Both the position numbers and the translations under genes were made by a program. Of a DNA stretch of 64,000 bases, positions 1 to 64,000 are shown piece by piece. Source of the stretch: Leucobacter triazinivorans (lineage in GTDB: Bacteria; Actinomycetota; Actinomycetes; Actinomycetales; Microbacteriaceae). Every line of letters starts with the position of its first letter. Position 1 is the first letter of the stretch. The notes beneath the pieces were generated by a model that saw only the letters and a list, made by a program, of their open reading frames with translations, did no database searches and was not told where the DNA came from. The DNA is taken from positions 1,054,001 through 1,118,000 of the forward strand of contig NZ_CP035806.1 of assembly GCF_004208635.1 (NCBI RefSeq). Reading direction: 5' to 3'.

Positions 1-649
1 CAGTCTCTTCAACACTGATCGCCTCGCTACAGGTATGTCACAAGAAGGAGTGACCGTTGTGGCGACCTCATTGCCTGGAATCGGGCGCATGGCACTTGCA
101 AGCACGCTCGGACAACCAGGTGGAGCGATAGCGACTTTCGCCAAAGGTCTTGATATGCGCAATGAGCGCCTCCCGGATCGCTTCTTTGATCGGGTTGCGG
201 CGAACGGCATGCTACTGAGCGAAACCCCGCCTGGCCGCACCGCTTCAAGAGACACACTTCGCGGACAACTTCGCCTACTGGCCGCGCTCTCCGCGATGAC
301 AACGGTGGTCGAGACAGCACCCCGGAGCGAAGTCATGAAAGTCGCTGCAATCGCGCTGAATCTCCGCCGGGTAGTCGGGGCCGTACCCGGCAAAGAAGGC
401 TCGATCGGTGCAGACGCTTCAAACGAACTCCTGAGTGGAGGTCTGGTGCGGGATGTCACGACACCAGCCGACATCCTGCGCGGCCTCGAAGCATTCGGCA
501 GGAAGCAAGCCTTCATCACCGCGGTTCTTGCAGGGCCGAGCACATCGGTGCAGACAGCCACGACTGCCCGGTCAGATCAGCTCCAACACCGATCAAGTCC
601 CGCCGAGATTGCTCGCGGCCCGTCTCGTACTGCCCTAGAACCACGTTGA
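1..649 (+). CDS. DprA-like DNA-processing protein, 5' truncated by window edge
   Basis: This is the C-terminal part of a DprA/Smf-fold protein. The reading frame is open to the left edge, and the residues before the first ATG (position 35) still align with the paralog at 1504-2550 (DRLATG against DRLAVG), so the gene begins upstream of the window. Shared blocks are the SPGI/LPGI turn, GGAI, LLSE.PPGR, LLAALSAMTTVVE and VPG..GSIG. Family members use an RNRIIA block and an SGGA-GID-AAH block to bind ssDNA; here these are degraded (QLRLLAALSA, TSLPGIGRMA). DprA normally loads RecA on incoming single strands, so a role with transferred ICE DNA is plausible but inferred. The tail after about residue 165 is unconserved. 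Confidence 0.72.
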   Translation, partial: SLFNTDRLATGMSQEGVTVVATSLPGIGRMALASTLGQPGGAIATFAKGLDMRNERLPDRFFDRVAANGMLLSETPPGRTASRDTLRGQLRLLAALSAMTTVVETAPRSEVMKVAAIALNLRRVVGAVPGKEGSIGADASNELLSGGLVRDVTTPADILRGLEAFGRKQAFITAVLAGPSTSVQTATTARSDQLQHRSSPAEIARGPSRTALEPR

Positions 650-688
650 AATGGGCAGCAACGCGACCAGCAGCAGAACGGAGAGGTG

Positions 689-1430
689 ATGGAGCTCAAC
701 GGCCAGCTCGCATTCGACTTCGAAGAGTTCGAGCGCGAAGACGCACGCAACAACCTCGCCTCATGGCAGGGCGCACCCCTGCACTTCACCACGGACTACT
801 ATCCTCCGGCAGAGCTAGACCGTGCCTTCCAGCACTGGCAGTTTCTCTACGGCAACTTCGCCTCCATCCCGCACAGTCATATGTCATCGAGCCGCGGCAG
901 TCGGGAACGCTACCAGCTTCGGAGACCACTCCATCGCGACGTTCTCGGCCGAGCTCCGACCCGATCACGGCCAGCTGGGGCCTGGAGATCTGCTCTATCA
1001 AGCGAACTGCGAGCCCTGCGGGTGGCATTCCGTGAGCAATACGGAGAACGATGTCGTCGAGGCTTGGCACGATCATGGCGTACCGGGCTGGCGAGAACTC
1101 CCCATCATCCCAGCGCAAATCCGGGTGAGCGACGGGAGCGGTGGCCTCACCAAGATTGCGAGGGCCTGGATCGCCAAGCACTACCCGACACACATGCAGA
1201 TTCCTGGCGCTCCGATCATCACTGAACGAGCCCGATATGCGACTCGGCATGTCAATGGGCGCTCCCCCTGGGGCGGCTACGACATCGCCTCGGTTGCCCT
1301 CGACCGCTCCGACCCCGAACTCGAGCGCCTTGAGCCTCCACCCCACCGCGCGGGCGCGACCGCGCTCGAAGCAGCACCGCCACGGAGACCGGCCGGCACG
1401 CATAAGTCGCCTGCCGTGCTGAGCCGCTGA
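689..1430 (+). pseudogene. Frameshifted DUF6349-like protein
   Basis: The gene starts at ATG 689 behind GGAGAGG. The first frame gives QLAFDFEEFEREDARNN and later LYGNFASIPHSHM, then degenerates near 885. The protein continues in the next forward frame as NATSFGDHSIATFSAELRP, GDLLYQANCEPCGWHSVS and ENDVVEAWHDHGVPGWRELP. Neither half makes sense alone and together they give one protein of about 245 residues. I recall this pattern (CEPCGWH followed by AWHDH) from the actinobacterial family DUF6349, whose function is unknown. One base gained or lost near 880-895 explains the break, so it is either a decayed gene or a sequencing error. It lies between the two DprA-like genes. Confidence 0.65.
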
Positions 1431-1503
1431 ACCGCGTGAGTTCCTGCGGATCAGTTGCCCGAACCATACCTCTGGGGTGTATCGAGCACCCTTGGAGGCC
1501 ACC

Positions 1504-2550
1504 ATGTCTGAACGGTTTGCCCTTGCCCGCATCGACGACGAGCGTACGGCACGGGTCGCGCTGAGCTACATCATTCCGCTCGGACACGAGATCACCGGCG
1601 GCCTGCTCCAGGCTCACGGGGCCGTGCAGACGCTGCGATTTGCACTCGGCGAGCAGCCGAGGGGTCTCGATGCGGCGGCACTGGCGTACTGGCGCAACTA
1701 CTTCTCCGCCTACAATCCTGCGCATGTCGACCGGAGTGTGCAGTTCGCCAGAGAGCAAGGGCTCACGCTCGTCACTCCCGATGATGCCGACTGGCCGACC
1801 GCGCTCGACGCGCTCGGGTCACGGGCGCCTTACGCGCTCTGGATCAAGGGCTCCCGGCCCGAACTGCTGACGCGTCCACTCTCTGAGCGGGTCTCGATCA
1901 TCGGGGTACGTTCCGCGTCGGGCCGTGGCATGTACGACGCCGATCGGCTTGCGGTCGGGCTCAGCTTGCAGGACGTTACGATCGTCTCGACCGCTTCTCC
2001 TGGGATCGCTCGCGCTGCGCTTTCTGGCCCGCAGCGTGGGCCTGGCGGCGCGATCACGGTATTGACCCATGCGCTAGAAGACCCGGACGCGATCACGCCG
2101 AACGGGTTTCTCGCGTCTATCGGGGAGAACGGGCTGCTCGTGAGCGAGTGCCCGCCGGGGAGAGCGCCCGGCCGAGACTCGTTACAGAGTCAGCGGCGGA
2201 TCGTTGCGGCGCTCTCGGCGGTCACGACGGTGATCGAGTCGGGGCCGCAGGGTGAGGCAGTGCAGACCGCACGCATCGCGAGCGCACTGCACCGGCAGGT
2301 CGCCGTGGTCGAAGGTGAGCCCGGTTCGATCGGCAATCTCGGCCCCCGGCTGCTGCTCGAGGAGTACGGAGCGACCCCGGTGCGGAACCGGGATGATGTG
2401 GCGACGCTCCTGACCGTCAAGCCGCTTGCCGCGCTTTCTGATCTGATGCCGCAGGCGAATCGTGCGACCTCACCGAACCCGAGCCCCGAGGCACCAGCAG
2501 GGCGGCCACAGCATACGCCTACGAGTGGAGTCCTCACGCTCTCGCGTTGA
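1504..2550 (+). CDS. Divergent DprA-like DNA-processing protein
   Basis: This 348-residue protein starts at ATG 1504, with GGAGG eight bases upstream. The order of parts matches DprA/Smf: a helical N-terminal region (about 1-85), PYALWIKGS before the Rossmann-like fold, VRSASGRGMYDADRLA where DprA has GSR.ASxYG, then LVSECPPGR, RIVAALSAVTTVIESG, QTARIASALHRQVAVVEGEPGSIG. The Rossmann signature and the RNR of the family are altered (SQRRIV), so canonical DNA binding may be changed. It is complete, unlike its paralog at the window start. It sits on a conjugative element and may assist ssDNA after transfer, but that is inference from context. Confidence 0.78.
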   Translation: MSERFALARIDDERTARVALSYIIPLGHEITGGLLQAHGAVQTLRFALGEQPRGLDAAALAYWRNYFSAYNPAHVDRSVQFAREQGLTLVTPDDADWPTALDALGSRAPYALWIKGSRPELLTRPLSERVSIIGVRSASGRGMYDADRLAVGLSLQDVTIVSTASPGIARAALSGPQRGPGGAITVLTHALEDPDAITPNGFLASIGENGLLVSECPPGRAPGRDSLQSQRRIVAALSAVTTVIESGPQGEAVQTARIASALHRQVAVVEGEPGSIGNLGPRLLLEEYGATPVRNRDDVATLLTVKPLAALSDLMPQANRATSPNPSPEAPAGRPQHTPTSGVLTLSR

Positions 2551-2568
2551 GCGTGTACATTCAACGCC

Positions 2569-3000
2569 TTAGAAGAGGGTCGGCCCGTCGTATTTGGGGG
2601 CGGCCCGTCGCGCGCTCGTGGCGGTGCGAGCCCGAGTAGCGGTTCGGGGTTCCCGGGGGCTGAGGCGTTCTGCGAGCACGGCTTTCACGTCGCTCCAGAG
2701 GTCTGGCCGGTCGAGGTGGCTGTGCTGTTCGCAGCCGCGTCGAAGTTCGGCAATGAACAGAGATCGTCGCTCGGGTGTCGAGAGTTGTTCGTCGTAGAAA
2801 CCGTGGATGTCGTAGTGCGCGATGAACCCGAAGTGGCCATCGTTGTAGAGGCCGTCGTAGAGCTGCTTTATGAACTTCTCGCGGGGGCAGTCATCTTTGA
2901 TGAAACGCAGCAGAGTGTTGACGAACCTGGACTTACGTTCAGCAGTGTGCCACTCGGTTGTCTCGAACTGCTCTGGCTGCACCCGTTTCGTGCTGACCAC
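2569..3000 (-). CDS. Hypothetical protein
   Basis: A 143-residue soluble protein, lying downstream of the relaxase gene on the same strand and convergent with the DprA-like gene (18 bp between stops). It begins MVSTKRVQPEQFETTEW and contains aromatic-rich blocks (QLYDGLYNDGHFGFIAHYDI, HGFYDE) and a basic, Arg/Thr-rich tail ending PKYDGPTLF. No catalytic motif or membrane segment is visible. The conserved-looking middle and low-complexity tail suggest an accessory protein of the ICE, perhaps cotranscribed with the relaxase gene (gap 118 bp). Function unknown. Confidence 0.6.
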   Translation of the reverse strand: MVSTKRVQPEQFETTEWHTAERKSRFVNTLLRFIKDDCPREKFIKQLYDGLYNDGHFGFIAHYDIHGFYDEQLSTPERRSLFIAELRRGCEQHSHLDRPDLWSDVKAVLAERLSPREPRTATRARTATSARRAAPKYDGPTLF

Positions 3001-3118
3001 GACGCCCTCCGCTCACGTTGCCTCGGCTGATGGTGACGAGGTGCGCTCTCCGAACCGATCTGCGCTTCGGAGCACCAACGGATTGCAGTAGCCCGGCGCA
3101 GGCCTCGTCCGAGTTCCA

Positions 3119-6100
3119 TCACCGGATCGGCCCCCGCCGCTCCCGCGCAGGTGCAGGACGTGACGAGCCGGGCTGCGGCGCTCGGGCGGCCACTTGTCGC
3201 GCCCTGGTGAGCGCGGCGGCGGCACGTTCGTGGTCAATCTTCTGCGAGACCTGCTCAGGCTTGGCACCGAGCGGGTCAGGGGCGTCGATACCGTGGCGGT
3301 CGCGATACGCCGCGACGGTGATGAGATGGTTTCGCCAGTCAGAGGCCGCGCCCAATTGCGTCGGGGGTGCGCCGACCCCGGCAGCCCAACTCGCAGGATC
3401 GGCGAGCGCAGTATCGAGCAGCGCGGCCGCGCGTGCTTCGATGAGGTCGCGGCGTTCGTCGAGTGCGGCCCGCATCTCAGCATCGGTGACGCCGCTCGCT
3501 TCGGGGATCAGGCCGACGATCAGGCGGGGGCGCTGGCCGGTTCTGGCTCCGAGTCCGGCAACAGCGCGTTCGAGCCGGTAGTGGAGCACGGAGGCGATGT
3601 CGTCAGCATCGGAGAAGCCGCGAGCCGCGATCAGTCGAGGCATGAGCCTGTCGAGCTGATGCCCGTCCGCCTCGGCACGGCGAAGCTCGACCGCCAACGC
3701 GCCGAAGGTCTCCGCACCAACGGCTTCAGCAGCTTGCGCGTCTGTGAGGCCCGAGGCTGCGAGGAGTCGCGCCCACCTGTCTTGCTGCGCGGCGGCGGCG
3801 ATGCTCTCGTACTCTGCCGAGAGCTGCCAGATGCCGCCCCAGCGTTCCTGCTCGGCGGAAATGGTCTCGTGCGCAGAGAGTTCGGCACCGACGTGCCTGA
3901 GTACGCCCTCGAGCACGGTGCGGGCAGTAACGTCCGGGTCGGTGCCGGGCAGGTCAACGGTATGCGCCGGGTCGAGCTTGTCCGTGGCGACGTAAGCGAT
4001 GTTTGAGTAGCGGCCTCGGGTCATGGAGACGTAGAGCACCTCGCGGGTCGTGGTCGCTTCGACGAGCGTGTGCGCAGTATCGACGGTGACTCCCTGAGCA
4101 CGGTGAGCGGTGACAGCGTAGCCGAGTTCGACGTTTTCTGCGACGTAGGAGGCGGGGAGCATGATGCCGCCTCCGTGTCGCATGGTCGGGGGTCGCACGA
4201 ACACGGCTCCGTCGTCGCGCACGTTCGTGACGATCCAGCGTTCGCCGTTGCGCACCCAGCTGTGAGCGGAGCGCAGGCGGCGATCGTTCTTGCGCGTGAT
4301 GATCGTGTCTCCGACGCTTGCACGGGTGCCGTCTGCGAGCGCGACTTCGCGTTCGGCGTCGACGTAGCCTACGGCGATGAGGTCGCGGCGGGCGCGCTCG
4401 TTCAGGTCGGTGACGTTCTCGGTCGTCGCGGCGATGAGGATCGTGCCGCGCCCGGCACGCCGGTCAGCCCACCATGCCCGATACGCGGCCTCCGCCATTT
4501 CTTCGGTGGTGCCGCCACGGAGGCGCCCGTGCTGTGCGTAGCTGTCGATGACTTTGGGGCGTCCATGACGGAGTTCGAGCGAGGCGAGCTTCTCCCAGTC
4601 GGCGGCGAACCGCCACACCTCGGTCAGTTCCGGGGCCTCGGCCGCGCGGTCGCCCACGAGGAGGGAGAACGCTCCACCGACGTCAACGGATTGGAGTTGC
4701 CAGGCGTCTCCGACGAGCAGCACTTTCGCACCCGCGAGCTCGGCTTGCCGGGTGAGGAAGTCGAGCGAGTGGGTGCCCGCGAGCGACGCTTCATCGAGGA
4801 TCACCAACTGGTTCTTCGTGAACCCCTGCCCGGTGCGCTCGAAGACCTCCCGCCATTTCGCGGTGTTCTCGGTCGAGATACTGAGATCAGCCGCGAGCAC
4901 GTCGGCGGCGACTGAGGACGGGGCAAGCCCGACGACCGAGCCCTCACCGTGCTTCCACTCCCACGCCCGCCTGAGCGTGCCGAGAGCGGTCGTCTTGCCG
5001 GTTCCTGCAGGGCCGACGAGCACATCGAGCGTGCGGCCTGAGACAGCGATCCGGGTGAGTGCGTCGAACTGGTCTGGGCCAAGCATGCGGCCCCCAGCAT
5101 CGGGTTGCGCGGCGATCCGCTCGATCGTGGCGAGCGCGAGCCGGGGGCCGGCCATGTGCCGGGAGCGTGCGAGTAGCCGGTCTTCGGCGGCGAGGAGTTC
5201 CGTTGAGGAGTACAGGGTCGAGTGCTTCGGCCGGAATCTTGTGCTGCCGTCTTCGCGCAGGAACTGGGCGGGCGTGAGAGCGAGTTCTGGTGGGGTGAGG
5301 CGCAGCGACTGCTGCTCGGCGGCGTCGGCAATCATGCCGACGATGGCTTCCCGATCCTGGGTCGACGCGAGCCTGAGCCACATCGACTGTCGTGCGGCTT
5401 CAGCTACGAGGTTCCAGCGCCGCCAGGTCGAGCGCTTCTCACCAATCGTCTCAATCACGGTCGCGGCGATTTCTCTGATGAGGTCGAGCGGAATGTCATC
5501 GGCGCGCAACACCGTGGTGCTGCGCCCCGCAACAGGGGCGTGTTGCCACGCAACACGGGTCGCCCACGCTGTTGCGTCTTCTCCGAGGAGCCCGGTTGCA
5601 CGGTTGCGCCATTCGGTCGTGAGGTCGTCGAGCGATCGCACGTCCTTCTCCGGCCTGGTGCTCAGGGTTGCTTCTTGGAGCATCTTGATCACGGTCGCGG
5701 GCTTCGGGCGACGCCCGTGCCGTTCGACGTACTCGGCAATGAGTCGCTCTTTCTCCAATTCGATGTGCCGGGCACGGTTCGAGAACTCCTTGATGAGTTC
5801 CTCGGGCACCCCTGTGATCGCCCAGGATGCGTTTCGGCCCGCCCCCTGATCACGCATCTCCCAGTCCACTCCGAGCAGCCTAGTGAGGGTGTCGGCGAAC
5901 ACAGCTTCGTGCAGTTCGCTCAGTGCGACGGTCGCCGCGTGTAAGGGCCTGCCGTCGAGCGCGAGCCATCGCCCGGTCTGCGCCTCCTGCACCTTGTTCG
6001 AGACGACGACGTGCGTGTGCAGATACGGGTCGTGGAGGCGGGAGTCGTAGTGGTCATACGCGGTAGCGACGAGACCAGCAACGTCGAGTTGCACGGTGGC

Positions 6101-6691
6101 CCCGTCCGGGCCGAGCGCACCGCCGCGTGTTGCGGCAACTTCTCGCTCCATGAACTTCAACATCTCCGCAACAGCGGCCTGGTGCGCCTCCCAGATGAGT
6201 TGTTGCGTACCCGCATCCGCAACAGCCCACAACACCGACGCGCTTTTCGGGATCGAGAACGTAAAGTCATACGCGGCAACGGCCTTGCGCGGCTTCTTCC
6301 CCGCTTCTTCCCCTTCGATCAGCGCGACGGCCTCGGCCAGCGCGGTCGGCGTCAGCGAGCGGTCGAGTTTGCGGACGCGTGCCGCGACCCGCTGGTCGAG
6401 CGTCTGAAACTGGCTGTATGGCCTCCCCAATGCCTCGCCGGTGATCGGGTTCCGGCCCATCCCGACGAGGAGTTGGAGCTGCGTCTCGGTCACTTGATCC
6501 CCTGCAGCGATCAGGCCGTCGGCGAGGCCCGCCAGACCGGAGCCGAGCCACCGACCGGGTGGCGATCCCTCTTCGCTGTAGTAGCGGGTGAGCGGGGTGG
6601 ACATGGCGCGGTCGCCATCGCCGTAGACGACAGATTTCAGCAAGTATTTGTAGCCGTCGCCCGCACTCATGGGCCGCATCGAAACCGTCAC
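3119..6691 (-). CDS. MobF family conjugative relaxase with C-terminal helicase
   Basis: This 1190-residue relaxase is the initiator of conjugative transfer: it nicks oriT, stays joined to the 5' end through a tyrosine and unwinds the strand. The N-terminal TrwC-type domain shows the family start (MRPMSAGDGYKYLL), a Tyr pair at 37-38, and the metal-binding histidines in HYDSRLHDPYLHTHVVV (H225 and H227 plus an upstream His). The C-terminal part is a superfamily 1 helicase: Walker A GPAGTGKT at 560-567, Walker B ILDEAS near 633, and the late motif YAVTAHRAQGVTVDTAHTL. The length suits the family and all motifs look intact. The gene lies about 28 kb from the secretion genes because catabolic cargo splits the backbone. 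Confidence 0.93.
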   Translation of the reverse strand: MTVSMRPMSAGDGYKYLLKSVVYGDGDRAMSTPLTRYYSEEGSPPGRWLGSGLAGLADGLIAAGDQVTETQLQLLVGMGRNPITGEALGRPYSQFQTLDQRVAARVRKLDRSLTPTALAEAVALIEGEEAGKKPRKAVAAYDFTFSIPKSASVLWAVADAGTQQLIWEAHQAAVAEMLKFMEREVAATRGGALGPDGATVQLDVAGLVATAYDHYDSRLHDPYLHTHVVVSNKVQEAQTGRWLALDGRPLHAATVALSELHEAVFADTLTRLLGVDWEMRDQGAGRNASWAITGVPEELIKEFSNRARHIELEKERLIAEYVERHGRRPKPATVIKMLQEATLSTRPEKDVRSLDDLTTEWRNRATGLLGEDATAWATRVAWQHAPVAGRSTTVLRADDIPLDLIREIAATVIETIGEKRSTWRRWNLVAEAARQSMWLRLASTQDREAIVGMIADAAEQQSLRLTPPELALTPAQFLREDGSTRFRPKHSTLYSSTELLAAEDRLLARSRHMAGPRLALATIERIAAQPDAGGRMLGPDQFDALTRIAVSGRTLDVLVGPAGTGKTTALGTLRRAWEWKHGEGSVVGLAPSSVAADVLAADLSISTENTAKWREVFERTGQGFTKNQLVILDEASLAGTHSLDFLTRQAELAGAKVLLVGDAWQLQSVDVGGAFSLLVGDRAAEAPELTEVWRFAADWEKLASLELRHGRPKVIDSYAQHGRLRGGTTEEMAEAAYRAWWADRRAGRGTILIAATTENVTDLNERARRDLIAVGYVDAEREVALADGTRASVGDTIITRKNDRRLRSAHSWVRNGERWIVTNVRDDGAVFVRPPTMRHGGGIMLPASYVAENVELGYAVTAHRAQGVTVDTAHTLVEATTTREVLYVSMTRGRYSNIAYVATDKLDPAHTVDLPGTDPDVTARTVLEGVLRHVGAELSAHETISAEQERWGGIWQLSAEYESIAAAAQQDRWARLLAASGLTDAQAAEAVGAETFGALAVELRRAEADGHQLDRLMPRLIAARGFSDADDIASVLHYRLERAVAGLGARTGQRPRLIVGLIPEASGVTDAEMRAALDERRDLIEARAAALLDTALADPASWAAGVGAPPTQLGAASDWRNHLITVAAYRDRHGIDAPDPLGAKPEQVSQKIDHERAAAALTRARQVAARAPQPGSSRPAPARERRGPIR

Positions 6692-7281
6692 GCTGTCCGC
6701 CTCCCTCTGAAAGAAGGTGCGCCTTTCGACCCACAGTGGCTTGACTTGCGTAGGCGAAATCGGCGTTCAAGTCAGGCTTGACTCGTGGCTGAGAATCCAT
6801 GTTTGCAAGATATGTGGGCATTGTTCGGGAGAGGTCAGATGGATCTCCGCGTACTAGAAAAGTCATAGGTGACCTCGCTTCTGTAATCGGAGGTGCTGTG
6901 ACTGGTGAAGACTGGACTCCGGCACTCCGTAGAAGGCGATGAGACTGTCACATCGTTCGCTGAATGAGGTGGCGAGCTCCCGACTTACGAGCTCGCTGGT
7001 GTCGGGAAGTCGGGCGATCGCTTCGTAGAAGCAGCTCAGAGTACCCTACGAGTCCACGGCAGCAACGGCCATACTCCTCGCAGTGCGAAGCTCACACCAT
7101 CACGCTTGATTATGGTCAAAATGCACCGCCTCAAAGCCCTCCAGGAAGTTTGACTGATATCAGCTAAAGCGTTCCCTGATTCATGAACGACGCTGAATAG
7201 CCAAGGGTCTACATCTGTAGGAACTCTCGGAAATCGACTTCGGGCTGACTTCATACGATTCAATCAAGAGAGAGAACGACA
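6692..7281. other. 590-bp intergenic region at the ICE backbone/cargo junction
   Basis: No credible gene is present between the divergent relaxase and alcohol dehydrogenase genes. Besides the repeats at 6738-6784 it holds two overlapping dyads. One is GCGAGCTC at 6972-6979 with GAGCTCGC at 6989-6996. The other is CCCGACTT at 6979-6986 with AAGTCGGG at 7007-7014. A perfect 10-bp palindrome CTGATATCAG lies at 7154-7163, just after TTGACT. Base composition falls from backbone-like to cargo-like across this stretch, so the cargo insertion point probably lies here. No transposase remnant is recognisable. Confidence 0.5.
6738..6784. promoter_or_regulatory. Direct and inverted repeats upstream of the relaxase gene (candidate oriT or operator)
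   Basis: GGCTTGACT occurs at 6738-6746 and again at 6775-6783 (37-bp period). Between them CAAGTCA at 6768-6774 is the inverse of TGACTTG at 6742-6748. The cluster sits 47-93 bp upstream of the relaxase start. Relaxase genes often lie beside oriT, which is typically repeat-rich, so oriT or a relaxase-regulator site is the natural guess. No nick site can be named from sequence alone. Confidence 0.4.
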
Positions 7282-8382
7282 ATGACGTTGACTCGCACTC
7301 CAATCCGTGCCGCCGTGTTGACCCGGGCTGGCAGTGGGCTCGAGATTCAAGACCTTCACATCGATGAGCCTCTGCCAGGCGAGGTTCGCGTGCGCACGCT
7401 CGCGGCCGGTCTGTGCCACAGTGATTTGCACTACATCGATGGAACTTTGGCTATCGAGTTGCCCGCCGTATTGGGGCATGAGGTAGTTGGAGAGATCGTC
7501 GCTGTCGGCGAAGCGAAAGCGCGGCACCGCATCGGTGAACGTGTCGTGATCACCATCTCCCCCTCATGCGGGCTGTGCTCAAGCTGCGTGGCCGGAAGAG
7601 CAACGCAATGCGAGAGATCTGGTGAACTCCGACAGCGTGAGAGACCGAAACTGACTGATGCTCGAGGTGCCCCAGTGAATCTTCTCGGCTCTATCGGGGG
7701 CTTTGCCGAAGAGCTGATAGTTCGGGAGTCTGCGGTCGTTCCTATAGATCCCGCTATCCCCGCAAGAGAAGCATGTCTGATCGGATGCTGCATAGCCACC
7801 GGCTTCGGTGCCGTTGTACATGCGGCCGGGGTATCTCCACTCGATGCCGTGGCAGTGATCGGGTGTGGGGGCGTCGGAGTTGCAGCGATTCAGGCAGCAA
7901 AGATCGCGGGCGCGCGCATCATCGTAGCTATTGATGTACATCAGGCGAAGCTTGATCGTGCACGTTCCTTCGGCGCGAGCCACACGCTTCTCTCAACAGA
8001 CGGGCTGCGCGATGAACTGGAGCTCATCTGCCCTGGAGGCGTCGACAAAAGTTTCGAGGCGGTTGGTTCACCGCACACTGCCGCTCAAGCGTTCGAAATC
8101 CTCGCCAGGAACGGCACCGCGACAATACTCGGTCTCGAGAAACCGGGCAGCCGCATCTCTGTTGATGCTGAGCTTCTGATCGAGGGCGATAGAAAGATTC
8201 GCGGTGCCTACATGGGAACGAACCAGCTGCCGAGAGACATCCCCGCCCTCATAAGCCACCATCGTTCGGGTGCCCTGCTATTGGATCGCATGGTGACCTC
8301 ACGGTGGCGTTTCGAGGAGATCAACGAGGGCTTCGAGGCGATGAAGCAGGCCGATTCTATTCGCGCTGTCATCGAATGGTGA
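7282..8382 (+). CDS. Zinc-dependent alcohol dehydrogenase (MDR family)
   Basis: A 366-residue medium-chain alcohol dehydrogenase that would oxidise a primary alcohol to an aldehyde with NAD(P)+. The catalytic zinc ligands are visible as C45 (GLCHSD), H66 (GHE) and C169 (IGCC). The structural zinc loop has four cysteines (C96, C99, C102, C110). The nucleotide-binding glycines are GCGGVG at 194-199. The gene is first in a run of three (ADH, aldehyde dehydrogenase, class III aminotransferase) with short gaps of 42 and 49 bp, so its aldehyde product is probably passed to the next enzyme. ATG 7282 is preceded by a GAGAGAGAACG ribosome site. Substrate unknown. Confidence 0.88.
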   Translation: MTLTRTPIRAAVLTRAGSGLEIQDLHIDEPLPGEVRVRTLAAGLCHSDLHYIDGTLAIELPAVLGHEVVGEIVAVGEAKARHRIGERVVITISPSCGLCSSCVAGRATQCERSGELRQRERPKLTDARGAPVNLLGSIGGFAEELIVRESAVVPIDPAIPAREACLIGCCIATGFGAVVHAAGVSPLDAVAVIGCGGVGVAAIQAAKIAGARIIVAIDVHQAKLDRARSFGASHTLLSTDGLRDELELICPGGVDKSFEAVGSPHTAAQAFEILARNGTATILGLEKPGSRISVDAELLIEGDRKIRGAYMGTNQLPRDIPALISHHRSGALLLDRMVTSRWRFEEINEGFEAMKQADSIRAVIEW

Positions 8383-8424
8383 CAATCGGCTCCTCAACCT
8401 AACCATGCGGAAAGAAGCAAAGAT

Positions 8425-9900
8425 ATGACGAGAATCACGGTTCCGATCGTTCCCCTCCGATCCTATGTCGATGGGGCTTGGGTCGACGAGATGGACGACA
8501 CTCGAAGAACGTTGCACGACCCCAATACTGGGGCGTACCGTCAATCGAAACTCGCGACACGCCCCGTCGATGTCGAGAGGGCGCTCAGAGCGGCCAGAGC
8601 CCTGTATGACACGCAACAGCTCGAAGAACTCGGCCTGCGTGCTCGAACGGAATTGATTCTGGCGGTGGCTGACGAGCTCGAACGCCGGCAGGATGAGATT
8701 GCGTTGCAGGATTCGATCAACACTGGCGCGCCGCTGACGACCACGAGGATCATCGCATCCTCTCTTGGCGATCGAACACGTGGAGCAGTGCGGGAAGCAG
8801 CAGAGCTCGGCGAGTCTGCGGAACTCGGGGAAGCGGGACGACGGGTAGTTTTGCTCCGTCGTGCAATAGGTCCTGCGGTGATCGTCGCGCCTTGGAATGC
8901 TCCCACGTTCACGACTGTCGGCAAAGTTGCTGCGGCAATTCTCGGGGGATGTCCGGTCCTGCTGAAGCCCTCTGAAAATGCGCCGAACGGGTGTCAGCTA
9001 TTCTCTGAAATCCTGGTGCACGAGCTAGAACGACGAGGTTTTCCCGAGGCTTCCTTCCAGCTGATTCAAGGAGGATCACAAGTTGGATCACTGCTTACTG
9101 AGGATGATCGGATCGAGGCGCTGTCGTTTACCGGTGGCCTTGGAGCTGGGCGCACTGTCGCCGTAGCGGCAGCTTCGAATCTCAACGTCATGCAAATGGA
9201 GCTCGGCTCGAACAATCCGGCGATTGTGCGAGCGGATGCCGATGTTCAACAGACCGCGATCCAGATCGTTCAGGGCATGACACGTCTCAATGGTCAGTGG
9301 TGTGAGGCCCCAGGCAAGGTTCTTGTGCACAAATCGATTCACGACAGCCTTGTCGAGGCGATCGGCGTGGAACTCGACAGGCTCGCAGTGGGAGATGCGC
9401 TGGATGCCAAGACCCAGGTTGGCCCGATGGCTTTCGAACGGCATCGTCAGGCCTTGCTGCAGGCCGTATCCCGGCTCGAGTCGCTGGGCGGCGAACTCAT
9501 CGCTACCCAGCGCATGCCCGATCTCGATGGATGGTTTCTCGCCCCCGGCATGATCGTGGGCACCCGACCGGAGGATGCGAATGAGGAGCTGTTCGGCCCG
9601 CTGATCACGGTGCACTCGGTCGATAGCGACGAAGACGCCCTTGCACACGCCAATGCCCCTGGCGGGGGACTTGACGGCTTCGTCTTTAGCACCAACACCG
9701 AAGCTGCAGTGCGACTCGGATCACGCATTCGTGCAGGCGAGGTGCGGGTGAACGGCACCTTCATGTCCGATCTCGCGGGACATTCTCGCCAGACCTTCTG
9801 GGGCACCAGCGGAATTGGTGGACACAGTCCACAGTACGGGGTTCGGTTTTTTGTCGGCGATCGGGTCGTCGGAATTGACCGGACGGATCTTGCACTGTAA
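8425..9900 (+). CDS. NAD(P)-dependent aldehyde dehydrogenase
   Basis: A 491-residue aldehyde dehydrogenase converting an aldehyde to the acid. The family hallmarks are PWNAP near 156-160, KPSE near 181-184, SFTGGLGAGR, the general base E259 (MELGSNNP) and the nucleophile C293 in GQWCEAPGK. A tryptophan before the cysteine and the PGK after it are unusual variants of the GQxCxA pattern. It follows the alcohol dehydrogenase by 42 bp and should accept its product. Class is otherwise uncertain: succinate-semialdehyde, benzaldehyde and aminoaldehyde enzymes share these motifs. Confidence 0.87.
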   Translation: MTRITVPIVPLRSYVDGAWVDEMDDTRRTLHDPNTGAYRQSKLATRPVDVERALRAARALYDTQQLEELGLRARTELILAVADELERRQDEIALQDSINTGAPLTTTRIIASSLGDRTRGAVREAAELGESAELGEAGRRVVLLRRAIGPAVIVAPWNAPTFTTVGKVAAAILGGCPVLLKPSENAPNGCQLFSEILVHELERRGFPEASFQLIQGGSQVGSLLTEDDRIEALSFTGGLGAGRTVAVAAASNLNVMQMELGSNNPAIVRADADVQQTAIQIVQGMTRLNGQWCEAPGKVLVHKSIHDSLVEAIGVELDRLAVGDALDAKTQVGPMAFERHRQALLQAVSRLESLGGELIATQRMPDLDGWFLAPGMIVGTRPEDANEELFGPLITVHSVDSDEDALAHANAPGGGLDGFVFSTNTEAAVRLGSRIRAGEVRVNGTFMSDLAGHSRQTFWGTSGIGGHSPQYGVRFFVGDRVVGIDRTDLAL

Positions 9901-9949
9901 CGAACGCTCAGATTTCCCCTCGATCGCAGAGTCGATGAGAAAGGTCGCC

Positions 9950-11347
9950 ATGGCGCAAAGCTCACTGCTCAAGTCAGTGATAGACCAGAACTATCCTGTT
10001 GTCGCGTATGGAAAGGGAGTGTTTCTCTACGACATCGATGGAAACAAGTATCTGGACGGGTCGAGTGGTGCTATGACGGCAAGCATCGGCCATGGTGTCG
10101 AAGAAGTGGCGCAGGCGATGAAAGTCCAGGCCGAGCGCATCGCCTTCAGCTACCGTGCTCAGTTCACCAATCAGCCTGCCGAAGATTTAGCCAGAGAATT
10201 GGCTGCCCTCGCACCGGACCATATTAGTTGGGTCTACTTCGTCAACAGTGGCTCAGAGGCCTCGGAGTTCGCCATTCGTGCCGCTCTAGGCTACTGGCGT
10301 GACCGCGGCTTGCCAGAGAAGACGAAAGTTCTCGGGCGTCACACGAGTTACCACGGCATGACCATGGGTGCGCTCTCAATGTCAGGACATCCAGCCAGAA
10401 GACCTGACTATGGTCCTCTGCTCCATGCTTTCCCTGTTGCGCCACCCGTCCACTCATATCGGTACGCAAGGCCCGGCGAGAGCGAACTCGAGTACGCGGA
10501 ACGTGCAGCTGCTGACTTTGAGCAGGCTATTCGCGCCGAGGATCCGCAGACAGTAGCTGCGATGATAGTGGAGCCGATAGTGGGAGCTGCGGGAGGAGTT
10601 CTCGTCCCTCCCGTCGGATATCTCCAAAAGTTGCGGGAAGTATGTGATCGCCTGAATGTCTTGTTGATTGTCGACGAGGTCATCACTGGAATGGGGCGGA
10701 CAGGAGATTGGTTTGCCTGTGAGCATGAGGGCGTGGTTCCCGATATGCTCTTGGTCGGGAAGGGACTCAGTGGTGGATATGCGCCCGTAGGTGCAGTGCT
10801 CATGCATGAACACCTCATCGAGACAATGCGGGCGCACAGCGGCATCGCGCCTTTCGGTCACACTTTCTCAGCGAATCCACTGAGCATGGCAACATGTCTG
10901 GCGGTACTCCGGCTGCTCCAGCGAGAGAGAGTGCTTGACAATGTGCGCCAACGGGGAGCACAACTGGCGCGTGGACTGCGCTCACTTGCCGAGCGCTATC
11001 ACTTTGTCGACGACGTTCGCGGTAGAGGGCTGCTCTGGGGCTTTGAGTTCGTCACCGACCGGCAGAAGAGAGAAACACCAGATCCCGAGCAGCAGATCTC
11101 GTCGGCCTTCGTCGATGTTTGCTTTCGGGAAGGTCTTCTCGTCTATCCGGCTGGGATTGCTCCGTTCAATAATGCCGCGATCATCAGTCCACCGCTTCGG
11201 ATCACGGAGTGCGAGATCGAGATACTGCTCGAGAAGTTGGATCTCGCGCTCGCACACATGAGTGGCTGCTTCTCGACAAGAGGAGCAAAAGAAAACCCGC
11301 CGCGATCTGCCACTTTAGCCTATTCCGAACCGGGTTCAGGCTTATGA
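9950..11347 (+). CDS. Class III PLP-dependent aminotransferase
   Basis: A 465-residue class III (omega-amino acid:pyruvate type) transaminase. It shows NSGSEASEFAIR (about 99-110), the cofactor-contacting VDEVITGMGRTG (D242) and the PLP lysine K271 in VGKGLSGGYAP. ATG 9950 is chosen over an in-frame ATG at 9935 because GAGAAAGG sits at the right distance. Such enzymes move an amino group from an omega-amine or beta-amino acid to pyruvate or 2-oxoglutarate. If pyruvate is the acceptor, the alanine dehydrogenase encoded downstream would recycle it. The gene ends 28 bp inside the convergent Lrp-type gene. Confidence 0.88.
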   Translation: MAQSSLLKSVIDQNYPVVAYGKGVFLYDIDGNKYLDGSSGAMTASIGHGVEEVAQAMKVQAERIAFSYRAQFTNQPAEDLARELAALAPDHISWVYFVNSGSEASEFAIRAALGYWRDRGLPEKTKVLGRHTSYHGMTMGALSMSGHPARRPDYGPLLHAFPVAPPVHSYRYARPGESELEYAERAAADFEQAIRAEDPQTVAAMIVEPIVGAAGGVLVPPVGYLQKLREVCDRLNVLLIVDEVITGMGRTGDWFACEHEGVVPDMLLVGKGLSGGYAPVGAVLMHEHLIETMRAHSGIAPFGHTFSANPLSMATCLAVLRLLQRERVLDNVRQRGAQLARGLRSLAERYHFVDDVRGRGLLWGFEFVTDRQKRETPDPEQQISSAFVDVCFREGLLVYPAGIAPFNNAAIISPPLRITECEIEILLEKLDLALAHMSGCFSTRGAKENPPRSATLAYSEPGSGL

Positions 11348-11814
11348 GTATCGTCCACGAGCGTTTCCGCGGCATCGAAGCTGCGATTCCAACCATGCAT
11401 CACAATGAGAGTTTTGGTGCCTGCGACCTTGCCGGTGCGGCGGATCGAGTTGACCACTCGCTGCAGATGGTCGACATCCTCGACTCTGAGACGGATCAAG
11501 ACGTCCGGGTCGCCGGAGAGGGTGTGAAACTCCTCAGCTCCGGCAATCCGCCTGACGATGTCGGCGACCTCTCCCGTTTCCGTGGAACCACCGAGTCGCA
11601 CTTCCACGAATGCCTCGAGAGCGCCGCTTCGATGCTCATCGATCACGGCACTATACCCGCGAATGATTCCAAGCCTATGGAGTCGATCAATGCGTCGCTG
11701 CACCGGGGCAGCTGTCAAATTGATCATACGTGCTATATCACTCACGGGCAGTCGCCCCCAGCGGCGCAGGATCTCGAGGATCTTGCGATCTGCCCCATCG
11801 ACTACGACTTCCAT
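11320..11814 (-). CDS. Lrp/AsnC family transcriptional regulator
   Basis: A 164-residue regulator. The N-terminal winged helix-turn-helix (residues 1-60, DRKILEILRRWGRLPVSDIARM then APVQRRIDRL) is followed by a RAM ligand-binding domain (VEVRLGG, DPDVLIRLRVEDVDHLQRVV, G.V.GTKTLIVM). Lrp-type proteins sense amino acids. The gene is transcribed away from the AceE-like E1 gene and ends inside the aminotransferase gene, so it is placed to control both. An inverted repeat at 11827-11845 just upstream of its start is a candidate autoregulatory site. Confidence 0.9.
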   Translation of the reverse strand: MEVVVDGADRKILEILRRWGRLPVSDIARMINLTAAPVQRRIDRLHRLGIIRGYSAVIDEHRSGALEAFVEVRLGGSTETGEVADIVRRIAGAEEFHTLSGDPDVLIRLRVEDVDHLQRVVNSIRRTGKVAGTKTLIVMHGWNRSFDAAETLVDDTHKPEPGSE

Positions 11815-11826
11815 TGGTTAAGGATA

Positions 11827-11845
11827 TCATGCGCATCTAGCATGA
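11827..11845. promoter_or_regulatory. Inverted repeat, candidate Lrp operator
   Basis: TCATGC at 11827-11832 and GCATGA at 11840-11845 form a dyad with a 7-nt spacer, 13 bp upstream of the Lrp-type gene start and within the 132-bp divergent region shared with the E1 gene. The surrounding sequence is AT-rich for this window, as promoters are. Assignment to the Lrp-type protein is by position only. Confidence 0.45.
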
Positions 11846-11946
11846 AAAAGCCGAATAAGGCTTCATTCAAAGCGCAAATACCTTGATCTAGAGAGCTTTC
11901 CTGCTGATATCCATCCTTTTAGAACATAGGTGAGTGTAATAGGAGA

Positions 11947-14289
11947 ATGAAACTCCTCCCTCGGAATCTTGAGTCACAGGCGCCATCAGTGCGTGTCGAT
12001 ATCGATGCTCTGCGACGTATCGCGGATCGCGTCCGATGGATCTCCACAGCGATAGTCGATCATGCGAATCGCGTGCGCCCGAATCCATCCGGCGTAAAGG
12101 TCGGTGGACATCAAGCATCGTCAGCATCAATGGTCGAAATCATGGTTGCCCTATGGTTCCATGCGTTGCATCGTGACGATCGGATCTCCGTGAAGCCTCA
12201 TGCCTCGCCGGTGTTACACGCAATCAATTACCTGCTCGGCGATCTCGATGAGCAGTATTTGACAACGTTGAGAGAGATGGGTGGTCTTCAGAGCTATCCG
12301 AGTCGCGTCAAGGATCCTGGAACCGTTGATTTCTCAACTGGTTCAGTCGGGATCGGGGCGACGGCACCGATTTGGGCTGCACTCACGCATAGGTATCTGG
12401 CGTCGCATGACCGGCGGATGCCATCGGCGAACCGCTTTATCAGTTTGGTGGGCGATGCGGAACTCGATGAAGGGGCGGTCTGGGAGGCGCTGGGTGACCC
12501 AATGGTTTCAAATCTTGGCGAGGTGCTTTGGGTTGTCGATCTCAATCGTCAATCACTCGACCGGGTGGTACCCGACATTCAGATCGAGCGCCTGCAGTCC
12601 ATGTTTGAGGCGCTTGGGTGGGAAACGATCACGCTGAAGTGGGGCAAAACAGTCGCTGAAGTGTATGAGCGTGCCGGCGGACAGGCTCTCCGTGAACGCC
12701 TCGAGTCAATGAGTAACGAAGAATATCAGCGCATGCTCCGAGCTGAGCCAAGTGATGTGCGTACGCGCCTGCTCGGCGTTTCCCCTTCAAGTGATCTCCG
12801 CACGCTTCTTGAAGCGATCTCCGATTCCGAACTCGCGGCGCTGATTCGAGATCTTGGCGGTCATGACCTCGAGCTGCTGTTGGAGACCTTTGATGGGATA
12901 GCTACTGACAGGCCGACCGTCGTCTTCGCCTACACGGTGAAGGGACGAGCCCTGCCCATCGAGGGCCACCCGGCGAATCACTCCGCTCTGCTCACCGAGA
13001 TGCAGATGCAGCAACTCGCTGAGTTGCACGGTATGTCGCTGGAGCATCCCTGGCAGAGATTCGAGCCAGAGAGTCCGGAGGGTGCAGTGTGCGCGCGACG
13101 CGCCCGCGAACTTCGTCGTGAGACCGTGCTGCCAAGTACACCATTCCCAGAGGTGCAACTGCCTCTGCGTGTCCCCGCGGCACCGGTCTCGACTCAAGCC
13201 GCACTCGGACGATTGCTCAGCGCACTACGTCACGACGCACCCGAGATTGCCGAGCGCATCGTGACGTGCAGCCCTGATGTGGCCTCGAGCACCAATCTGG
13301 GTGGCTGGATCAACAAAGCAGGGGTGTGGTCTGCTCACCAGCGACCCGATTGGTTCGCAGACGATCCTGGACGCGTTCTCCGTTGGCGCGAAATTGAGCA
13401 GGGCCAGCATATCGAGCTCGGCATTGCAGAGGTCAATCTCGTCAGTCTTCTCGGCGAACTCGGCACCGCCTGGAGCCGCTGGGGCACCCCGCTGATCCCG
13501 ATCGGAGTGCTCTACGACCCATTCGTCTCACGCGCCCTTGAACCCTGGTCTTATGGCATCTATGCGGGTGGACACTCGATCCTTGTGGGTACTCCTTCGG
13601 GCGTGACGCTCGCGCCGGAGGGTGGTGCTCATCAATCGATCTCCACTCCCTCCATCGGGCTCGAACAACCCGATTGCATTGCGTGGGAGCCGGCATTTGC
13701 GGTTGATCTCGAATGGTGCATGCTGCATGCCATGTCGAGGGTTGGTGTGCCAGGCGGCACCTCCTCCTACTTCCGTCTCTCGACACGCCCTATCGACCAA
13801 CAGCTCGCACGGATCCCAACAGAGAAGTTGTTCCTGGAACGCCGTCGGAAACATGCCATCGCAGGAGGGTATCGGATCACGGATCACGATCCAGCACACG
13901 ATGACCTCACGCTCGTCGGCGTCGGCGCTCTCATGCCCGAGGTACTCGCTGCAGCGGAGACGCTCGCAGAGGCTGGAATACAGGCCGGAGTGGTGTGCCT
14001 GACGAGCCCGGACCTTCTGTTCCGCTCAATGCAGCACCGGAGAAGCACGGAAGCGACGCATGGCTCCGATATCGCTTCACTACTCTTCCCCAAGCACGCA
14101 CCCGCGCCGATTGTCACTGTGCACGATGGCCACCCTCACACGCTCGCGTTCCTCGCAGGTATTCGAGGCGACCGCATCCGGTGCCTTGGCGTGACGAGTT
14201 TCGGTCAATCGTCGAGTCTTCCCGATGCATACCAGCTCCATGGTATTGATGCTGCATCGATCGTCACGGCAGCCTTGGATCTCATCTAG
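11947..14289 (+). CDS. AceE-like thiamine-diphosphate 2-oxoacid dehydrogenase E1
   Basis: A 780-residue homodimeric-type E1/transketolase-fold protein. The N-terminal domain has GGHQASSAS, an HASPVLHAINYLLG block, and the ThDP motif GDAELDEG...N at 169-200. The second half has the pyrimidine-domain glutamate region (HIELGIAEVN) and the C-terminal transketolase domain. It resembles pyruvate dehydrogenase AceE but is shorter than usual (about 890-920). No E2 or E3 gene is nearby, so it would have to share host components. A known parallel is mdeB of Pseudomonas putida, a 2-oxobutyrate E1 next to an Lrp-type regulator. Substrate is probably pyruvate or 2-oxobutyrate (inference). Confidence 0.8.
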   Translation: MKLLPRNLESQAPSVRVDIDALRRIADRVRWISTAIVDHANRVRPNPSGVKVGGHQASSASMVEIMVALWFHALHRDDRISVKPHASPVLHAINYLLGDLDEQYLTTLREMGGLQSYPSRVKDPGTVDFSTGSVGIGATAPIWAALTHRYLASHDRRMPSANRFISLVGDAELDEGAVWEALGDPMVSNLGEVLWVVDLNRQSLDRVVPDIQIERLQSMFEALGWETITLKWGKTVAEVYERAGGQALRERLESMSNEEYQRMLRAEPSDVRTRLLGVSPSSDLRTLLEAISDSELAALIRDLGGHDLELLLETFDGIATDRPTVVFAYTVKGRALPIEGHPANHSALLTEMQMQQLAELHGMSLEHPWQRFEPESPEGAVCARRARELRRETVLPSTPFPEVQLPLRVPAAPVSTQAALGRLLSALRHDAPEIAERIVTCSPDVASSTNLGGWINKAGVWSAHQRPDWFADDPGRVLRWREIEQGQHIELGIAEVNLVSLLGELGTAWSRWGTPLIPIGVLYDPFVSRALEPWSYGIYAGGHSILVGTPSGVTLAPEGGAHQSISTPSIGLEQPDCIAWEPAFAVDLEWCMLHAMSRVGVPGGTSSYFRLSTRPIDQQLARIPTEKLFLERRRKHAIAGGYRITDHDPAHDDLTLVGVGALMPEVLAAAETLAEAGIQAGVVCLTSPDLLFRSMQHRRSTEATHGSDIASLLFPKHAPAPIVTVHDGHPHTLAFLAGIRGDRIRCLGVTSFGQSSSLPDAYQLHGIDAASIVTAALDLI

Positions 14290-14306
14290 ATTGACGTGAG
14301 GGAAGA

Positions 14307-15554
14307 ATGAATCAGAAACTACATCACGATCCCTTGGACTGCCCGAACAACAGCAACGACACAAGCCAATTCGAGTCACGATTGGCCCCCTTCAGTTCAT
14401 CTACGCGGTCAAGGATCCCGGCGTTCGAAGTCATGCGGATTACCGAGGACATTGGAAGTCGTCGTCTCGCGGGGCAGGACATCGTGTCGCTTTGTGCGGG
14501 TGAGCCCAAACCGCGACCTGCACCTTCGCGGCTGAAGGCCGCCGGTTACACGGGGCCCCTTGGTTTGATGTCCCTACGTGAAGCAATCTGCGAGCACTAC
14601 CGCGACTGGTACGACATTGAACTAGAGCCTCGCACTGTCGCGCTCACGACAGGATCATCGGGTGCGTTCTTGCTCGCCTTCCTTGCAGCATTTGACGCAG
14701 GTCATCGTGTGGCTCTTGCGGTCCCCGGGTATCCGGCTTACCGGAATATCCTCCGGACGCTCGGCGTAGAGGTGGTGGAGATCACGACCGGTCCGAGCAC
14801 CCGCTATCAACCGACCCCAGAAATGCTCGAAAAGGCGGTCTCCGAGGGCGGCCATATCGATGGATTGATCCTGGCGTCACCCGCGAATCCGACTGGCACC
14901 ATGTTGAGTCGAGTAGAATTGAGCGCGCTCGTTGAGTGGTGCAGAAAGCGCGGCACACGTGTCATTAGCGACGAGCTTTATCACGGGATTACTTTTCCAG
15001 AATCTGAGGATGCCGATTCGCGCGGTGTCACAGCCAGAGAGCTGGATGCCGATGCAATAGTGATTAATTCTTTCTCGAAATACTGGGGAATGACCGGCTG
15101 GCGACTCGGATGGGCGATCCTGCCGGAGGATCTCCTTGGGAGCTTTGAAGCCCTTGCATCAAACTTCGCGCTCTCGCCCCCGACGCCGGCTCAAGAGTTC
15201 GCACTTTCTGCATTCACGCCGGAATGCTACGCGGAGCGGGATGCGATACTCGCTGAGTTCGCCCGTGCACGGCGCTTGCTGCTTGATGAGGAGGCCCAGC
15301 TGAACTGGGGACCTTCGGCACCATCCGAGGGAGCCTTCTACTACTACTCAGACCTCGGCTCACAATGTGAACGTTTCGGAGACTCCGTCAGCTACTCTCG
15401 TGCTCTTTTGGATAAGACTGGGGTGGCCGTAGTTCCAGGGATTGACTTCGACCCTCAAGCTGGTGGGCGCAGTGTGCGGCTATCGTATGCGGCAGGAGTA
15501 GACGCGGTGGCAGACGCACTCGAACGTATTGTCCGGTTTCAAAACCGAGGATGA
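14307..15554 (+). CDS. Class I/II PLP-dependent aminotransferase
   Basis: A 415-residue fold-type I aminotransferase. It shows YTGPLGLMSLREAI (substrate end), TTGSSGAF, PGYPAYRN, SPANPTGTM, SDELYHGI and the PLP lysine in NSFSKYWGMTGWRLGW, with an RLSYA C-terminal arginine. It begins 17 bp after the E1 stop and is likely cotranscribed, suggesting that it produces the 2-oxoacid consumed by the E1. It could equally be an aspartate or alanine aminotransferase. The first 25 residues are unconserved and the true start may be one of the internal in-frame sites. Confidence 0.85.
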   Translation: MNQKLHHDPLDCPNNSNDTSQFESRLAPFSSSTRSRIPAFEVMRITEDIGSRRLAGQDIVSLCAGEPKPRPAPSRLKAAGYTGPLGLMSLREAICEHYRDWYDIELEPRTVALTTGSSGAFLLAFLAAFDAGHRVALAVPGYPAYRNILRTLGVEVVEITTGPSTRYQPTPEMLEKAVSEGGHIDGLILASPANPTGTMLSRVELSALVEWCRKRGTRVISDELYHGITFPESEDADSRGVTARELDADAIVINSFSKYWGMTGWRLGWAILPEDLLGSFEALASNFALSPPTPAQEFALSAFTPECYAERDAILAEFARARRLLLDEEAQLNWGPSAPSEGAFYYYSDLGSQCERFGDSVSYSRALLDKTGVAVVPGIDFDPQAGGRSVRLSYAAGVDAVADALERIVRFQNRG

Positions 15555-15607
15555 CGTGCAGGAACGCGCCTTTTGAAGTATCAAACCGTGGACCTTCTGG
15601 ATGAGCC

Positions 15608-17413
15608 TCAGTATTGGGATTCTGGTGACTCCACCTCCAAGTTTCTCGGGGTTGTTGTTCTGAACGAGCCTTGGAGAAGGTCCAGCTTCAGTAAGCGGAC
15701 TGCAAGCAACATTTCTGGCCAGTGACTCGACTGGTCGAATTCCCGACCGGATAGTGCATGGATTCGCCCCAGACGTTGCCTGAGCGTATTCCGATGAATG
15801 AATAGAGCGTCGGCGGTGCTAGCTGCGGATCCGCCATGCAGTGCGTAAGCTTCAAGGGTCTCAAGTAGATGGGTGCCAAATTGTGCATCGTGCAGAGCTA
15901 CTGGTGTGAGTTCGCCGTGTAGCCCCTGTATTTCTGGCGCAAGGTCATTGATGAGACGCGGGAGCTCAAAGACGAGCCGGATGGAGTCGTAGTCGACGAC
16001 TTGAGGCGCTCTTCTGGTCGATGAGAAACTCGCCCATGCCAATGCTGTACGTGCCTGATAGAGGGACGTCCTGACACTTATGGTCTCGTTTGTAGCTTGC
16101 CCTATCCCTACATCCGCACTGAGCCCAACTCTCGCCTCCAGATCACTGATCCAATCTGTAACTCGGGAGGTGATTTCATGGGATCTTATGAGCTTTTCGT
16201 TCTGCACAAGTAATACGACAAGTGTCCCTGATTGAGTGATCAGCGTGTCAGGACCAAGATCCAAGTAAGCACTCTCTTGAATGAGACGTCCAAATGTTTC
16301 AAGATCAGACCCTATGCGCTTCACTTGAACAAGAATGGGTGCGAACACCCCGCCCCTCCAGCCGAGGAACTTCAAGCTCTCTTGAATTTGCTCCTCTCGA
16401 TCGGAGGCCAAGAGCGCCACCAACTGTGCGGCACCACTCGGAACGCTGCCCATATTGCCGACAAGGACACCCACTTGGGTAGCAAGAATGCCGAGACGAG
16501 TGATATCTTCCTGGGTGAACTTTCTTCGGGAGTAGCAGGTCAACGCACCACGTGCGATGCCAAATCCGAGCGACGAAGATATGTGGTCGTAGCCCGCATG
16601 CTCGTAGCGCTGTTCCGTTTCTCGCGCGACCTGTTTCGAGTGGGTGAGCCAAACCCTGGGCTCCTCGACTGCTTCAGCTGTTCTTTCGGCTACAGCGATA
16701 GGTTCCGACGTCGGAGCAATCCAACTCGTGTAGTCGATGATGCAAGCGTCTGCATCGAGAAGAGTAAGGATTCGTTTTGCTGACTCTCGAATAGCCGCAG
16801 GAAGGGAGGAACTGGAGGCAGGTGGAAGATCGGAGAGAAACCGTGCCGTAGCAGACTGCAGTTCCAGCTCTCGGACGGTTTCGGCGCGCTTGAGGCCGCT
16901 GCCGAGCAACAGCCCAACCTCTTCAGAGATTGCGAGTTCCTCCTGCCCGAACGTTCGATCATCGGAAGAGTACATCGCGAACACTCCGTACAGCAGGGCG
17001 TCGTCGAAGATCGGCACAACCAGCACTGATGAATAATCATTCTCATCAACACCGTCAACGGCCATGAACCTTGGGTCCGTCATCGGGCTTTCATTGATGA
17101 GTACCGGCTTTCGGTGGAGCGCGCTCCAGCCAGTAATCCCTTCTCCTAGACGGATCTGGATGCTTCCCAGAGTCAGCGCCAAATCAATGCGGGTAACTGT
17201 ACGAAGGACAAGGCGCTCCGTATCGGGATCCCAAAAGTATACGAACACACTTTTCGCCCCTGTAGCATCGGCCACCAGCTCGACTGCTGCTTCCGCGAGT
17301 CCGACGGGATCCTTTCCTGATGAGAAAAGTCGGACGAGCTCTGCAAGCACCTCGCCTCGAAGCTGCGGAAAATCGGCTCGAAATAGAGAGCGGGATTGGT
17401 CGGATTCTCCCAT
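15608..17413 (-). CDS. GAF-domain transcriptional activator with PucR-type C-terminal HTH
   Basis: A 601-residue regulator if started at ATG 17413 (AAAGGCGGAAGC just upstream); an ATG 36 bp earlier is possible. A GAF sensor covers about residues 30-180 (GEGITGWSALHRKPVLINE, DPRF, VLVVPIFDD.LLYGVFAMYS). A weaker GAF-like region and a central GGDEF-like/CdaR region follow. The end carries the PucR helix-turn-helix (LLETLEAYALHGGSAASTADALFIHRNTLRQRLGRI). This family activates purine, amino-acid and xenobiotic operons on a small-molecule signal. It is the first regulator beside the alanine dehydrogenase and the redox genes on the same strand and a good candidate for island-specific control. Confidence 0.85.
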   Translation of the reverse strand: MGESDQSRSLFRADFPQLRGEVLAELVRLFSSGKDPVGLAEAAVELVADATGAKSVFVYFWDPDTERLVLRTVTRIDLALTLGSIQIRLGEGITGWSALHRKPVLINESPMTDPRFMAVDGVDENDYSSVLVVPIFDDALLYGVFAMYSSDDRTFGQEELAISEEVGLLLGSGLKRAETVRELELQSATARFLSDLPPASSSSLPAAIRESAKRILTLLDADACIIDYTSWIAPTSEPIAVAERTAEAVEEPRVWLTHSKQVARETEQRYEHAGYDHISSSLGFGIARGALTCYSRRKFTQEDITRLGILATQVGVLVGNMGSVPSGAAQLVALLASDREEQIQESLKFLGWRGGVFAPILVQVKRIGSDLETFGRLIQESAYLDLGPDTLITQSGTLVVLLVQNEKLIRSHEITSRVTDWISDLEARVGLSADVGIGQATNETISVRTSLYQARTALAWASFSSTRRAPQVVDYDSIRLVFELPRLINDLAPEIQGLHGELTPVALHDAQFGTHLLETLEAYALHGGSAASTADALFIHRNTLRQRLGRIHALSGREFDQSSHWPEMLLAVRLLKLDLLQGSFRTTTPRNLEVESPESQY

Positions 17414-17607
17414 GCTTCCGCCTTTCTCGTCGTTGAGTGAGGACTTCACACCGAGCCAAGAGCTGCTCGCTGCCTCCAGACGGCACGATTCTTCACTCGG
17501 GTTCTATCCCCATTGCCACCACAATCGTCTCATGGTTCCAGGCGATCAAACGACTAAGCGAAAGTCACCGCCGCCCAGGCAACGAGACGTAATTCAGGAC
17601 CTTCACG

Positions 17608-18735
17608 TCACGACAATGCGCTTTCGATGATCGCTGTGTATGGCGCATGCTTCAGTCCCGGGAAAGCATCATGCACACCCTGGTTGGTGATGACGCCCTC
17701 GTGCGCGTTCAGGCCTTTAGCCAGCGCCTCGTCACCGGCCAGCGCCTGAGCCCACCCCTTGTCGGCGAGCGCCACCACGTAGGGCAGGGTCGCGTTCGTG
17801 AGCGCGGCCGTCGAAGTCTCGGGCACGGCGCCCGGCATGTTCGCGACGCAGTAGTAGATCGAGTTGTGCACCTGGAAGGTGGGGTCGTCGTGCGTGGTGG
17901 GGCGCGAGTTCTCGAAGCAGCCGCCCTGGTCGATGGCGATGTCGACGAGCACCGAGCCCGGCTTCATCTGCGCGACCATCTCGTCGGTGACGAGCTTGGG
18001 GGCCTTCTCACCCGGGATCAGCACGGAGCCGATGACGAGATCCGCGTCGCGCAGCGCCTCGGTGATGTTGTGCGCGTTCGAGGTGCGGGTCTGGATGCGG
18101 CCGTTGAACTCGTCCTCGAGCTGCTTGAGGCGGGGGATGAAGATGTCGATGACGGTGACCTCGGCGCCCATGCCGTAGGCGATGCGCGCGGCCTGCTCGC
18201 CGGCCGCGCCGCCTCCGATGACCACGACCTTGCCGCGACGGGTCGCGGTGACGCCGCCGAGCAGCACGCCGCGGCCGCCGTTGGCCTTCATCAGCGAGTA
18301 GGCGCCGACCTGCACCGAGAGGCGCCCGGCGACCTCGCTCATGGGGGCGAGCAGCGGCAGCGCGCGACCGACCTGTACGGTCTCGTAGGCGATGGCGGTG
18401 GTGCCCGAAGCGAGCACGGCCTCGGTGAGGGTCTTGTCGGCGGCGAGGTGCAGGTAGGTGAAGAGCACCTGGCCCTTGCGCATCTTCGCGTACTCGGCCA
18501 CGATGGGTTCCTTGACCTTGAGGATCATGTCGGCCTGCGCCCACACGTCGTCGGCACCATCGATGATCTTCGCGCCGGCGGCCGCGTAGTCGGCGTCGGT
18601 GATCGCCGAGCCGAGGCCGGCGCCGGCCTGCACGAGCACGTCGTGGCCGCGGCGCTTGAGCTCGTAGACGCCGGCTTCGGTGATGGCGACGCGGTTCTCG
18701 TTGTTCTTAATCTCGGTGGGAATACCGACACGCAT
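17608..18735 (-). CDS. ald: Alanine dehydrogenase
   Basis: A 375-residue enzyme that oxidises L-alanine to pyruvate and ammonia with NAD+. It is recognised over its whole length: MRVGIPTEIKNNENRVA, the substrate lysine in LKVKEPI, FTYLHLAADK, MSEVAGRLSVQVGA, the NAD fold VVVIGGGAAGEQAAR and VDIAIDQGGCFE. In this island it would convert alanine released from the substrate, or made by transaminases, to pyruvate. The interior of the gene is strikingly richer in GC than both flanking genes, while about the first 35 bp and last 100 bp look like the neighbours. This hints at recombination with a host copy. Confidence 0.95.
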   Translation of the reverse strand: MRVGIPTEIKNNENRVAITEAGVYELKRRGHDVLVQAGAGLGSAITDADYAAAGAKIIDGADDVWAQADMILKVKEPIVAEYAKMRKGQVLFTYLHLAADKTLTEAVLASGTTAIAYETVQVGRALPLLAPMSEVAGRLSVQVGAYSLMKANGGRGVLLGGVTATRRGKVVVIGGGAAGEQAARIAYGMGAEVTVIDIFIPRLKQLEDEFNGRIQTRTSNAHNITEALRDADLVIGSVLIPGEKAPKLVTDEMVAQMKPGSVLVDIAIDQGGCFENSRPTTHDDPTFQVHNSIYYCVANMPGAVPETSTAALTNATLPYVVALADKGWAQALAGDEALAKGLNAHEGVITNQGVHDAFPGLKHAPYTAIIESALS

Positions 18736-18854
18736 GATTTGCTTCCTATATCTCTATGTCTGTGAGGAATGTGAAATGGTGAAGTGAAAAGGCTGCTGAG
18801 AAATCGTAAGAGATCCTGGTTACAGCCAGGGGGCGGGAAAACCTGAAGTAATTC

Positions 18855-20513
18855 TTAGTACACGTCTTTGGCGTATCGGCCTGATTGCTTCAACTTTTCG
18901 AGCGCAGCGACCCCAGCGTCACGGGACTCTCCGGGAGGTGCGAGAACTTCGAGTAGTGCATTCTCGACATCGCGTGCCATCCGGTTCTTATCCCCACATA
19001 TGTAAATATGCGCTCCGCGATCAATCCATTTGCGCAGTTCCGCAGCTTCGGACAAGATTTCGTGCTGAACGTAATGCTTATGCATCTGGTCGCGGGAGAA
19101 GGCGAGGCTGAGTTTCGTTAGAACCCCGGAGGCCTGCCATTCGCTCAGCCGATCACCGTAGAGCCAATCCGATTCGCGGTGCTGATCACCGAAGAACAAC
19201 CACGCCTCGTTAGCCTTGTCCCGGGTGGAAAGCTCCTGAAGGAATCCGATAAACGGCGCTACTCCAACCCCTGGACCGATCATGATAACCGGCGATTCAT
19301 CGGTAGGAAGTCGAAAATCGTGGGCCACGACTCGCCGAATAGAGATCTCTGATCCATCTGGCAGACCCTCGAGAAACGAGGTCCCGGCTCCGACATGTAC
19401 CCGGCCCTCACGTGTGTAGCTGATTGAGGAGACCGTGAGACTCAGCCGAGACGTATTGATTGCAGGGCTAGACGCAATAGAGTAAGAACGGCTTTGCAGG
19501 GGCCGCAAGGTATCAACGATCTTCTGCGCCGCTGTTCCTCCAAAACCAAGTTCGTTCACCACGTCAAGGACATCACGCCCCCAGAGCCAGGCATCAATCT
19601 CGTGACGATCCCCTGCGTCGAGGAGGTTTCGGATCTGATCTGCTGCTTCAGAAGAGGTGATACTGGTGATCAGCGTATTGATCATGCCGATATGAGGCAG
19701 TCGAAGCTCAAGACGTTCCCGTAGAGCGGTCGAGAAGGGCAATTCTTCGTCCCCGATACGAACGGTTTCTGCAGCGGGAAAGGCTCGAAGCCACTCCTCG
19801 ACAAGTTGTTCGCTGTTCCGAGGGCGGATATCGATCGAGTCTCCCGCCGAATACGCGAACCCGTCGGGAAGGTCGATGTCGAAGTGAAGCACTCGTTTCT
19901 GCGAACCGGCTCCGGTCAAGAGCCGTCGACCCGCGAGCTTCGCGTGATGCCATTCTTCGGGCGCGCTGGTGAAGAGCGAAGCGACCTCGGAGTCGACCTC
20001 TACGGAGTTCAAAGGAGACCAGGCAGTGATTTCAGGAATTGAAGCAAGCAGTTTCTTTACCCACGCACCTGACGTCATGTCATAGTCGACATCGCAGTCG
20101 ATTCGTTCCTGCATCCGAACGCCGCCGAGGGCACTGAGACGCGCGTCGAAATCCTGCCCAGCCTTGCAGAAATCGTCATACATCGAATCACCGATTGACA
20201 GAACCGCGTATGGTAGATCCGCGTATTGGCTCTCCCCGCAGGACTGTAACCATTGCCAAAACGCATCGGCATTGTCAGGCATGTGCCCGTTGTCATGCGT
20301 AGAGGTCACGATCAGTAGTCGCTGCCAGGAAAGGTTGCCACCTTCGAGCGCATCGTTCAGCGTCAGCAACTCGGTTTGGAGGCCGGCTTTCTTTGCCGAC
20401 TCATGAATGTTGTAAGCGAGGAACTCGGCGTTTCCGGTTTGGCTGCCGTAGAGAATCGTGAGATCTGCTTGAGAAAGTTCTGTCATCGTTATCCGCGTAT
20501 CGGTCGTGGTCAA
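18855..20513 (-). CDS. CysJ/P450-reductase-like diflavin oxidoreductase
   Basis: A 552-residue protein with an N-terminal flavodoxin domain (LTILYGSQTGNAEFLA, about 19-165), a connecting/FAD domain (RSYSIASSP, typical RxYS flavin motif) and an NADPH domain (GPGVGVAPFIGFLQ, FFGDQHRESDWLY, IYICGDKNRMARDVENAL). It would pass electrons from NADPH through FAD and FMN to a heme protein. No CysI-type sulfite reductase lies nearby. It could therefore serve the island's P450 or another oxygenase, although the P450 also has its own ferredoxin pair. It is 25 bp downstream of the aldehyde dehydrogenase at 20539 on the same strand. Confidence 0.87.
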   Translation of the reverse strand: MTTTDTRITMTELSQADLTILYGSQTGNAEFLAYNIHESAKKAGLQTELLTLNDALEGGNLSWQRLLIVTSTHDNGHMPDNADAFWQWLQSCGESQYADLPYAVLSIGDSMYDDFCKAGQDFDARLSALGGVRMQERIDCDVDYDMTSGAWVKKLLASIPEITAWSPLNSVEVDSEVASLFTSAPEEWHHAKLAGRRLLTGAGSQKRVLHFDIDLPDGFAYSAGDSIDIRPRNSEQLVEEWLRAFPAAETVRIGDEELPFSTALRERLELRLPHIGMINTLITSITSSEAADQIRNLLDAGDRHEIDAWLWGRDVLDVVNELGFGGTAAQKIVDTLRPLQSRSYSIASSPAINTSRLSLTVSSISYTREGRVHVGAGTSFLEGLPDGSEISIRRVVAHDFRLPTDESPVIMIGPGVGVAPFIGFLQELSTRDKANEAWLFFGDQHRESDWLYGDRLSEWQASGVLTKLSLAFSRDQMHKHYVQHEILSEAAELRKWIDRGAHIYICGDKNRMARDVENALLEVLAPPGESRDAGVAALEKLKQSGRYAKDVY

Positions 20514-20538
20514 ATGAATGAGGTGCTCCCGAGACTGG

Positions 20539-21909
20539 TCATGCGCCGGTCTTCACGAACACGGTTTTCAGCTCCGTGTAGCCGATAAGCCCCTCCAGGC
20601 CGAGTTCACGCCCGATACCTGACTGCTTGAAGCCCCCGAAGGGGGTTTGGACACGGATCGAGGAGTTTGAATTCACGGAGAGAGTTCCACTCTCGAGCTG
20701 ACGAGCCACTCGAAGCGAACGGGCCACATCGCGAGTCCAGATCGATCCGCTCAGCCCATAGATCGACTGATTGGAAAGAGCAATTGCTTCATCTTCGGTA
20801 TCGAATGGGATAACAACTGCAACCGGCCCGAAGATCTCATCTACTGCGGCACGGGAACGGGCGCTGGGATCGAGCACGATTTGGGGCGCCATCCAGTGAC
20901 CCGGGCCTTCGAGAGATTCACCGCGATACAGGTAGTCAAGTTGAGGCTCGAGGAAGCCTTCAACAGTTTCCTTATGATCAGCAGAAACCAAGGGTCCGAG
21001 ATCTGTGGTTTCTTGGCTCGGATCGCCTACCCGAAGAGTGCGTGTGGCAGCCACAAATCCATCGATGAAGTCATCGAGTACGGACCGCTCCACAAGGATT
21101 CGACTGCGTGCGCAGCAGTCTTGCCCTGAGTTATCGAACACCGCCCACGGTGCTGCCGCAGCTGCAGCTTGGACGTCCGAATCTGCAAATACCAGATTTG
21201 CTGATTTCCCACCAAGCTCCAGGGTCACTCGCTTCAGAGTGGTTGCACTCGCCCGGAGAATGGATTGGCCGACTTCGGTTGAACCAGTGAAACATACCTT
21301 GCCGACCCGCGGATCATTAATCAGAGCAGCCCCGACCGAAGAGCCGCCGCCAGTGACAACCTGGAAGAGGCCATCGATAGGGGAGATTTCATCGATGAGT
21401 TCTCCGAGGCGACGGGTGGACAAAGGGGTAAGCGATGCAGGTTTCACGATTACAGAGTTCCCGGCCGCTAGTGCCGGCGCGATGTTCCACGACGCGATCG
21501 GAAGTGGAAAGTTCCAAGGTGTGATGACTCCGACGACGCCAATGGGCTCGTGGAAGGTGAAACTCATACCGTCGTCAAGGCTGATGGTGTCACCATGAAC
21601 TTTGTCGATCGCGCCTGAATAGTAGCGGAAACAGGAGGCAACTCCTGCAACCTCGGCACGTGCGGCCCGGATTGGCTTGCCCACATCCGTTGATTCGAGC
21701 AGTGCCAGTTCTTCGAGATTTGCCTCCACCGTGTCAGCAATCCGGGAAAGGAATCCTTGACGTTCAGCAAGGCCGAGAGCACGCCACTTTCGCTGCGCTG
21801 ACTCTGCTCTGGAGATCACCTCCGCTACCTCTTCAGAGCTAAAAGAACGTACCTCTGCTACCAACTGCTCAGTGGCCGGATTCCAAACGTCGATGGTTGG
21901 GGAAGTCAT
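20539..21909 (-). CDS. Aldehyde dehydrogenase, aminoaldehyde/betaine-aldehyde type
   Basis: A 456-residue aldehyde dehydrogenase. ATG 21909 is preferred because AGGAGA lies seven bases upstream; a longer frame to 21954 lacks such a site. Motifs are PWNFPLPIASWNIAPALAAGN, KPASLTPLS, CFTGSTEVG, the base E231 (LELGGKSAN) and C265 in GQDCCARSR. It resembles PuuC-like gamma-glutamyl-aminobutyraldehyde and betaine-aldehyde dehydrogenases. It faces the permease/ligase operon across a shared regulatory region, so oxidation of a gamma-glutamyl-aminoaldehyde is a reasonable, unproven role. Confidence 0.88.
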   Translation of the reverse strand: MTSPTIDVWNPATEQLVAEVRSFSSEEVAEVISRAESAQRKWRALGLAERQGFLSRIADTVEANLEELALLESTDVGKPIRAARAEVAGVASCFRYYSGAIDKVHGDTISLDDGMSFTFHEPIGVVGVITPWNFPLPIASWNIAPALAAGNSVIVKPASLTPLSTRRLGELIDEISPIDGLFQVVTGGGSSVGAALINDPRVGKVCFTGSTEVGQSILRASATTLKRVTLELGGKSANLVFADSDVQAAAAAAPWAVFDNSGQDCCARSRILVERSVLDDFIDGFVAATRTLRVGDPSQETTDLGPLVSADHKETVEGFLEPQLDYLYRGESLEGPGHWMAPQIVLDPSARSRAAVDEIFGPVAVVIPFDTEDEAIALSNQSIYGLSGSIWTRDVARSLRVARQLESGTLSVNSNSSIRVQTPFGGFKQSGIGRELGLEGLIGYTELKTVFVKTGA

Positions 21910-22330
21910 CCAGGTTTCTCCTATGAATTGGGACATGAAAAGCGAGAGGGCCACGACAAGTGGGGTCCGGCCGAGCGAGATGCCCAGACCTCACGAAGGT
22001 GAACTCCTACCGGAACTATTCCCTAGCCGATACAGCGCAAGTGAGTGCGAAAGGCACTATGCATCTGGTCGAGATGTGCGGTATGCACATTGGGGTCGAG
22101 ATGGCCTGGAGGACAATCAACTCGATCCAGTACTCAAGGGAATCGGCCGACGCAGATATGCGAAGTGAACATCGTCATCGACGATTGTGTTCACATTGCA
22201 CGCCCCAGGTCGCGCAGGCTGAGATTTGCTGATTCCGCATCCTTGAGTTTCCGAGTCGGGGTGTCGAAGGAGCGAACCCCATGGAGGGACTCGTGTCGAA
22301 TTCGTCAGTTTCAAAGGAGAGACACACACA
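21910..22330. promoter_or_regulatory. Divergent regulatory region between aldehyde dehydrogenase and permease genes
   Basis: This 421-bp region contains no convincing gene. It holds two dyads. One is ATGTGC at 22074-22079 with GCACAT at 22085-22090 (5-nt spacer). The other is a long hyphenated repeat, GTGAACA at 22165-22171 and TGTTCAC at 22188-22194, with inner arms TCGTC and GACGA at 22172-22176 and 22180-22184. Both are placed to control two divergent catabolic units. The permease start is preceded by AAAGGAG. Confidence 0.5.
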
Positions 22331-23833
22331 ATGACCACAGTCGAAACAGCAGATCGGGGCGCTACACCGCAAGCTTCGACCAAACTGCTGAAGAACTCCA
22401 TCAGGTTCTTCACCATCGTGCTTATGGTGACAGCCGCAGCGGCTCCGCTTGTCGTGGTGTCAACATACATCCCGCTTTCGCTGGCCTTCGGAGCTGGGAT
22501 GACTATCCCGCTAACGTATCTCACTGCGACACTGATTCTGCTCGTCTTCACGGTTGGCTTTGCGCAGATGGCGAAGCGGATCACCGCAAGTGGCGCCTTC
22601 TACAATTTCATCACCCAGGGTCTGGGAAAGCCGGTGGGCCTCGGTGCGGGAATGACCGTGATGATCGGCTACAGCATGATCGCTGCTGCGATTCAAGGCG
22701 GCTTCGGCTTCTTCGCAGCACAAATGCTGGAAAACTACCTCGGTGTCGTCATTCCCTGGTGGGTCTGTAGCGTGGTGTCGCTACTCCTGATGTTCGTTCT
22801 CGCGTACTTCAAGGTCACGCTAACGGGCAAGATTCTGGGCATTGCGCTCGGGCTTGAAGTCCTTATCGTGTTCATTGTTGCTACGATGACCATTCTGCTC
22901 GGTGGAGCGGAAGGGCAACAGCTGCAGACATTCAATCCTCTGGGTTGGGCCGCTGCGCCGGCCGTAGGCATCGGATTCTTCTTCGCTTTCTGGTCATGGA
23001 TCGGATTTGAGACCACCGCAATCTACGGGGAGGAAACCACTGATCCGAAGAAAAGCGTTCCGAGAGCTACTTACATCGCGGTAATCACCCTCGGGCTTTT
23101 CTACACTTTCGCAGCCTATGCCGCAGTCGTCGGTTTCGGTAGCGCATCAGTCGATGAGGCAAACACGCTCCTTGACCAGTACTTCTTCGTACTTGCCGAT
23201 ATGTACACCTGGCCCTTCATCCACGTACTCATGGACTTCCTCGTGGTCACAGGCTTCTTTGCTTGCTCGTTTGCGTTCTTCAACAATGCCGCAAGGTATC
23301 TCTTCTCCATGGGACGAGATAGGATCCTGCCGTCACGCCTTGGCCATACGCACCCAGTCCACAAATCGCCCTACATCGCAAACGGCCTTCAGGCCGTGAT
23401 TGCCATCACGGTCGTATTGATCTTCGCTGTGATCGGGGCGGACCCGCTGCTGCACCTCGGCGGTTGGCTACCAATCTTCTCCACGTTGAGCATCGTCTTT
23501 GTACAGGCTCTGGTGTCGGTTGCCGTCATTCGATACTTCAATCGGGAAGGCCGCCGAACAGCAGGCGACTGGTGGAAGACCTTCGTCGCGCCCCTCATCG
23601 GAGCAATTGCGCAGGGAATCGTCATGATTCTCTTGGTGAGCAATCTCCCCTTCTTGGCAGGCTCGGAAGAGGCCGTTGTCACGCTGATCCCGCTGTACGT
23701 GGCCATCGTGTTCTTCGGCGGTCTGGCCTACGCTCTCTATCTCAGGCGTTCGCATCAGAACCGATATGCGCGTATCGGAACCGTGTACGACGAAGAGGAA
23801 ATCGAAGAGATTGCTGAGCAGCAGTCCGCCTAG
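22331..23833 (+). CDS. APC family amino acid/amine permease
   Basis: A 500-residue integral membrane transporter with about twelve hydrophobic segments. It starts with an APC first helix (IRFFTIVLMVTAAAAPLVVV), then a conserved loop (AKRITASGAFYNFITQGLGKPVGLGAG), FFFAFWSWIGFETTAIYGEE and FNNAARYLFSMGRDRILP. The C-terminal tail is acidic (YDEEEIEEIAEQ). It precedes the amidotransferase, ligase and P450 genes and is likely the uptake system for the amine substrate. A strong hairpin terminator follows at 23851-23886, so the downstream operon may have its own promoter or rely on partial read-through. Confidence 0.9.
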   Translation: MTTVETADRGATPQASTKLLKNSIRFFTIVLMVTAAAAPLVVVSTYIPLSLAFGAGMTIPLTYLTATLILLVFTVGFAQMAKRITASGAFYNFITQGLGKPVGLGAGMTVMIGYSMIAAAIQGGFGFFAAQMLENYLGVVIPWWVCSVVSLLLMFVLAYFKVTLTGKILGIALGLEVLIVFIVATMTILLGGAEGQQLQTFNPLGWAAAPAVGIGFFFAFWSWIGFETTAIYGEETTDPKKSVPRATYIAVITLGLFYTFAAYAAVVGFGSASVDEANTLLDQYFFVLADMYTWPFIHVLMDFLVVTGFFACSFAFFNNAARYLFSMGRDRILPSRLGHTHPVHKSPYIANGLQAVIAITVVLIFAVIGADPLLHLGGWLPIFSTLSIVFVQALVSVAVIRYFNREGRRTAGDWWKTFVAPLIGAIAQGIVMILLVSNLPFLAGSEEAVVTLIPLYVAIVFFGGLAYALYLRRSHQNRYARIGTVYDEEEIEEIAEQQSA

Positions 23834-23850
23834 CCTCTTGAGCTGCTGCA

Positions 23851-23886
23851 GGGGTGTACCACGTTCGGTTGTACGTGGTACACCCC
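23851..23886 (+). terminator. Rho-independent-type hairpin after the permease gene
   Basis: GGGGTGTACCACGT at 23851-23864 pairs perfectly with 23873-23886 (14 bp, 8-nt loop). It starts 18 bp after the permease stop. No long T run follows, which is common in high-GC actinobacteria. Confidence 0.75.
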
Positions 23887-23913
23887 GTTCCGCGTAGTCA
23901 GCGTCTGAAATAA

Positions 23914-24729
23914 ATGAGTGCACCAGGGAGGAAAGAGAGCAAATTGAATCAACAGCGCCAACCAAACGAAGCGCCCAGGGTGCTTGTTGCCCAGCCCGAT
24001 CCACAGGGCGGCCCTGATCGGCTGCGAGGCTGGGCCTTACGGCACAAGATTGAACTCGATGTTCGTCCCGGAGATCATCCGGACTTGCCGTCCAACTTGG
24101 ACGGCTATGCAGGTCTGATTGTTCTCGGTGGGCATATGGGAGATCGTGATACCGCCAAGTATCCCTGGCTGCAGCGACTCCGCGAACTCCTTCACGATGC
24201 TCGTTCACGTGAGCTTCCAGCCCTCGGGATCTGCCTGGGTGCTCAACTCATGGCTTCGGCATTCGGCGGACGAGTGGAACGGGGAGACCTGGGGTTCGAA
24301 GCCGGAGTGGTAATGATTCGACGCGAGGAAGAGGCTGAGTTCGATCCGATTTTCGGGCGGCTGCCGGAATTGATGTATTCCGGGGCCATGCATGGTGACG
24401 CCATTACCACTCTTCCTAAAGATGCCGTACTCCTGGCGACCGGTGAACAGTACCCCCACCAGGCGTTCAGGGTCGGCAGCTGTTGGGGAGTGCAATTTCA
24501 CCCTGAAGTCAGCCCTGCACAATACGAGAAATGGGTGGAATCGCTATGTGCAGAAGATCCAGCCAACGCAGAGAGCTATCGGGAATCAATCCCAGAATTT
24601 CAGCTGCTTGACGACAAGATCGCTCGGGGATGCGCGGAGCTTGCAGGGAACTTTTTCCAGCTCTTGGGTCAGCACGATATAGCCAAGGTTGGGTTGCCGT
24701 CTCGATGCAGGGCACCCGGCCCAGAGTGA
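23914..24729 (+). CDS. Class I glutamine amidotransferase-fold hydrolase (GuaA-N-like)
   Basis: A 271-residue protein if started at ATG 23914; TTG 23944 behind GGGAGGAAAGAGAG is an alternative. The triad is visible: C107 in GICLGAQLM, and H196 with E198 in WGVQFHPEV. LIVLGGHMG forms the oxyanion region. It stands alone without an ammonia-accepting partner domain. The next gene is a glutamine-synthetase-like ligase. In aniline degradation such proteins hydrolyse gamma-glutamyl amides or oppose the ligase, so hydrolysis of a gamma-glutamyl amide is the favoured inference. Confidence 0.82.
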   Translation: MSAPGRKESKLNQQRQPNEAPRVLVAQPDPQGGPDRLRGWALRHKIELDVRPGDHPDLPSNLDGYAGLIVLGGHMGDRDTAKYPWLQRLRELLHDARSRELPALGICLGAQLMASAFGGRVERGDLGFEAGVVMIRREEEAEFDPIFGRLPELMYSGAMHGDAITTLPKDAVLLATGEQYPHQAFRVGSCWGVQFHPEVSPAQYEKWVESLCAEDPANAESYRESIPEFQLLDDKIARGCAELAGNFFQLLGQHDIAKVGLPSRCRAPGPE

Positions 24730-24839
24730 CAGTATTCGTCCTGCACGGCGCGCAGCACGGTTGTGTGCGGAAAGCACACTCAACAAGTCGTCCCCTCCAA
24801 TATCTTGAATCTTGTAACCACTGAATTGAAAGGTCATTC

Positions 24840-26228
24840 ATGAACAACGGTGTTCGAAACTTCGATACGTCAACCGATCTCGAGAGGTTCTTCGAGGAAA
24901 ACCAGGTACGTGTCGTCAAGCTTGGCGCTCCAGACATCGACGGAGTCTGGCGTGGGAAGCGGATCATGGCCAACTACTTTGTCGAAGCAGTAGCGCATTC
25001 CGGAACGAATATCTGCAACATCCTGTTCGGGTGGGACATTCAGGACGTTACCATTCCCGATCTCACTTACACGGGATGGCACACGGGCTATCCGGACGTG
25101 AATCTCAGGCCAGACCTCTCGACCCTGCACCTGGTTCCGAGCGAGCCAGGTACAGCGGCTGTCATCTGTGACATCCTCACAACCGACGGTGACCCCCTGC
25201 AGATTTCTCCCCGTGGTGTTCTGCGCAGAGTGATCGAACGAGCGCACCGGCACGGGTACGAGCCGATCTGCGCCTATGAGTTCGAGTTCTATCTCTTCGA
25301 AGGCACTCCACGAGAACTTGCGCGGAACGCCTATCGGGATCTTGAGCCGATCTCGGACGGCAGTCATACCTACAGTGTGTATCGGGATACCGGAACCGAA
25401 CCGATCATTGGTGAGATTCGTGAACGGCTCGCTCAGGTGGGGGTCTTCATCGAAGCCAGCAACAGCGAACACGGCCCTGGCCAGTTCGAGGTGAACATCC
25501 ACTACGGCACGGCGCTCGAGGCCGCCGACAGTGCATTGATCCTCAAGCACACCGTAAAGGAAGTTGCAGCCAAACACGGTTACACTGCCTCGTTCATGGC
25601 GAAGATCAAGGTCGATACCGCCGGCAGTTCTGGTCACGTTCATCAGAGTCTGGTCGCGATCGAAGATGGAAAGCCACTTTTCGCCAACCCTGAGAACGGC
25701 CTTGAGCTCAGCCCGCTCGGTGCCAGCTATCTTGCCGGTATCGTCAACCACGCTCGTGAATTGACTGCCCTCTATCTTCCTACGCCGAACTCCTACAAAC
25801 GAGTTGAAGGGGGGCAGTGGGCAGGTTCAAGTGCCACCTGGGGACTCGATAACCGCACCGTGGCCATCCGATCGATTCCATCTACTGGTGCCGCTGCACG
25901 AGTCGAGAACAGGATTCCTGGCGCTGACGCGAACCCCTACCTCGTTCTCGCAGCATGCATCGCTAGCGGCATCGACGGAATCGAGAAGAAGCTGACTCCG
26001 TCAGCACCGATCGTCGGCAACGCATACGAACTCGACAGCGACGAGTCTCTCAGGCTACCCAACACACTCGAGAAGGCCATCGATGTCTTCTCCCAAAGCG
26101 AATTCGCAAAGGAGTACTTCGGAGAAGACTTCGTGCGGCACTTCTCAGAAGTCAGGCGCTGGGAGAACCACCAGGAACGAATCTCGATCACCCATTGGGA
26201 AATTGCTCGCTACCTCGAGCACATCTAA
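24840..26228 (+). CDS. Glutamine-synthetase-like gamma-glutamyl amide ligase
   Basis: A 462-residue glutamine synthetase fold protein. It shows YEFEFYLFEG (the metal-binding ExE strand), SNSEHGPGQFEVNI, the ATP-site GSSGHVHQSL, NSYKRVEGG.WAG, and NRTVAIRSIP followed by RVENRIPGADANPYL. The divergent N-terminus and lack of an adenylylation-type tyrosine loop point away from housekeeping GlnA and toward the PuuA/IpuC/AtdA1 group, which joins glutamate to an amine using ATP. With the permease, hydrolases and P450 around it, ligation of glutamate to the incoming amine is the likely first catabolic step. AAAGG precedes ATG 24840. Confidence 0.87.
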   Translation: MNNGVRNFDTSTDLERFFEENQVRVVKLGAPDIDGVWRGKRIMANYFVEAVAHSGTNICNILFGWDIQDVTIPDLTYTGWHTGYPDVNLRPDLSTLHLVPSEPGTAAVICDILTTDGDPLQISPRGVLRRVIERAHRHGYEPICAYEFEFYLFEGTPRELARNAYRDLEPISDGSHTYSVYRDTGTEPIIGEIRERLAQVGVFIEASNSEHGPGQFEVNIHYGTALEAADSALILKHTVKEVAAKHGYTASFMAKIKVDTAGSSGHVHQSLVAIEDGKPLFANPENGLELSPLGASYLAGIVNHARELTALYLPTPNSYKRVEGGQWAGSSATWGLDNRTVAIRSIPSTGAAARVENRIPGADANPYLVLAACIASGIDGIEKKLTPSAPIVGNAYELDSDESLRLPNTLEKAIDVFSQSEFAKEYFGEDFVRHFSEVRRWENHQERISITHWEIARYLEHI

Positions 26229-26285
26229 GCGGCAACGCTCGACTCGGTTTCTTTACCAAAGTTCAACCTAATAGGAGTATCTACA

Positions 26286-27047
26286 ATGGCCCGATTTGAT
26301 GGTCGATTCGCCGCCGTGACCGGTGCGGCATCCGGCAATGGACGTGCGATCGCAGAAAAGCTGCTCGCTGACGGCGCTAAGGTCGCAGCACTTGATCTCA
26401 ACACTGATGCCCTCACAAACGTGTTTGGCGACAACCCGAACGTCTTGAACGTCGAGTGCAACGTCGCCGACGAGCATTCATCTCGAGCGGCAATGGAAGC
26501 GGTTTCGAAAGAGTTTCCGCGCCTGGACGTGCTCGTTAACAACGCCGGCATCGTCAAATTCGGTACGTTCGAAGAGCTTTCGGTTTCCGAATGGGATCAG
26601 GTCTTCGCAGTAAACTCAACCGGGCCCTTCATCGTGACTCAGGCTGCCTCCAAGCTGCTGCGCTCGGAGGAGGTGTCGCACACGCGAGCCGTGGTGAACA
26701 TCACGTCTGTCGAAGCCCACATCGTGATTTCGAGTAGCGGGCACCCGCAAATCCACTACAACGCCTCGAAGGGCGCGCTGCTTCAACTCACCCGCGCGCT
26801 TTCGGTCGAACTGGCTCCCGCCGGGATCCGGGTGAATGCGGTGGCCCCCGGCTACATCAGAACTCCGTTCACCGCCGAAGCCCTGGAGCGGGAGGAAGTC
26901 CGTAAGTTCCTGCTCGACCGTACCCCCTTGGGCCGCATCGGTGAACCCGAGGATGTCGCGAACGGCGTCGCATTCCTCGCTTCCGATGAGGCGAGTTGGG
27001 TGACGGGTTCGACGCTCTTCGTTGACGGTGGATGGACAGTGTACTGA
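26286..27047 (+). CDS. Short-chain dehydrogenase/reductase
   Basis: A 253-residue classical SDR. The dinucleotide motif is TGAASGNGRAIA (about 13-24), followed by NNAGIVKFG, the catalytic serine in NITSVEAH, YNASKGALLQLTRALS (Y-x3-K), and VNAVAPGYIRT. It would oxidise a secondary or primary alcohol with NAD(P)+. Its place between the ligase and the PuuD-like hydrolase suggests that it acts on a hydroxylated, possibly gamma-glutamylated, intermediate made by the P450. The stop lies one base before the next start, so translation is coupled. Confidence 0.88.
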   Translation: MARFDGRFAAVTGAASGNGRAIAEKLLADGAKVAALDLNTDALTNVFGDNPNVLNVECNVADEHSSRAAMEAVSKEFPRLDVLVNNAGIVKFGTFEELSVSEWDQVFAVNSTGPFIVTQAASKLLRSEEVSHTRAVVNITSVEAHIVISSSGHPQIHYNASKGALLQLTRALSVELAPAGIRVNAVAPGYIRTPFTAEALEREEVRKFLLDRTPLGRIGEPEDVANGVAFLASDEASWVTGSTLFVDGGWTVY

Positions 27048-27048
27048 A

Positions 27049-27756
27049 ATGACCGCTCCACTCATCGGGATTTCCGCTCCACGCAGTGCGGAGGAATCGG
27101 CATTCGGAATAAAAGACTCGACCTTGCAGGTGATGGAGTATGCGGATGCTGTGGTTTCCGCTGGCGGTCGTGCTGTTCTCCTGCCGTCCACGGCGCAGAT
27201 CCCCGAGGATCTACTCGCAGGCATCGACGGTCTGGTGCTGAGTGGCGGCGGCGACCTGTCACCCTCTCTATTCGGTGAGGAACCGGTCGAGGCATCTTAC
27301 GGTATCAGCGAGATTCGGGACGCTTATGAGACAGCGTTGGTTCTCGATGCACAGAAGCGGAAGATCCCGGTTCTTGCGATCTGCCGCGGTCTGCAACTCA
27401 TCAATGTGCTGCGAGGCGGGAGCCTCCACATGCATATCGACGGACATTGGCAGACAGAGTCGGCCGATCAAGCAACGCATCGCGTCATGCCTGTGGCTGG
27501 GTCGTTCTTCTCCACCATCGTCGGCAGCGAGGCGGTCGATGTCAACAGCTACCATCACCAGGCGATCGACGTACTTGGCTCCGGGCTTACGCCAGCAGCA
27601 CACGACGGATCTCTGATTGAAGCGTTCGAAGACCTGGAGAACGACATCCTGGCGGTGCAGTGGCACCCCGAGCACATGTTCGCGGTATCAGAGTCTCAAC
27701 TCGCGCTATTCCGGAACCTGGTCGAACGGGCTTCCCGCAACGAAGAAAGGAAATGA
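27049..27756 (+). CDS. Gamma-glutamyl-gamma-aminobutyrate hydrolase family protein (peptidase C26, PuuD-like)
   Basis: A 235-residue class I amidotransferase-fold hydrolase started at ATG 27049. The triad is C112 (AICRGLQLINV), H206 and E208 (VQWHPEHM), and the family block LSGGGDLSPSLFGEEP is present. PuuD-type enzymes cleave gamma-glutamyl amides to glutamate plus the free amine or amino acid, which would recycle the glutamate spent by the ligase. It is the second such hydrolase in the operon, so the two probably act on different intermediates or one is a salvage enzyme. Confidence 0.88.
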   Translation: MTAPLIGISAPRSAEESAFGIKDSTLQVMEYADAVVSAGGRAVLLPSTAQIPEDLLAGIDGLVLSGGGDLSPSLFGEEPVEASYGISEIRDAYETALVLDAQKRKIPVLAICRGLQLINVLRGGSLHMHIDGHWQTESADQATHRVMPVAGSFFSTIVGSEAVDVNSYHHQAIDVLGSGLTPAAHDGSLIEAFEDLENDILAVQWHPEHMFAVSESQLALFRNLVERASRNEERK

Positions 27757-27758
27757 CC

Positions 27759-28940
27759 ATGTCAGAGCAGAAAGAGGTTGTCGAGGATTTCGACTTCCAT
27801 GGTGAAGCACTCGATGAGATATTCGAGGATTATGATGTGATGCTGAACAAGTGCCCGGTGGGCCACAGCTCCAAGTACGGCGGATTCACCTACATCGCGA
27901 AAAGCGAAGATATCTTCGCAGCAGAGCAGGATCCGGATACCTTTGCAGTGGCACCCTCGATGCTGCTGCCGTCGTTCGGCACCGATGACCCGCTCATCCC
28001 GATCGATATCGACCCCCCGACGCACGCGGGCTATCGGAAGATCCTCCTGCCGCTCTTCACCCCGATGAACATCGCCTCGCTCGAGCCCGGCATGGTTGAG
28101 ACGGCGAAGCAGCTCGCTGAAGATGTCATCTCGGCGGCGGCGGACAACGACGGCGTCGCGGACGTCTCCAAGCTATTCGCCCGGCCGATGCCCACTATCG
28201 TGTTCAGCCGCCTCGCCGGCTACCCCGAAGAGGATTGGCCGAAGTTTGACCAGTGGGTCGATGACATCATTTACCGTCGCACGAAAGAGCCTGAAGTGGC
28301 CTATGCTGCCGGTGGCAAGATCACCGAGTACTTCGACGCCATGATTAAGAAGCGTGAGGCCGAAGGCGGAGAGTACAACGATCTCCTCGACAAGGTGCTG
28401 AACTCTCAGGTAGACGGGCGTGAACTCACTCATGAGGAGAAAATCTCTTACAGTTTCCTGCTCTTCCTCGCCGGACTAGACACCACCGCCTGGGCGCTGC
28501 GATCCTCGCTCTGGTACCTCGCCGGCAACCCGAAGGCGCAGCAGCAGCTCCGCGATAACCCTGATGAGATCCCGACTGCAGTCGAAGAGTTCCTCCGCAC
28601 ACTCTCCCCGGTACAGGCGATGGCTCGGACCTGCCTCAAGGACACGGTCGTGCAAGGCAAGGAGATCAAGGCGGGCGAACGAGTGGTGCTCGTCTTCGGA
28701 GCGGGCAACCGCGACCCGGAGGTGTACGAGGATCCGCACGACATCAAGATCGATCGTGAGGATAACCGCCACCTTGCATTCGGAGGTGGAATTCACCGCT
28801 GCCTCGGCTCGAACCTCGCCCGCAAAGAAATGGTCATTGGTCTCGAGGAATTCCTCAAGCGCGTCCCGAGCTTCGAGCACGCAGGCGGGGAAGTCTGGCA
28901 CGGCGTCGGCCCTCTCACTCTCCGAATCGGAAAGGAGTAG
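27759..28940 (+). CDS. Bacterial class I cytochrome P450 monooxygenase
   Basis: A 393-residue soluble P450 started at ATG 27759, eight bases after GAAGAAAGG; ATG 27753 is too close to that site. All signature elements are intact: I-helix AGLDTT at 238-243, E277-F-L-R280, and the heme loop FGGGIHRCLG with thiolate C348. The next two genes encode its ferredoxin and reductase. It would hydroxylate an amine or its gamma-glutamyl derivative, either for N-dealkylation or ring opening as in actinobacterial morpholine/piperidine degradation, or for methyl hydroxylation as in isopropylamine degradation. Subfamily not assigned. Confidence 0.95.
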   Translation: MSEQKEVVEDFDFHGEALDEIFEDYDVMLNKCPVGHSSKYGGFTYIAKSEDIFAAEQDPDTFAVAPSMLLPSFGTDDPLIPIDIDPPTHAGYRKILLPLFTPMNIASLEPGMVETAKQLAEDVISAAADNDGVADVSKLFARPMPTIVFSRLAGYPEEDWPKFDQWVDDIIYRRTKEPEVAYAAGGKITEYFDAMIKKREAEGGEYNDLLDKVLNSQVDGRELTHEEKISYSFLLFLAGLDTTAWALRSSLWYLAGNPKAQQQLRDNPDEIPTAVEEFLRTLSPVQAMARTCLKDTVVQGKEIKAGERVVLVFGAGNRDPEVYEDPHDIKIDREDNRHLAFGGGIHRCLGSNLARKEMVIGLEEFLKRVPSFEHAGGEVWHGVGPLTLRIGKE

Positions 28941-28947
28941 GTGCACC

Positions 28948-29160
28948 ATGGCGAAGGAACTGTACATCGATCTCTCGCGATGCCAAGGTCACGCTCGATG
29001 CTGGGCAATAGCCCCAGAGACCTTCGGCATCGACGATGAGGGCTATGCGTACGTCATCGAGGGGCGGGAGGGATCCTACGATGAAGAGAATGTGCGCAAG
29101 GCGATCCGAAACTGTCCGGAACGCTCGATCCTTATCCGCGAGACCGAGGAAAGCCAGTGA
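28948..29160 (+). CDS. 3Fe-4S ferredoxin
   Basis: A 70-residue ferredoxin with three cluster cysteines, C12, C18 (CQGHARC) and C56 (NCPE). The position of the missing fourth ligand is occupied by a non-cysteine, as in P450-associated 3Fe-4S ferredoxins. AAAGGAG precedes ATG 28948. It lies 7 bp after the P450 and overlaps the reductase by 4 bp, so it is the electron carrier between them. Confidence 0.94.
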   Translation: MAKELYIDLSRCQGHARCWAIAPETFGIDDEGYAYVIEGREGSYDEENVRKAIRNCPERSILIRETEESQ

Positions 29161-30317
29161 CTGCGAGCCGCTACGAAATCGTGGTGGTGGGTGCATCGGT
29201 TGCTGCCGAGGCACTCGCCACACGACTTCGTGAACTCGGGTACGATCGCGAACTCCTAGTCATTGATCGAGACGCCCGCATGCCCTACGAGAGGCCTCCG
29301 CTTTCAAAGCTATATCTCACCGAACCGGACAGCACGGAAATCGGTGTGGAATGGGATGAAGGAACACCGGTGACCATAGCCGAGGCGCTGGCAGTAGACC
29401 CCGAAGCGAAAACCTTGACGCTGAGTGTTGCCGCTACGGGTTCGACGCGTGTCGTAACTTACGACACATTGGTGATCGCTACGGGTGCATCCCCGATTAT
29501 GCTTCCGTTCGCACCGTCTGGAATGATGCAGTTGCGAACGGTCCAGGACGCTGATCGACTGCGGCGCGCGGTTCACGCAGGAGCGCGGGTGGGAATCATC
29601 GGCGCCGGTGCCATCGGTGCTGAGCTGGCGACTTCGCTCCGCAAGCTCGGAGCAGAGGTTGTGTTGCTCGACAAGGCCGATCGTCCGCTCGAACGGCTGC
29701 TTGCCGGTCACCTTGGGAACGAGGTCACGTCATGGCTCGAGGAGTTGGGGGTCGATTGTCGTTGGGAGGCCGATATTCGAGGTATCGAGGGCGGCCCCGG
29801 TGATTGGAGCGTTACGCTCGGCGACGAAGCTGAGGCGCTGAATTTCGAACTATTACTCTGCGCCGTCGGAGCCCGTCCCGCAGTCGATTGGTTGGCTTCG
29901 AGCGGTTTGCTCAGCGAAGGGCAACTGCTCTGCAACGAATCGGGACAGGTCGTCGCGCCAGATACTGTGCACGAGAACATCTATGGCATAGGCGATGTTG
30001 TCACGCGCCTACTTAGCGACGACGTGAGAGTACGCACCGAAAGCTGGAGTGCGGCCGCGGAACACGGAGTTCACCTTGCGGAACGGCTCATGGGTGAAGG
30101 ACCCGCAACCCCAGAGACCCCGTACTTCTGGACCGATGTCGCCGGGCGCAAAGTACAGGTGCTCGGTGTGATTAACCGCGACGGAGATGCTTCCGTAGAG
30201 TTCGAGAACCCGGCCCGAGGTACTGTGCTGCACAAGGTGGTCGGCGAAGACGCCACCGAGGGATGGATCGGTGTGAATGCTCAGCCAAAGATCGCGATGT
30301 TGCGAATGTCATCCTAA
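29157..30317 (+). CDS. FAD-dependent ferredoxin reductase
   Basis: A 386-residue rhodocoxin/putidaredoxin reductase-like flavoprotein. It has an N-terminal FAD Rossmann fold (YEIVVVGASVAAEALA), a PYERPPLSK motif, TLVIATGA, the NAD-binding GIIGAGAIGAELA (about 143-155), and YGIGDVVTR near the flavin. GTG 29157 overlaps the ferredoxin stop (GTGA). It completes a three-component P450 system that takes electrons from NAD(P)H. Slight variation in the first glycine motif (GASVAAE) is typical of the family. Confidence 0.93.
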   Translation: MTASRYEIVVVGASVAAEALATRLRELGYDRELLVIDRDARMPYERPPLSKLYLTEPDSTEIGVEWDEGTPVTIAEALAVDPEAKTLTLSVAATGSTRVVTYDTLVIATGASPIMLPFAPSGMMQLRTVQDADRLRRAVHAGARVGIIGAGAIGAELATSLRKLGAEVVLLDKADRPLERLLAGHLGNEVTSWLEELGVDCRWEADIRGIEGGPGDWSVTLGDEAEALNFELLLCAVGARPAVDWLASSGLLSEGQLLCNESGQVVAPDTVHENIYGIGDVVTRLLSDDVRVRTESWSAAAEHGVHLAERLMGEGPATPETPYFWTDVAGRKVQVLGVINRDGDASVEFENPARGTVLHKVVGEDATEGWIGVNAQPKIAMLRMSS

Positions 30318-30638
30318 CCTTCTGTAGTGATAGGAGCTACGTTCTGCTCCACCATGCCCAGTGCCCAAGCTGTTTCCGCCTAGGTGCGGCGGCTGGGCAC
30401 TGGGCGTCTTAGATCACGGGGATCTCAGCTTCTGTGGTGTCGATCTTCGGCGAGAGGCTCAGCATTGCGCAGAGACCCCTCTTCATGCATGCGAGCATCG
30501 AGACGCTTGAGCTCGACGGCAGGTATCACCCACATGACTTCTCGCAAGTGAGACCAATGAAGAATGGCAGTTTTTGACAGCCTTACTGGTCGAAAGGCTT
30601 GATGAAGCAGCAGCATCTTATATCGGAGAAAGCAGATT
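30318..30638. promoter_or_regulatory. 321-bp region with candidate pyc promoter/operator
   Basis: After the hairpin at 30357-30406 no gene is seen. TTGACA at 30574-30579 is a possible -35 box, but only a weak -10 (CTTGAT) follows. Directly overlapping it is a dyad, AGCCTT at 30579-30584 and AAGGCT at 30594-30599, that could be an operator. The pyruvate carboxylase ribosome site CGGAGAAAG lies just before 30639. Confidence 0.35.
30357..30406 (+). terminator. Hairpin terminator after the P450 operon
   Basis: GCCCAGTGCCCA at 30357-30368 pairs perfectly with 30395-30406 (12 bp, 26-nt loop), 40 bp after the reductase stop. GTCTT follows; there is no long T run. Confidence 0.7.
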
Positions 30639-33600
30639 ATGTTTACCAAGGTATTGGTCGCGAACCGGGGCGAGATCGCCATCCGCGCTTTCCGCGCGGC
30701 CCACGAGTTGGGGGCGTCCACCGTCGCGGTGTTTCCGTATGAGGATCGCAATTCACTGCATCGTCTGAAGGCGGACGAGGCGTATCTCATCGGCGAGGTC
30801 GGCCATCCGGTGCGCGCCTACCTCGACGTCGCCGAGATCGTGCGCGTCGCGGTCGAGTCGGGCACCGACGCCATCTACCCGGGCTACGGTTTCCTGTCTG
30901 AGAACCCGGAGCTCGCCGCGGCGGCCGAGGCCGCCGGGATCCGCTTCATCGGTCCCGGCCGCGAGGCGCTGGAGATGGCCGGCAACAAGGTCGCGGCGAA
31001 GGAGCACGCGATCGCGGCGGGCGTGCCGGTGCTGCGGTCGACGCCGCCGTCGACCGATGTGGATGCGCTGATCGCTGGAGCGCGCGAGATCGGGTTCCCG
31101 GTGTTCGCGAAGGCGGTCGCGGGGGGCGGCGGTCGCGGCATGCGCCGTGTCGAGCGCGAGGAGGATCTGCGCGACGCCCTGGAATCCGCGATGCGTGAGG
31201 CGGAGTCGGCGTTCGGCGATCCGACGATGTTCATCGAGCAGGCGGTGCTGCGGCCGCGCCACATCGAGGTGCAGGTGCTCGCGGACAAGACGGGGGCGAC
31301 GGTGCACCTGTTCGAGCGCGACTGCTCGGTGCAGCGACGGCACCAGAAGGTCGTCGAGATCGCGCCGGCCCCGAATCTGTCGCAGGAGAAGCGGGATGAG
31401 CTCACACGGGACGCGATCGCGTTCGCGAAGTCGATCGGCTACGAGAACGCCGGCACCGTGGAGTTCCTGCTCGACACCGAGGGCGAGCGCGCCGGGGAGC
31501 ACGTGTTCATCGAGATGAACCCGCGCATCCAGGTCGAGCACACGGTGACCGAGGAGGTCACCGACATCGATCTCGTGCGCTCGCAGATGCTGATCGCGGC
31601 CGGCCAGACGCTGGAGGAGCTCGAGCTGACGCAGGATCAGATCCACCTGCGGGGAGCCGCGCTTCAGTGCCGCATCACGACCGAGGATCCCGCGAACGGA
31701 TTCCGCCCCGATCTCGGCCGCATCACCGCCTACCGCTCGCCGGGCGGCGGAGGGGTGCGCCTCGACGGCGGGACGATCAACGCGGGCGCTCAGATCAGCC
31801 CGCACTTCGACTCGATGCTGGCGAAGCTCACCTGCCGCGGCCGCACCTTCGAGGACGCGGTGGTGCGCGCCCGCCGTGCTCTCGCCGAGTTCCGCATCCG
31901 CGGCGTCGCGACCAACATCCCCTTCCTGCAGGCGGTGCTCGCCGATCCCGACTTCCAGGCGGGCGACGTGGCGACCTCCTTCATCGAGGAGCGGCCCGAG
32001 CTGCTCGAGATGAACAAGCCGAAGGATCGCGCCACCCGGTTGCTGCAGCACGTGGCGAACGTCACGGTGAACCAGCCGAACGGCGTGCGACCTGGCGCCG
32101 TCGACCCGGCGTCGAAGCTGCCCCCCGTCGACCTGTCGCAGCCCGCCCCCGCCGGTCACCGGCAGCAGCTGCTCGAGCTCGGCCCCGAGGGATACGCGCG
32201 GGCGCTGCGCGAGCAGACGGCGCTCGCTGTGACCGAGACGACGTTCCGCGATGCGCACCAGTCGCTGCTCGCGACGCGCGTGCGCACGAAGGACCTGGTG
32301 CGGGTCGCCCCCTATGTCGCGCGCCTCACCCCCGAGCTGTGGTCGGTGGAGGCCTGGGGCGGCGCCACCTACGACGTCGCCCTGCGCTTTCTCGGAGAGG
32401 ATCCCTGGGAGCGCCTGGCCGCTCTGCGCGAGGCGATGCCGAACGTACCGATCCAGATGCTGCTGCGCGGCCAGAACACGGTCGGCTACACGCCGTACCC
32501 GGCGCAGGTCGCGCAGGCCTTCGTGCGGGAGGCCGCCGAGACGGGCGTCGACGTATTCCGCATCTTCGACGCACTCAACGACGTGAACCAGATGCGGGTG
32601 GCCATCGACGCCGTGCGCGAGACCGGCACGGCCGTCGCCGAGGTCGCGATGGCCTACACCGGCAACCTGCTCTCTCCCGCGGAGGACAAGTACACGCTCG
32701 ACTACTACCTGAGCCTGGCCGACGAGATCGTCGCCGCGGGCGCGCACGTGCTCGCAGTCAAGGACATGGCGGGGCTGCTCCGACCGGCGGCCGCGGCGAA
32801 GCTCGTGACCGCGCTGCGGGAACGCTTCGACCTGCCCGTGCACCTGCACACGCACGACACCCCCGGCGGTCAGCTCGCGACGCTCCTGGCCGCCTCCGCG
32901 GCCGGCGTCGACGCGGTCGACGTCGCGTCGGCGCCCATGTCGGGCACCACGTCGCAGCCGTCTCTCTCGGCGCTCGTCGCGGCGCTCGCCGACACCGAGC
33001 GCGACACGGGCCTCGACGCCGAGGCGGTGTACGCCCTCGAGCCCTACTGGGACGCGGTCCGCACGCTCTACAAGCCGTTCGAGTCGGGGCTGCCGTCTCC
33101 CACCGGCCGCGTGTACTCCCACGAGATCCCCGGCGGTCAGCTGTCGAACCTGCGCCAGCAGGCCATCGCGCTCGGCCTGGCCTCGAACTTCGAGAAGATC
33201 GAGGACATGTATGCGGCGGCGGATCGCATCCTCGGCCGGATCCCGAAGGTCACGCCGTCGTCGAAGGTCGTCGGCGACCTCGCTCTGCACCTGGCGGCGG
33301 TCGACGCCGACCCCGCCGACTTCGAGGCGAACCCGGGGAACTACGACGTGCCGGACTCGGTGGTCGGGTTCCTCGCGGGCGAGCTGGGGGAGATCCCCGG
33401 CGGCTGGCCCGAGCCGTTCCGCTCGAAGGTGCTCGCGGGGCGCGACGTGAACATCGCGGTCGCTCCGATCGGCGAGGACGACGCGGCGCAGCTCGCAGGC
33501 ACGAGCGACGAGCGCCGGCGCACCCTGAACCGCCTACTGTTCCCGGCCCCGACCCGCCAGTACGAGGCCTCTCGCGAGCAGTTCGGCGATCTCTCGGTAC

Positions 33601-34043
33601 TCGATACCTCCGACTACCTCTACGGGCTCGATCCGGGCTCGGAGCACGCGATCGATCTCGCGCGCGGCGTGCGCCTGTACGTGGGGCTCGAGGCGATCGG
33701 CGAGGCGGACGACAAGGGCGTGCGCACGGTGATGGTGCGCGTGAACGGCCAGCTGCGGCAGGTGTTCGTGAAGGACGAGTCGGTCTCGGTCGACACGCCG
33801 ATCGCCGAGAAGGCCGACCGCACGCTGCCCGGCCACGTGGCCGCCCCGTTCTCGGGGACCGTCACGGTGAAGGTCGCCGTCGGCGCCCGGGTCGAGGCGG
33901 GTCAGCCGGTCGCGACGATCGAGGCGATGAAGATGGAGGCCGCGATCACCGCGCCGGTATCCGGCAAGGTGCAGCGGACCGTCTTCAACGGTGTTCGCTC
34001 GGTCGATTCTGGCGACCTGATCGCAGTCATTGGGGCTTCCTGA
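30639..34043 (+). CDS. pyc: Pyruvate carboxylase
   Basis: An 1134-residue single-chain pyruvate carboxylase, full length for the family. Biotin carboxylase comes first (ANRGEIAIRAFRAAHELG, GGGGRGMR, FIEMNPRIQVEHTVTEE), then the carboxyltransferase barrel (TETTFRDAHQSLLATR, VEAWGGATYDVA, LHTHDTPGGQ), and a C-terminal biotinyl domain with the lysine in EAMKMEA. It makes oxaloacetate from pyruvate, so a cell living on a substrate that yields only C3 units can fill the TCA cycle. It is the last catabolic gene of the island. The interior is far richer in GC than the P450 operon, whereas the first and last about 60 bp are not. Confidence 0.96.
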   Translation: MFTKVLVANRGEIAIRAFRAAHELGASTVAVFPYEDRNSLHRLKADEAYLIGEVGHPVRAYLDVAEIVRVAVESGTDAIYPGYGFLSENPELAAAAEAAGIRFIGPGREALEMAGNKVAAKEHAIAAGVPVLRSTPPSTDVDALIAGAREIGFPVFAKAVAGGGGRGMRRVEREEDLRDALESAMREAESAFGDPTMFIEQAVLRPRHIEVQVLADKTGATVHLFERDCSVQRRHQKVVEIAPAPNLSQEKRDELTRDAIAFAKSIGYENAGTVEFLLDTEGERAGEHVFIEMNPRIQVEHTVTEEVTDIDLVRSQMLIAAGQTLEELELTQDQIHLRGAALQCRITTEDPANGFRPDLGRITAYRSPGGGGVRLDGGTINAGAQISPHFDSMLAKLTCRGRTFEDAVVRARRALAEFRIRGVATNIPFLQAVLADPDFQAGDVATSFIEERPELLEMNKPKDRATRLLQHVANVTVNQPNGVRPGAVDPASKLPPVDLSQPAPAGHRQQLLELGPEGYARALREQTALAVTETTFRDAHQSLLATRVRTKDLVRVAPYVARLTPELWSVEAWGGATYDVALRFLGEDPWERLAALREAMPNVPIQMLLRGQNTVGYTPYPAQVAQAFVREAAETGVDVFRIFDALNDVNQMRVAIDAVRETGTAVAEVAMAYTGNLLSPAEDKYTLDYYLSLADEIVAAGAHVLAVKDMAGLLRPAAAAKLVTALRERFDLPVHLHTHDTPGGQLATLLAASAAGVDAVDVASAPMSGTTSQPSLSALVAALADTERDTGLDAEAVYALEPYWDAVRTLYKPFESGLPSPTGRVYSHEIPGGQLSNLRQQAIALGLASNFEKIEDMYAAADRILGRIPKVTPSSKVVGDLALHLAAVDADPADFEANPGNYDVPDSVVGFLAGELGEIPGGWPEPFRSKVLAGRDVNIAVAPIGEDDAAQLAGTSDERRRTLNRLLFPAPTRQYEASREQFGDLSVLDTSDYLYGLDPGSEHAIDLARGVRLYVGLEAIGEADDKGVRTVMVRVNGQLRQVFVKDESVSVDTPIAEKADRTLPGHVAAPFSGTVTVKVAVGARVEAGQPVATIEAMKMEAAITAPVSGKVQRTVFNGVRSVDSGDLIAVIGAS

Positions 34044-34376
34044 CGGACCTGGGGGCGTCGAGCTAGTAACAAGCTATGAGTGGACACTTTCAGTAGCAGC
34101 CGTCGAGTATGCTCGGCCCCTCCCAACCCGGCCGTTTTCCGTCAACCTGTCGGTGGTAGTTCCTGCCCCAGAGGAATCAATCGAGCTTCGAACTAAATGC
34201 GATGGATGGCTACCCCACCCAGGGCTAGTGTCAGCATCGTTCCGGGAGGGGCTTCTCTTCAGCACCCTTCGACAGCTTGTTATTTGCTTCGATGAGCGAG
34301 GCCTCTTGGAACCCAACGACATCTCCCGGGCTTCGGCTGGCTGATCGGGGCGTGGGCCATAGTAGCTGTCACTCCG
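34044..34376. other. 333-bp stretch with no recognised gene
   Basis: A 104-codon plus-strand frame (34030-34344) runs through it but starts inside pyc, has no ribosome site and resembles nothing known. The plus-strand frame leading into the AraC-type gene is open from 34296 without any ATG or GTG, so the regulator could begin earlier or be 5' truncated. The composition is lower in GC than pyc. Confidence 0.4.
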
Positions 34377-35306
34377 TTGTTCGCAAAGGACGACTATCTC
34401 ACTGAACCAACTTCACCTGCCGCTTACCAGCAGGTGAAGATTGTTGTTGCCAGGAAAGGGCGCGTTCGTCTGATCTCCCAACATGACGAGTTGATTGTCT
34501 GCGGTGGGGATGCTGTGACTATTCCTGCGCAGACCGAGTTTCAAATCATCCCTGTTAGCAGCTCGCATCTAACTTGCATATTCATAGACCCTGAGTACGC
34601 CGTTGACCTCGTCTATTGGCAGTACCGTTCCTACTTGACGGACCGCACCGACGCTCGCGTACTCGCTGAACGTCTATATTCCGGCATACACCTATTGATT
34701 CCTCTAGGACACCATCTTCGCCTGCTGGAACCCGCGTTGAACCGGATGATTGCTCTGAGTAGATTGCATGATTTCTCCTCCCACTCTAACCAGATCCAGG
34801 GGCTCTGGTTTACGGTTGCCCACACCTTGTCGCTCTGTGGTGGTCGGCTCTGGCCGACCCCGACGAACCTCCAGCAGGCCCCCACCCCACTGGCTGAGCC
34901 AACTCTGCTCAGATCTGAGGTGCTGCAGGTTACACAGTTACTCGAGCAACAGCCTGAGCGGCGATGGACTCTCCAAGAACTTGCCGAGGTTGTCCATCTA
35001 TCGCCGAACCACTTAGCTGCGATCTGCTCTCGGGCATGGGGACATACGCCGCGAGTACGACTAACACTGATACGTATCGAGAGGCTCGCGCACTATCTTC
35101 GCGAAACCTCCATCCCGGTGAAGCAATGTGTCCGCCTTGTCGGATGGCAGAACCACGCACATGCGGTCCGGATCTTTCGCTCGAGAATGGGTCTTGCTCC
35201 AAGTGAATACCGTCTGGCGTGCATTAGTTATGGTTCTGAAACCTCCGGGTACCAATCTCATGGAGATGGGCTCCGTTCTACTGACAAGCAAGCAAGTGAG
35301 CTTTAG
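34377..35306 (+). CDS. AraC family transcriptional regulator
   Basis: A 309-residue regulator with an N-terminal cupin-like effector region (KIVVARKGRVRLI, CGGDAVTIPAQTEFQIIPV). Its C-terminal AraC DNA-binding domain covers residues about 190-285 (WTLQELAEVVHLSPNHLAAI, RIERLAHYLRETSIPVKQCVRLVGW, FRSRMGLAPSEYR). The only start in frame is TTG 34377, which has no clear ribosome site, and the frame is open upstream to 34296, so the N-terminus is uncertain. It is the last cargo gene before the transfer backbone resumes. Codon use is less GC-biased than the backbone, in keeping with the cargo. Confidence 0.8.
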   Translation: MFAKDDYLTEPTSPAAYQQVKIVVARKGRVRLISQHDELIVCGGDAVTIPAQTEFQIIPVSSSHLTCIFIDPEYAVDLVYWQYRSYLTDRTDARVLAERLYSGIHLLIPLGHHLRLLEPALNRMIALSRLHDFSSHSNQIQGLWFTVAHTLSLCGGRLWPTPTNLQQAPTPLAEPTLLRSEVLQVTQLLEQQPERRWTLQELAEVVHLSPNHLAAICSRAWGHTPRVRLTLIRIERLAHYLRETSIPVKQCVRLVGWQNHAHAVRIFRSRMGLAPSEYRLACISYGSETSGYQSHGDGLRSTDKQASEL

Positions 35307-35495
35307 ATCGGATAGCCGAAGCCGGTAATACAGATAGTCCGATGTCGGGATCAAGGACGCTCTTGATAGCTGCCTGTCACCCTAGCGACCGTGGCTGTAT
35401 TTGTTCTTCCTGACATACCTCGTCGTCGGAAATGTAGGGAGAGCAATCGTGATGGAACTGCCAGGAAGAAACCGTGTACTGGGACGGGCGATCGT

Positions 35496-36227
35496 ATGAG
35501 CGCACGGCATGTGCCCCTGCGCGGTGTGCGCGTGGCCGTTTTCGCCGCCGAAACGGGGACGGTCTTACTTGCGACTGCTGCATTCGTACTGAGCTTCACC
35601 GCGCTCCGCGACCTCGCACAACGATCAGGGATCGACCCTGAGCTTGCGTGGCTGTGGCCGTTTATCGTGGACGGCATTATCGTCGTGGCAACGGTTAGTG
35701 TGTTCGCTCTCGCGGGCACACGGGTGGTCTGGTACCCGTGGATGCTGCTGATTCTCGGTGCAGCGGTGTCGGTCGTGGCGAACGCGATCCATGCTGTCGT
35801 TGCGGCAGAACCTGGTGCGCCCCCGATACTTGCGGCATCGGTCGCGTCCGTTCCGCCGATTGTGCTGGTTGCTTCGACTCATCTCACCGCCGTCCTGATC
35901 CGCCACAACCGCACCATCTATGCCGTCGCGACCGCGGCGAGCGACGTGCCAGAACCTATTGTGCCCACGACCGTATCTCGTACAGGTGACTCTCCTTCTA
36001 GCGTCACTGCTGAAGGTGGCGATGCGGGTGCCGCGAGCAGCGAGCCGTCTATGACGCAGCATACGCCTGTGCAGGAGACGGGGTCCGACTCACGCCGCGA
36101 ACTGGGATCCCAGCTTTGGGCGGAGGGGCTGCGCAAAGCCGAGATTGCTCGCTTGCTGGGAGTGAACCGCAGCACCGTAACTAGATGGAATCTGCCCGAC
36201 TTGCCTGAACAGGAGAACGCAGCATGA
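35496..36227 (+). CDS. DUF2637 membrane protein with C-terminal helix-turn-helix
   Basis: A protein of about 243 residues from ATG 35496; the frame opens earlier, at 35391, and the start is not certain. Four hydrophobic segments form the DUF2637 pattern (TALRDLAQRSGIDPELAWLWPFIVDG, then WYPWMLLILGAAVSVVANAIHAV and PPIVLVASTHLTAVLI). This family is common on actinobacterial plasmids and ICEs and is thought to relate to SpdB spread proteins. The tail holds a short HTH (LRKAEIARLLGVNRSTVTRW). Its stop overlaps the next start by 4 bp (ATGA), marking the beginning of the right backbone operon. Confidence 0.82.
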   Translation: MSARHVPLRGVRVAVFAAETGTVLLATAAFVLSFTALRDLAQRSGIDPELAWLWPFIVDGIIVVATVSVFALAGTRVVWYPWMLLILGAAVSVVANAIHAVVAAEPGAPPILAASVASVPPIVLVASTHLTAVLIRHNRTIYAVATAASDVPEPIVPTTVSRTGDSPSSVTAEGGDAGAASSEPSMTQHTPVQETGSDSRRELGSQLWAEGLRKAEIARLLGVNRSTVTRWNLPDLPEQENAA

Positions 36228-36742
36228 CTACTGACCTCTCGTCCTACGATCCTGCTCGCTCCGACGTCCTCACCTCGTGGCGTTTCAACCCTTACCGCTT
36301 CCCGCCGCGTCTTGTGCTCTCCTATTTCGAGGTCGTCGAGGGCGAGTTCGTCTATGACGTGGAGCGCTGGGCAGGGCGCCGAGAAGGGCCCTACCTGGAT
36401 GCGACGGCCGTTGAAGACCCTAGAGAACTCGTTACTGAGACCTCGATGGCCGAGGACGCTCCAGAGTCGGAGGAAGTGGCGGGGCCGAAGCCGGAGAAGC
36501 CTGTCGGGGTGCGGGTGCAGTGGAAGCGCGCGAGTGACTTGATGGCGGATGCCGGGGCGAAGGTCTCTGGGTGGGGGCTCGACTTCACGACTGCGCTCGC
36601 TGAACGAGCTACCGGCCGTGCTGCTCAACCAGTTGAAGAGTCGAGCAGCCCGGCATCTGTTCGACTTGCGCCCGCGAACCGCTACGCGAGCCCTGATTAC
36701 CGGGCGAAGACACCCGTGCCTCCCGAGACGATTGCACGCTAA
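36224..36742 (+). CDS. Hypothetical ICE protein
   Basis: A 172-residue soluble protein overlapping the DUF2637 gene by 4 bp. The N-terminal part is aromatic-rich (FNPYRFPPRLVLSYFEVVEG), followed by an acidic/proline linker (VTETSMAEDAPESEEV) and a C-terminal segment (VQWKRASDLMADAGAKVSGW). No family or motif is recognised. Its position in the tightly packed operon supports it being real and accessory to plasmid-like functions of the ICE. Confidence 0.65.
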   Translation: MTTDLSSYDPARSDVLTSWRFNPYRFPPRLVLSYFEVVEGEFVYDVERWAGRREGPYLDATAVEDPRELVTETSMAEDAPESEEVAGPKPEKPVGVRVQWKRASDLMADAGAKVSGWGLDFTTALAERATGRAAQPVEESSSPASVRLAPANRYASPDYRAKTPVPPETIAR

Positions 36743-36797
36743 CCGCGGCGCTTTTCAGTTCGGAGACCATACACCATACACAGGAGGTATCGAGATC

Positions 36798-37685
36798 ATG
36801 ACCAAGCAACTTCGCAAGCCTGATGATTCCGGCGGGCCTGCGTTTGAGTCTCCCGAGGGGCTGCGGGCCCTGCTTATCCGTCTGCACAAGGCCGGCCCCG
36901 GCTCCTGGCGGCACGACAAGGAGGCGCACGAGCTGTCGAGCTACATCGCACGCAAATACTCGCGGCTCGCCAGGAAACACGGTCTGAACCCGTGGGAGGC
37001 TGTGACGCTCGCGTTCGAGGCGATGCTGCAGGACTCGGTCAGGACGGCGAAGAACCCGTGGGCCGCAATCACCACGATCGTGAAGCTCAAGTGCTATTAC
37101 GAGGAGCGCGCGCAAGGGCTCCTGTGCTCGGTAGACGATGCCAGCGTTGGGGCAGCGACATTCCATGATGCCGAGCGGTTTGCCGACCGTGACCAATCCC
37201 TCCTTGAGTATCGTGCAGAGCTTCGGGCGGCGGAGTCGCCGCTCCTGGCCTCATCCGAGGCCGGCGGCCCCGACTCCGAGGATATTGAGACCGCGCAGAT
37301 GCCGAGCCCGGTCAAGGAGGCGATCTCGAACGCCGTCACGACGTTCGTGCTGCTTGGTTGGCCCCTCTCTCGAGCCGAGGATGTCATCGAGTACATCTGC
37401 CTCACGCTCGGGAGGATGGGGAACCGCGCCTCAGCGATCGAAGCACTGCGCCGCGACACCCACGCGAGAGCCATTCTCGATGTCGGGCGCAAGCCTTGGA
37501 ATGCGGCAGTCTGGGTGATGCTCGGCACCCCGAACGAGGCATACAGTGCGACCAAACGCGGACGCGGCCTGCTTATGCGCCTCGTGCTTGGGGAACCGCT
37601 CGAGGACGTGTTTGCCGATGACGCTCTGGTGCGGAGGATCGTAAAGACCGCCCCCGCACCCCCACCGCTGTCGGGTTTGCCATGA
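36798..37685 (+). CDS. Hypothetical ICE protein
   Basis: A 295-residue protein started at ATG 36798, ten bases after AGGAGG; the open frame upstream of it is a shadow. It is helical and soluble, with EGLRALLIRLHKAGPGSWRH, LSSYIARKYSRLARKHGL, NPWEAVTLAFEAMLQDSVRTAKNPWAAI and a C-terminal LGRMGNRASAIEALRRDTHA. The spacing of Trp/Ala helices suggests DNA or nucleoprotein binding, but no domain can be named. Its stop overlaps the ParB-like gene start (ATGA), so the two are translationally coupled. Confidence 0.7.
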   Translation: MTKQLRKPDDSGGPAFESPEGLRALLIRLHKAGPGSWRHDKEAHELSSYIARKYSRLARKHGLNPWEAVTLAFEAMLQDSVRTAKNPWAAITTIVKLKCYYEERAQGLLCSVDDASVGAATFHDAERFADRDQSLLEYRAELRAAESPLLASSEAGGPDSEDIETAQMPSPVKEAISNAVTTFVLLGWPLSRAEDVIEYICLTLGRMGNRASAIEALRRDTHARAILDVGRKPWNAAVWVMLGTPNEAYSATKRGRGLLMRLVLGEPLEDVFADDALVRRIVKTAPAPPPLSGLP

Positions 37686-38749
37686 GCGGCGAATACGGCC
37701 TCCAACTCGAACGGTCGCTCGACTCGATGCGGATCGTGGACTCGTACCGGGTCGACACCGGCGATATCGACGAGCTCGCCCGCTCGATGGACGAGCACGG
37801 AATCTTGCAGTTGCCGACCATCACCCCCGACGGGATGATCCTCCTCGGCGAGCGCCGCTACCTCGCAGCCCGACGACTCAGCTGGCGCACCATGCCAGTG
37901 TATGTGCGTGCCGGGCTCTCGGATCGGCTCGGGATGCTGCTCTCCCGCCAAGCCGACCACCTGCACCAGAAGCCGCTCAACCCGGTCGAAGCAGCACGCC
38001 TCTACCGTGAGCTGAAGCTCGTGCTCGAGGAAGAAGCCGCCAAACGGAAAGCGGCAACCCAGTTCGGGGCAGGCACCGAAAATGGCGGATTCTCCGGTGG
38101 TCGTGATTCACGACCACCGGAGACGACCCCAACTCAGGCCGGGAAGTCTGCGCGGAAGGCAGCGCAGTTGATCACCGGGAGAGACTCGTCGCAGATGCTC
38201 GAGCGAGTGTGCCGTATAGAGGATCTCGCAGAAGACGCTACCGCCTCTGCCCAGGTGCGCGAGCAGGCAGCAGCGGAGCTCGAACTCATCAGGGGTGGGG
38301 CCGGGGTGAACGCCTCGCATCTGCGTATGAACACGGCGCTCACGCTCGATCAACTCGACCAGCTGGCCGCTGACCCGGCAGAGCCTGAACATCTGCGGGA
38401 GCAGGCCCGCGCAGAGGCCGAACGGGTGCGGGAGTCTGACAGAAAGGCGGCGGAGATGGAGCGCCTCGCGCAGGAGGCCCTCGCCCGCGTGAAACGAGGC
38501 GGTTCCAGTCGCAAGCCGCAGAGCCTCGCCCTTGCCTCGGTGCCAGATCCGGCGGCGTCCAGGCAGTACAGTTCGCGCTCGTTTCTCGTGGTCTGGGGCG
38601 ATCTCGATCAGTGGTGGTTGAACTACGACCCGAAGCAGATGGCGCACGAACTCAACGATGAGGACGTCGCCATGTTCATCCGCGTGGTCGAGGGCAGCAT
38701 TCGTTTCATGGAGCAGCTGAACACCGCACGGAGCACGCTCGCGGCATAG
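37682..38749 (+). CDS. ParB/RepB-like partition protein
   Basis: A 355-residue protein. Residues about 15-80 form a ParB N-terminal (Srx-like) domain: VDTGDIDELARSMDEHGI, LPTITPDGMILLGERRYLAARRL with the GERR CTP/phosphate motif, and LNPVEAARLYREL. The rest is charged and helical with coiled-coil character (EHLREQARAEAERVRESDRKAAEMERLAQEA). No ParA is nearby, so it may act in ICE stabilisation or regulation rather than classic partition. Confidence 0.8.
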   Translation: MSGEYGLQLERSLDSMRIVDSYRVDTGDIDELARSMDEHGILQLPTITPDGMILLGERRYLAARRLSWRTMPVYVRAGLSDRLGMLLSRQADHLHQKPLNPVEAARLYRELKLVLEEEAAKRKAATQFGAGTENGGFSGGRDSRPPETTPTQAGKSARKAAQLITGRDSSQMLERVCRIEDLAEDATASAQVREQAAAELELIRGGAGVNASHLRMNTALTLDQLDQLAADPAEPEHLREQARAEAERVRESDRKAAEMERLAQEALARVKRGGSSRKPQSLALASVPDPAASRQYSSRSFLVVWGDLDQWWLNYDPKQMAHELNDEDVAMFIRVVEGSIRFMEQLNTARSTLAA

Positions 38750-38796
38750 ACTTGCGGCGGCCGGGGTTTTCGGTTCTGGGGCCTTACGTCGTTGGC

Positions 38797-39507
38797 ATGA
38801 CACGACGGAGCCCTCTCGACCCAGTCTCATCCTCTCCGACGGGTAACGGCCCCAGGTTGATGCTGCTGGTGAGCATCATCGTCGCCTGCCTCGCGCTTCT
38901 GGTGGTCGCGACGATCGGCCTGCTGATGGGGCCACCCACCCAGGAACCCGCTCCGATTGTCGGTCAGCGCGAGGGCGCGGCGGAGTCGCGCGATCCTTCC
39001 TCGCAGACGCGGCCGGCACCGGAACTCCCGAAAGTGCCACGCACCGATGATGCGGAACTGTTCGCCCGCGCTGCGGCGGAGGCGATCTTCGTATGGGAGA
39101 CGAGGGCCGGGTTTCAGCCTCGGGAGTATGTGGAGGCGCTGCTCGAGGCCGGAGATGCTGACAGCGGGGCGATGAACGGGCTGGTGCAGGATCTCACCGC
39201 CTATCTGCCGACGCCGGAGGCGTGGGTGGAGTTGCAGAAGTACGAGACCTCGCAGTCGCTCACCATCGACCGGCTCTGGGTGCCGGATCGGTGGCAGGAC
39301 GTGCTCGATCAGGCCCGCGAGGGTACGATCCTGCCCGGTACCGTCGCCTACACCGTCGAGGGCACCCGGCACCGCTCCGGTGTGTGGGTGGGCGAAGTCG
39401 TCACGACAGAGCACCCGGTCTCGTTCACGTTGTTCGTCACCTGCGCGCCGACATATGAGTCGTGTCGCCTGGAACGCCTGACCGCGCTCGATCAGCCGCT
39501 GCGATAA
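38797..39507 (+). CDS. Single-pass membrane protein of the transfer operon (VirB8-like topology)
   Basis: A 236-residue protein from ATG 38797. A cytoplasmic N-terminus is followed by one TM segment (about 22-42, LMLLVSIIVACLALLVVATI) and an extracytoplasmic domain of about 190 residues after a Pro/Glu-rich linker. Two cysteines near the end (CAPTYESC) may form a disulfide outside the cell. Topology and position directly before the peptidase and TrbL-like genes fit a VirB8/TraM-type scaffold component, but sequence identity to that family is not obvious. Confidence 0.7.
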   Translation: MTRRSPLDPVSSSPTGNGPRLMLLVSIIVACLALLVVATIGLLMGPPTQEPAPIVGQREGAAESRDPSSQTRPAPELPKVPRTDDAELFARAAAEAIFVWETRAGFQPREYVEALLEAGDADSGAMNGLVQDLTAYLPTPEAWVELQKYETSQSLTIDRLWVPDRWQDVLDQAREGTILPGTVAYTVEGTRHRSGVWVGEVVTTEHPVSFTLFVTCAPTYESCRLERLTALDQPLR

Positions 39508-39514
39508 GGCAGTC

Positions 39515-40249
39515 ATGGGGATGATGAAGGTTGGGGCCGGCGTCGCGCTCATGCTCGTCGCGGTCGGCCCCGGAATCGGCCTGGTGGGGCTCACCGTGCT
39601 CGCCTCGCCGGGCTCCGAAGCATTCTGCATCATCTCGGGGCCGAGCACGAGCACCGGGGGCGGTGAGCCGATCGCGCCGGAGACGCCACCGGAAACCGCG
39701 TCGGTCGTGTTCCCACTCCCTGCTGGCACTTGGTATCGCACCGACCAGTTCGGGTGGCGCGATTTTCCTCCGAGCCCGTGGCATACCGGGGTCGACTACG
39801 CTGCCGCCGACGGCACCCCGATCATGGCCGTCGCCGATGGGATCGTCACCGTCGCTGAGTTCTCCGCAGGTTGGGGTGGGCTCATCGTGATCGAGCACAC
39901 GGTCGGCGGGCAGACAGTCGCGACCGCCTATGCCCATATGTGGCAGCACGGCATCTATGTGTCGCCGAGGCAGAAGGTGAAGGCCGGGCATCACATCGGC
40001 GATGTCGGGAGCTCGGGTCTGAGCACTGGGGCGCATTTGCACTTCGAGGTTCGGTCGGGCGGATCCTATGCGGAGGCGATCGACCCGGAGCCGTGGCTCG
40101 CCGCTCAGGGAGCCATCGACCTGGGCGGGCCGGATGGAGTCAACACGCCCGCTGGCTGCACCCCAGAGGAAGACGAGGCCGGGGCCGACGATCCCGCGTC
40201 TGCGCCCGAAGCTGATGAGGTCGTTGCGGCGCGGGAGGAGAGCCCATGA
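39515..40249 (+). CDS. M23 family metallopeptidase (cell-wall hydrolase of the conjugation machine)
   Basis: A 244-residue secreted or anchored peptidase with an N-terminal hydrophobic segment (about 5-30) and a LytM/M23 domain. Zinc ligands are H90 and D94 (HTGVDY) and H176 (HLHFEV), with H141 as the second catalytic histidine. It would open peptidoglycan for the mating channel. The start overlaps no gene but follows the previous stop by 7 bp, and its own stop overlaps the next start (ATGA). The acidic tail of about 40 residues is not conserved. Confidence 0.9.
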   Translation: MGMMKVGAGVALMLVAVGPGIGLVGLTVLASPGSEAFCIISGPSTSTGGGEPIAPETPPETASVVFPLPAGTWYRTDQFGWRDFPPSPWHTGVDYAAADGTPIMAVADGIVTVAEFSAGWGGLIVIEHTVGGQTVATAYAHMWQHGIYVSPRQKVKAGHHIGDVGSSGLSTGAHLHFEVRSGGSYAEAIDPEPWLAAQGAIDLGGPDGVNTPAGCTPEEDEAGADDPASAPEADEVVAAREESP

Positions 40250-40512
40250 TCGTGTTCCCCGACTTTAGCGGCCTCACAGGGATCAGCACCTTGCAGGAGG
40301 TCGTCGGTGCTGCGCTCATGTTCGTGCTCATCGTGAGCGTACTCATGCTCGTCGTCTCGGCCGTCGCGTGGGGTGTGGCGTCGTCTGCTGGGAACCCGCA
40401 GACCGCTGCGCGCGGGCGGGTTGGGGTGCTCGTGTCGCTCGGCGGGGCTCTCATGTCGGGCGCGGCCATGACCATCGTGAACACCCTCATCTCCTACGGC
40501 CAAACCCTCTAA
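40246..40512 (+). CDS. Small two-TM protein of the transfer operon (DUF6112-like, paralog 1)
   Basis: An 88-residue protein with two hydrophobic segments (about 18-43 and 63-80) and a short basic loop (NPQTAARGRVGV). It shares an overall pattern with the following gene: FSGL.G...L..VVGA..M, NP....GR.GVL, GGA..L.N, GQ. Tandem small two-TM proteins before a TrbL-like gene hold the position of VirB2-type pilins or VirB3 proteins in secretion operons. DUF6112 is my recollection of the family name, not a search result. Confidence 0.75.
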   Translation: MIVFPDFSGLTGISTLQEVVGAALMFVLIVSVLMLVVSAVAWGVASSAGNPQTAARGRVGVLVSLGGALMSGAAMTIVNTLISYGQTL

Positions 40513-40596
40513 CCGCCCCTCCCTGTCTCTCCCTTTTCGGGCTGCTTCCCGAACGTCATTGGCAGCACAGCCCAATTACCTGACAGGAGTCCCACC

Positions 40597-40866
40597 GTGA
40601 TTGACATCGACCCGAATTCGAGCGGATTGCCCGGCCTCGACGCTCTGCGAACAATCGTGGGCGCGGTGATGATGTTCGGCCTCGTGCTCGCCGCGCTCGG
40701 TTTGATTGTCAGCGCCGTGGTCTGGGCGTTCGGGGCGAACTCATCGAACCCGCACCTGAGTGGGCGCGGGAAGACCGGCGTGCTGATCTGCTGCGGGGCT
40801 GCGGTCTTGTGTGGCGGCGCGGTGACGCTGATCAATTTCTTCTGGGATGTCGGGCAGTCGATCTGA
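40597..40866 (+). CDS. Small two-TM protein of the transfer operon (DUF6112-like, paralog 2)
   Basis: An 89-residue protein started at GTG 40597 behind ACAGGAG. Two TM segments (about 18-43 and 62-81) flank a loop (NPHLSGRGKTGVLICC). It is a paralog of the gene at 40246-40512 and ends in the same GGA.TLIN...GQS pattern, but has a CC pair in the second helix. Its stop overlaps the TrbL-like start (TGATG). The 84 bp between the paralogs hold no feature beyond the ribosome site. Confidence 0.77.
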   Translation: MIDIDPNSSGLPGLDALRTIVGAVMMFGLVLAALGLIVSAVVWAFGANSSNPHLSGRGKTGVLICCGAAVLCGGAVTLINFFWDVGQSI

Positions 40867-42227
40867 TGGATCTCTGCGAACTGCCGATCCTTTCGGCCCT
40901 CTGTATCGCCCGAGACGAGGCCACTGCGATGATCGCCGCAGCCCCGTTCCTGTTCATCGCACACGCCGTGGGTGAAGCGGCGGGCTGGTTCATCCAGGCC
41001 CTGTGGATCGTGTTCGATCAGACCACCCTCGTCGACGTCACAAGCACCGGCTACATTCAGGTGTACAACCTGCTCTTTGGCATCGGGATCACCGTCGCCC
41101 TGCTGCTGTTCTGCTTCCAACTCATCACCTCGGTCGTGCGGCGCGAGCCGGGCGGCCTGACCCGCGCAGGTATCGGGCTTGCAAAAAGCGTGCTCGGCAG
41201 CTTCGTCGCGGTGTCGCTCGTCGCGTTGGCGCTCGAGATCACCGACCAGCTGTGCATCGGGATCGTTCAGGCCACTGGGAACTCGATGGCCTCCATGGGC
41301 GACAAGATCCTCATCCTCGTCACCGCGCTTACCACACTGAACGCGGGGAGCCCGGCAGTCGGTGCGATCGTGACGATCTTCCTCGGTGGTCTCGTCATCG
41401 CGGCAGGTGCGATCGTGTGGTTCTCCCTACTCGTGAGGAAGAGCCTGATTCTCCTCGCCGTAGCACTCGCACCGCTCGCACTCGCCGGTTCCTCCTGGGA
41501 AGCAACGAAAGGGTGGGCGTCGAAATGGGTCATGTTCGTGGTCGCGCTCGTGGTGTCGAAGCTCGTGTTGACGGTGATTCTGTTGGTTGCGATTTCGCAG
41601 ATTTCGGTGCCGATCGCGCTCGATATTCAGGCGATCACCGATCCGCTTGCGGGCATCGTTTTGCTCGCAGTGGCGGCGTTCGCTCCGTACATCACCTATA
41701 AGGCGATCTCGTGGCTCGGCGTCGACTACTACCATGCGATGTCGACCGAGTCCGAGGCGAAGCAGGCCATGAACCGGCCGGTGCCGGTGCCGAACCGGAT
41801 GCCCGGCAATGGTGGTTCGTTGTTCGGCGAGCGCGGCGGCTCCGACAGTGGTGGCGGTAAGCCTCCCCCACAAACGCCTCCGAGCAGTGCTCCGACTGCA
41901 ACCGGCGCCGGCACAGGCGCAGGGGCTGCGAGCGGCGGCGCGACTGCGGGCACCGGGGTCACGGCCGGCGCTGCGGGGGCGGCGGGGCCGATCGGTCTCG
42001 GCGTCGCGGCGGGGGTCGAGATCGTGAAGACCGCCGCGACCGCTGGCCCGAAAGCAGGGTCTGCGGTCGGTGGGCAGGCCGACGGGCACATGGACGCTGC
42101 TTCCACGTCGGGGCAGTCTTCCGCTCCGCCGCCGCAAGCGCCTGGGCGGGTGCCGCCGCCGCGTGCGCTCCCGCCCGGCCCTTCCCAGTCCTCGGGCACT
42201 CCGCCCGTTACTCCGCCGCAGAAGTAA
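40866..42227 (+). CDS. TrbL/VirB6-like conjugal transfer membrane protein
   Basis: A 453-residue polytopic protein. Residues about 20-310 carry six or more TM segments (FLFIAHAVGEAAGWFIQALW, NLLFGIGITVALLLFCFQLI, AIVTIFLGGLVIAAGAIVWFS, LVLTVILLVAISQI). The last 140 residues are a disordered Gly/Ala/Pro tail. An inner-membrane channel core of this kind is typical of VirB6/TrbL. ATG 40866 overlaps the preceding stop, so it is coupled to the small two-TM genes. Confidence 0.87.
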   Translation: MDLCELPILSALCIARDEATAMIAAAPFLFIAHAVGEAAGWFIQALWIVFDQTTLVDVTSTGYIQVYNLLFGIGITVALLLFCFQLITSVVRREPGGLTRAGIGLAKSVLGSFVAVSLVALALEITDQLCIGIVQATGNSMASMGDKILILVTALTTLNAGSPAVGAIVTIFLGGLVIAAGAIVWFSLLVRKSLILLAVALAPLALAGSSWEATKGWASKWVMFVVALVVSKLVLTVILLVAISQISVPIALDIQAITDPLAGIVLLAVAAFAPYITYKAISWLGVDYYHAMSTESEAKQAMNRPVPVPNRMPGNGGSLFGERGGSDSGGGKPPPQTPPSSAPTATGAGTGAGAASGGATAGTGVTAGAAGAAGPIGLGVAAGVEIVKTAATAGPKAGSAVGGQADGHMDAASTSGQSSAPPPQAPGRVPPPRALPPGPSQSSGTPPVTPPQK

Positions 42228-42236
42228 GGAGAGATG

Positions 42237-43688
42237 ATGTCGACGCACGAGTTCGAGCTCGCCAAGGTGCAGTTCTCAAGGCTCACCCGGCGCGGGATAC
42301 TGCTTGGGCTCTCCCTGCCTCAACTCGTCATCCTCGGGGTCGGGCTCGCCGTCGCGGTCATCGCGCTCTACACGGTCGGCGGTACTGGACTTGTCGTGAC
42401 TTCCCCGATCTGGAGCATGTGCGCCTTCGTTGCCACAGTGCCGATCGGCGGTCGGCAGGCGACGGAGTGGGTGCCGATCGTCGGGCGCTGGTTGCAGCGC
42501 CGCGCGGCCGGGCAAACCGAGTACCGTCGCACCCTCATGAGTGCCCGGCCCGAGGGCACGCTCGCGCTCCCCGGTGACGCTGCATCGCTGCGCGAATGGG
42601 TGGACGAGGAGACCGGGGCGGCGATGATCCACGACCCGCACCAGCACCTTCTCACCGCGATCCTCGCCGTGAACCATCCCGCGTTTGTGCTGCTCGACCC
42701 CGGCGACCAGCTGCGCCGCGTCGAAGGCTGGGGCAGGGTGCTCGCCTCCGCGTGCCGCTCGGGGAGGATCGCCCGCGTCCAGGTGAGCGAACGCACCATG
42801 CCCGACTCTGGCACCGGGCTCGCACAGTGGTGGAAAGACCACGGCCGTGCCGATGGCTCCTGGGCGGCAACCACCTACGCCGAACTCATCGAACGCGCAG
42901 GCCCCACCGGGGAGCGGCACGCCACCACCGTCTCCCTCTCGCTCGACCTGCGAGCTGCGGCGCGCGCGATCCGAACCTCCGGGGGCGGCATCCGAGGGGC
43001 GGCGCGAGTGCTGCGGCAGGAAATGGCGACCTTCACGACGGCGATGCGCTCCGCAGACCTCACCGTTGACGGCTGGCTCACCCCCGGCGACGTCGCCCTC
43101 GTGCTGCGTGCGGCCTACGATCCCGCGACTGCTGCCGCGCTCGAACGCCACGGGGATGTCGGCCGCGAGCTTGCCACCGCCGGGCCGGTCGCCGTCACCG
43201 AGAAATGGGATCAGATGCGTTCGGATTCCGCGTTCCACACAGTGCTGTGGATCAGCGAATGGCCCAGGAGCCAGGTATATCCGGGTTTCCTCGCCCCGCT
43301 GGTGCTCTCCACCGGGATCCTCCGAACCATCTCGCTGCACTATATGCCCGTGCGCGCCGATCAAGCCGCACGCGACATTCGCCGAAAGCGCACGGAACTG
43401 ATTTCTGACAAGGCGCAGCGGCAGAAGCTCGGCCAGATCGAGGACGCGGCGACGGCTGCGGAGTATGGCGATGTCGTGCAGCAAGAAGCCGACCTCTCCG
43501 CCGGGCACGGTCTCGTGCGGGTCGTCGGCCTCCTCTCCATCACCGCGCCCAGCGCCGACGAACTCGAATCCGCTGTCGCCGCAGTCGAACAGATGGCTAT
43601 CCAATCCTCGTGCGAGACGCGGCGGCTCGTCGGTCAGCAAGCCCGCGCGTTCGCCGCGTGCGCGCTCCCGCTCGCCCGACCTGTATAG
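42237..43688 (+). CDS. SCO6880-like type IV secretion protein
   Basis: A protein of about 483 residues, recognised as the SCO6880-type family of actinobacterial conjugative elements. A short N-terminal PrgI/VirB3-like part (VQFSRLTRRGILLGLSLPQL) with two TM segments (about 28-65) is followed by a soluble region resembling the N-terminal non-ATPase part of VirB4 (HLLTAILAVNHPAFVLLDP). ATG 42237 is preferred over 42234 for ribosome-site spacing (AAGGAG). The separate ATPase domain is supplied by the gene at 44223, so a VirB4 function seems to be split over two polypeptides. Confidence 0.87.
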   Translation: MSTHEFELAKVQFSRLTRRGILLGLSLPQLVILGVGLAVAVIALYTVGGTGLVVTSPIWSMCAFVATVPIGGRQATEWVPIVGRWLQRRAAGQTEYRRTLMSARPEGTLALPGDAASLREWVDEETGAAMIHDPHQHLLTAILAVNHPAFVLLDPGDQLRRVEGWGRVLASACRSGRIARVQVSERTMPDSGTGLAQWWKDHGRADGSWAATTYAELIERAGPTGERHATTVSLSLDLRAAARAIRTSGGGIRGAARVLRQEMATFTTAMRSADLTVDGWLTPGDVALVLRAAYDPATAAALERHGDVGRELATAGPVAVTEKWDQMRSDSAFHTVLWISEWPRSQVYPGFLAPLVLSTGILRTISLHYMPVRADQAARDIRRKRTELISDKAQRQKLGQIEDAATAAEYGDVVQQEADLSAGHGLVRVVGLLSITAPSADELESAVAAVEQMAIQSSCETRRLVGQQARAFAACALPLARPV

Positions 43689-43719
43689 ACCCCTACCCCT
43701 GTTCAAGAAGGAGTATCCG

Positions 43720-44226
43720 ATGCCCGATTCCCGCCCGCAGGTCGACCGCGCAGAGGCAGCCTACAACGCGCTCCGAGACCTTGCGCACACCGTCAGAGAT
43801 ACCCCGCCAACGCAGTTGTATGAACTCAACCGTGAGCTATTGGGGATAGCCCGCCTGGTCCCGGACGTACTCAGGAAGGTCAGTGCGCTCGCGCTCGCCC
43901 GGAGCGACGAGGCCGTCCTCGACTCGTCCACGCCTGGCGGGTCTGGCAAGGGCGAAGTCGAACGGGCGGCCCGTCGCCTGCTCGCCGCGTCGGAACTCAT
44001 CGATGCCGCCGAGTCGAACCTCGACCGTGCATCGCAGGCGCTCTCCGTGCTCGTCTGGCACCCCGAGAAGACAGACTCCGCTCCGACGCTCAGGGAACCT
44101 CAGATGACCGCTGCGCGACATGGGCAAGGGACGTCACCGTCGACGCCCGTGTCTTCGCCTGTACTGGCCGGGCCTCCTCGTCCGCTTCGCAGTCCGTCGC
44201 AGGGTGTTCCGGGGCTGAGTAGATGA
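43720..44226 (+). CDS. Hypothetical protein of the transfer operon
   Basis: A 168-residue helical protein starting at ATG 43720 after AAGAAGGAG. Regular helices (DRAEAAYNALRDLAHTVRD, YELNRELLGIARLVPDVLRK, EVERAARRLLAASELIDAAE) are followed by a Ser/Pro-rich tail. There is no membrane segment. It overlaps the VirB4-like ATPase start by 4 bp and so is likely a partner or small stabiliser of that ATPase. Function unknown. Confidence 0.68.
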   Translation: MPDSRPQVDRAEAAYNALRDLAHTVRDTPPTQLYELNRELLGIARLVPDVLRKVSALALARSDEAVLDSSTPGGSGKGEVERAARRLLAASELIDAAESNLDRASQALSVLVWHPEKTDSAPTLREPQMTAARHGQGTSPSTPVSSPVLAGPPRPLRSPSQGVPGLSR

Positions 44227-45704
44227 GTGATGAGCGCTTGCACGCGAGCGTGCTCGTCACCCCCGATGCCGAACGCAGACGGCTCAGGAAGGAGCGGCGT
44301 CAAGCGGCCGAGCAACTCCGGTATCAAGCCCGCGCCCGCGAGCACGCCGAGAAGAAAGCCCGGCTCGACGCCGAACGGCAGGAGCGGCTGAGCACCGTCT
44401 ACCTCCCCAGGGCGGGCGAGGCAGGCGCTGAGATGCTGCGCACCCCCGGCAGGTTCCGGCTCCCGAAGCATCAGGACACGAGCGCCGTCGTGAGCGGTCA
44501 GTATCCGTTTCTTGCGGAAGCCGGCCTCGGCTCTGACGGCTGCTACATCGGGCAGGATCTCTACTCCGGTGCCAGCTTCGTCTACGACCCGTGGACGCTG
44601 TACGCGAGAGGCGCAATCACTGCGCCGAACATCGTCATTGCGGGCATCGTCGGCTCCGGGAAGTCCGCGCTCGTGAAATCGCTCTACACTCGTAGCCTCT
44701 CGTTCGGAAGGCGCGTCTACATCCCCGGCGACCCAAAAGGCGAGCACACCCCGGTCGCGGAACTCGTAGGCGGGAAGGCGATCATTCTCGGGCGCGGCCA
44801 GAGCCAACGCTTGAACCCACTCGACGAGGGCTACCGGGCGGCAGGGATCAGCGACCACGATTGGGCGGTGCAGGTCACGGGGCGTCGACGCGAGTTGGTG
44901 GGAAGTCTCGCCGAGACCATGCTCGACCGGCCGCTCACCCCGCTCGAGCACACCTGCATCGACCACGCCCTCACCACCGTGATGCGAGCGAGCAAGACCC
45001 CGATCCTCCCGCAGGTCGTCTCCGAGATCCTCGACCCCTCACCCGGCACCGGTTCCTCGACGGATGCGAGGATGCGGGAGGACGGCAGGCAACTCGGGCA
45101 CGCACTCAGGAGACTCGTCTCCGGCGACCTGCAGGGTGTGTTCGACGGGCCGAGCACAGTGAAGTTCGACCCGTCGCTTCCGATGATCAGCCTCGACCTC
45201 TCCCGCATGGTAGACAACGCCGCACTCACCTCCGTGCTCATGACCTGTTCCTCCGCATGGATGGAGGGTGCCCTGCTCGATCCTGCAGGCGGGCAGAGGT
45301 ATCTCATCTACGATGAAGCTTGGCGGCTGATGGCCTACCCGAGCCTGCTGCGACGCATGGATCAGCAATGGCGGCTCGCCAGGCACTACGGGATCGCGAA
45401 CTGCTTAGTTTTTCACAAGCTATCCGACCTAGACAATGTAGGCGATGCAGGGTCGGCGAATCGTGCCCTGGCGAACAGTCTGCTCGCAAACGCCGAAACC
45501 AGAATCATCTACAGGCAAGAGACCGACCAACTCGGCACCACGGCGCAGGCGCTCGGGCTCACCGGCACCGAGCAGTCGCTGCTCCCTGGTCTCGGTATCG
45601 GGCAGGGGCTCTGGAAGATCAAGGGCAGAAGCTTCTTGACCCAGCACATGCTGCATCCAGCAGAGCTCGAAGCCTTCGACACTCGCTCCAAAATGCTTGG
45701 CTGA
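44223..45704 (+). CDS. VirB4/TraC-like conjugation ATPase
   Basis: A 493-residue ATP-binding protein. A charged helical N-terminus leads to Walker A GIVGSGKS at 141-148, the VYIPGDPKGEH block, and Walker B LIYDEAW at 361-367. C-terminal arginine-finger regions follow (TRIIYRQETDQLGTTAQALG, LLPGLGIGQGLWKI). It energises pilus or channel assembly in type IV secretion. ATG 44223 overlaps the preceding stop. It is the last gene of the tight transfer operon before a 196-bp gap. Confidence 0.9.
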   Translation: MSDERLHASVLVTPDAERRRLRKERRQAAEQLRYQARAREHAEKKARLDAERQERLSTVYLPRAGEAGAEMLRTPGRFRLPKHQDTSAVVSGQYPFLAEAGLGSDGCYIGQDLYSGASFVYDPWTLYARGAITAPNIVIAGIVGSGKSALVKSLYTRSLSFGRRVYIPGDPKGEHTPVAELVGGKAIILGRGQSQRLNPLDEGYRAAGISDHDWAVQVTGRRRELVGSLAETMLDRPLTPLEHTCIDHALTTVMRASKTPILPQVVSEILDPSPGTGSSTDARMREDGRQLGHALRRLVSGDLQGVFDGPSTVKFDPSLPMISLDLSRMVDNAALTSVLMTCSSAWMEGALLDPAGGQRYLIYDEAWRLMAYPSLLRRMDQQWRLARHYGIANCLVFHKLSDLDNVGDAGSANRALANSLLANAETRIIYRQETDQLGTTAQALGLTGTEQSLLPGLGIGQGLWKIKGRSFLTQHMLHPAELEAFDTRSKMLG

Positions 45705-45831
45705 GACCGGGCGGCGTCCTATCCCGCTGCCGACAAATCGACTTCTTGCTGTACCGCGACACCGCGCTCCGTCGCCGTGCTGTGTCCTTGCGATGCCTGA
45801 TCCTCGGCTGCTTACTGTTTTAGATTCTGCT

Positions 45832-45850
45832 CCTACACCTGGCCTGTAGG
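45832..45850. promoter_or_regulatory. Inverted repeat upstream of the adhesin gene
   Basis: CCTACA at 45832-45837 and TGTAGG at 45845-45850 form a 6-bp dyad with a 7-nt spacer, and overlap a second mini-palindrome GGCCTGTAGGCC at 45841-45852. It lies 50 bp upstream of ATG 45901 within the 196-bp gap after the ATPase gene, so the adhesin may have its own promoter. The ribosome site is ATCAGGAGC. Confidence 0.35.
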
Positions 45851-45900
45851 CCGTTGTCACCCCGATAGCGGTCTTCGATTCAGCAGATCAGGAGCATCGC

Positions 45901-48885
45901 ATGTCTCTTCCGTCCACTCGTCCACCGGATGATCGGCAAGCTGTCGATCCGCAAGAGCGAAAGTTTCGAGCGCAGTTCGTAACGATGCTCCTGGCGCTGC
46001 TCATGCTCGTGTCCAGTCTGGTCATGATGCCGAGCCCGCCCGCGCAAGCCGCGACGCTCGGCGTCGGCTACGGCAACGAATCCCTCTGGCTCGGCAGCTT
46101 CTCAAGTCACGGGCGGCAGGCGTACTGTATGGATCTGTACGCGCTCCCGCCCTATGGCACGACGCAGCATCCGGAATTGAGGACCACGCTCGATAGTCTC
46201 TCCGAGACCGATCTAGCGCGGTTGAACTACGTCATGGGCCGTTGGGGTGAGTCGCAAGATCCGAACGTGACTTCGGCGGTGCAGATGTACGTCTGGGATG
46301 TCGCAGACCATGCCCACTACATCGCTGAGGGCGGGGATGCCCACTTCCTCACCCGAGTACCAGCAGGCGTGCAGGGCACAGTGCTCGCGAATCTCAATGC
46401 CATGCGGGACGCGGCAGCAGCGAACGCGGTTCCGAACCCCTCGGTGTCGATGTCGATCAGCATGGACGACCAGTACAACGGTGCGCTTTCGATCAGCGCG
46501 AACCCGGCCACGGCGATCGGCACAGTCACCCTCACGAACGCACAGTTCGCGAACGGCGCTTCAACAGCGACGCTCGGAGCGGGCACGCATCAGATCGTCG
46601 GCACCCCGGCAGAGGGCGCGCCCGAGTACCAGATCAGTGCCGCGATGTCGGCTCCCGCGCTCGGTTACGGGGCCGGCGTCGATCTGTTCTACACGCCGGG
46701 CGAGCAGCGCATTCTCGCCGCAGCGAGCTTCGAGCCCCTCAAAGCGACGGCTTCGAGTCCGACGATTCCGCTCGATTTCCAGCCGGAGATCACGACCCAG
46801 GTGTCCTCGAAGTTCGTGCAAGCGGGCGACAAGTTCGTCGATGGGCTCACGGTGCGGGTGACGAAGCACTCGTGGATCAGGCTCAATGGCTCGCCGATCC
46901 CGGTGGAGGCGGTCGGCACCCTGTACGGCCCGTTCGATGAGCAGCCCGCTGAAGCGAACGCACCCCCGACCGGTGCGCCTATCGCAGGGACCGAGACGAT
47001 GACGCTCACCGGCCCCGGCAGCTTCAAGTCGCCTGGCACCATCGTCGCGCCCGAGAGCGGTTTCTACACCTGGGTGTGGTCGATCGACAAGGAGGCCCAG
47101 GGGCAGTACGCGAAGTACCTCACCGACTCGTTCAGCGACCGGTTCGGCATCGTCGCCGAAACGTCAATCACGCCGTTCCAGCCGGAGGCAGTCTCGAAAG
47201 CGGATCAGCGGCTCACGGTGCCGGGCGGGAAAGTGACCGACACGATCACCGTGTCCTCGACCAACGGGGTCTGGCTCAAGCACAACGGCGCGCACATTCC
47301 CATCGTGTTCGAGGGCGTCGCCTATCAGGTCGACGGCACCCTACCCCCGGTACAGGCAGGTGCGGTGCCCGAGAGCGCGCGTCCGGTCACGTCGGCGACG
47401 ATCACTGCGACCGGCCCCGGCACCTACACCAGCAGCGAAGTCGTGCTCCCGAACGGGGGGTTCGTGACCTGGGTATGGAAGGTGTCGAAGAGCAGCCAGC
47501 CCGAATGGGTGCGCCCATACATCGCCTCGGATTGGGCTGACGATTTCGGCATCAACATTGAGACCCACTCGGTGCGGTGGCCGATCGAGATCGTGTCGGA
47601 GATCAAGGAGTACAACGTGCACCTCAAGGGCGGTCGTGCGTTCGACCGGATCGAGATGAGCGGGTTCCCCGAGAACCACGGCGAGTTCGAGGGCGACGGC
47701 TACTGGCAGGCCGACGTCGACGAAGTGGTGCACACGGTCTACGGCCCGTTCAAGACCGAGGAGGAACTGGCCGACGACCTCGACCTCGAGGACGCCCCGG
47801 TGCTCACCTCGATCATCACCCCGGCACGGAACGGCACCTACCATCTCGGGTACACCGACGGGGACGCGATCAAGCCGACAAAGCCCGGCTACTACGTCGT
47901 CGTGAGCTCGTTCGCCGGAGATGATCGGGTACAGCCGATCACCACCTCGCCCGGCGATATTCGGGAGCGGTTCTTCGTGCCGGACGACCGGCAGCCGGTC
48001 ACCGTGATCACGCAGGCGCAGCCCGAAGCGCGCGTGGGTGAACCATTCGAGGATCTCGCGCTCGTGCAGGGCACCGATATTCCCGAAGACGCATACCTGG
48101 TCTTCCGGGCGTATGGGCCGCACGATCCCGAGGCCGAGCCGGTCTGTGAAGTGCCGTTCTTTACGAGCGAGCGGGTTCCCGTCACCCAGGCAGGCGTCTA
48201 CCGCTCAGGCAGTACGTCTGTCACTGAGCCGGGTCACGTCTATTGGGTCGAGACCCTGTACGACGGCGACGACGAAGTGATCGCGGAGGGCCGTTGCGGG
48301 GCTCCCGGCGAGACCACCGTCGTCACCGGCCAGCCGGAGGAGGTCTCCGTGGTGACGAACGCGGTGCCCGAGGTACTGCTGGGCGATCCAGCGCACGATG
48401 TCGCGACCGTCTCCGGCAAGGTGCCCGACGGTGCGACCCTCGGATTCGAGGCGTACCGGCAGGACGGGAGCGAAGCGGTCTGCACCGACGCGGAACTCGT
48501 GTTCACCTCGGAGACGATCAAGGTCGATGGCCCCGGCGACTACCGTTCCTCCGACGTGGTATTCGATCGCGTTGGCACCTACTACTGGATCGAGACGCTC
48601 TACGGGCCAGAGGGTGACGTGCTGCATCGCGGCCAGTGCGGTGCCCCGAACGAGACCACCAAGGTCGTCACCGAGCTGGAGGCCCCGCCGGAGCTGGCGG
48701 TCACGGGCGGTGCTGATCTCTTGCAGCCGATCCTCATCGGGGCCGGTCTCGCCGGCGCCGCTGCCGCAGTCGCACTCTTCTTCGGGCGTCGCCTCGCGCA
48801 GCGCCGCGAGGAAGAAGAGGCCGCCGGTGAGGACTGGAACGATGGAGAGGATGGTGATGCGATCGACGAGCTGATGAAGATGTAA
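45901..48885 (+). CDS. Thioester-domain surface adhesin-like protein with LAVTG sorting signal
   Basis: A 994-residue surface protein. A signal peptide (TM about 27-44, cleavage near PAQA-A at 50) precedes a domain with AYCMDL (C76) and AVQMYVWDV (Q128). This Cys...Gln pairing is the pattern of internal-thioester (TED/TQXA) domains, which bind surfaces covalently. Five related all-beta repeats follow, beginning near residues 297, 438, 563, 700 and 813, most containing a GPG.Y or GPGSF turn and a TWVW/YWVETLY strand. The C-terminus has LAVTG (932-936), a TM helix and a charged tail; LAXTG is the motif of class E sortases. It probably displays a mating-pair or host-contact adhesin. The reader should note the unusually long acidic tail after the TM. 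Confidence 0.83.
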   Translation: MSLPSTRPPDDRQAVDPQERKFRAQFVTMLLALLMLVSSLVMMPSPPAQAATLGVGYGNESLWLGSFSSHGRQAYCMDLYALPPYGTTQHPELRTTLDSLSETDLARLNYVMGRWGESQDPNVTSAVQMYVWDVADHAHYIAEGGDAHFLTRVPAGVQGTVLANLNAMRDAAAANAVPNPSVSMSISMDDQYNGALSISANPATAIGTVTLTNAQFANGASTATLGAGTHQIVGTPAEGAPEYQISAAMSAPALGYGAGVDLFYTPGEQRILAAASFEPLKATASSPTIPLDFQPEITTQVSSKFVQAGDKFVDGLTVRVTKHSWIRLNGSPIPVEAVGTLYGPFDEQPAEANAPPTGAPIAGTETMTLTGPGSFKSPGTIVAPESGFYTWVWSIDKEAQGQYAKYLTDSFSDRFGIVAETSITPFQPEAVSKADQRLTVPGGKVTDTITVSSTNGVWLKHNGAHIPIVFEGVAYQVDGTLPPVQAGAVPESARPVTSATITATGPGTYTSSEVVLPNGGFVTWVWKVSKSSQPEWVRPYIASDWADDFGINIETHSVRWPIEIVSEIKEYNVHLKGGRAFDRIEMSGFPENHGEFEGDGYWQADVDEVVHTVYGPFKTEEELADDLDLEDAPVLTSIITPARNGTYHLGYTDGDAIKPTKPGYYVVVSSFAGDDRVQPITTSPGDIRERFFVPDDRQPVTVITQAQPEARVGEPFEDLALVQGTDIPEDAYLVFRAYGPHDPEAEPVCEVPFFTSERVPVTQAGVYRSGSTSVTEPGHVYWVETLYDGDDEVIAEGRCGAPGETTVVTGQPEEVSVVTNAVPEVLLGDPAHDVATVSGKVPDGATLGFEAYRQDGSEAVCTDAELVFTSETIKVDGPGDYRSSDVVFDRVGTYYWIETLYGPEGDVLHRGQCGAPNETTKVVTELEAPPELAVTGGADLLQPILIGAGLAGAAAAVALFFGRRLAQRREEEEAAGEDWNDGEDGDAIDELMKM

Positions 48886-48904
48886 GACCTCGAACAGACC
48901 CCCG

Positions 48905-48937
48905 AGGGGCGCAGACCGCTGTACGGTCTGCGCCCCT
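48905..48937 (+). terminator. Strong hairpin terminator after the adhesin gene
   Basis: A 14-bp perfect stem (48905-48918 with 48924-48937, loop CTGTA) begins 19 bp after the stop and is followed by TTCCC. It ends the adhesin transcript and separates it from the SOS-type module. Confidence 0.85.
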
Positions 48938-48990
48938 TCCCGCGTCTCGGTTCGGATCGGGTATTGCCACCTCATCTGAGTCGACGTAGC

Positions 48991-49018
48991 ATTTACTCGA
49001 AAGTTTGTTCGAGTAAAT
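48991..49018 (+). promoter_or_regulatory. LexA/SOS-box-like dyad
   Basis: ATTTACTCGAA at 48991-49001 and its exact inverse at 49008-49018 form an 11-bp dyad with a 6-nt spacer. The core TCGAAAGTTTGTTCGA (48997-49012) differs from the actinobacterial SOS box TCGAAC-N4-GTTCGA at one conserved position. It overlaps the first possible start of the DUF6504-like gene, which suggests LexA repression of that gene. Confidence 0.65.
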
Positions 49019-49307
49019 GGGGGTCGAGGTGAGAGTGGAAGTGGATGCCCCGGTGACACTCATCTTCGACGGCGGCTCCCCATCGAGGCTCGAGTGGGAG
49101 GGTATCGCCTGGTGGGTGATCGACCAGCCGACTCAGTTGACGCGCGAGGTCGACTGGCTGCATCCGATCATCACGCACCCGCCCGAGGGCACCGTGCGCC
49201 ACTCTGGGTGGCGATTCATCGCCAAGCCGTCGAACGGTCAAGACGCTCAGCTGTTCGACGTGTTCGACTCCGTGCTGGGGTGGCAGGTGTGCTGTGTCTG
49301 GAACTGA
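49017..49307 (+). CDS. DUF6504-like small protein, probably SOS-regulated
   Basis: A protein of up to 96 residues. ATG 49017 lies inside the SOS-box dyad, so GTG 49035 or 49041 may be the real start. The pattern PVTLIFDGGSPSRLEWEGIA followed by a C-terminal GWRFIAKPSNGQDAQLFDV resembles the small DUF6504 proteins that I recall next to actinobacterial ImuB/DnaE2 mutagenesis genes. No polymerase gene is present here. It may be a remnant or a stand-alone helper of the ICE's DNA-damage module. The assignment is tentative. Confidence 0.6.
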   Translation: MGVEVRVEVDAPVTLIFDGGSPSRLEWEGIAWWVIDQPTQLTREVDWLHPIITHPPEGTVRHSGWRFIAKPSNGQDAQLFDVFDSVLGWQVCCVWN

Positions 49308-49608
49308 GCCGCCCAATATTCCGCTCGATCCTGGGTTCGAGCTGCGGCCGCGTCAGCGCATCTTCAAGCGTGATCCGGTGCTCTGGGAAGTGTGCTTCGA
49401 GGGTGAAGCGATCGGGTTGATCCGGCCGACTTGGATCGGACGCACGAGCTATCCGTTCTACGAGGCGATCGGCTTCTTCGCCGGCACGGGTGAGCCTGTC
49501 AGCCTTGAACTCTCCCCGTACTTGGATGAGCGTTGTCGTGTGCTGCTCGAGTTTCAGCGTTCCCCGCAGTCGAGTGTGCATCTGCCTCGGTACCTCAAGT
49601 CGACTTAG
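49294..49608 (+). CDS. Hypothetical protein
   Basis: A 104-residue protein from GTG 49294, overlapping the DUF6504-like gene by 14 bp and so probably cotranscribed. It is beta-rich (VLWEVCFEGEAIGLIRPTWI, SYPFYEAIGFFAGTGEPVSL, CRVLLEFQRSPQ) without recognisable motifs. It ends convergent with, and 4 bp into, the SRAP pseudogene. Its linkage to the SOS-type dyad is the only clue to its role. Confidence 0.6.
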   Translation: MSGTEPPNIPLDPGFELRPRQRIFKRDPVLWEVCFEGEAIGLIRPTWIGRTSYPFYEAIGFFAGTGEPVSLELSPYLDERCRVLLEFQRSPQSSVHLPRYLKST

Positions 49609-50249
49609 AAGAGCGTCGCCGTCTCAGTGGTCATGGCATACGAGATGTCTTCGGTGCCGGTCGTTACTCGCTTCACCAGGGCTGCGTCTCCGGGCTGTCC
49701 TGGGTCGAGCCAGCGATCGTGTAGCTCGTGAGGGAGCACCAACGGCATGCGTGATTCTCCTCGCGCGGAAACCACGGTGGACGCTTCGCCGAGACCCGGC
49801 CTCGTGACCAGCGAGTAGCCGAGATACGTCACTCCGTCGATCTCGATCTGCGCGGTGATCGCGGCGATGGCGAACGTGGAGCGGTCTGGGAGCTTCCATC
49901 GCTTCTTGCCCTCGTCGTACCAAGTGGCGGGCAGGAGGGCTCGCTGCTGGAATGCTTCACGTCAGGTACGGGTCAGACTCTCGACTCTCGAGTTGAATGC
50001 TCTACCGTCGGTCGGGCGCGGGAGTGACCACCACGCGAACTCGATACTCGGGGCGTCATCCTCGGATCGGATGATCGGGTTGAGGTTTCTAGCTTTCGTC
50101 CCGGTGATCTTGGCTTGGCCGCCGTATCTGCCGATCCATTCGTTGATGCGGGCGCGCCCCTCTCTGGTGTCGAGGGGCTCGATGCCGAACGCCTCGGCCT
50201 CTTCTTCTTCGGTTCGTGCCCCGCCCCCGAGCCCGTAGCTTGCGCACAT
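49605..50249 (-). pseudogene. SRAP (HMCES/YedK-like) protein interrupted by an in-frame stop
   Basis: The frame starts at ATG 50249 with MCASYGLGG (C2 is the catalytic cysteine that crosslinks abasic sites in ssDNA) and runs through AKITGTKARNLNPII, FAWWSLP and AFNSRVESLTRT. A TGA stop follows at 49964-49962. The same frame then continues with REAFQQRALLPATWYDEG and ...MPLVLPHELHDRWLDP to the stop at 49605. One codon, plausibly TGG to TGA, separates two conserved halves of a 214-residue SRAP domain. SRAP genes often sit in SOS regulons, in agreement with the neighbouring LexA-like box. Confidence 0.8.
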
Positions 50250-50396
50250 GATCCCAGAATACGAAGCAGGTTCCTGAACCGTCTATGCCGCGGGCAGTTC
50301 TTTTTCGGCTTGCGCCCTCGACCTTGTGGGCATGGTTCTGACTCACCCCTCCCGCATGCTCACTTTCGTCCTCGCACTGCTGGTGGTGCTCCGGTG

Positions 50397-50951
50397 ATGG
50401 CGCGGCATCCGAAGCCTGCCGCGCAGCCGTCGGCACAGTCGGCTGTCGAAGTGCCGGTGGAGTGGCCGCTCGTGCAGATGCAAGTGCATGACGACGGCGC
50501 AATGGCGGTACTCGCGAATGGCGAAGCGTATGCGCCGCCGCCGCACGCTCCGGCGTGGCGGCGCGAGTCTTACTCGATGATCCTCGACGCGATCACCGCA
50601 CAACTCGGGCAGCCGGTGAAAGTCGTCGTCACCGAGTGCGACGGCACCGTCTACACCGACATCGTGTTCCCCAGACGCAGGACGACGGCTCCGGCCGAGG
50701 TACCGGCACAGCCGACGCTCCCGTCGCGGCGGCAGCGCGCCGCGACCGCGCTGCCGCCGGTGTCGGTAACCGGGAGCGGGTTCCTTGCGGGAGAGGAAGT
50801 GGCGGTCGCTCCGATCGTCGCTCACTGCGGTGCAGCCCCGGACGGGCAGGTCAACGCCCTCATCCCGCAGGGGCACGTCTCGGGCGTGCAGGAGCTTGCA
50901 CTGATCGGGCGCATCTCGGGCACGATCCAGTTGGTGAGGGCCGTCCGATGA
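50397..50951 (+). CDS. Hypothetical protein upstream of the coupling protein gene
   Basis: A 184-residue soluble protein from ATG 50397 (GTG 50394 also possible). It has VEVPVEWPLVQMQVHDDGAM, HAPAWRRESYSMILDAIT and the linker TTAPAEVPAQPTLPSRRQR before a second beta domain (FLAGEEVAVAPIVAHCGA, LIPQGHVSGVQELALIGRIS). Its stop overlaps the coupling ATPase start (GATGA), so it is translationally coupled. No family recognised; an accessory to the coupling protein is the contextual guess. Confidence 0.68.
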   Translation: MARHPKPAAQPSAQSAVEVPVEWPLVQMQVHDDGAMAVLANGEAYAPPPHAPAWRRESYSMILDAITAQLGQPVKVVVTECDGTVYTDIVFPRRRTTAPAEVPAQPTLPSRRQRAATALPPVSVTGSGFLAGEEVAVAPIVAHCGAAPDGQVNALIPQGHVSGVQELALIGRISGTIQLVRAVR

Positions 50952-52738
50952 GCCAGGGGCGACAGGTCGGCGGCTACGGTCACGAACTCACCAATCTGGC
51001 ACTGATCGGCCTCGCCGCCCTGCTCTTCATCGCTGGGATACTGCGGCTCTCGGGTACCCTGGCGGCCTGGCTGACCGGCATTCCCGGCCCGAGAGCGGGC
51101 CTCGCAGCCGGTGCTGGGGTGCTGTTCTCGCCGGGAGATCCAGCGACCGCGCTCAATGCGCCGGGCCTGAACGTCGTGGTCTATTGGATCATCGCCGGAG
51201 TGCAGCTCGCGGGAGTCGCGACGCTCGGCGTCTGGGTGTGGATGCTCACCCGACGGTTCACCGAGCGGCGGGAGAAAGACCCTCGGAAGATCGTCGGGAT
51301 CGCGACCCGTGCCGAGGTCAAAGCACAGGCGTCAGACACGGCGCTGCTGCGCCGGGCCGCGAACCTGCGCCCCTCGATCCCGCAACCTGCACCCGCCGAT
51401 GTCGGCTTCACCCTCGGGGCCTCGCAGGGGGTGCCGGTGTGGGCGTCAGTGGAAGACTCGATCCTCGCCCTCGGAGCGCCCCGCTCGGGCAAAGGCCTCC
51501 ATGTCGCCATCAACCTGATCTTGGATGCGCCCGGCGCGGTCGTCACGACCTCGACGAGGCCGGACAACGTCGCGGCCACGTTCCATGCCCGTGGGCGCGG
51601 GGATCGCCCGGTCGCGGTGTTCGACCCGCAACGTCTCGCGGCGGGCATCCCCGCAGGGCTCAGATGGAGCCCGATCCGGGGATGCGACGACCCCCTCACC
51701 GCGATGATCCGTGCCGCCGGCCTCGCCTCCGCCACCGGCCTCTCCGCAGGGGACGTGGAAGGAGGCGGGTTCTGGGAAGCGAAGACCAAGGTGGCACTGC
51801 AGGCGCTCCTCCACGCGGCAGCACTCGACGGGCGCACGCCTGCCGAGTTGTTCCGGTGGACGCTCGATCCCGCCGCCGCTGCCGAGGCGGTCTCGATCCT
51901 CGACACGAATGCTGGGGCGGCGTCTGGGTGGGGTGACGCGCTTGGCGGAGTGATCGACTCTGATCCGCGCTCGCGCGACAGCGTGTGGCAGGGCGTTTCG
52001 TTGAGTCTTGCCGCGCTCGCCGACCCGAGGGTGCTCGATGCGGTCTCGCCCGGCCCAGGCGAGGTCTTCGACCCCGGCGCGTTCTTGGATGAGCACGGCA
52101 CCCTCTACCTCCTCGCCACAGGCGCAGGAGCCGGTGCATCGGCGGCGCTCGTCGCGGCGCTCGTGGAGGACATCGTGGAGGTGGCGAGGCGCAAGGCGGC
52201 GGTCTCGCCGGGGGCGCGGCTTGATCCGCCGCTTGCGCTTGTGCTCGATGAGATTGCGAACATCGCGCCCCTGCCGTCTTTGCCGACGCTCATGGCTGAG
52301 GGCGGCGGCACTGGGATTACGACCGTGCCGATTCTGCAATCGCTCGCGCAGGCCCGCGAGAAATGGGGCGACGACGCTGCCGCCGCGATCTGGGATGCGT
52401 CCATCGTGAAGATCATCCTCGGCGGCGCATCGAACACGCGCGACCTCCAAGACCTCTCCGCGCTGCTCGGTGAGCGGGATGAGTTCACGGACTCGATCAC
52501 GATGGGTGCTTACGGCGATCGCTCCTCGCAACGATCGGTGCGGCGGGTACCGATCATGCCTCCCGAGCGGCTGCGCATGTTGCCGTTCGGCACCGGGGTG
52601 ACGCTGCTGCGCTCGGCCCCTCCGATCATCACCGATCTGCGGGCGTGGACGGCCAGGCGCGATGCCGGGCAGTTGCGGGCCGACCGTCGCAAGGTCGAAG
52701 CGTTCTTGAAGGGTGGTGGTGCGCGTGGCGAGGCGTAG
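50948..52738 (+). CDS. TraD/VirD4-like type IV coupling protein
   Basis: A 596-residue ATPase that brings the relaxase-DNA complex to the secretion channel. Two TM helices occur at about 18-45 and 76-100. The Walker A box is GAPRSGKG (176-183), a TTSTRPDN motif follows, the Walker B is LALVLDEIAN, and the sensor region is TTVPILQSLAQAREKWG. The C-terminal tail is basic. ATG 50948 overlaps the preceding stop. The following helicase frame starts 13 bp before its stop, so the operon continues. Confidence 0.93.
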   Translation: MSQGRQVGGYGHELTNLALIGLAALLFIAGILRLSGTLAAWLTGIPGPRAGLAAGAGVLFSPGDPATALNAPGLNVVVYWIIAGVQLAGVATLGVWVWMLTRRFTERREKDPRKIVGIATRAEVKAQASDTALLRRAANLRPSIPQPAPADVGFTLGASQGVPVWASVEDSILALGAPRSGKGLHVAINLILDAPGAVVTTSTRPDNVAATFHARGRGDRPVAVFDPQRLAAGIPAGLRWSPIRGCDDPLTAMIRAAGLASATGLSAGDVEGGGFWEAKTKVALQALLHAAALDGRTPAELFRWTLDPAAAAEAVSILDTNAGAASGWGDALGGVIDSDPRSRDSVWQGVSLSLAALADPRVLDAVSPGPGEVFDPGAFLDEHGTLYLLATGAGAGASAALVAALVEDIVEVARRKAAVSPGARLDPPLALVLDEIANIAPLPSLPTLMAEGGGTGITTVPILQSLAQAREKWGDDAAAAIWDASIVKIILGGASNTRDLQDLSALLGERDEFTDSITMGAYGDRSSQRSVRRVPIMPPERLRMLPFGTGVTLLRSAPPIITDLRAWTARRDAGQLRADRRKVEAFLKGGGARGEA

Positions 52739-55700
52739 GCGTACCCCGCCACCGGATCAGGTCGAGCTCGACCTCTGGGGGCTTGACGAACCATCGGCTG
52801 ACGCGAAGATTGCGGCCGATACGTCGACCGAGACAAGCGTAGGAGTGCACGTTGACGAAATACACGAACCGACTCAGGGAGCACTGGGAGAAGTACGTCC
52901 CGAACCGCATGAAGATACTCCTCGACTTGGGGCCGGAGACGGAGACCTTCTTTTCGGAGATTGGGGCGCAGATACAGGAAGAAGTCAGTTCGCTGACGGA
53001 GGACATCACGGCGGTGCTGCTGGCGGAAATGCCCGAAGCGAGGGAGGATTATCTCAGGACGGTCGCGACGATGACGACCGCACGGAAGATCGCGGAGGAG
53101 ATCGCCATGACGCACCAGCTCGCATGGGTGAAAGATCCCGCGCTGACGCTCTCAGAAGCGCGCGAGGAGTGGGAGCTGGATCGCCCGATGGACGAGAGCC
53201 TCGTGGACGTCGCCGTGAGAGTGCAGAACTCGGACTACCCGATCTTCTCGACGGAGGAGATGGAAGAGATGGCGAAGGAGTGGGCGGTGCCGCTCGATTT
53301 CCTGAACCAGATGTTCGAGTCGGAGAACCCCTGCAGGTTCATGTACGACCATCAGGCGGTGATGGACGAAGCGGCGACGATCCGGTTCCTCCGCGAAGTC
53401 GGGTAACCAACGAGACACCTGCAGCGCCGCCTCTTGAGGCGGCGCGTTTCGTTCCCGGCGCACCGCACACCCTCGCCCCATCTGGCGGCAAGGCCCGCTT
53501 CGAGGCCAACATCGCGGCGATTCGTCTCGCCCAGCAACTCGCCGCCGAAGATCGTGCCGCGACAGTGCCTGGGCAAGAGGTACTGGCGCGCTGGTCGAGT
53601 TGGGGTGCGATCCCGGAGGTCTTCGATGAGGCGAAGCCGGAGTGGGCGTCCGAGCGAGGCGAGCTGCGCGGGCTGCTGAGCGAGGAGGAGTGGCACGCGG
53701 CGGCGCGCACGACGATCAACGCGCACTACACCGACCCGATGCTCGTGAAGCGCATCTGGCGGGCACTCGAATCGCTCGGATTCTCAGGCGGGCCGGTGCT
53801 CGAACCTGGCAGCGGTCTCGGTACCTTCATCGGGCTCGCACCCGATGATGCGCAGGTGACCGGGGTCGAGCTCGATCCGGTCACGGCGCTCATCAGCCAG
53901 ACCCTCTACCCTCATGCGACGATCCGCAACCAGTCGTTCGCGGATACCCGCATCGCCGAGGGTACATTCGAGGCTGCGGTAGGCAATGTGCCGTTCGGAA
54001 GAGTAACGCTGCACGATCCGGTGCATAACGCGACCAAGCAGTCGTTGCACAATCACTTCATCATCAAGGCGCTGCACCTGACCCGGCCTGGCGGTCTGGT
54101 TGCGGTACTGACGTCGCACTACACGATGGATGCCCAGAACCCCGGTGCGCGCAGGGAGATGAACGCACTCGCCGATCTCGTGGGCGCGATCCGGCTCCCC
54201 AACCGCACCCACTCTCGCACGGCGGGCACTACCGTCGTCACCGACCTGCTGGTGCTGCGCCGCCGAGAGAACGGTGAACCACCACGCGACGTGTCCTGGG
54301 AGACGGTGACGCGCATCGTGCTCGACGGCGAAGATGTGTTGCTCAATCCGTTCTTCGACGAGCACCCTGAGATGGTGCTCGGTACGCTCAAGGCTGGGCA
54401 TGGCCCTTATGGGCCGACGCTCGAGGTCGCGGGCGATCTTGAACGGCTCGATGCCGACTTCGAGAACGCGCTCGATCAGCTGACCTTTACCGCCCGGCGG
54501 GAGGGTCTCACCCTGACGCCACCAAGCGCCGAGCACACTGTGCGGCAGGTCGCATCGGTGCCAGCGGCAACATCTCACTTCGACGGCACGATCATCGCGC
54601 ATGAGGACGGCAGTTTCGGGGTGGTGTCGGCAGGGGCGATCCTCCCGTTCACGGTGCCGAAGTCTGGGGCAGTGGAGATGCGGGCGTTGCTGCGGATGCG
54701 CGACGCCGCGTCCGCCCTGCTGTCAATGGAGGCCGCGTCCGCCGACGACACGGCCGAACTCGAGCAAGCGCGAGAGAGCCTGCGACGCGGCTACCAGAAG
54801 TACCTCGGCAAGTACGGACCGCTGAATCGCTTCACCCGGTATGGAACCGGTCGCGTGAACGAGGAAGGGGAGGAGACGATTGCTCGGAAGGTGCCGACTC
54901 CGATCCGGCTGTTGCGCTCCGACCCGTTCGGGCCGCTCGTGCTCGCCCTCGAAGTCTACGACGACGTGGAGGAGACGGCGACCCCGGCGGCGCTCCTCAG
55001 CCGCCGCGTGGTTGCACCACGCCCTGAGATTCAGGGCGTCGAGACGGCAGCAGACGCAGTCGCGGTGAGTCTCGACCGGAGGGGCGGAATCGACCTTACA
55101 CTGATCGCTGACCTGCTCGGCATCAGCGAGGCCGATGCACGGTCGGCGCTTGGCGACATGGTGTTCACCGACCCAGTTTCGGATGAACTGGTGCATACTC
55201 CCGCGTATCTCTCGGGCGACATCTACCGAAAGCTCGACGCGGCAACGGCACGAGCTGAGGCTGATCCCGCGTTCCGGGAGAATGTTGAGGCGCTGCGGCA
55301 GGTGCTTCCGAAGCCACTCGATGCCTCCGAGGTGACAGCGAAGGTGGGAGCGGTGTGGATCAGCGACACGATCCACCAGCAGTTCCTGCGCGAACTGCTG
55401 GGCACGAACGAGGTGCGGGTCGAGAGCCCGATGCCAGGCATGTGGGATGTGAAAGGCGGCAGGCAGGGTCTCCGCGCGACCTCGGAGTGGGGAACGAAGC
55501 GCAGACCTGCGCCCGAGCTCCTGAAATCGTTGGCGGAGCAGAAGCCGGTGCTCGTCTATGACGAGATCGAGGAGCCCGATGGGTCGAAGCATCGGGAACT
55601 CAACACCGTGCAGACTGCTGCCGCGCAGGAGAAAGCTGATGCAATCGCCGAGCGATTCTCGATGTGGGTGTGGGAAGATCCAACCCGCGCACAGGAACTG

Positions 55701-58481
55701 CTCGCTCTCTACAACCGCACCTTCAACGGGATCGTGTTGCGCGACTACGACGGCGCAGGCGACTACCTGACATTCCCAGGGATGGCGTCGAACTTCGTGA
55801 TGCGTCCGCATCAGCGAGCAGCGGTCGCCCGCATGATCACTGAGCCCAGCGCCGGACTCTTTCACGAGGTTGGGGCCGGGAAAACCGCTGAAATGATTGC
55901 CGGGGTCATGGAAATGCGACGCATGGGCCTCATTCAGAAACCGATCATCTCGATCCCGAACCACATGCTCGAACAGTTCGGCAGGGAATGGCTGCAGCTC
56001 TACCCACAAGCGAAGATCCTTGCGGCATCCAGCGCCGACCTGACGGCAGATCGCAGACGGCAGTTCGTGGCTCGCGCGGCAGCGAACGAGTGGGATGGGA
56101 TACTCATCACCCACTCCGCATTCGCACGGATCGGGCTCAAGCTTGAGAACGAGGTGACCTACCGGCGCACACAGATCGACGAGATGCGCAACGCCCTGGA
56201 ACGCATGGACGGTGAAGACCGGCTCAGCGTGAAGAAGCTCCAGAACAAGCTCATCGCAGCCGAGGAGAAGCTGAAGAAGCTCACCAGCAAACCGCGCGAT
56301 CCCGGCGTGAGCTTCGAGGACACCGGCATCGACTACATCGTCGTGGACGAGATACACCTCTTCAAGAACCTCGCCACAGAATCAAACATCCCCGACGCGA
56401 ACATTCGAGGATCGGAGCGCGCCTCCGACCTGCACATGAAGACAGAGTACCTCCGCTCGCAGGGCAAGCAGCGGATCATCACGGGCGCAACGGCGACACC
56501 GATCTCAAACTCGATTACCGAAGCTTACACAATGCAGCGGTACCTGCGCCCCGATCTGCTCGAGGCGGCGGGCATCGGCAGCTCCTTCGACGCGTGGGCA
56601 GCGACCTTCGGAGAGACCGTCACCCAGATGGAAATGTCACCCACCGGAGCATCGTTCCGGATGAAGACCCGCTTCGCCAAGTTCAAGAACGTGCCCGAGA
56701 TGCTGCGCATGTGGTCGACGTTCGCCGACGTGAAGACTGCCGAGGACCTGAAACTCCCTGTACCTGAGATGGCAGAGCGCCCAGACGGGAGCCGGTCCCC
56801 GGAAGCACGCGCGGTGCCGCCTACCGTCGAGTTAGAGGCGTTTGTGCAGAAGCTCGGCGAGCGTGCCGAGAAGATCATGGCCGGCCGGGTCGATCCGCGC
56901 GACGACAACATGCTGTCGATCACGAACGATGGGCGCAAGGCCGCACTCGACATGCGAATGATCATTCCGCGAGACCCCTCGGGGCCGACCAAGGTCGAAG
57001 TCGCCGCTGACATGATCCACCACCTCTGGCAGCAAACCGCTAACACCGAGTATCTCGATGCCGCGACTGGAGAACCGTCGGACACTCGCGGTGCACTGCA
57101 ACTCGTGTTCGCTGACCTCTCGACCCCGAACCCCGACAAATGGAACATCTACGAGGAACTGAAGCAGCAACTCGTGATGCGCGGAATGCCAACACAGTCA
57201 GTGCGGTTCATTCACGAAGCCCGCAACGACATCGAGAAGGCGCAGGTGTTCGCGGCGGCGCGCGCCGGGCACATCGCAGTGCTCGTGGGCTCCACCGAAC
57301 GCATGGGAGTCGGTACCAACGTGCAAGCCCGTGCGGTCGCGCTCTACCACCTGGATTGCCCCTGGCGGCCATCGGACATTGCCCAGCGCGAGGGCCGCAT
57401 CATGCGGCAGGGCAACCAGAACGATGTCGTCGGGATCATCCGCCTCATCACCGAGCGCTCCTTCGACTCGTATATGTGGCAGGGCGTCGAACGTAAGGCG
57501 CGGTTCATTGCGCAGGTCATGCGGGGCAAACTCGATGTGCGTGAGATCGAGGAGATTGACCCCTCCGCGCTCTCCGCTGCAGAAGCGAAGGCACTCGCTA
57601 CCGGCAACCCGCTCATGCTCGAACACGCCACGATCCAGTCCGAAGTGCATCGGCTCAGGAAGCTCGAACAAGCGCATCATAGCAATGAGCGGGTACTCGA
57701 ACACACCCGTGACCTGGCAGGGGATGATGTGACCCGGATCACTCGGGAGATCACCGGGTTCGAGGCCGTGCTTCCACAGACGATCGACACCGGTGGTGAC
57801 CGGTTCCGCATCGTGTTGAACGACCGTCTCTATGATTCCCGCACCGATGCCTCGCATGCGCTCATGAGCTGGGCTGCGCAGAGTGGCATCAAGTACCTAT
57901 CGCACTACTCGGCACGTGAGTTCGGGGTGATCGGAAAGCTCGGAAACTTCGACATCGGCTGCGAGGTCACCCCTGAGATGGGCGGAGACCTGCTCGTCAG
58001 GCTGGAACTCCGGGGCGTGCCGCGTGGCAGCTTCTCCGTCACCCGTGAGACGTTCCTGTCGGGTGGAACCGGGCTGATCCAGCGGATCGAGAATCGCATG
58101 TCCGAGATCCCCTCCCAGCTTGAGAGAGCACGCACCGAACTCGCCGAGGCTATGCAGACACGGGATGATGCCGACTCGAGGCTCGGGCAACCGTTCAAGC
58201 ACGCACTCGCACTGTCGGCAGCCGAGGCCGACTTCGAGCGCGTCTCGGCCGAGCTTCTGGCGATGCAACGCCGTAAGGACAAGGAGCCCAGTCCAGCACC
58301 CCAGGCAGAGCGGGGAGGCGAGTCTGAGCGATGGTCGCGCACCAAGTTAACGGTCGAAGCGGTGCGAGCGTATCAACCCGTTAGCGGATTGCAGGCAGGC
58401 CCCGAACGTGAACAGTCCCCTGCTGCTCCGGCTAGGGCTTCGCGTGCGGTCGAGCCGAGCGGGCACTCTCTCAGAAGATGA
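52725..58481 (+). CDS. Giant N6-adenine methylase / superfamily 2 helicase fusion (DarB-like)
   Basis: The open frame reads from GTG 52725 (ATG 52713 also possible) to 58481, about 1918 residues. A methylase domain carries VLEPGSGLGTFIGLAP, ELDPVTALI and GNVPFG in place of the NPPY motif. A helicase follows: HEVGAGKTAEMI (Walker A), DYIVVDEIHLFKN (DEIH), GATATPISN, and QREGRIMRQGNQ (motif VI), then a coiled-coil end. Similar fusions on plasmids and phage P1 (DarB) protect incoming DNA from restriction. Residues 44-228 lie over another gene in a different frame (52852-53406) and look non-protein-like; no start codon exists between that gene and the conserved FVPGAPHTLAPSGGKAR, so the true N-terminus is unresolved. 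Confidence 0.82.
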   Translation: MARRRRTPPPDQVELDLWGLDEPSADAKIAADTSTETSVGVHVDEIHEPTQGALGEVRPEPHEDTPRLGAGDGDLLFGDWGADTGRSQFADGGHHGGAAGGNARSEGGLSQDGRDDDDRTEDRGGDRHDAPARMGERSRADALRSARGVGAGSPDGREPRGRRRESAELGLPDLLDGGDGRDGEGVGGAARFPEPDVRVGEPLQVHVRPSGGDGRSGDDPVPPRSRVTNETPAAPPLEAARFVPGAPHTLAPSGGKARFEANIAAIRLAQQLAAEDRAATVPGQEVLARWSSWGAIPEVFDEAKPEWASERGELRGLLSEEEWHAAARTTINAHYTDPMLVKRIWRALESLGFSGGPVLEPGSGLGTFIGLAPDDAQVTGVELDPVTALISQTLYPHATIRNQSFADTRIAEGTFEAAVGNVPFGRVTLHDPVHNATKQSLHNHFIIKALHLTRPGGLVAVLTSHYTMDAQNPGARREMNALADLVGAIRLPNRTHSRTAGTTVVTDLLVLRRRENGEPPRDVSWETVTRIVLDGEDVLLNPFFDEHPEMVLGTLKAGHGPYGPTLEVAGDLERLDADFENALDQLTFTARREGLTLTPPSAEHTVRQVASVPAATSHFDGTIIAHEDGSFGVVSAGAILPFTVPKSGAVEMRALLRMRDAASALLSMEAASADDTAELEQARESLRRGYQKYLGKYGPLNRFTRYGTGRVNEEGEETIARKVPTPIRLLRSDPFGPLVLALEVYDDVEETATPAALLSRRVVAPRPEIQGVETAADAVAVSLDRRGGIDLTLIADLLGISEADARSALGDMVFTDPVSDELVHTPAYLSGDIYRKLDAATARAEADPAFRENVEALRQVLPKPLDASEVTAKVGAVWISDTIHQQFLRELLGTNEVRVESPMPGMWDVKGGRQGLRATSEWGTKRRPAPELLKSLAEQKPVLVYDEIEEPDGSKHRELNTVQTAAAQEKADAIAERFSMWVWEDPTRAQELLALYNRTFNGIVLRDYDGAGDYLTFPGMASNFVMRPHQRAAVARMITEPSAGLFHEVGAGKTAEMIAGVMEMRRMGLIQKPIISIPNHMLEQFGREWLQLYPQAKILAASSADLTADRRRQFVARAAANEWDGILITHSAFARIGLKLENEVTYRRTQIDEMRNALERMDGEDRLSVKKLQNKLIAAEEKLKKLTSKPRDPGVSFEDTGIDYIVVDEIHLFKNLATESNIPDANIRGSERASDLHMKTEYLRSQGKQRIITGATATPISNSITEAYTMQRYLRPDLLEAAGIGSSFDAWAATFGETVTQMEMSPTGASFRMKTRFAKFKNVPEMLRMWSTFADVKTAEDLKLPVPEMAERPDGSRSPEARAVPPTVELEAFVQKLGERAEKIMAGRVDPRDDNMLSITNDGRKAALDMRMIIPRDPSGPTKVEVAADMIHHLWQQTANTEYLDAATGEPSDTRGALQLVFADLSTPNPDKWNIYEELKQQLVMRGMPTQSVRFIHEARNDIEKAQVFAAARAGHIAVLVGSTERMGVGTNVQARAVALYHLDCPWRPSDIAQREGRIMRQGNQNDVVGIIRLITERSFDSYMWQGVERKARFIAQVMRGKLDVREIEEIDPSALSAAEAKALATGNPLMLEHATIQSEVHRLRKLEQAHHSNERVLEHTRDLAGDDVTRITREITGFEAVLPQTIDTGGDRFRIVLNDRLYDSRTDASHALMSWAAQSGIKYLSHYSAREFGVIGKLGNFDIGCEVTPEMGGDLLVRLELRGVPRGSFSVTRETFLSGGTGLIQRIENRMSEIPSQLERARTELAEAMQTRDDADSRLGQPFKHALALSAAEADFERVSAELLAMQRRKDKEPSPAPQAERGGESERWSRTKLTVEAVRAYQPVSGLQAGPEREQSPAAPARASRAVEPSGHSLRR
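52852..53406 (+). CDS. Nested hypothetical gene, out of frame inside the helicase ORF
   Basis: A 184-residue helical protein (TKYTNRLREHWEKYVPNRMK, DLGPETETFFSEIGAQIQEE, YLRTVATMTTARKIAEEIAM, then FSTEEMEEMAKEWAVP.DFLNQMF). Its amino-acid balance and G/C-ending codons are those of a real gene, unlike the Asp/Gly/Arg-rich product of the overlapping helicase frame. I recall small proteins of this EHW...ETFF.E.G.QI type preceding helicase genes in actinobacterial mobile elements. No function is known. The whole gene, ATG to TAA, is contained in the longer frame, and it ends two bases before the first conserved-looking helicase codons. Confidence 0.75.
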   Translation: MTKYTNRLREHWEKYVPNRMKILLDLGPETETFFSEIGAQIQEEVSSLTEDITAVLLAEMPEAREDYLRTVATMTTARKIAEEIAMTHQLAWVKDPALTLSEAREEWELDRPMDESLVDVAVRVQNSDYPIFSTEEMEEMAKEWAVPLDFLNQMFESENPCRFMYDHQAVMDEAATIRFLREVG

Positions 58482-58555
58482 GGTTTGGGCGGGTTCTCCT
58501 TACCTCCTTGGTAGTCGCGTCGGTGCTCGGCGCCAGCCGGTAGGAGGCGAGATTG

Positions 58556-59029
58556 ATGGACACGGATACTCCAGTTGATACGGTCGATTCGATCGCGCTC
58601 GGCGTCAGCATGAAAGGGTTCTTCGCAACGATGCCGGAGTTGACGTATTCCGAGGAAGGCCGTCCTGTCTTCTTCGCCCGGTTCGGGATCGAGTGTCACC
58701 GCACCGCCCCAGATGGCACAAGGATCAGGTTGGAGCCCCGCTTCGGCAGCGTCTTCGCCTACGGGGAGACCGCCGAGATTGCCCACCGGCAGTTCCGCAA
58801 GTACGACGTGTTCATCGCACACGGCCAGATCGAGACCAACAAGAACTCTGGCAAGCAACAGTTCGTCGCCGAGGACTTCGGCCACAGTATCCTCCGCACC
58901 CGTTACGAGGTCGACCGCTCGCCTCGGCACACCGTCGGTGAATCGCAACGACAAGCGATCACTCCCGACTCCCTCAACCGGTCGCGGCGTCGACGCGAGC
59001 AACCTCAACCGACTGGAATCAGCAGATAG
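58556..59029 (+). CDS. Single-stranded-DNA-binding-like protein
   Basis: A 157-residue protein from ATG 58556 behind AGGAGG. The OB-fold-like core is SIALGVSMKGFFATMPELTY (strand 1 and loop), PVFFARFGIECHR (in SSB, a strand of the form ..FRLA), YGETAEIAHRQFRKYDVFIAHGQIET (SSB-type strand with GD or G.I) and EDFGHSILRTRYEV. The C-terminus is basic, lacking the acidic tip of host SSB. ICE-borne SSBs coat the transferred strand. The identity is moderately supported. Confidence 0.72.
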   Translation: MDTDTPVDTVDSIALGVSMKGFFATMPELTYSEEGRPVFFARFGIECHRTAPDGTRIRLEPRFGSVFAYGETAEIAHRQFRKYDVFIAHGQIETNKNSGKQQFVAEDFGHSILRTRYEVDRSPRHTVGESQRQAITPDSLNRSRRRREQPQPTGISR

Positions 59030-59042
59030 AAAGGCGACTACC

Positions 59043-59663
59043 TTGCACGATGAAGCAGCAGAGCTGACCCCCGTTCCCGATGCCGAGCCTGATCCTACCG
59101 AGTCTGAGGGTGAGGGCACGAAGTACGATGGCCCGGAGCTTCCCAGGCTCGGCAATACTGCCAGTGCAGGTGGTCGGGTTTCCGGGCCTGCGCGCCCGTT
59201 GAATTGGAATCTGCTCAGCAGCGAGCAGGCGGAGGTCGAATGGCTGGAACTCAACTCGTGGGTATCGTGGCTTCGGTTGACCTACGGGCTCACGCCTGCG
59301 GTGCTCCCTCCGTTCTGGCATCGGCACCCGGAGCTCGTCTGGGAGCTTTCGGCGCTGCACCGTGCCTGGCTCGGAGCCTACGACCCTGAGCAGCACGTCA
59401 GCGGCCCGATGATCTGGCACCACGACTTCACCGAGGCACAGGCCCGGCTGCGCGTCTGGGTACAAGCCTGCGGAACCCGACTCGACCGCGACCGCCCAAC
59501 ACGGCAGATCCCCTGGCCGGGAGAGCCCCCATTCCCACAGATCGCCGAAGCGGTGATCCCCGACCGAGACCTCGACTTCGTTCAGTTCGTGATCGAGGAT
59601 GTCGCTTCGCGGCGAGCCGATGAGGATGCCTACTATGCGAAGGCCGCAGAAACGTCTGCTTGA
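59043..59663 (+). CDS. DUF4913 protein
   Basis: A 206-residue protein starting at TTG 59043 (AAAGGCG upstream), 13 bp after the SSB-like gene. Residues about 60-165 match the DUF4913 pattern common on actinobacterial plasmids and ICEs: WLELNSWVSWLRLTYGL, PPFWHRHPELVWELSALHRAWL and GPMIWHHDF. The function of the family is unknown. The earlier part of the frame overlaps the SSB-like gene and is a shadow. A perfect inverted repeat follows the stop. Confidence 0.8.
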   Translation: MHDEAAELTPVPDAEPDPTESEGEGTKYDGPELPRLGNTASAGGRVSGPARPLNWNLLSSEQAEVEWLELNSWVSWLRLTYGLTPAVLPPFWHRHPELVWELSALHRAWLGAYDPEQHVSGPMIWHHDFTEAQARLRVWVQACGTRLDRDRPTRQIPWPGEPPFPQIAEAVIPDRDLDFVQFVIEDVASRRADEDAYYAKAAETSA

Positions 59664-59671
59664 ATAGCCGG

Positions 59672-59719
59672 ACATAGTGAGGCGGGGGTGCGCATCTGCG
59701 CACCCCCGCCTCACTATGT
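59672..59719. repeat. Perfect 23-bp inverted repeat between DUF4913 and integrase genes
   Basis: Bases 59672-59694 are exactly inverse to 59697-59719 with a 2-nt loop (TC); the arms begin ACATAGTGAGG. It lies between convergent genes (stops at 59663 and 59741). The simplest reading is a bidirectional terminator, but the arms are long and no T run follows on the plus side. A recombination or replication structure is an alternative. Confidence 0.85.
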
Positions 59720-59740
59720 ACCTCAGTCGTGAACTAGCCG

Positions 59741-60928
59741 CTATTCATCTCGTGCGAATACTCTGTCGAGGAGCTTCGCTGTTTCCGGGTTCACCATTTC
59801 GTTGCGGCGGATGTAGTGCTGGACGGTGATCCTTGTGTCGGTATGACCGAGAAGCTCCGCAGCCAACTCGATATTGGCTTCTTCGTTCACTGCCGTTGCG
59901 ACTGTCCTTCTGAACATATGTGGTGAGACTCCGGTGATGCCGGCCAAACCAAGTACATGCCTGAGTTGACGGCGCACGTTTGCCGTAGTCAGGGGCGCAC
60001 CTCCTCGATTTGAGAACAGCAGTGCCTCTGGCGATGTGTCTTTCATCCGCGCAAGCCGCTTCCGTACCGCTTCGGTCGTGAACGAAGGAATCGCGACGGT
60101 GCGGCATGACTTGGCGGTCTTCGGATGATCCTGTCTCGCAGTCGGTTCTCCCTTGAGACTGACGATTGTGCCGCAGATGCGGATCGACGGCACACTGCTC
60201 GTCACGTCGACATCGCATCGACGGATTGCGAGCACTTCTCCGATGCGGGCCGAGGTGCCGAGCATGACCTCGACGATGCCACCTAACTGACCATCCGGCT
60301 TCGGCCCTGACGGAGACTGGCCGCTTTCCCAATGCAGAATCGCGGCTCGAACTCCATTCACCTGGGCAGGAGTCAGAGCGTTTGGGGTGTGCGCCGGACG
60401 CTTGAGCCGAGCGATATTATCCATTGGATTTCGTGGCAGCACCTCGTGACGTACCGCAAGGCCGAACGCAAGTTTCATTACCACCCTGGCCTGCTTCGCT
60501 CGGTTGTAACTCAGCTTTGCGAGCTGCTTGATGAACTGGTCGCAGCGAGCGACGCCTACCTCGCGGAGCGTCAGGCCTTGGAATACCGGCATGACGAGCT
60601 TGCGCATGTTCCGCTCGTAAAGTTGCCGAGTGGTTTTCGAGATCCTTCCTTCCAGGTCGAGATCGTTCAACCAGTAATCGACCAACTCGCTGAACGAGCT
60701 GTCCGCAGTCAGGAGCGTGTGTGCCGGGCTGACGTTGAAGAGGCTTCGGTCGAGCAGCTTCTGCTTCAACCTCCGTTCCGCGCTAGCTTGGGTGTCGGCG
60801 CGCGCTTGCACGAGTCGGTTCTTTCCATCCCAGTCGCGGTAGTGTGCGCGTGCTTCGATCTTTCCGCTATCGGTCGACAGGAACCAGATCTCGCCGTAGG
60901 TGCCGATAGTGAGTCGAGGGCGGCTCAT
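59741..60928 (-). CDS. Tyrosine recombinase/integrase of the ICE
   Basis: A 395-residue integrase from ATG 60928, which overlaps the excisionase-like stop by 4 bp (ATGA); the longer frame to 60985 runs into that gene. An arm-binding N-terminal domain (about 1-60) and core-binding domain (ELVDYWLNDLDLEGRISKTT) precede the catalytic domain with R in TSARIGEVLAIRR, HMFRR (HxxR), LLGHTDTRITVQHY and the nucleophilic Tyr within that last block. It would integrate the element into the tRNA-Pro 3' end 0.4 kb away. All catalytic residues appear intact, so the element may still excise. Confidence 0.94.
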   Translation of the reverse strand: MSRPRLTIGTYGEIWFLSTDSGKIEARAHYRDWDGKNRLVQARADTQASAERRLKQKLLDRSLFNVSPAHTLLTADSSFSELVDYWLNDLDLEGRISKTTRQLYERNMRKLVMPVFQGLTLREVGVARCDQFIKQLAKLSYNRAKQARVVMKLAFGLAVRHEVLPRNPMDNIARLKRPAHTPNALTPAQVNGVRAAILHWESGQSPSGPKPDGQLGGIVEVMLGTSARIGEVLAIRRCDVDVTSSVPSIRICGTIVSLKGEPTARQDHPKTAKSCRTVAIPSFTTEAVRKRLARMKDTSPEALLFSNRGGAPLTTANVRRQLRHVLGLAGITGVSPHMFRRTVATAVNEEANIELAAELLGHTDTRITVQHYIRRNEMVNPETAKLLDRVFARDE

Positions 60929-61164
60929 TTTGCTGCCTCCGTCTGATTCGCAGCAGGTTCGATGTCGCGCTGCTCGGCGATCCAACTCTGTACATCAGAG
61001 AGCGTGAACTTGAGATGCTTCCCGAAGCGGTGCGCTCGCGGCCCCTGCCCTCTGGTGCGCCAGTCGTAGATCGTCGAGACGGGTACTCCGAGGTAGGAGG
61101 CGAGTTCGCTGATGTCGAGAAGGGGTTCGAGCCCGAGGCGGTGCAGTTCGTTGTTTGTGTCCAT
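60925..61164 (-). CDS. Excisionase-like small helix-turn-helix protein
   Basis: A 79-residue AlpA/Xis-type DNA-binding protein from ATG 61164. LLDISELASYLGVPVSTIYDWRTRGQGP is the MerR-like winged helix, followed by RFGKHLKFTLSDVQSWIAEQ. A longer frame to 61293 exists but starts in the attachment region and its extra residues look unconserved. It is coupled to the integrase start. Proteins like this direct excision, and the 10-bp direct repeats at 61263-61283 are candidate binding sites. Confidence 0.87.
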   Translation of the reverse strand: MDTNNELHRLGLEPLLDISELASYLGVPVSTIYDWRTRGQGPRAHRFGKHLKFTLSDVQSWIAEQRDIEPAANQTEAAK

Positions 61165-61262
61165 GCCGAGGACGTAGGAGAGCAATGCCTGAAGAATCGG
61201 AGTCGTTCGTAGACAACGAACTCGTGCCGAGTCAGGATGCGGGCGAAGCCGCCAGAACGGGA

Positions 61263-61283
61263 GTTTGACGTGGGTTTGACGTG
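61263..61283. repeat. Phased 10-bp direct repeats near the ICE end
   Basis: GTTTGACGTG occurs at 61263-61272 and 61274-61283, an 11-bp period, about one helical turn. It lies between the excisionase-like gene and the tRNA end. Adjacent phased repeats of this size are typical of Xis or integrase arm sites; the assignment is positional. Confidence 0.55.
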
Positions 61284-61304
61284 CAAGGGTCATGTTTCAC
61301 CAAC

Positions 61305-61338
61305 TAGAAAGCCGCGGAATCCGTTGGAATTCCGCGGC
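61305..61338 (-). terminator. Hairpin terminator downstream of tRNA-Pro
   Basis: On the minus strand the 10-bp stem (61338-61329 with 61320-61311, 8-nt loop) follows the tRNA 3' end after 4 bp and is followed by TTTCT. It is a rho-independent terminator for the tRNA, now lying on the ICE side of the junction. Confidence 0.75.
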
Positions 61339-61342
61339 TAAC

Positions 61343-61385
61343 TGGTCGGGATGACAGGATTTGAACCTGCGACCCCGTCGTCCCG
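61343..61385. other. Probable ICE attachment site (att) in the 3' half of tRNA-Pro
   Basis: Actinobacterial tyrosine integrases usually recombine within the 3' 40-50 bp of a tRNA gene. The tRNA 3' end abuts the integrase/excisionase module, and gene content changes from ICE to chromosome here. I found no second copy of this segment in the window, so the other att lies beyond position 1. The exact core boundaries are not visible. Confidence 0.7.
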
Positions 61386-61419
61386 AACGACGTGCGCTAC
61401 CAAGCTGCGCCACATCCCG
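61343..61419 (-). tRNA. tRNA-Pro (anticodon CGG)
   Basis: This is a 77-nt cloverleaf on the minus strand. The acceptor arm CGGGATG pairs with CATCCCG, the discriminator is A and CCA is encoded (61345-61343). The anticodon stem CGTCG/CGACG holds loop TTCGGGA, giving CGG. The T arm is GGTTCAAATCC. Its 3' end points to the integrase, which makes it the attachment site. The gene is intact, as expected when the ICE supplies or preserves the 3' end. Confidence 0.96.
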
Positions 61420-61481
61420 ATCGCGTTTTCACGCAGGGATCACTCTATCGCGTTTCCCCCGAACGCAAAAATCGTGCGGGA

Positions 61482-61847
61482 TCAGAGCGCGCGGCGCACC
61501 TCGCCCACGATGGTTTCGGGCCCGAACCCCAGGGCGCGCATGCCGGAGACGTACTCCTGCACCAGCTCCGACGCCCGCAGGCGGGTCCCTTCGTCGACGG
61601 CCGCGACCGGCGCGACCGTGGTGCCGCCCCGGCCTCGGGTGATGAGGTACCCCTCGGCCTCGAGCTCCCGGTATGCGCGCGCGACCGTATTCGGCGCGAG
61701 GCCCAGTTCGGCCGCGAGCGCGCGCACCGAGGGCAGCTTCGTGCCGCTGGGCAGACGGCGCTCCATGATCTGCTCGATCAACCGACGGCGCAGCTGGTCG
61801 AAGGGCGGATGCGGATCCTGCGGATCGATCCTCACGTCGAGCGTCAC
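61482..61847 (-). CDS. GntR family (YtrA-like) transcriptional regulator
   Basis: A 121-residue regulator from GTG 61847, which is preceded by GAGGAGG; the longer ATG frame has no such site. It contains one winged HTH of the GntR type (FDQLRRRLIEQIMERRLPSG, LPSVRALAAELGLAPNTVARAYRELE, GYLITRGRGGTTVA) and a short C-terminal helical tail, the size of the YtrA subfamily. YtrA regulators usually control an adjacent ABC transporter, but none is present here. Chromosomal gene outside the ICE, 62 bp from the tRNA 5' end. Confidence 0.9.
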   Translation of the reverse strand: MTLDVRIDPQDPHPPFDQLRRRLIEQIMERRLPSGTKLPSVRALAAELGLAPNTVARAYRELEAEGYLITRGRGGTTVAPVAAVDEGTRLRASELVQEYVSGMRALGFGPETIVGEVRRAL

Positions 61848-61990
61848 TGCCGGCCTCCTCGCGTCGATGGGAACAATGTACTGACACGATCGCGGACGGT
61901 CAACCTCGATCACGACCGCCGCGATCCGTTCCGGCCCGAACACTCCCGAACCCGCGGAATACGCCGACCGCCCGCGCTGTTGAGGCGCAC

Positions 61991-63133
61991 ATGAGCGATC
62001 CCCGGACCGATCCCGCGCGCACGTCCGAGCCCGACGGCCCCGCGGGCACGACGCCTCCCGCCGCCCCGGCGCCCCTGCGGGCCGTTGCGAGCGCGACGCC
62101 CGAGCAGCTCATCCTCGGCCTCGACACCTTCGGCGATGTGACGCACACAGCCGCGGGCGAGCCCGTGCACCACGCGCAGGTCATCCGGGACGTCGTGGAG
62201 CAGGCCGTGCTCGCCGACCGGCTCGGCGTCGACGCGATCACGCTCGGCGAGCACCACCGCGACGACTTCGCGCTGAGCAGCCCCGAGATCGCGCTCGCAG
62301 CCATCGCGGGGCGCACCGAGCGGATCCTGCTCGGCACCGGTGTCACGGTGCTCTCGAGCGACGACCCCGTGCGGGTGTACGAGCGCTTCGCCACGCTCGA
62401 CGCCGTGAGCTCGGGGCGCGCCGAGGTGGTGCTGGGGCGCGGATCCTTCACCGAGTCCTTCCCGCTCTTCGGGTACCGGCTCGAGGACTACGACACGCTC
62501 TTCTCCGAGAAGCTCGACCTCTTCACCAGGCTGCGGGCCGAGGGTCCGGTCACCTGGTCGGGCACCCTCCGCAGCCCGCTGGCGGGCCAGGAGGTGTTCC
62601 CCAAGACGCAGCAGGAGGACGGCGTGCGCGCGTGGATCGGCGTGGGCGGCAGTCCGCAGTCGGTGCTGCGCACCGTGCAGGTCGGGATCCCGATGATGCT
62701 CGCGATCATCGGCGGCGATCCCTCTCGCTTCCTGCCCTTCGCGAACCTCTATCGGCAGGCCCAGAGGGAACTGGGGCGGGAGCCCATGCCGCTCGGCGTG
62801 CACTCCCCCGGCCACGTCGCGGCGAGCGACGCCGAGGCCCGGGAGCAGCTCTGGCCGCACTTCGAGGCCAACCGCAACCGCATCGGCGGCGAGCGCGGCT
62901 GGCCGCGCACCACGCGCGCCGAGTTCGAGCACGAGGCCGACGCGGGATCGCTCTACGTGGGCTCGGCCGAGACGGTGGCGCAGCGGATCGCAGCGACCGT
63001 GCGCACCCTGGGCGCCGACCGCTTCGACCTCAAGTACGCCAACGGCACGATGCCCCACGAGCAGCTGCTGGCGAGCATCGAGCTCTACGGCCGCGAGGTG
63101 ATCCCGCGCGTGCGTGAGCTGCTGTCCCGGTAG
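61991..63133 (+). CDS. LLM class flavin-dependent oxidoreductase
   Basis: A 380-residue luciferase-like monooxygenase fold protein. It shows LILGLDTFGDV near the start, ITLGEHHRDDFALSSPEI, TERILLGTGVTVLSSDDPVRVYERFATLDAVSSGRAEVVLGRGS and WIGVGGSPQSVLR. It binds reduced flavin and acts on an unknown substrate. ATG 61991 gives an extra Pro/Ala-rich N-terminus of about 35 residues before the conserved part. It is divergent from the GntR gene (143-bp shared upstream region). Very high GC marks it as chromosomal. Confidence 0.9.
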   Translation: MSDPRTDPARTSEPDGPAGTTPPAAPAPLRAVASATPEQLILGLDTFGDVTHTAAGEPVHHAQVIRDVVEQAVLADRLGVDAITLGEHHRDDFALSSPEIALAAIAGRTERILLGTGVTVLSSDDPVRVYERFATLDAVSSGRAEVVLGRGSFTESFPLFGYRLEDYDTLFSEKLDLFTRLRAEGPVTWSGTLRSPLAGQEVFPKTQQEDGVRAWIGVGGSPQSVLRTVQVGIPMMLAIIGGDPSRFLPFANLYRQAQRELGREPMPLGVHSPGHVAASDAEAREQLWPHFEANRNRIGGERGWPRTTRAEFEHEADAGSLYVGSAETVAQRIAATVRTLGADRFDLKYANGTMPHEQLLASIELYGREVIPRVRELLSR

Positions 63134-63287
63134 CGCGCTCCGCCCGGGGCCCGGCACGCGGCGCCTGGCGCTGCACCCGCCCAGGCGCTGCACCCGCCCA
63201 GGCGCACCGCTCGTGCAGGAGATCCGCGCTCGCGCAGGAGGCCTCGGCCGAGACCGTCCTGTGTGAGTGCGGATCTCCTGTGTGAGC

Positions 63288-63396
63288 GGCGGGCTGCCAC
63301 ACCCGGCGGGCTGCCACACCCGGCGGGCTGCCACACCCGGCGGGCTGCCACACCCGGCGGGCTGCCACACCCGGCGGGCACTCACACCCGGCGGGC
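63288..63396. repeat. 17-bp tandem repeat, about six copies
   Basis: GGCGGGCTGCCACACCC is repeated five times exactly from 63288 to 63372, then once in altered form (63373-63389) and partly again. It lies between the LLM gene and the 3' end of the convergent C45 peptidase gene. The degenerate copy contributes the peptidase stop codon and last residues. There are no spacers, so it is not a CRISPR array. It is likely a slippage-prone minisatellite. Confidence 0.93.
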
Positions 63397-64000
63397 GCCC
63401 CGCTCGGCGAGCTCGGCCGGGGAACCGGGGAAGAACTCCAGCGCCCCCGCTCGCGTGTCGAGGCCCACGGTCAGCAGGGTCGTCCACTGCTCGTGCAGCG
63501 GCTCGCTCGGATCCGGCCGGAAGCAGATCGGCGCGAGCGCCCCGGACGCTCCGCACATCGCGGAGGCGCGCTGCTCGATCGGCAGACCCGGCATGCGGTT
63601 GCGCTGCTCGCCGAGGTGCGCGAGCCGCGCATAGGTCGTCGACCGGTCTCGCGTCGCCTCCCCCGGCAGCTGGGACTCGGCGATGAAGTTGTTCGTGTGG
63701 ATCAGCCAGCCGTCGGCATCGGCCCGCACGACGCTGACCCGCTCGGGCGAGATCTCGAAGCACGCCGCGCGGTGCGCCGCCGCGTCCCGGGAGACCACGG
63801 TGAGCACCGTCGACGCGCTCGCGCGGGCCGAGCGGATGATGGCCTCGGCCTCGTCGACGCTCGTCGCCTCGTCGAGCACCCGGCGCGCGATCGCGTGCAC
63901 GGGCACGCCGTCGACTCCGCGGTCGCTCGCGTGGTGCAGGATGTTGAAGTGCACGCCGACGCCCGCGTCGTTGACGCCGATCTTGCCGAGCACGCCGAGC
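63382..64000 (-). CDS. C45 family autoproteolytic acyltransferase/hydrolase, N-terminus beyond window
   Basis: About 205 residues of the C-terminal two thirds of an acyl-CoA:6-APA acyltransferase-like (peptidase C45) protein. Conserved blocks are LGKIGVNDAGVGVHFNIL, DGVPVHAIARRVLDEATSVDEA, SASTVLTVVSRD, IHTNNFI and RLAHLG. The frame is open to the window edge, so the start and the autocatalytic cysteine lie further right. The family is Ntn-hydrolase with varied amide substrates. The stop codon falls in the degenerate copy of the tandem repeat. Confidence 0.85.
   Translation of the reverse strand, partial: LGVLGKIGVNDAGVGVHFNILHHASDRGVDGVPVHAIARRVLDEATSVDEAEAIIRSARASASTVLTVVSRDAAAHRAACFEISPERVSVVRADADGWLIHTNNFIAESQLPGEATRDRSTTYARLAHLGEQRNRMPGLPIEQRASAMCGASGALAPICFRPDPSEPLHEQWTTLLTVGLDTRAGALEFFPGSPAELAERGARRV

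Follow-up and report, generated by a model that had tools for sequence, protein, structure and literature searches.

Which substrate does the catabolic block carried by a mobile element of Leucobacter triazinivorans serve, and in what order would its enzymes act? The window, the whole 64-kb stretch of DNA that we analysed (coordinates are positions in it unless a contig position is stated), contains a glutamine synthetase (GS)-like ligase close to a cytochrome P450 system. Gene content, similarities, active-site changes, the structure of the integrative and conjugative element (ICE) and the presence of trzN, atzB and atzC are observed in the DNA, and they point to a cluster whose most likely role is the use of isopropylamine as a nutrient, isopropylamine being the side chain that is removed from triazine weedkillers. 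Such a function would complete the herbicide story of one genome, in which triazine hydrolases release isopropylamine and a separate ICE should allow its use. It would also mean that Ipu genes, described on plasmids, move by ICE too, and that a degradation pathway has been assembled from separate loci.

Gene content and conservation of the cargo

The genes named by the initial annotation at 18855-34043 are all present, as open frames and family matches. Their conservation was followed in 27 related loci (GS identity at least 50%) and 60 distant loci (GS identity at most 39%), the counts being made twice, with identity thresholds for each gene and then without thresholds. The catabolic genes are the following, with fractions referring to the related loci and TC1 and pYJNG to the relatives discussed in the last section.

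7282..8382, plus strand: Zn alcohol dehydrogenase (Zn-ADH), accessory; Pfam; 18/27 at 45% identity or more
8425..9900, plus strand: aldehyde dehydrogenase A (ALDH-A), accessory; Pfam; 20/27 at 44% or more
9815..11347, plus strand: class III aminotransferase; PF00202; 12/27 at 50% or more; start uncertain, overlaps the preceding ORF
11947..14289, plus strand: AceE-like thiamine-diphosphate E1; profile matches; 0/27
14307..15554, plus strand: class I/II aminotransferase; Pfam; 0/27
15608..17449, minus strand: GAF/PucR-type regulator, probably of the cluster; Pfam; 22/27 at 27% or more
17608..18735, minus strand: alanine dehydrogenase (Ald); TIGR00518 over cut-off; 17/27
18855..20513, minus strand: CysJ-like diflavin reductase; Flavodoxin, FAD and NAD domains; 17/27 at 40% or more
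20539..21954, minus strand: aldehyde dehydrogenase B (ALDH-B), PuuC-like; 39% identity to E. coli PuuC; 18/27 at 55% or more
22331..23833, plus strand: APC-family permease, probably for the amine; Pfam; 71% identity to the pYJNG permease
23914..24729, plus strand: class I GATase-fold hydrolase, candidate IpuF-type; PF00117; Cys, His and Glu kept in 5/5 aligned
24840..26228, plus strand: predicted gamma-glutamylisopropylamide synthetase (GS-like, IpuC clade); 60-70% identity to TC1 IpuC and pYJNG GS
26286..27047, plus strand: SDR dehydrogenase; Pfam; 19/27 at 55% or more
27049..27756, plus strand: Peptidase_C26 protein (C26), PuuD-like gamma-glutamyl hydrolase; PF07722, E 9.7e-53; 34% identity to PuuD, catalytic residues kept; 19/27 at 43% or more, 25/27 without threshold
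about 27759..28940, plus strand: cytochrome P450; PF00067; 66% and 72% identity to the pTC1 and pTC2 P450
about 28948..29160, plus strand: ferredoxin with a CxxHxxC...CP motif; three cysteines kept in 6/6 aligned
29157..30317, plus strand: NAD(P)H:ferredoxin reductase; PF07992
30639..34043, plus strand: second pyruvate carboxylase (pyc); NF009554 over cut-off; 2/27

The P450, ferredoxin and reductase thus lie beside the ligase, as first annotated, on the evidence of Pfam, alignment and the related loci. The ferredoxin, which from its motif we take to be of the [3Fe-4S] type, gave no match in the Pfam and NCBIfam searches; the diflavin reductase is perhaps a further electron supply. The C26 open frame spans 27022-27756 on the plus strand, and its probable start is the ATG at 27049, in agreement with the initial annotation. 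The pyruvate carboxylase has a counterpart of 91% identity in another part of this genome, and a pyc gene is present on pTC1 too.

The gene set reflects more than chance, because a P450 relative lies close to the GS in 25 of the 27 related loci versus 0 of the 60 distant ones (0/60 also without an identity threshold). When thresholds are applied, no cluster gene passes in the 60 distant loci; when they are lifted, matches appear for generic aldehyde dehydrogenases (54 loci), SDR (12), Zn-ADH (7), C26 (4) and GATase (1), and still none for P450 or ald. The AceE-like E1, which had been drawn into the pathway, receives no support from the relatives. Its homologues are all actinobacterial wherever named among the best 120 matches listed, and within the genus such a gene is present at E 1e-200 in 5 out of 54 genomes, this one counted. 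Around two of these E1 loci, examined more widely, neither a class I aminotransferase nor an Ipu core was found, and one of the two has a generic aldehyde dehydrogenase only (27-29% identity).

Affiliation of the ligase

Clustering of the ligase with true GlnA would, by the initial annotation, have refuted its proposal; the ligase groups with the two IpuC proteins of TC1 (60% and 64% identity over 100% and 97%); it is 70% identical to the GS of pYJNG. Saccharopolyspora, Micromonospora and Leifsonia are among the other genera with members of the IpuC clade. The ammonium site of GlnA comprises Asp50, Tyr179 and Glu327. Tyr179 is missing from all 120 homologues, as it is from the window ligase, and position 327 is Trp in 112 of them, as in the window ligase, and Phe in the other 8; position 50 is aligned differently in two alignments, with Asp in 7/120 in one. 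The GlnA residues are thus lost at 179 and at 327, the latter position holding Trp or Phe. Other GS-like proteins, including two encoded by this genome, have Trp or Phe at 327 as well, so that the site excludes GlnA and does not of itself demonstrate the use of isopropylamine.

True GlnA was rejected as an identity for the ligase because of the changes at 179 and 327 and because its NCBIfam score lies below the GlnA cut-off (259 versus 429 bits). The protein does possess a Gln-synt_C domain, which speaks for a conventional glutamine synthetase in a gene neighbourhood that arose by chance; this explanation has a negligible probability, given the score below the GlnA cut-off, the two altered sites, the canonical GlnA encoded elsewhere in the genome and the neighbourhood conserved across related loci.

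Substrate and order of the steps

The chemistry initially proposed, gamma-glutamylation followed by P450 hydroxylation, is well supported by the comparison with relatives. Isopropylamine had been named there as the first of several amines, and the substrate can be narrowed to it because trzN, atzB and atzC are present in the same genome, away from the ICE (TrzN 99%, AtzB 99% and AtzC 100% identity, the last versus TC1); TrzN, AtzB and AtzC release isopropylamine from s-triazines. Catabolism of isopropylamine via gamma-glutamylation and a P450 is accordingly, to judge from the genes, a highly probable function of the cluster. The expected alanine/pyruvate end point finds its counterpart in ald, which occurs in 17/27 related loci versus 0/60 distant ones; it is absent from 10/27, one of which (L029) is truncated by a contig end. 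Among 72,556 plasmid records, AtzC at 99% identity or more occurs in 9; of the nine strains with a plasmid-borne GS of at least 50% identity, six also have such an AtzC, replicons being matched by organism name and neighbouring accession. Three of the nine AtzC records (Pseudomonas ADP, EGD-AKN5 and one P. ureafaciens) showed no IpuC-clade GS among the ten best matches, and in three of the nine IpuC strains (YJN-G, ZXY-2, LT1) AtzC was not found on a plasmid, the search covering plasmid records.

Mycobacterial pip/mor loci combine a P450 and a 3Fe-4S ferredoxin with a nearby GS-like gene, and a pathway of the PipA/MorA (CYP151) kind for cyclic secondary amines (piperidine, pyrrolidine, morpholine) would share these components; it is very unlikely here, since ald and the triazine genes indicate a primary amine yielding alanine. 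Ethylamine, which atrazine carries as its second side chain (PMC6776027), might be the main substrate and glycine the product. This too is very unlikely, given that the same source assigns ethylamine to amine oxidases and that it is an alanine dehydrogenase that travels with the cluster.

In the scheme that we favour, where substrate, every reaction, the order of hydrolysis and oxidation, and induction are deduced from sequence, 15608-34043 and 7282-11347 would constitute an Ipu-type isopropylamine-catabolic cluster. TrzN, AtzB and AtzC, whose genes lie in another part of the genome, would provide isopropylamine, which the permease would take up and the IpuC-clade ligase couple to glutamate at the expense of ATP. 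The P450, fed by the ferredoxin and its reductase, would hydroxylate one methyl group to give gamma-glutamyl-alaninol, which the SDR and ALDH-B would convert to gamma-glutamyl-alanine, and the PuuD-like C26 hydrolase would then release glutamate and alanine. Ald would turn alanine into pyruvate and the extra pyruvate carboxylase would lead on to oxaloacetate. A second route, via free L-alaninol, may be provided by the GATase together with Zn-ADH and ALDH-A.

PuuC and PuuD act on glutamylated substrates. Because the dehydrogenase is PuuC-like and the hydrolase PuuD-like, glutamate may, at near even odds, be retained up to the alanine stage, in contrast to the TC1 scheme, in which it departs at alaninol. 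The P450 and SDR would then replace the amine oxidase of a Puu-type route, glutamate would be the handle through both oxidations, C26 would free alanine, and GATase, Zn-ADH and ALDH-A would be a separate alaninol module, both modules lying with a private ald and pyc on one ICE. We hold the chance of this full reading to be a little under one in two, having lowered it from even because distant C26-like genes stand without SDR in 5 of the 27 loci (L018, L026, L027, L028, L032; 33-40% identity). These loci emerged when thresholds were removed, which loosens the strict SDR/C26 pairing: with thresholds the two genes are jointly present or absent in 27/27 loci, in agreement with ALDH-B in 24/27, and without thresholds SDR-like genes are found in 20 and ALDH-B-like genes in 22. 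The Fisher values for this co-occurrence are threshold-based and uncorrected for kinship, many Micrococcaceae loci being nearly identical.

The order drawn for TC1 differs from the favoured scheme in the sequence of steps only: an amidotransferase-type hydrolase would cut gamma-glutamyl-alaninol, and alcohol and aldehyde dehydrogenases would then oxidise free L-alaninol. The five loci just listed speak for it, as does PMC6776027, which postulates an IpuF-like amidotransferase for the step and then names A1RCH7 (AAur_pTC10065), a relative of the window C26 (49% identity). The resemblance of C26 and ALDH-B to PuuD and PuuC counts against it, together with the GS-SDR-C26-P450 order retained at high identity in most of the 19/27 loci that hold both SDR and C26; its probability also falls just short of even. 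In L033, C26 is the sole detected hydrolase, which is compatible with either order. The likeness of ALDH-B to PuuC and of C26 to PuuD offers a direct test between the two.

The ICE and the comparison with known systems

The mobile element suggested by the initial annotation is confirmed by a relaxase, a coupling protein, SCO6880/VirB4-type genes, an integrase at a tRNA-Pro and attachment repeats.

3119..6691, minus strand: MobF/TrwC relaxase; PF08751, E 5.6e-84; NCBIfam MobF over cut-off
42234..45704, plus strand: SCO6880-family and VirB4-like conjugation genes; NCBIfam (SCO6880 model over cut-off, VirB4 models below theirs)
50555..52738, plus strand: TraG/TraD-type coupling protein; PF12696, PF02534
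59741..60985, minus strand: tyrosine integrase; PF00589
61343..61419, minus strand: tRNA-Pro(cgg), its 3' 37 nt being the right attachment repeat

The integrase adjoins the tRNA gene, whose 37-nt 3' end, at contig position 1115343, recurs at contig position 1050263, about 3.7 kb beyond the left edge of the window; the repeats are 65,080 bp apart and thus delimit an element of about 65 kb. The catabolic block would be carried as cargo by an actinobacterial ICE inserted at tRNA-Pro, with excision and transfer predicted from its genes. A clean empty site was looked for and none was found; in one genome (G205) the same flanks carry another element of about 16 kb, in which a 30% AraC match is the only match to the catabolic genes.

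The set contains an IpuC-like ligase, an adjoining P450, ferredoxin and reductase, and two class I amidotransferase-fold hydrolases with Cys-His-Glu kept in the alignment, which we presume to have a role in the Ipu pathway. Its implied novelty is not supported, since the plasmids pTC1 and pTC2 in Paenarthrobacter aurescens TC1 already bear it, annotated there under the name ipuC. Six other actinobacterial plasmid records carry the ligase, P450 and C26 genes, and the three among them whose annotation was examined (pYJNG, AT5, LT1) have the remaining core genes as well. What stands is the qualifier 'on an ICE': the location on a chromosomal ICE was not found reported in the open-access literature searched.

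Among described systems, the two Ipu clusters of TC1 come closest. PMC6776027 describes both and quantifies Ipu proteins in atrazine cultures, the assignment being based there on homology to Pseudomonas KIE171 and on proteomics. Both clusters share with the window the IpuC ligase, SDR, amidotransferases, P450, ferredoxin, reductase, aldehyde dehydrogenases, alcohol dehydrogenase, GAF regulator and ald, and pTC1 also pyc. They differ in gene order and in lying on conjugative plasmids, and neither an AceE-like E1 nor a class I aminotransferase was found in the stretches searched. pYJNG of Microbacterium sp. YJN-G (GS 70%, SDR 78%, P450 66% identity) has the same order from permease through GS, SDR, C26, P450 and ferredoxin to ferredoxin reductase, but its GATase is placed elsewhere, ALDH-B and the diflavin reductase lie downstream on the same strand, ppsA is nearby, pyc was not found in the stretches examined, and the plasmid is typed as non-mobilizable. 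Leucobacter ruminantium A2, the best match of the genome scan, has the same core order (GS 80%, P450 84%, pyc 90%), whereas the class III aminotransferase, E1 and class I aminotransferase were not detected in 21 kb of its 26-kb contig (L014).

The Puu pathway of E. coli is a more distant likeness (GS 31% to PuuA, ALDH-B and C26 as listed above). Among the 20 ORFs scanned no PuuB-type flavin amine oxidase was detected, the only DAO match being a sub-cut-off one in the ferredoxin reductase. The two systems would share the logic of ligation, oxidation and hydrolysis, with a P450 system and SDR here substituting for the amine oxidase PuuB and, presumably, a monoamine as substrate.

Gene content and the ligase

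Frame and family searches of the window (G000:C1:1054001-1118000), which lies in a genome consisting of a single contig of 3,478,815 bases, recovered every gene listed by the initial annotation as an intact frame of the family named, and its observation of an amine-catabolism gene set on an integrative and conjugative element (ICE) is confirmed.

Features of the cluster and of the element
24840-30317, + strand: core operon, in the order GS-like ligase, SDR, PuuD-like C26 peptidase (C26), P450, ferredoxin, ferredoxin reductase
Upstream of the core operon: permease and class I GATase
Strand opposite to the core operon: PuuC-like aldehyde dehydrogenase (ALDH-B), CysJ-like diflavin reductase, Ald, GAF/PucR regulator
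30639-34043, downstream of the core operon: pyc, pyruvate carboxylase
Farther left: Zn-ADH, second aldehyde dehydrogenase (ALDH-A), class III aminotransferase, AceE-like E1, class I aminotransferase
3119-6691: MobF relaxase
42234-45704: SCO6880-family and VirB4-like genes
50555-52738: coupling protein
59741-60985: tyrosine integrase
61343-61419: tRNA-Pro, whose 3' 37 nt are the attachment repeat

With the GlnA model the ligase reaches 259 bits, where the cut-off is 429; its scores with the gamma-glutamylputrescine and type III GS models are 252 and 250, for cut-offs of 650 and 470. When its 120 best homologues are aligned to E. coli GlnA, Glu129, Glu131, Glu212, Glu220, His269, Arg321, Arg339 and Glu357 are kept in all of them and Arg359 in 119, with one gap. 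Tyr179 is missing throughout (120/120), and Glu327 is replaced by Trp in 112 and by Phe in 8; in GlnA both sites belong to the ammonium pocket. PuuA has Tyr at site 327, and two further GS-like proteins of the same genome also carry Trp or Phe there; the change is therefore a mark of non-GlnA ligases generally. Phe327 occurs in loci L018, L032, L166 and L167, all without an SDR between ligase and P450 (only about 4 kb is seen in the last two), and these relatives of IpuC, the gamma-glutamylisopropylamide synthetase of isopropylamine catabolism (Ipu), possibly form a subfamily for another amine; the alphaproteobacterial relatives also lack the SDR, yet have Trp.

Relatives of the cluster and the order of steps

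When one genome per species was scanned by pattern, 161 relatives of the ligase came out; among the best 80, which were retained, 20 loci stand at 57-80% identity and the remainder at 39% and lower. The scan was not exhaustive, as L167 (61%) turned up separately. In the family sample the ligase was found at E 1e-120 in one of 199 genomes, its own, and the P450 at E 1e-110 in 5 of the 54 genomes of the genus.

The 20 genome loci and seven plasmid loci made up a neighbourhood sample of 27. With identity thresholds applied per gene, the P450 lies near the ligase in 25, the exceptions, L019 and L029, ending at contig ends. The ferredoxin is near it in 24; 19 loci have the SDR and 19 have C26, ALDH-B is present in 18 and ald in 17, pyc in two, and the AceE-like E1 and class I aminotransferase (11947-15554) in none.

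C26 shares 34% identity with PuuD and keeps the catalytic residues; ALDH-B shares 39% with PuuC. At thresholds of 43-55% or more, the presence patterns of SDR and C26 are identical in 27/27 loci and ALDH-B agrees with them in 24/27; without thresholds, however, L018, L026, L027, L028 and L032 hold C26-like genes (33-40%) but no SDR. Locus L033 has SDR, C26, ALDH-B and ald, and within 10 kb no GATase, Zn-ADH or second aldehyde dehydrogenase was found even without thresholds. C26 alone may therefore do as hydrolase, which is compatible with either order of steps. L018, which has no SDR, does have the GATase and ALDH-A, together with a gene resembling Zn-ADH (41%). Judged from gene content, the cluster could combine two modules, one leading to alanine with glutamate retained and the other passing through alaninol, a reading that we weigh about evenly against the published order and that we did not find in the open-access literature.

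The element and its attachment site

The cargo is flanked by the relaxase, the SCO6880/VirB4-like genes, the coupling protein and the integrase. Exact copies of the 3' 37 nt of tRNA-Pro occur at genome positions 1050263 and 1042822, and these placements give an ICE of about 65.1 kb whose left end lies about 3.7 kb beyond the window. A 7.4-kb segment with the same repeat bounds (L107:4823-12263, genome 1042822-1050262) stands in tandem with it at the same tRNA-Pro and holds RES-domain, TetR-like and integrase-like frames. Within the genus, one genome carries another element, about 16 kb long, between the same flanks.

The GC content is 58% across 7282-30317 and 65% across 34377-59663; to the right of the tRNA it is 73%. 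The ICE-borne pyc, at 71%, is chromosome-like when set against the 58% of the adjoining cargo and is 91% identical to the chromosomal copy; it looks as if it had been recruited from a related chromosome. Three DprA-like (DNA_processg_A) genes lie near the relaxase end (1477-2550 and L107:14566-16650), a protein of 1922 aa that weakly matches SNF2/Helicase_C (52713-58481) is encoded between coupling protein and integrase, and the chromosomal flank contains a 17-nt tandem repeat, CGGCGGGCTGCCACACC (63270-63405).

Triazine genes and the known Ipu clusters

Prometryn carries two isopropylamino groups. L. triazinivorans JW-1 is described as a prometryn degrader whose AtzC has been purified (PMC10609637), and Paenarthrobacter aurescens TC1 as having two Ipu clusters, whose proteins were quantified in atrazine cultures (PMC6776027). 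The present genome encodes proteins identical to those of TC1 at 100% (AtzC), 99% (TrzN) and 99% (AtzB). The three genes (G000:C1:2839340-2847192, L150) lie at 2.84 Mb, well away from the ICE and near a transposase of the Y2/IS91 type, a DUF4158 frame and a gene for a xanthine/uracil permease, and the GC content drops to 47% in the 2-kb bin starting at 2844000. AtzC at 99% or more is found in 9 of 72,556 plasmid records. Paired on plasmids only, by same or neighbouring accession, AtzC and a ligase of this group occur together in TC1, AT5, D5-1, AT13, SR38 and one P. ureafaciens strain; the plasmids show AtzC without the ligase in Pseudomonas ADP, EGD-AKN5 and another P. ureafaciens, and the ligase without AtzC in YJN-G, ZXY-2 and LT1. 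In the open-access literature we found no report linking an Ipu cluster to trzN-atzBC in this genome, nor one of an Ipu gene set sited on an ICE.

In conclusion, the chemistry first proposed, gamma-glutamylation and P450 action towards alanine/pyruvate, is probably right, but the gene set is not undescribed: it belongs to the known Ipu kind. By tblastn the ligase matched 690 of the 72,556 plasmid records, exceeding 60% in eight (TC1, two; Microbacterium YJN-G, P. ureafaciens, AT5, ZXY-2, LT1 and D5-1) and reaching 51% in two alphaproteobacterial ones, the next best standing at 42.5%; the ten best records for the P450 are the same ten. By annotation, the TC1 plasmids pTC1 and pTC2, the YJN-G plasmid pYJNG, AT5 and LT1 have the core set in common with the window cluster, and pTC1 also carries ald and pyc after ipuC; the two alphaproteobacterial clusters are smaller.
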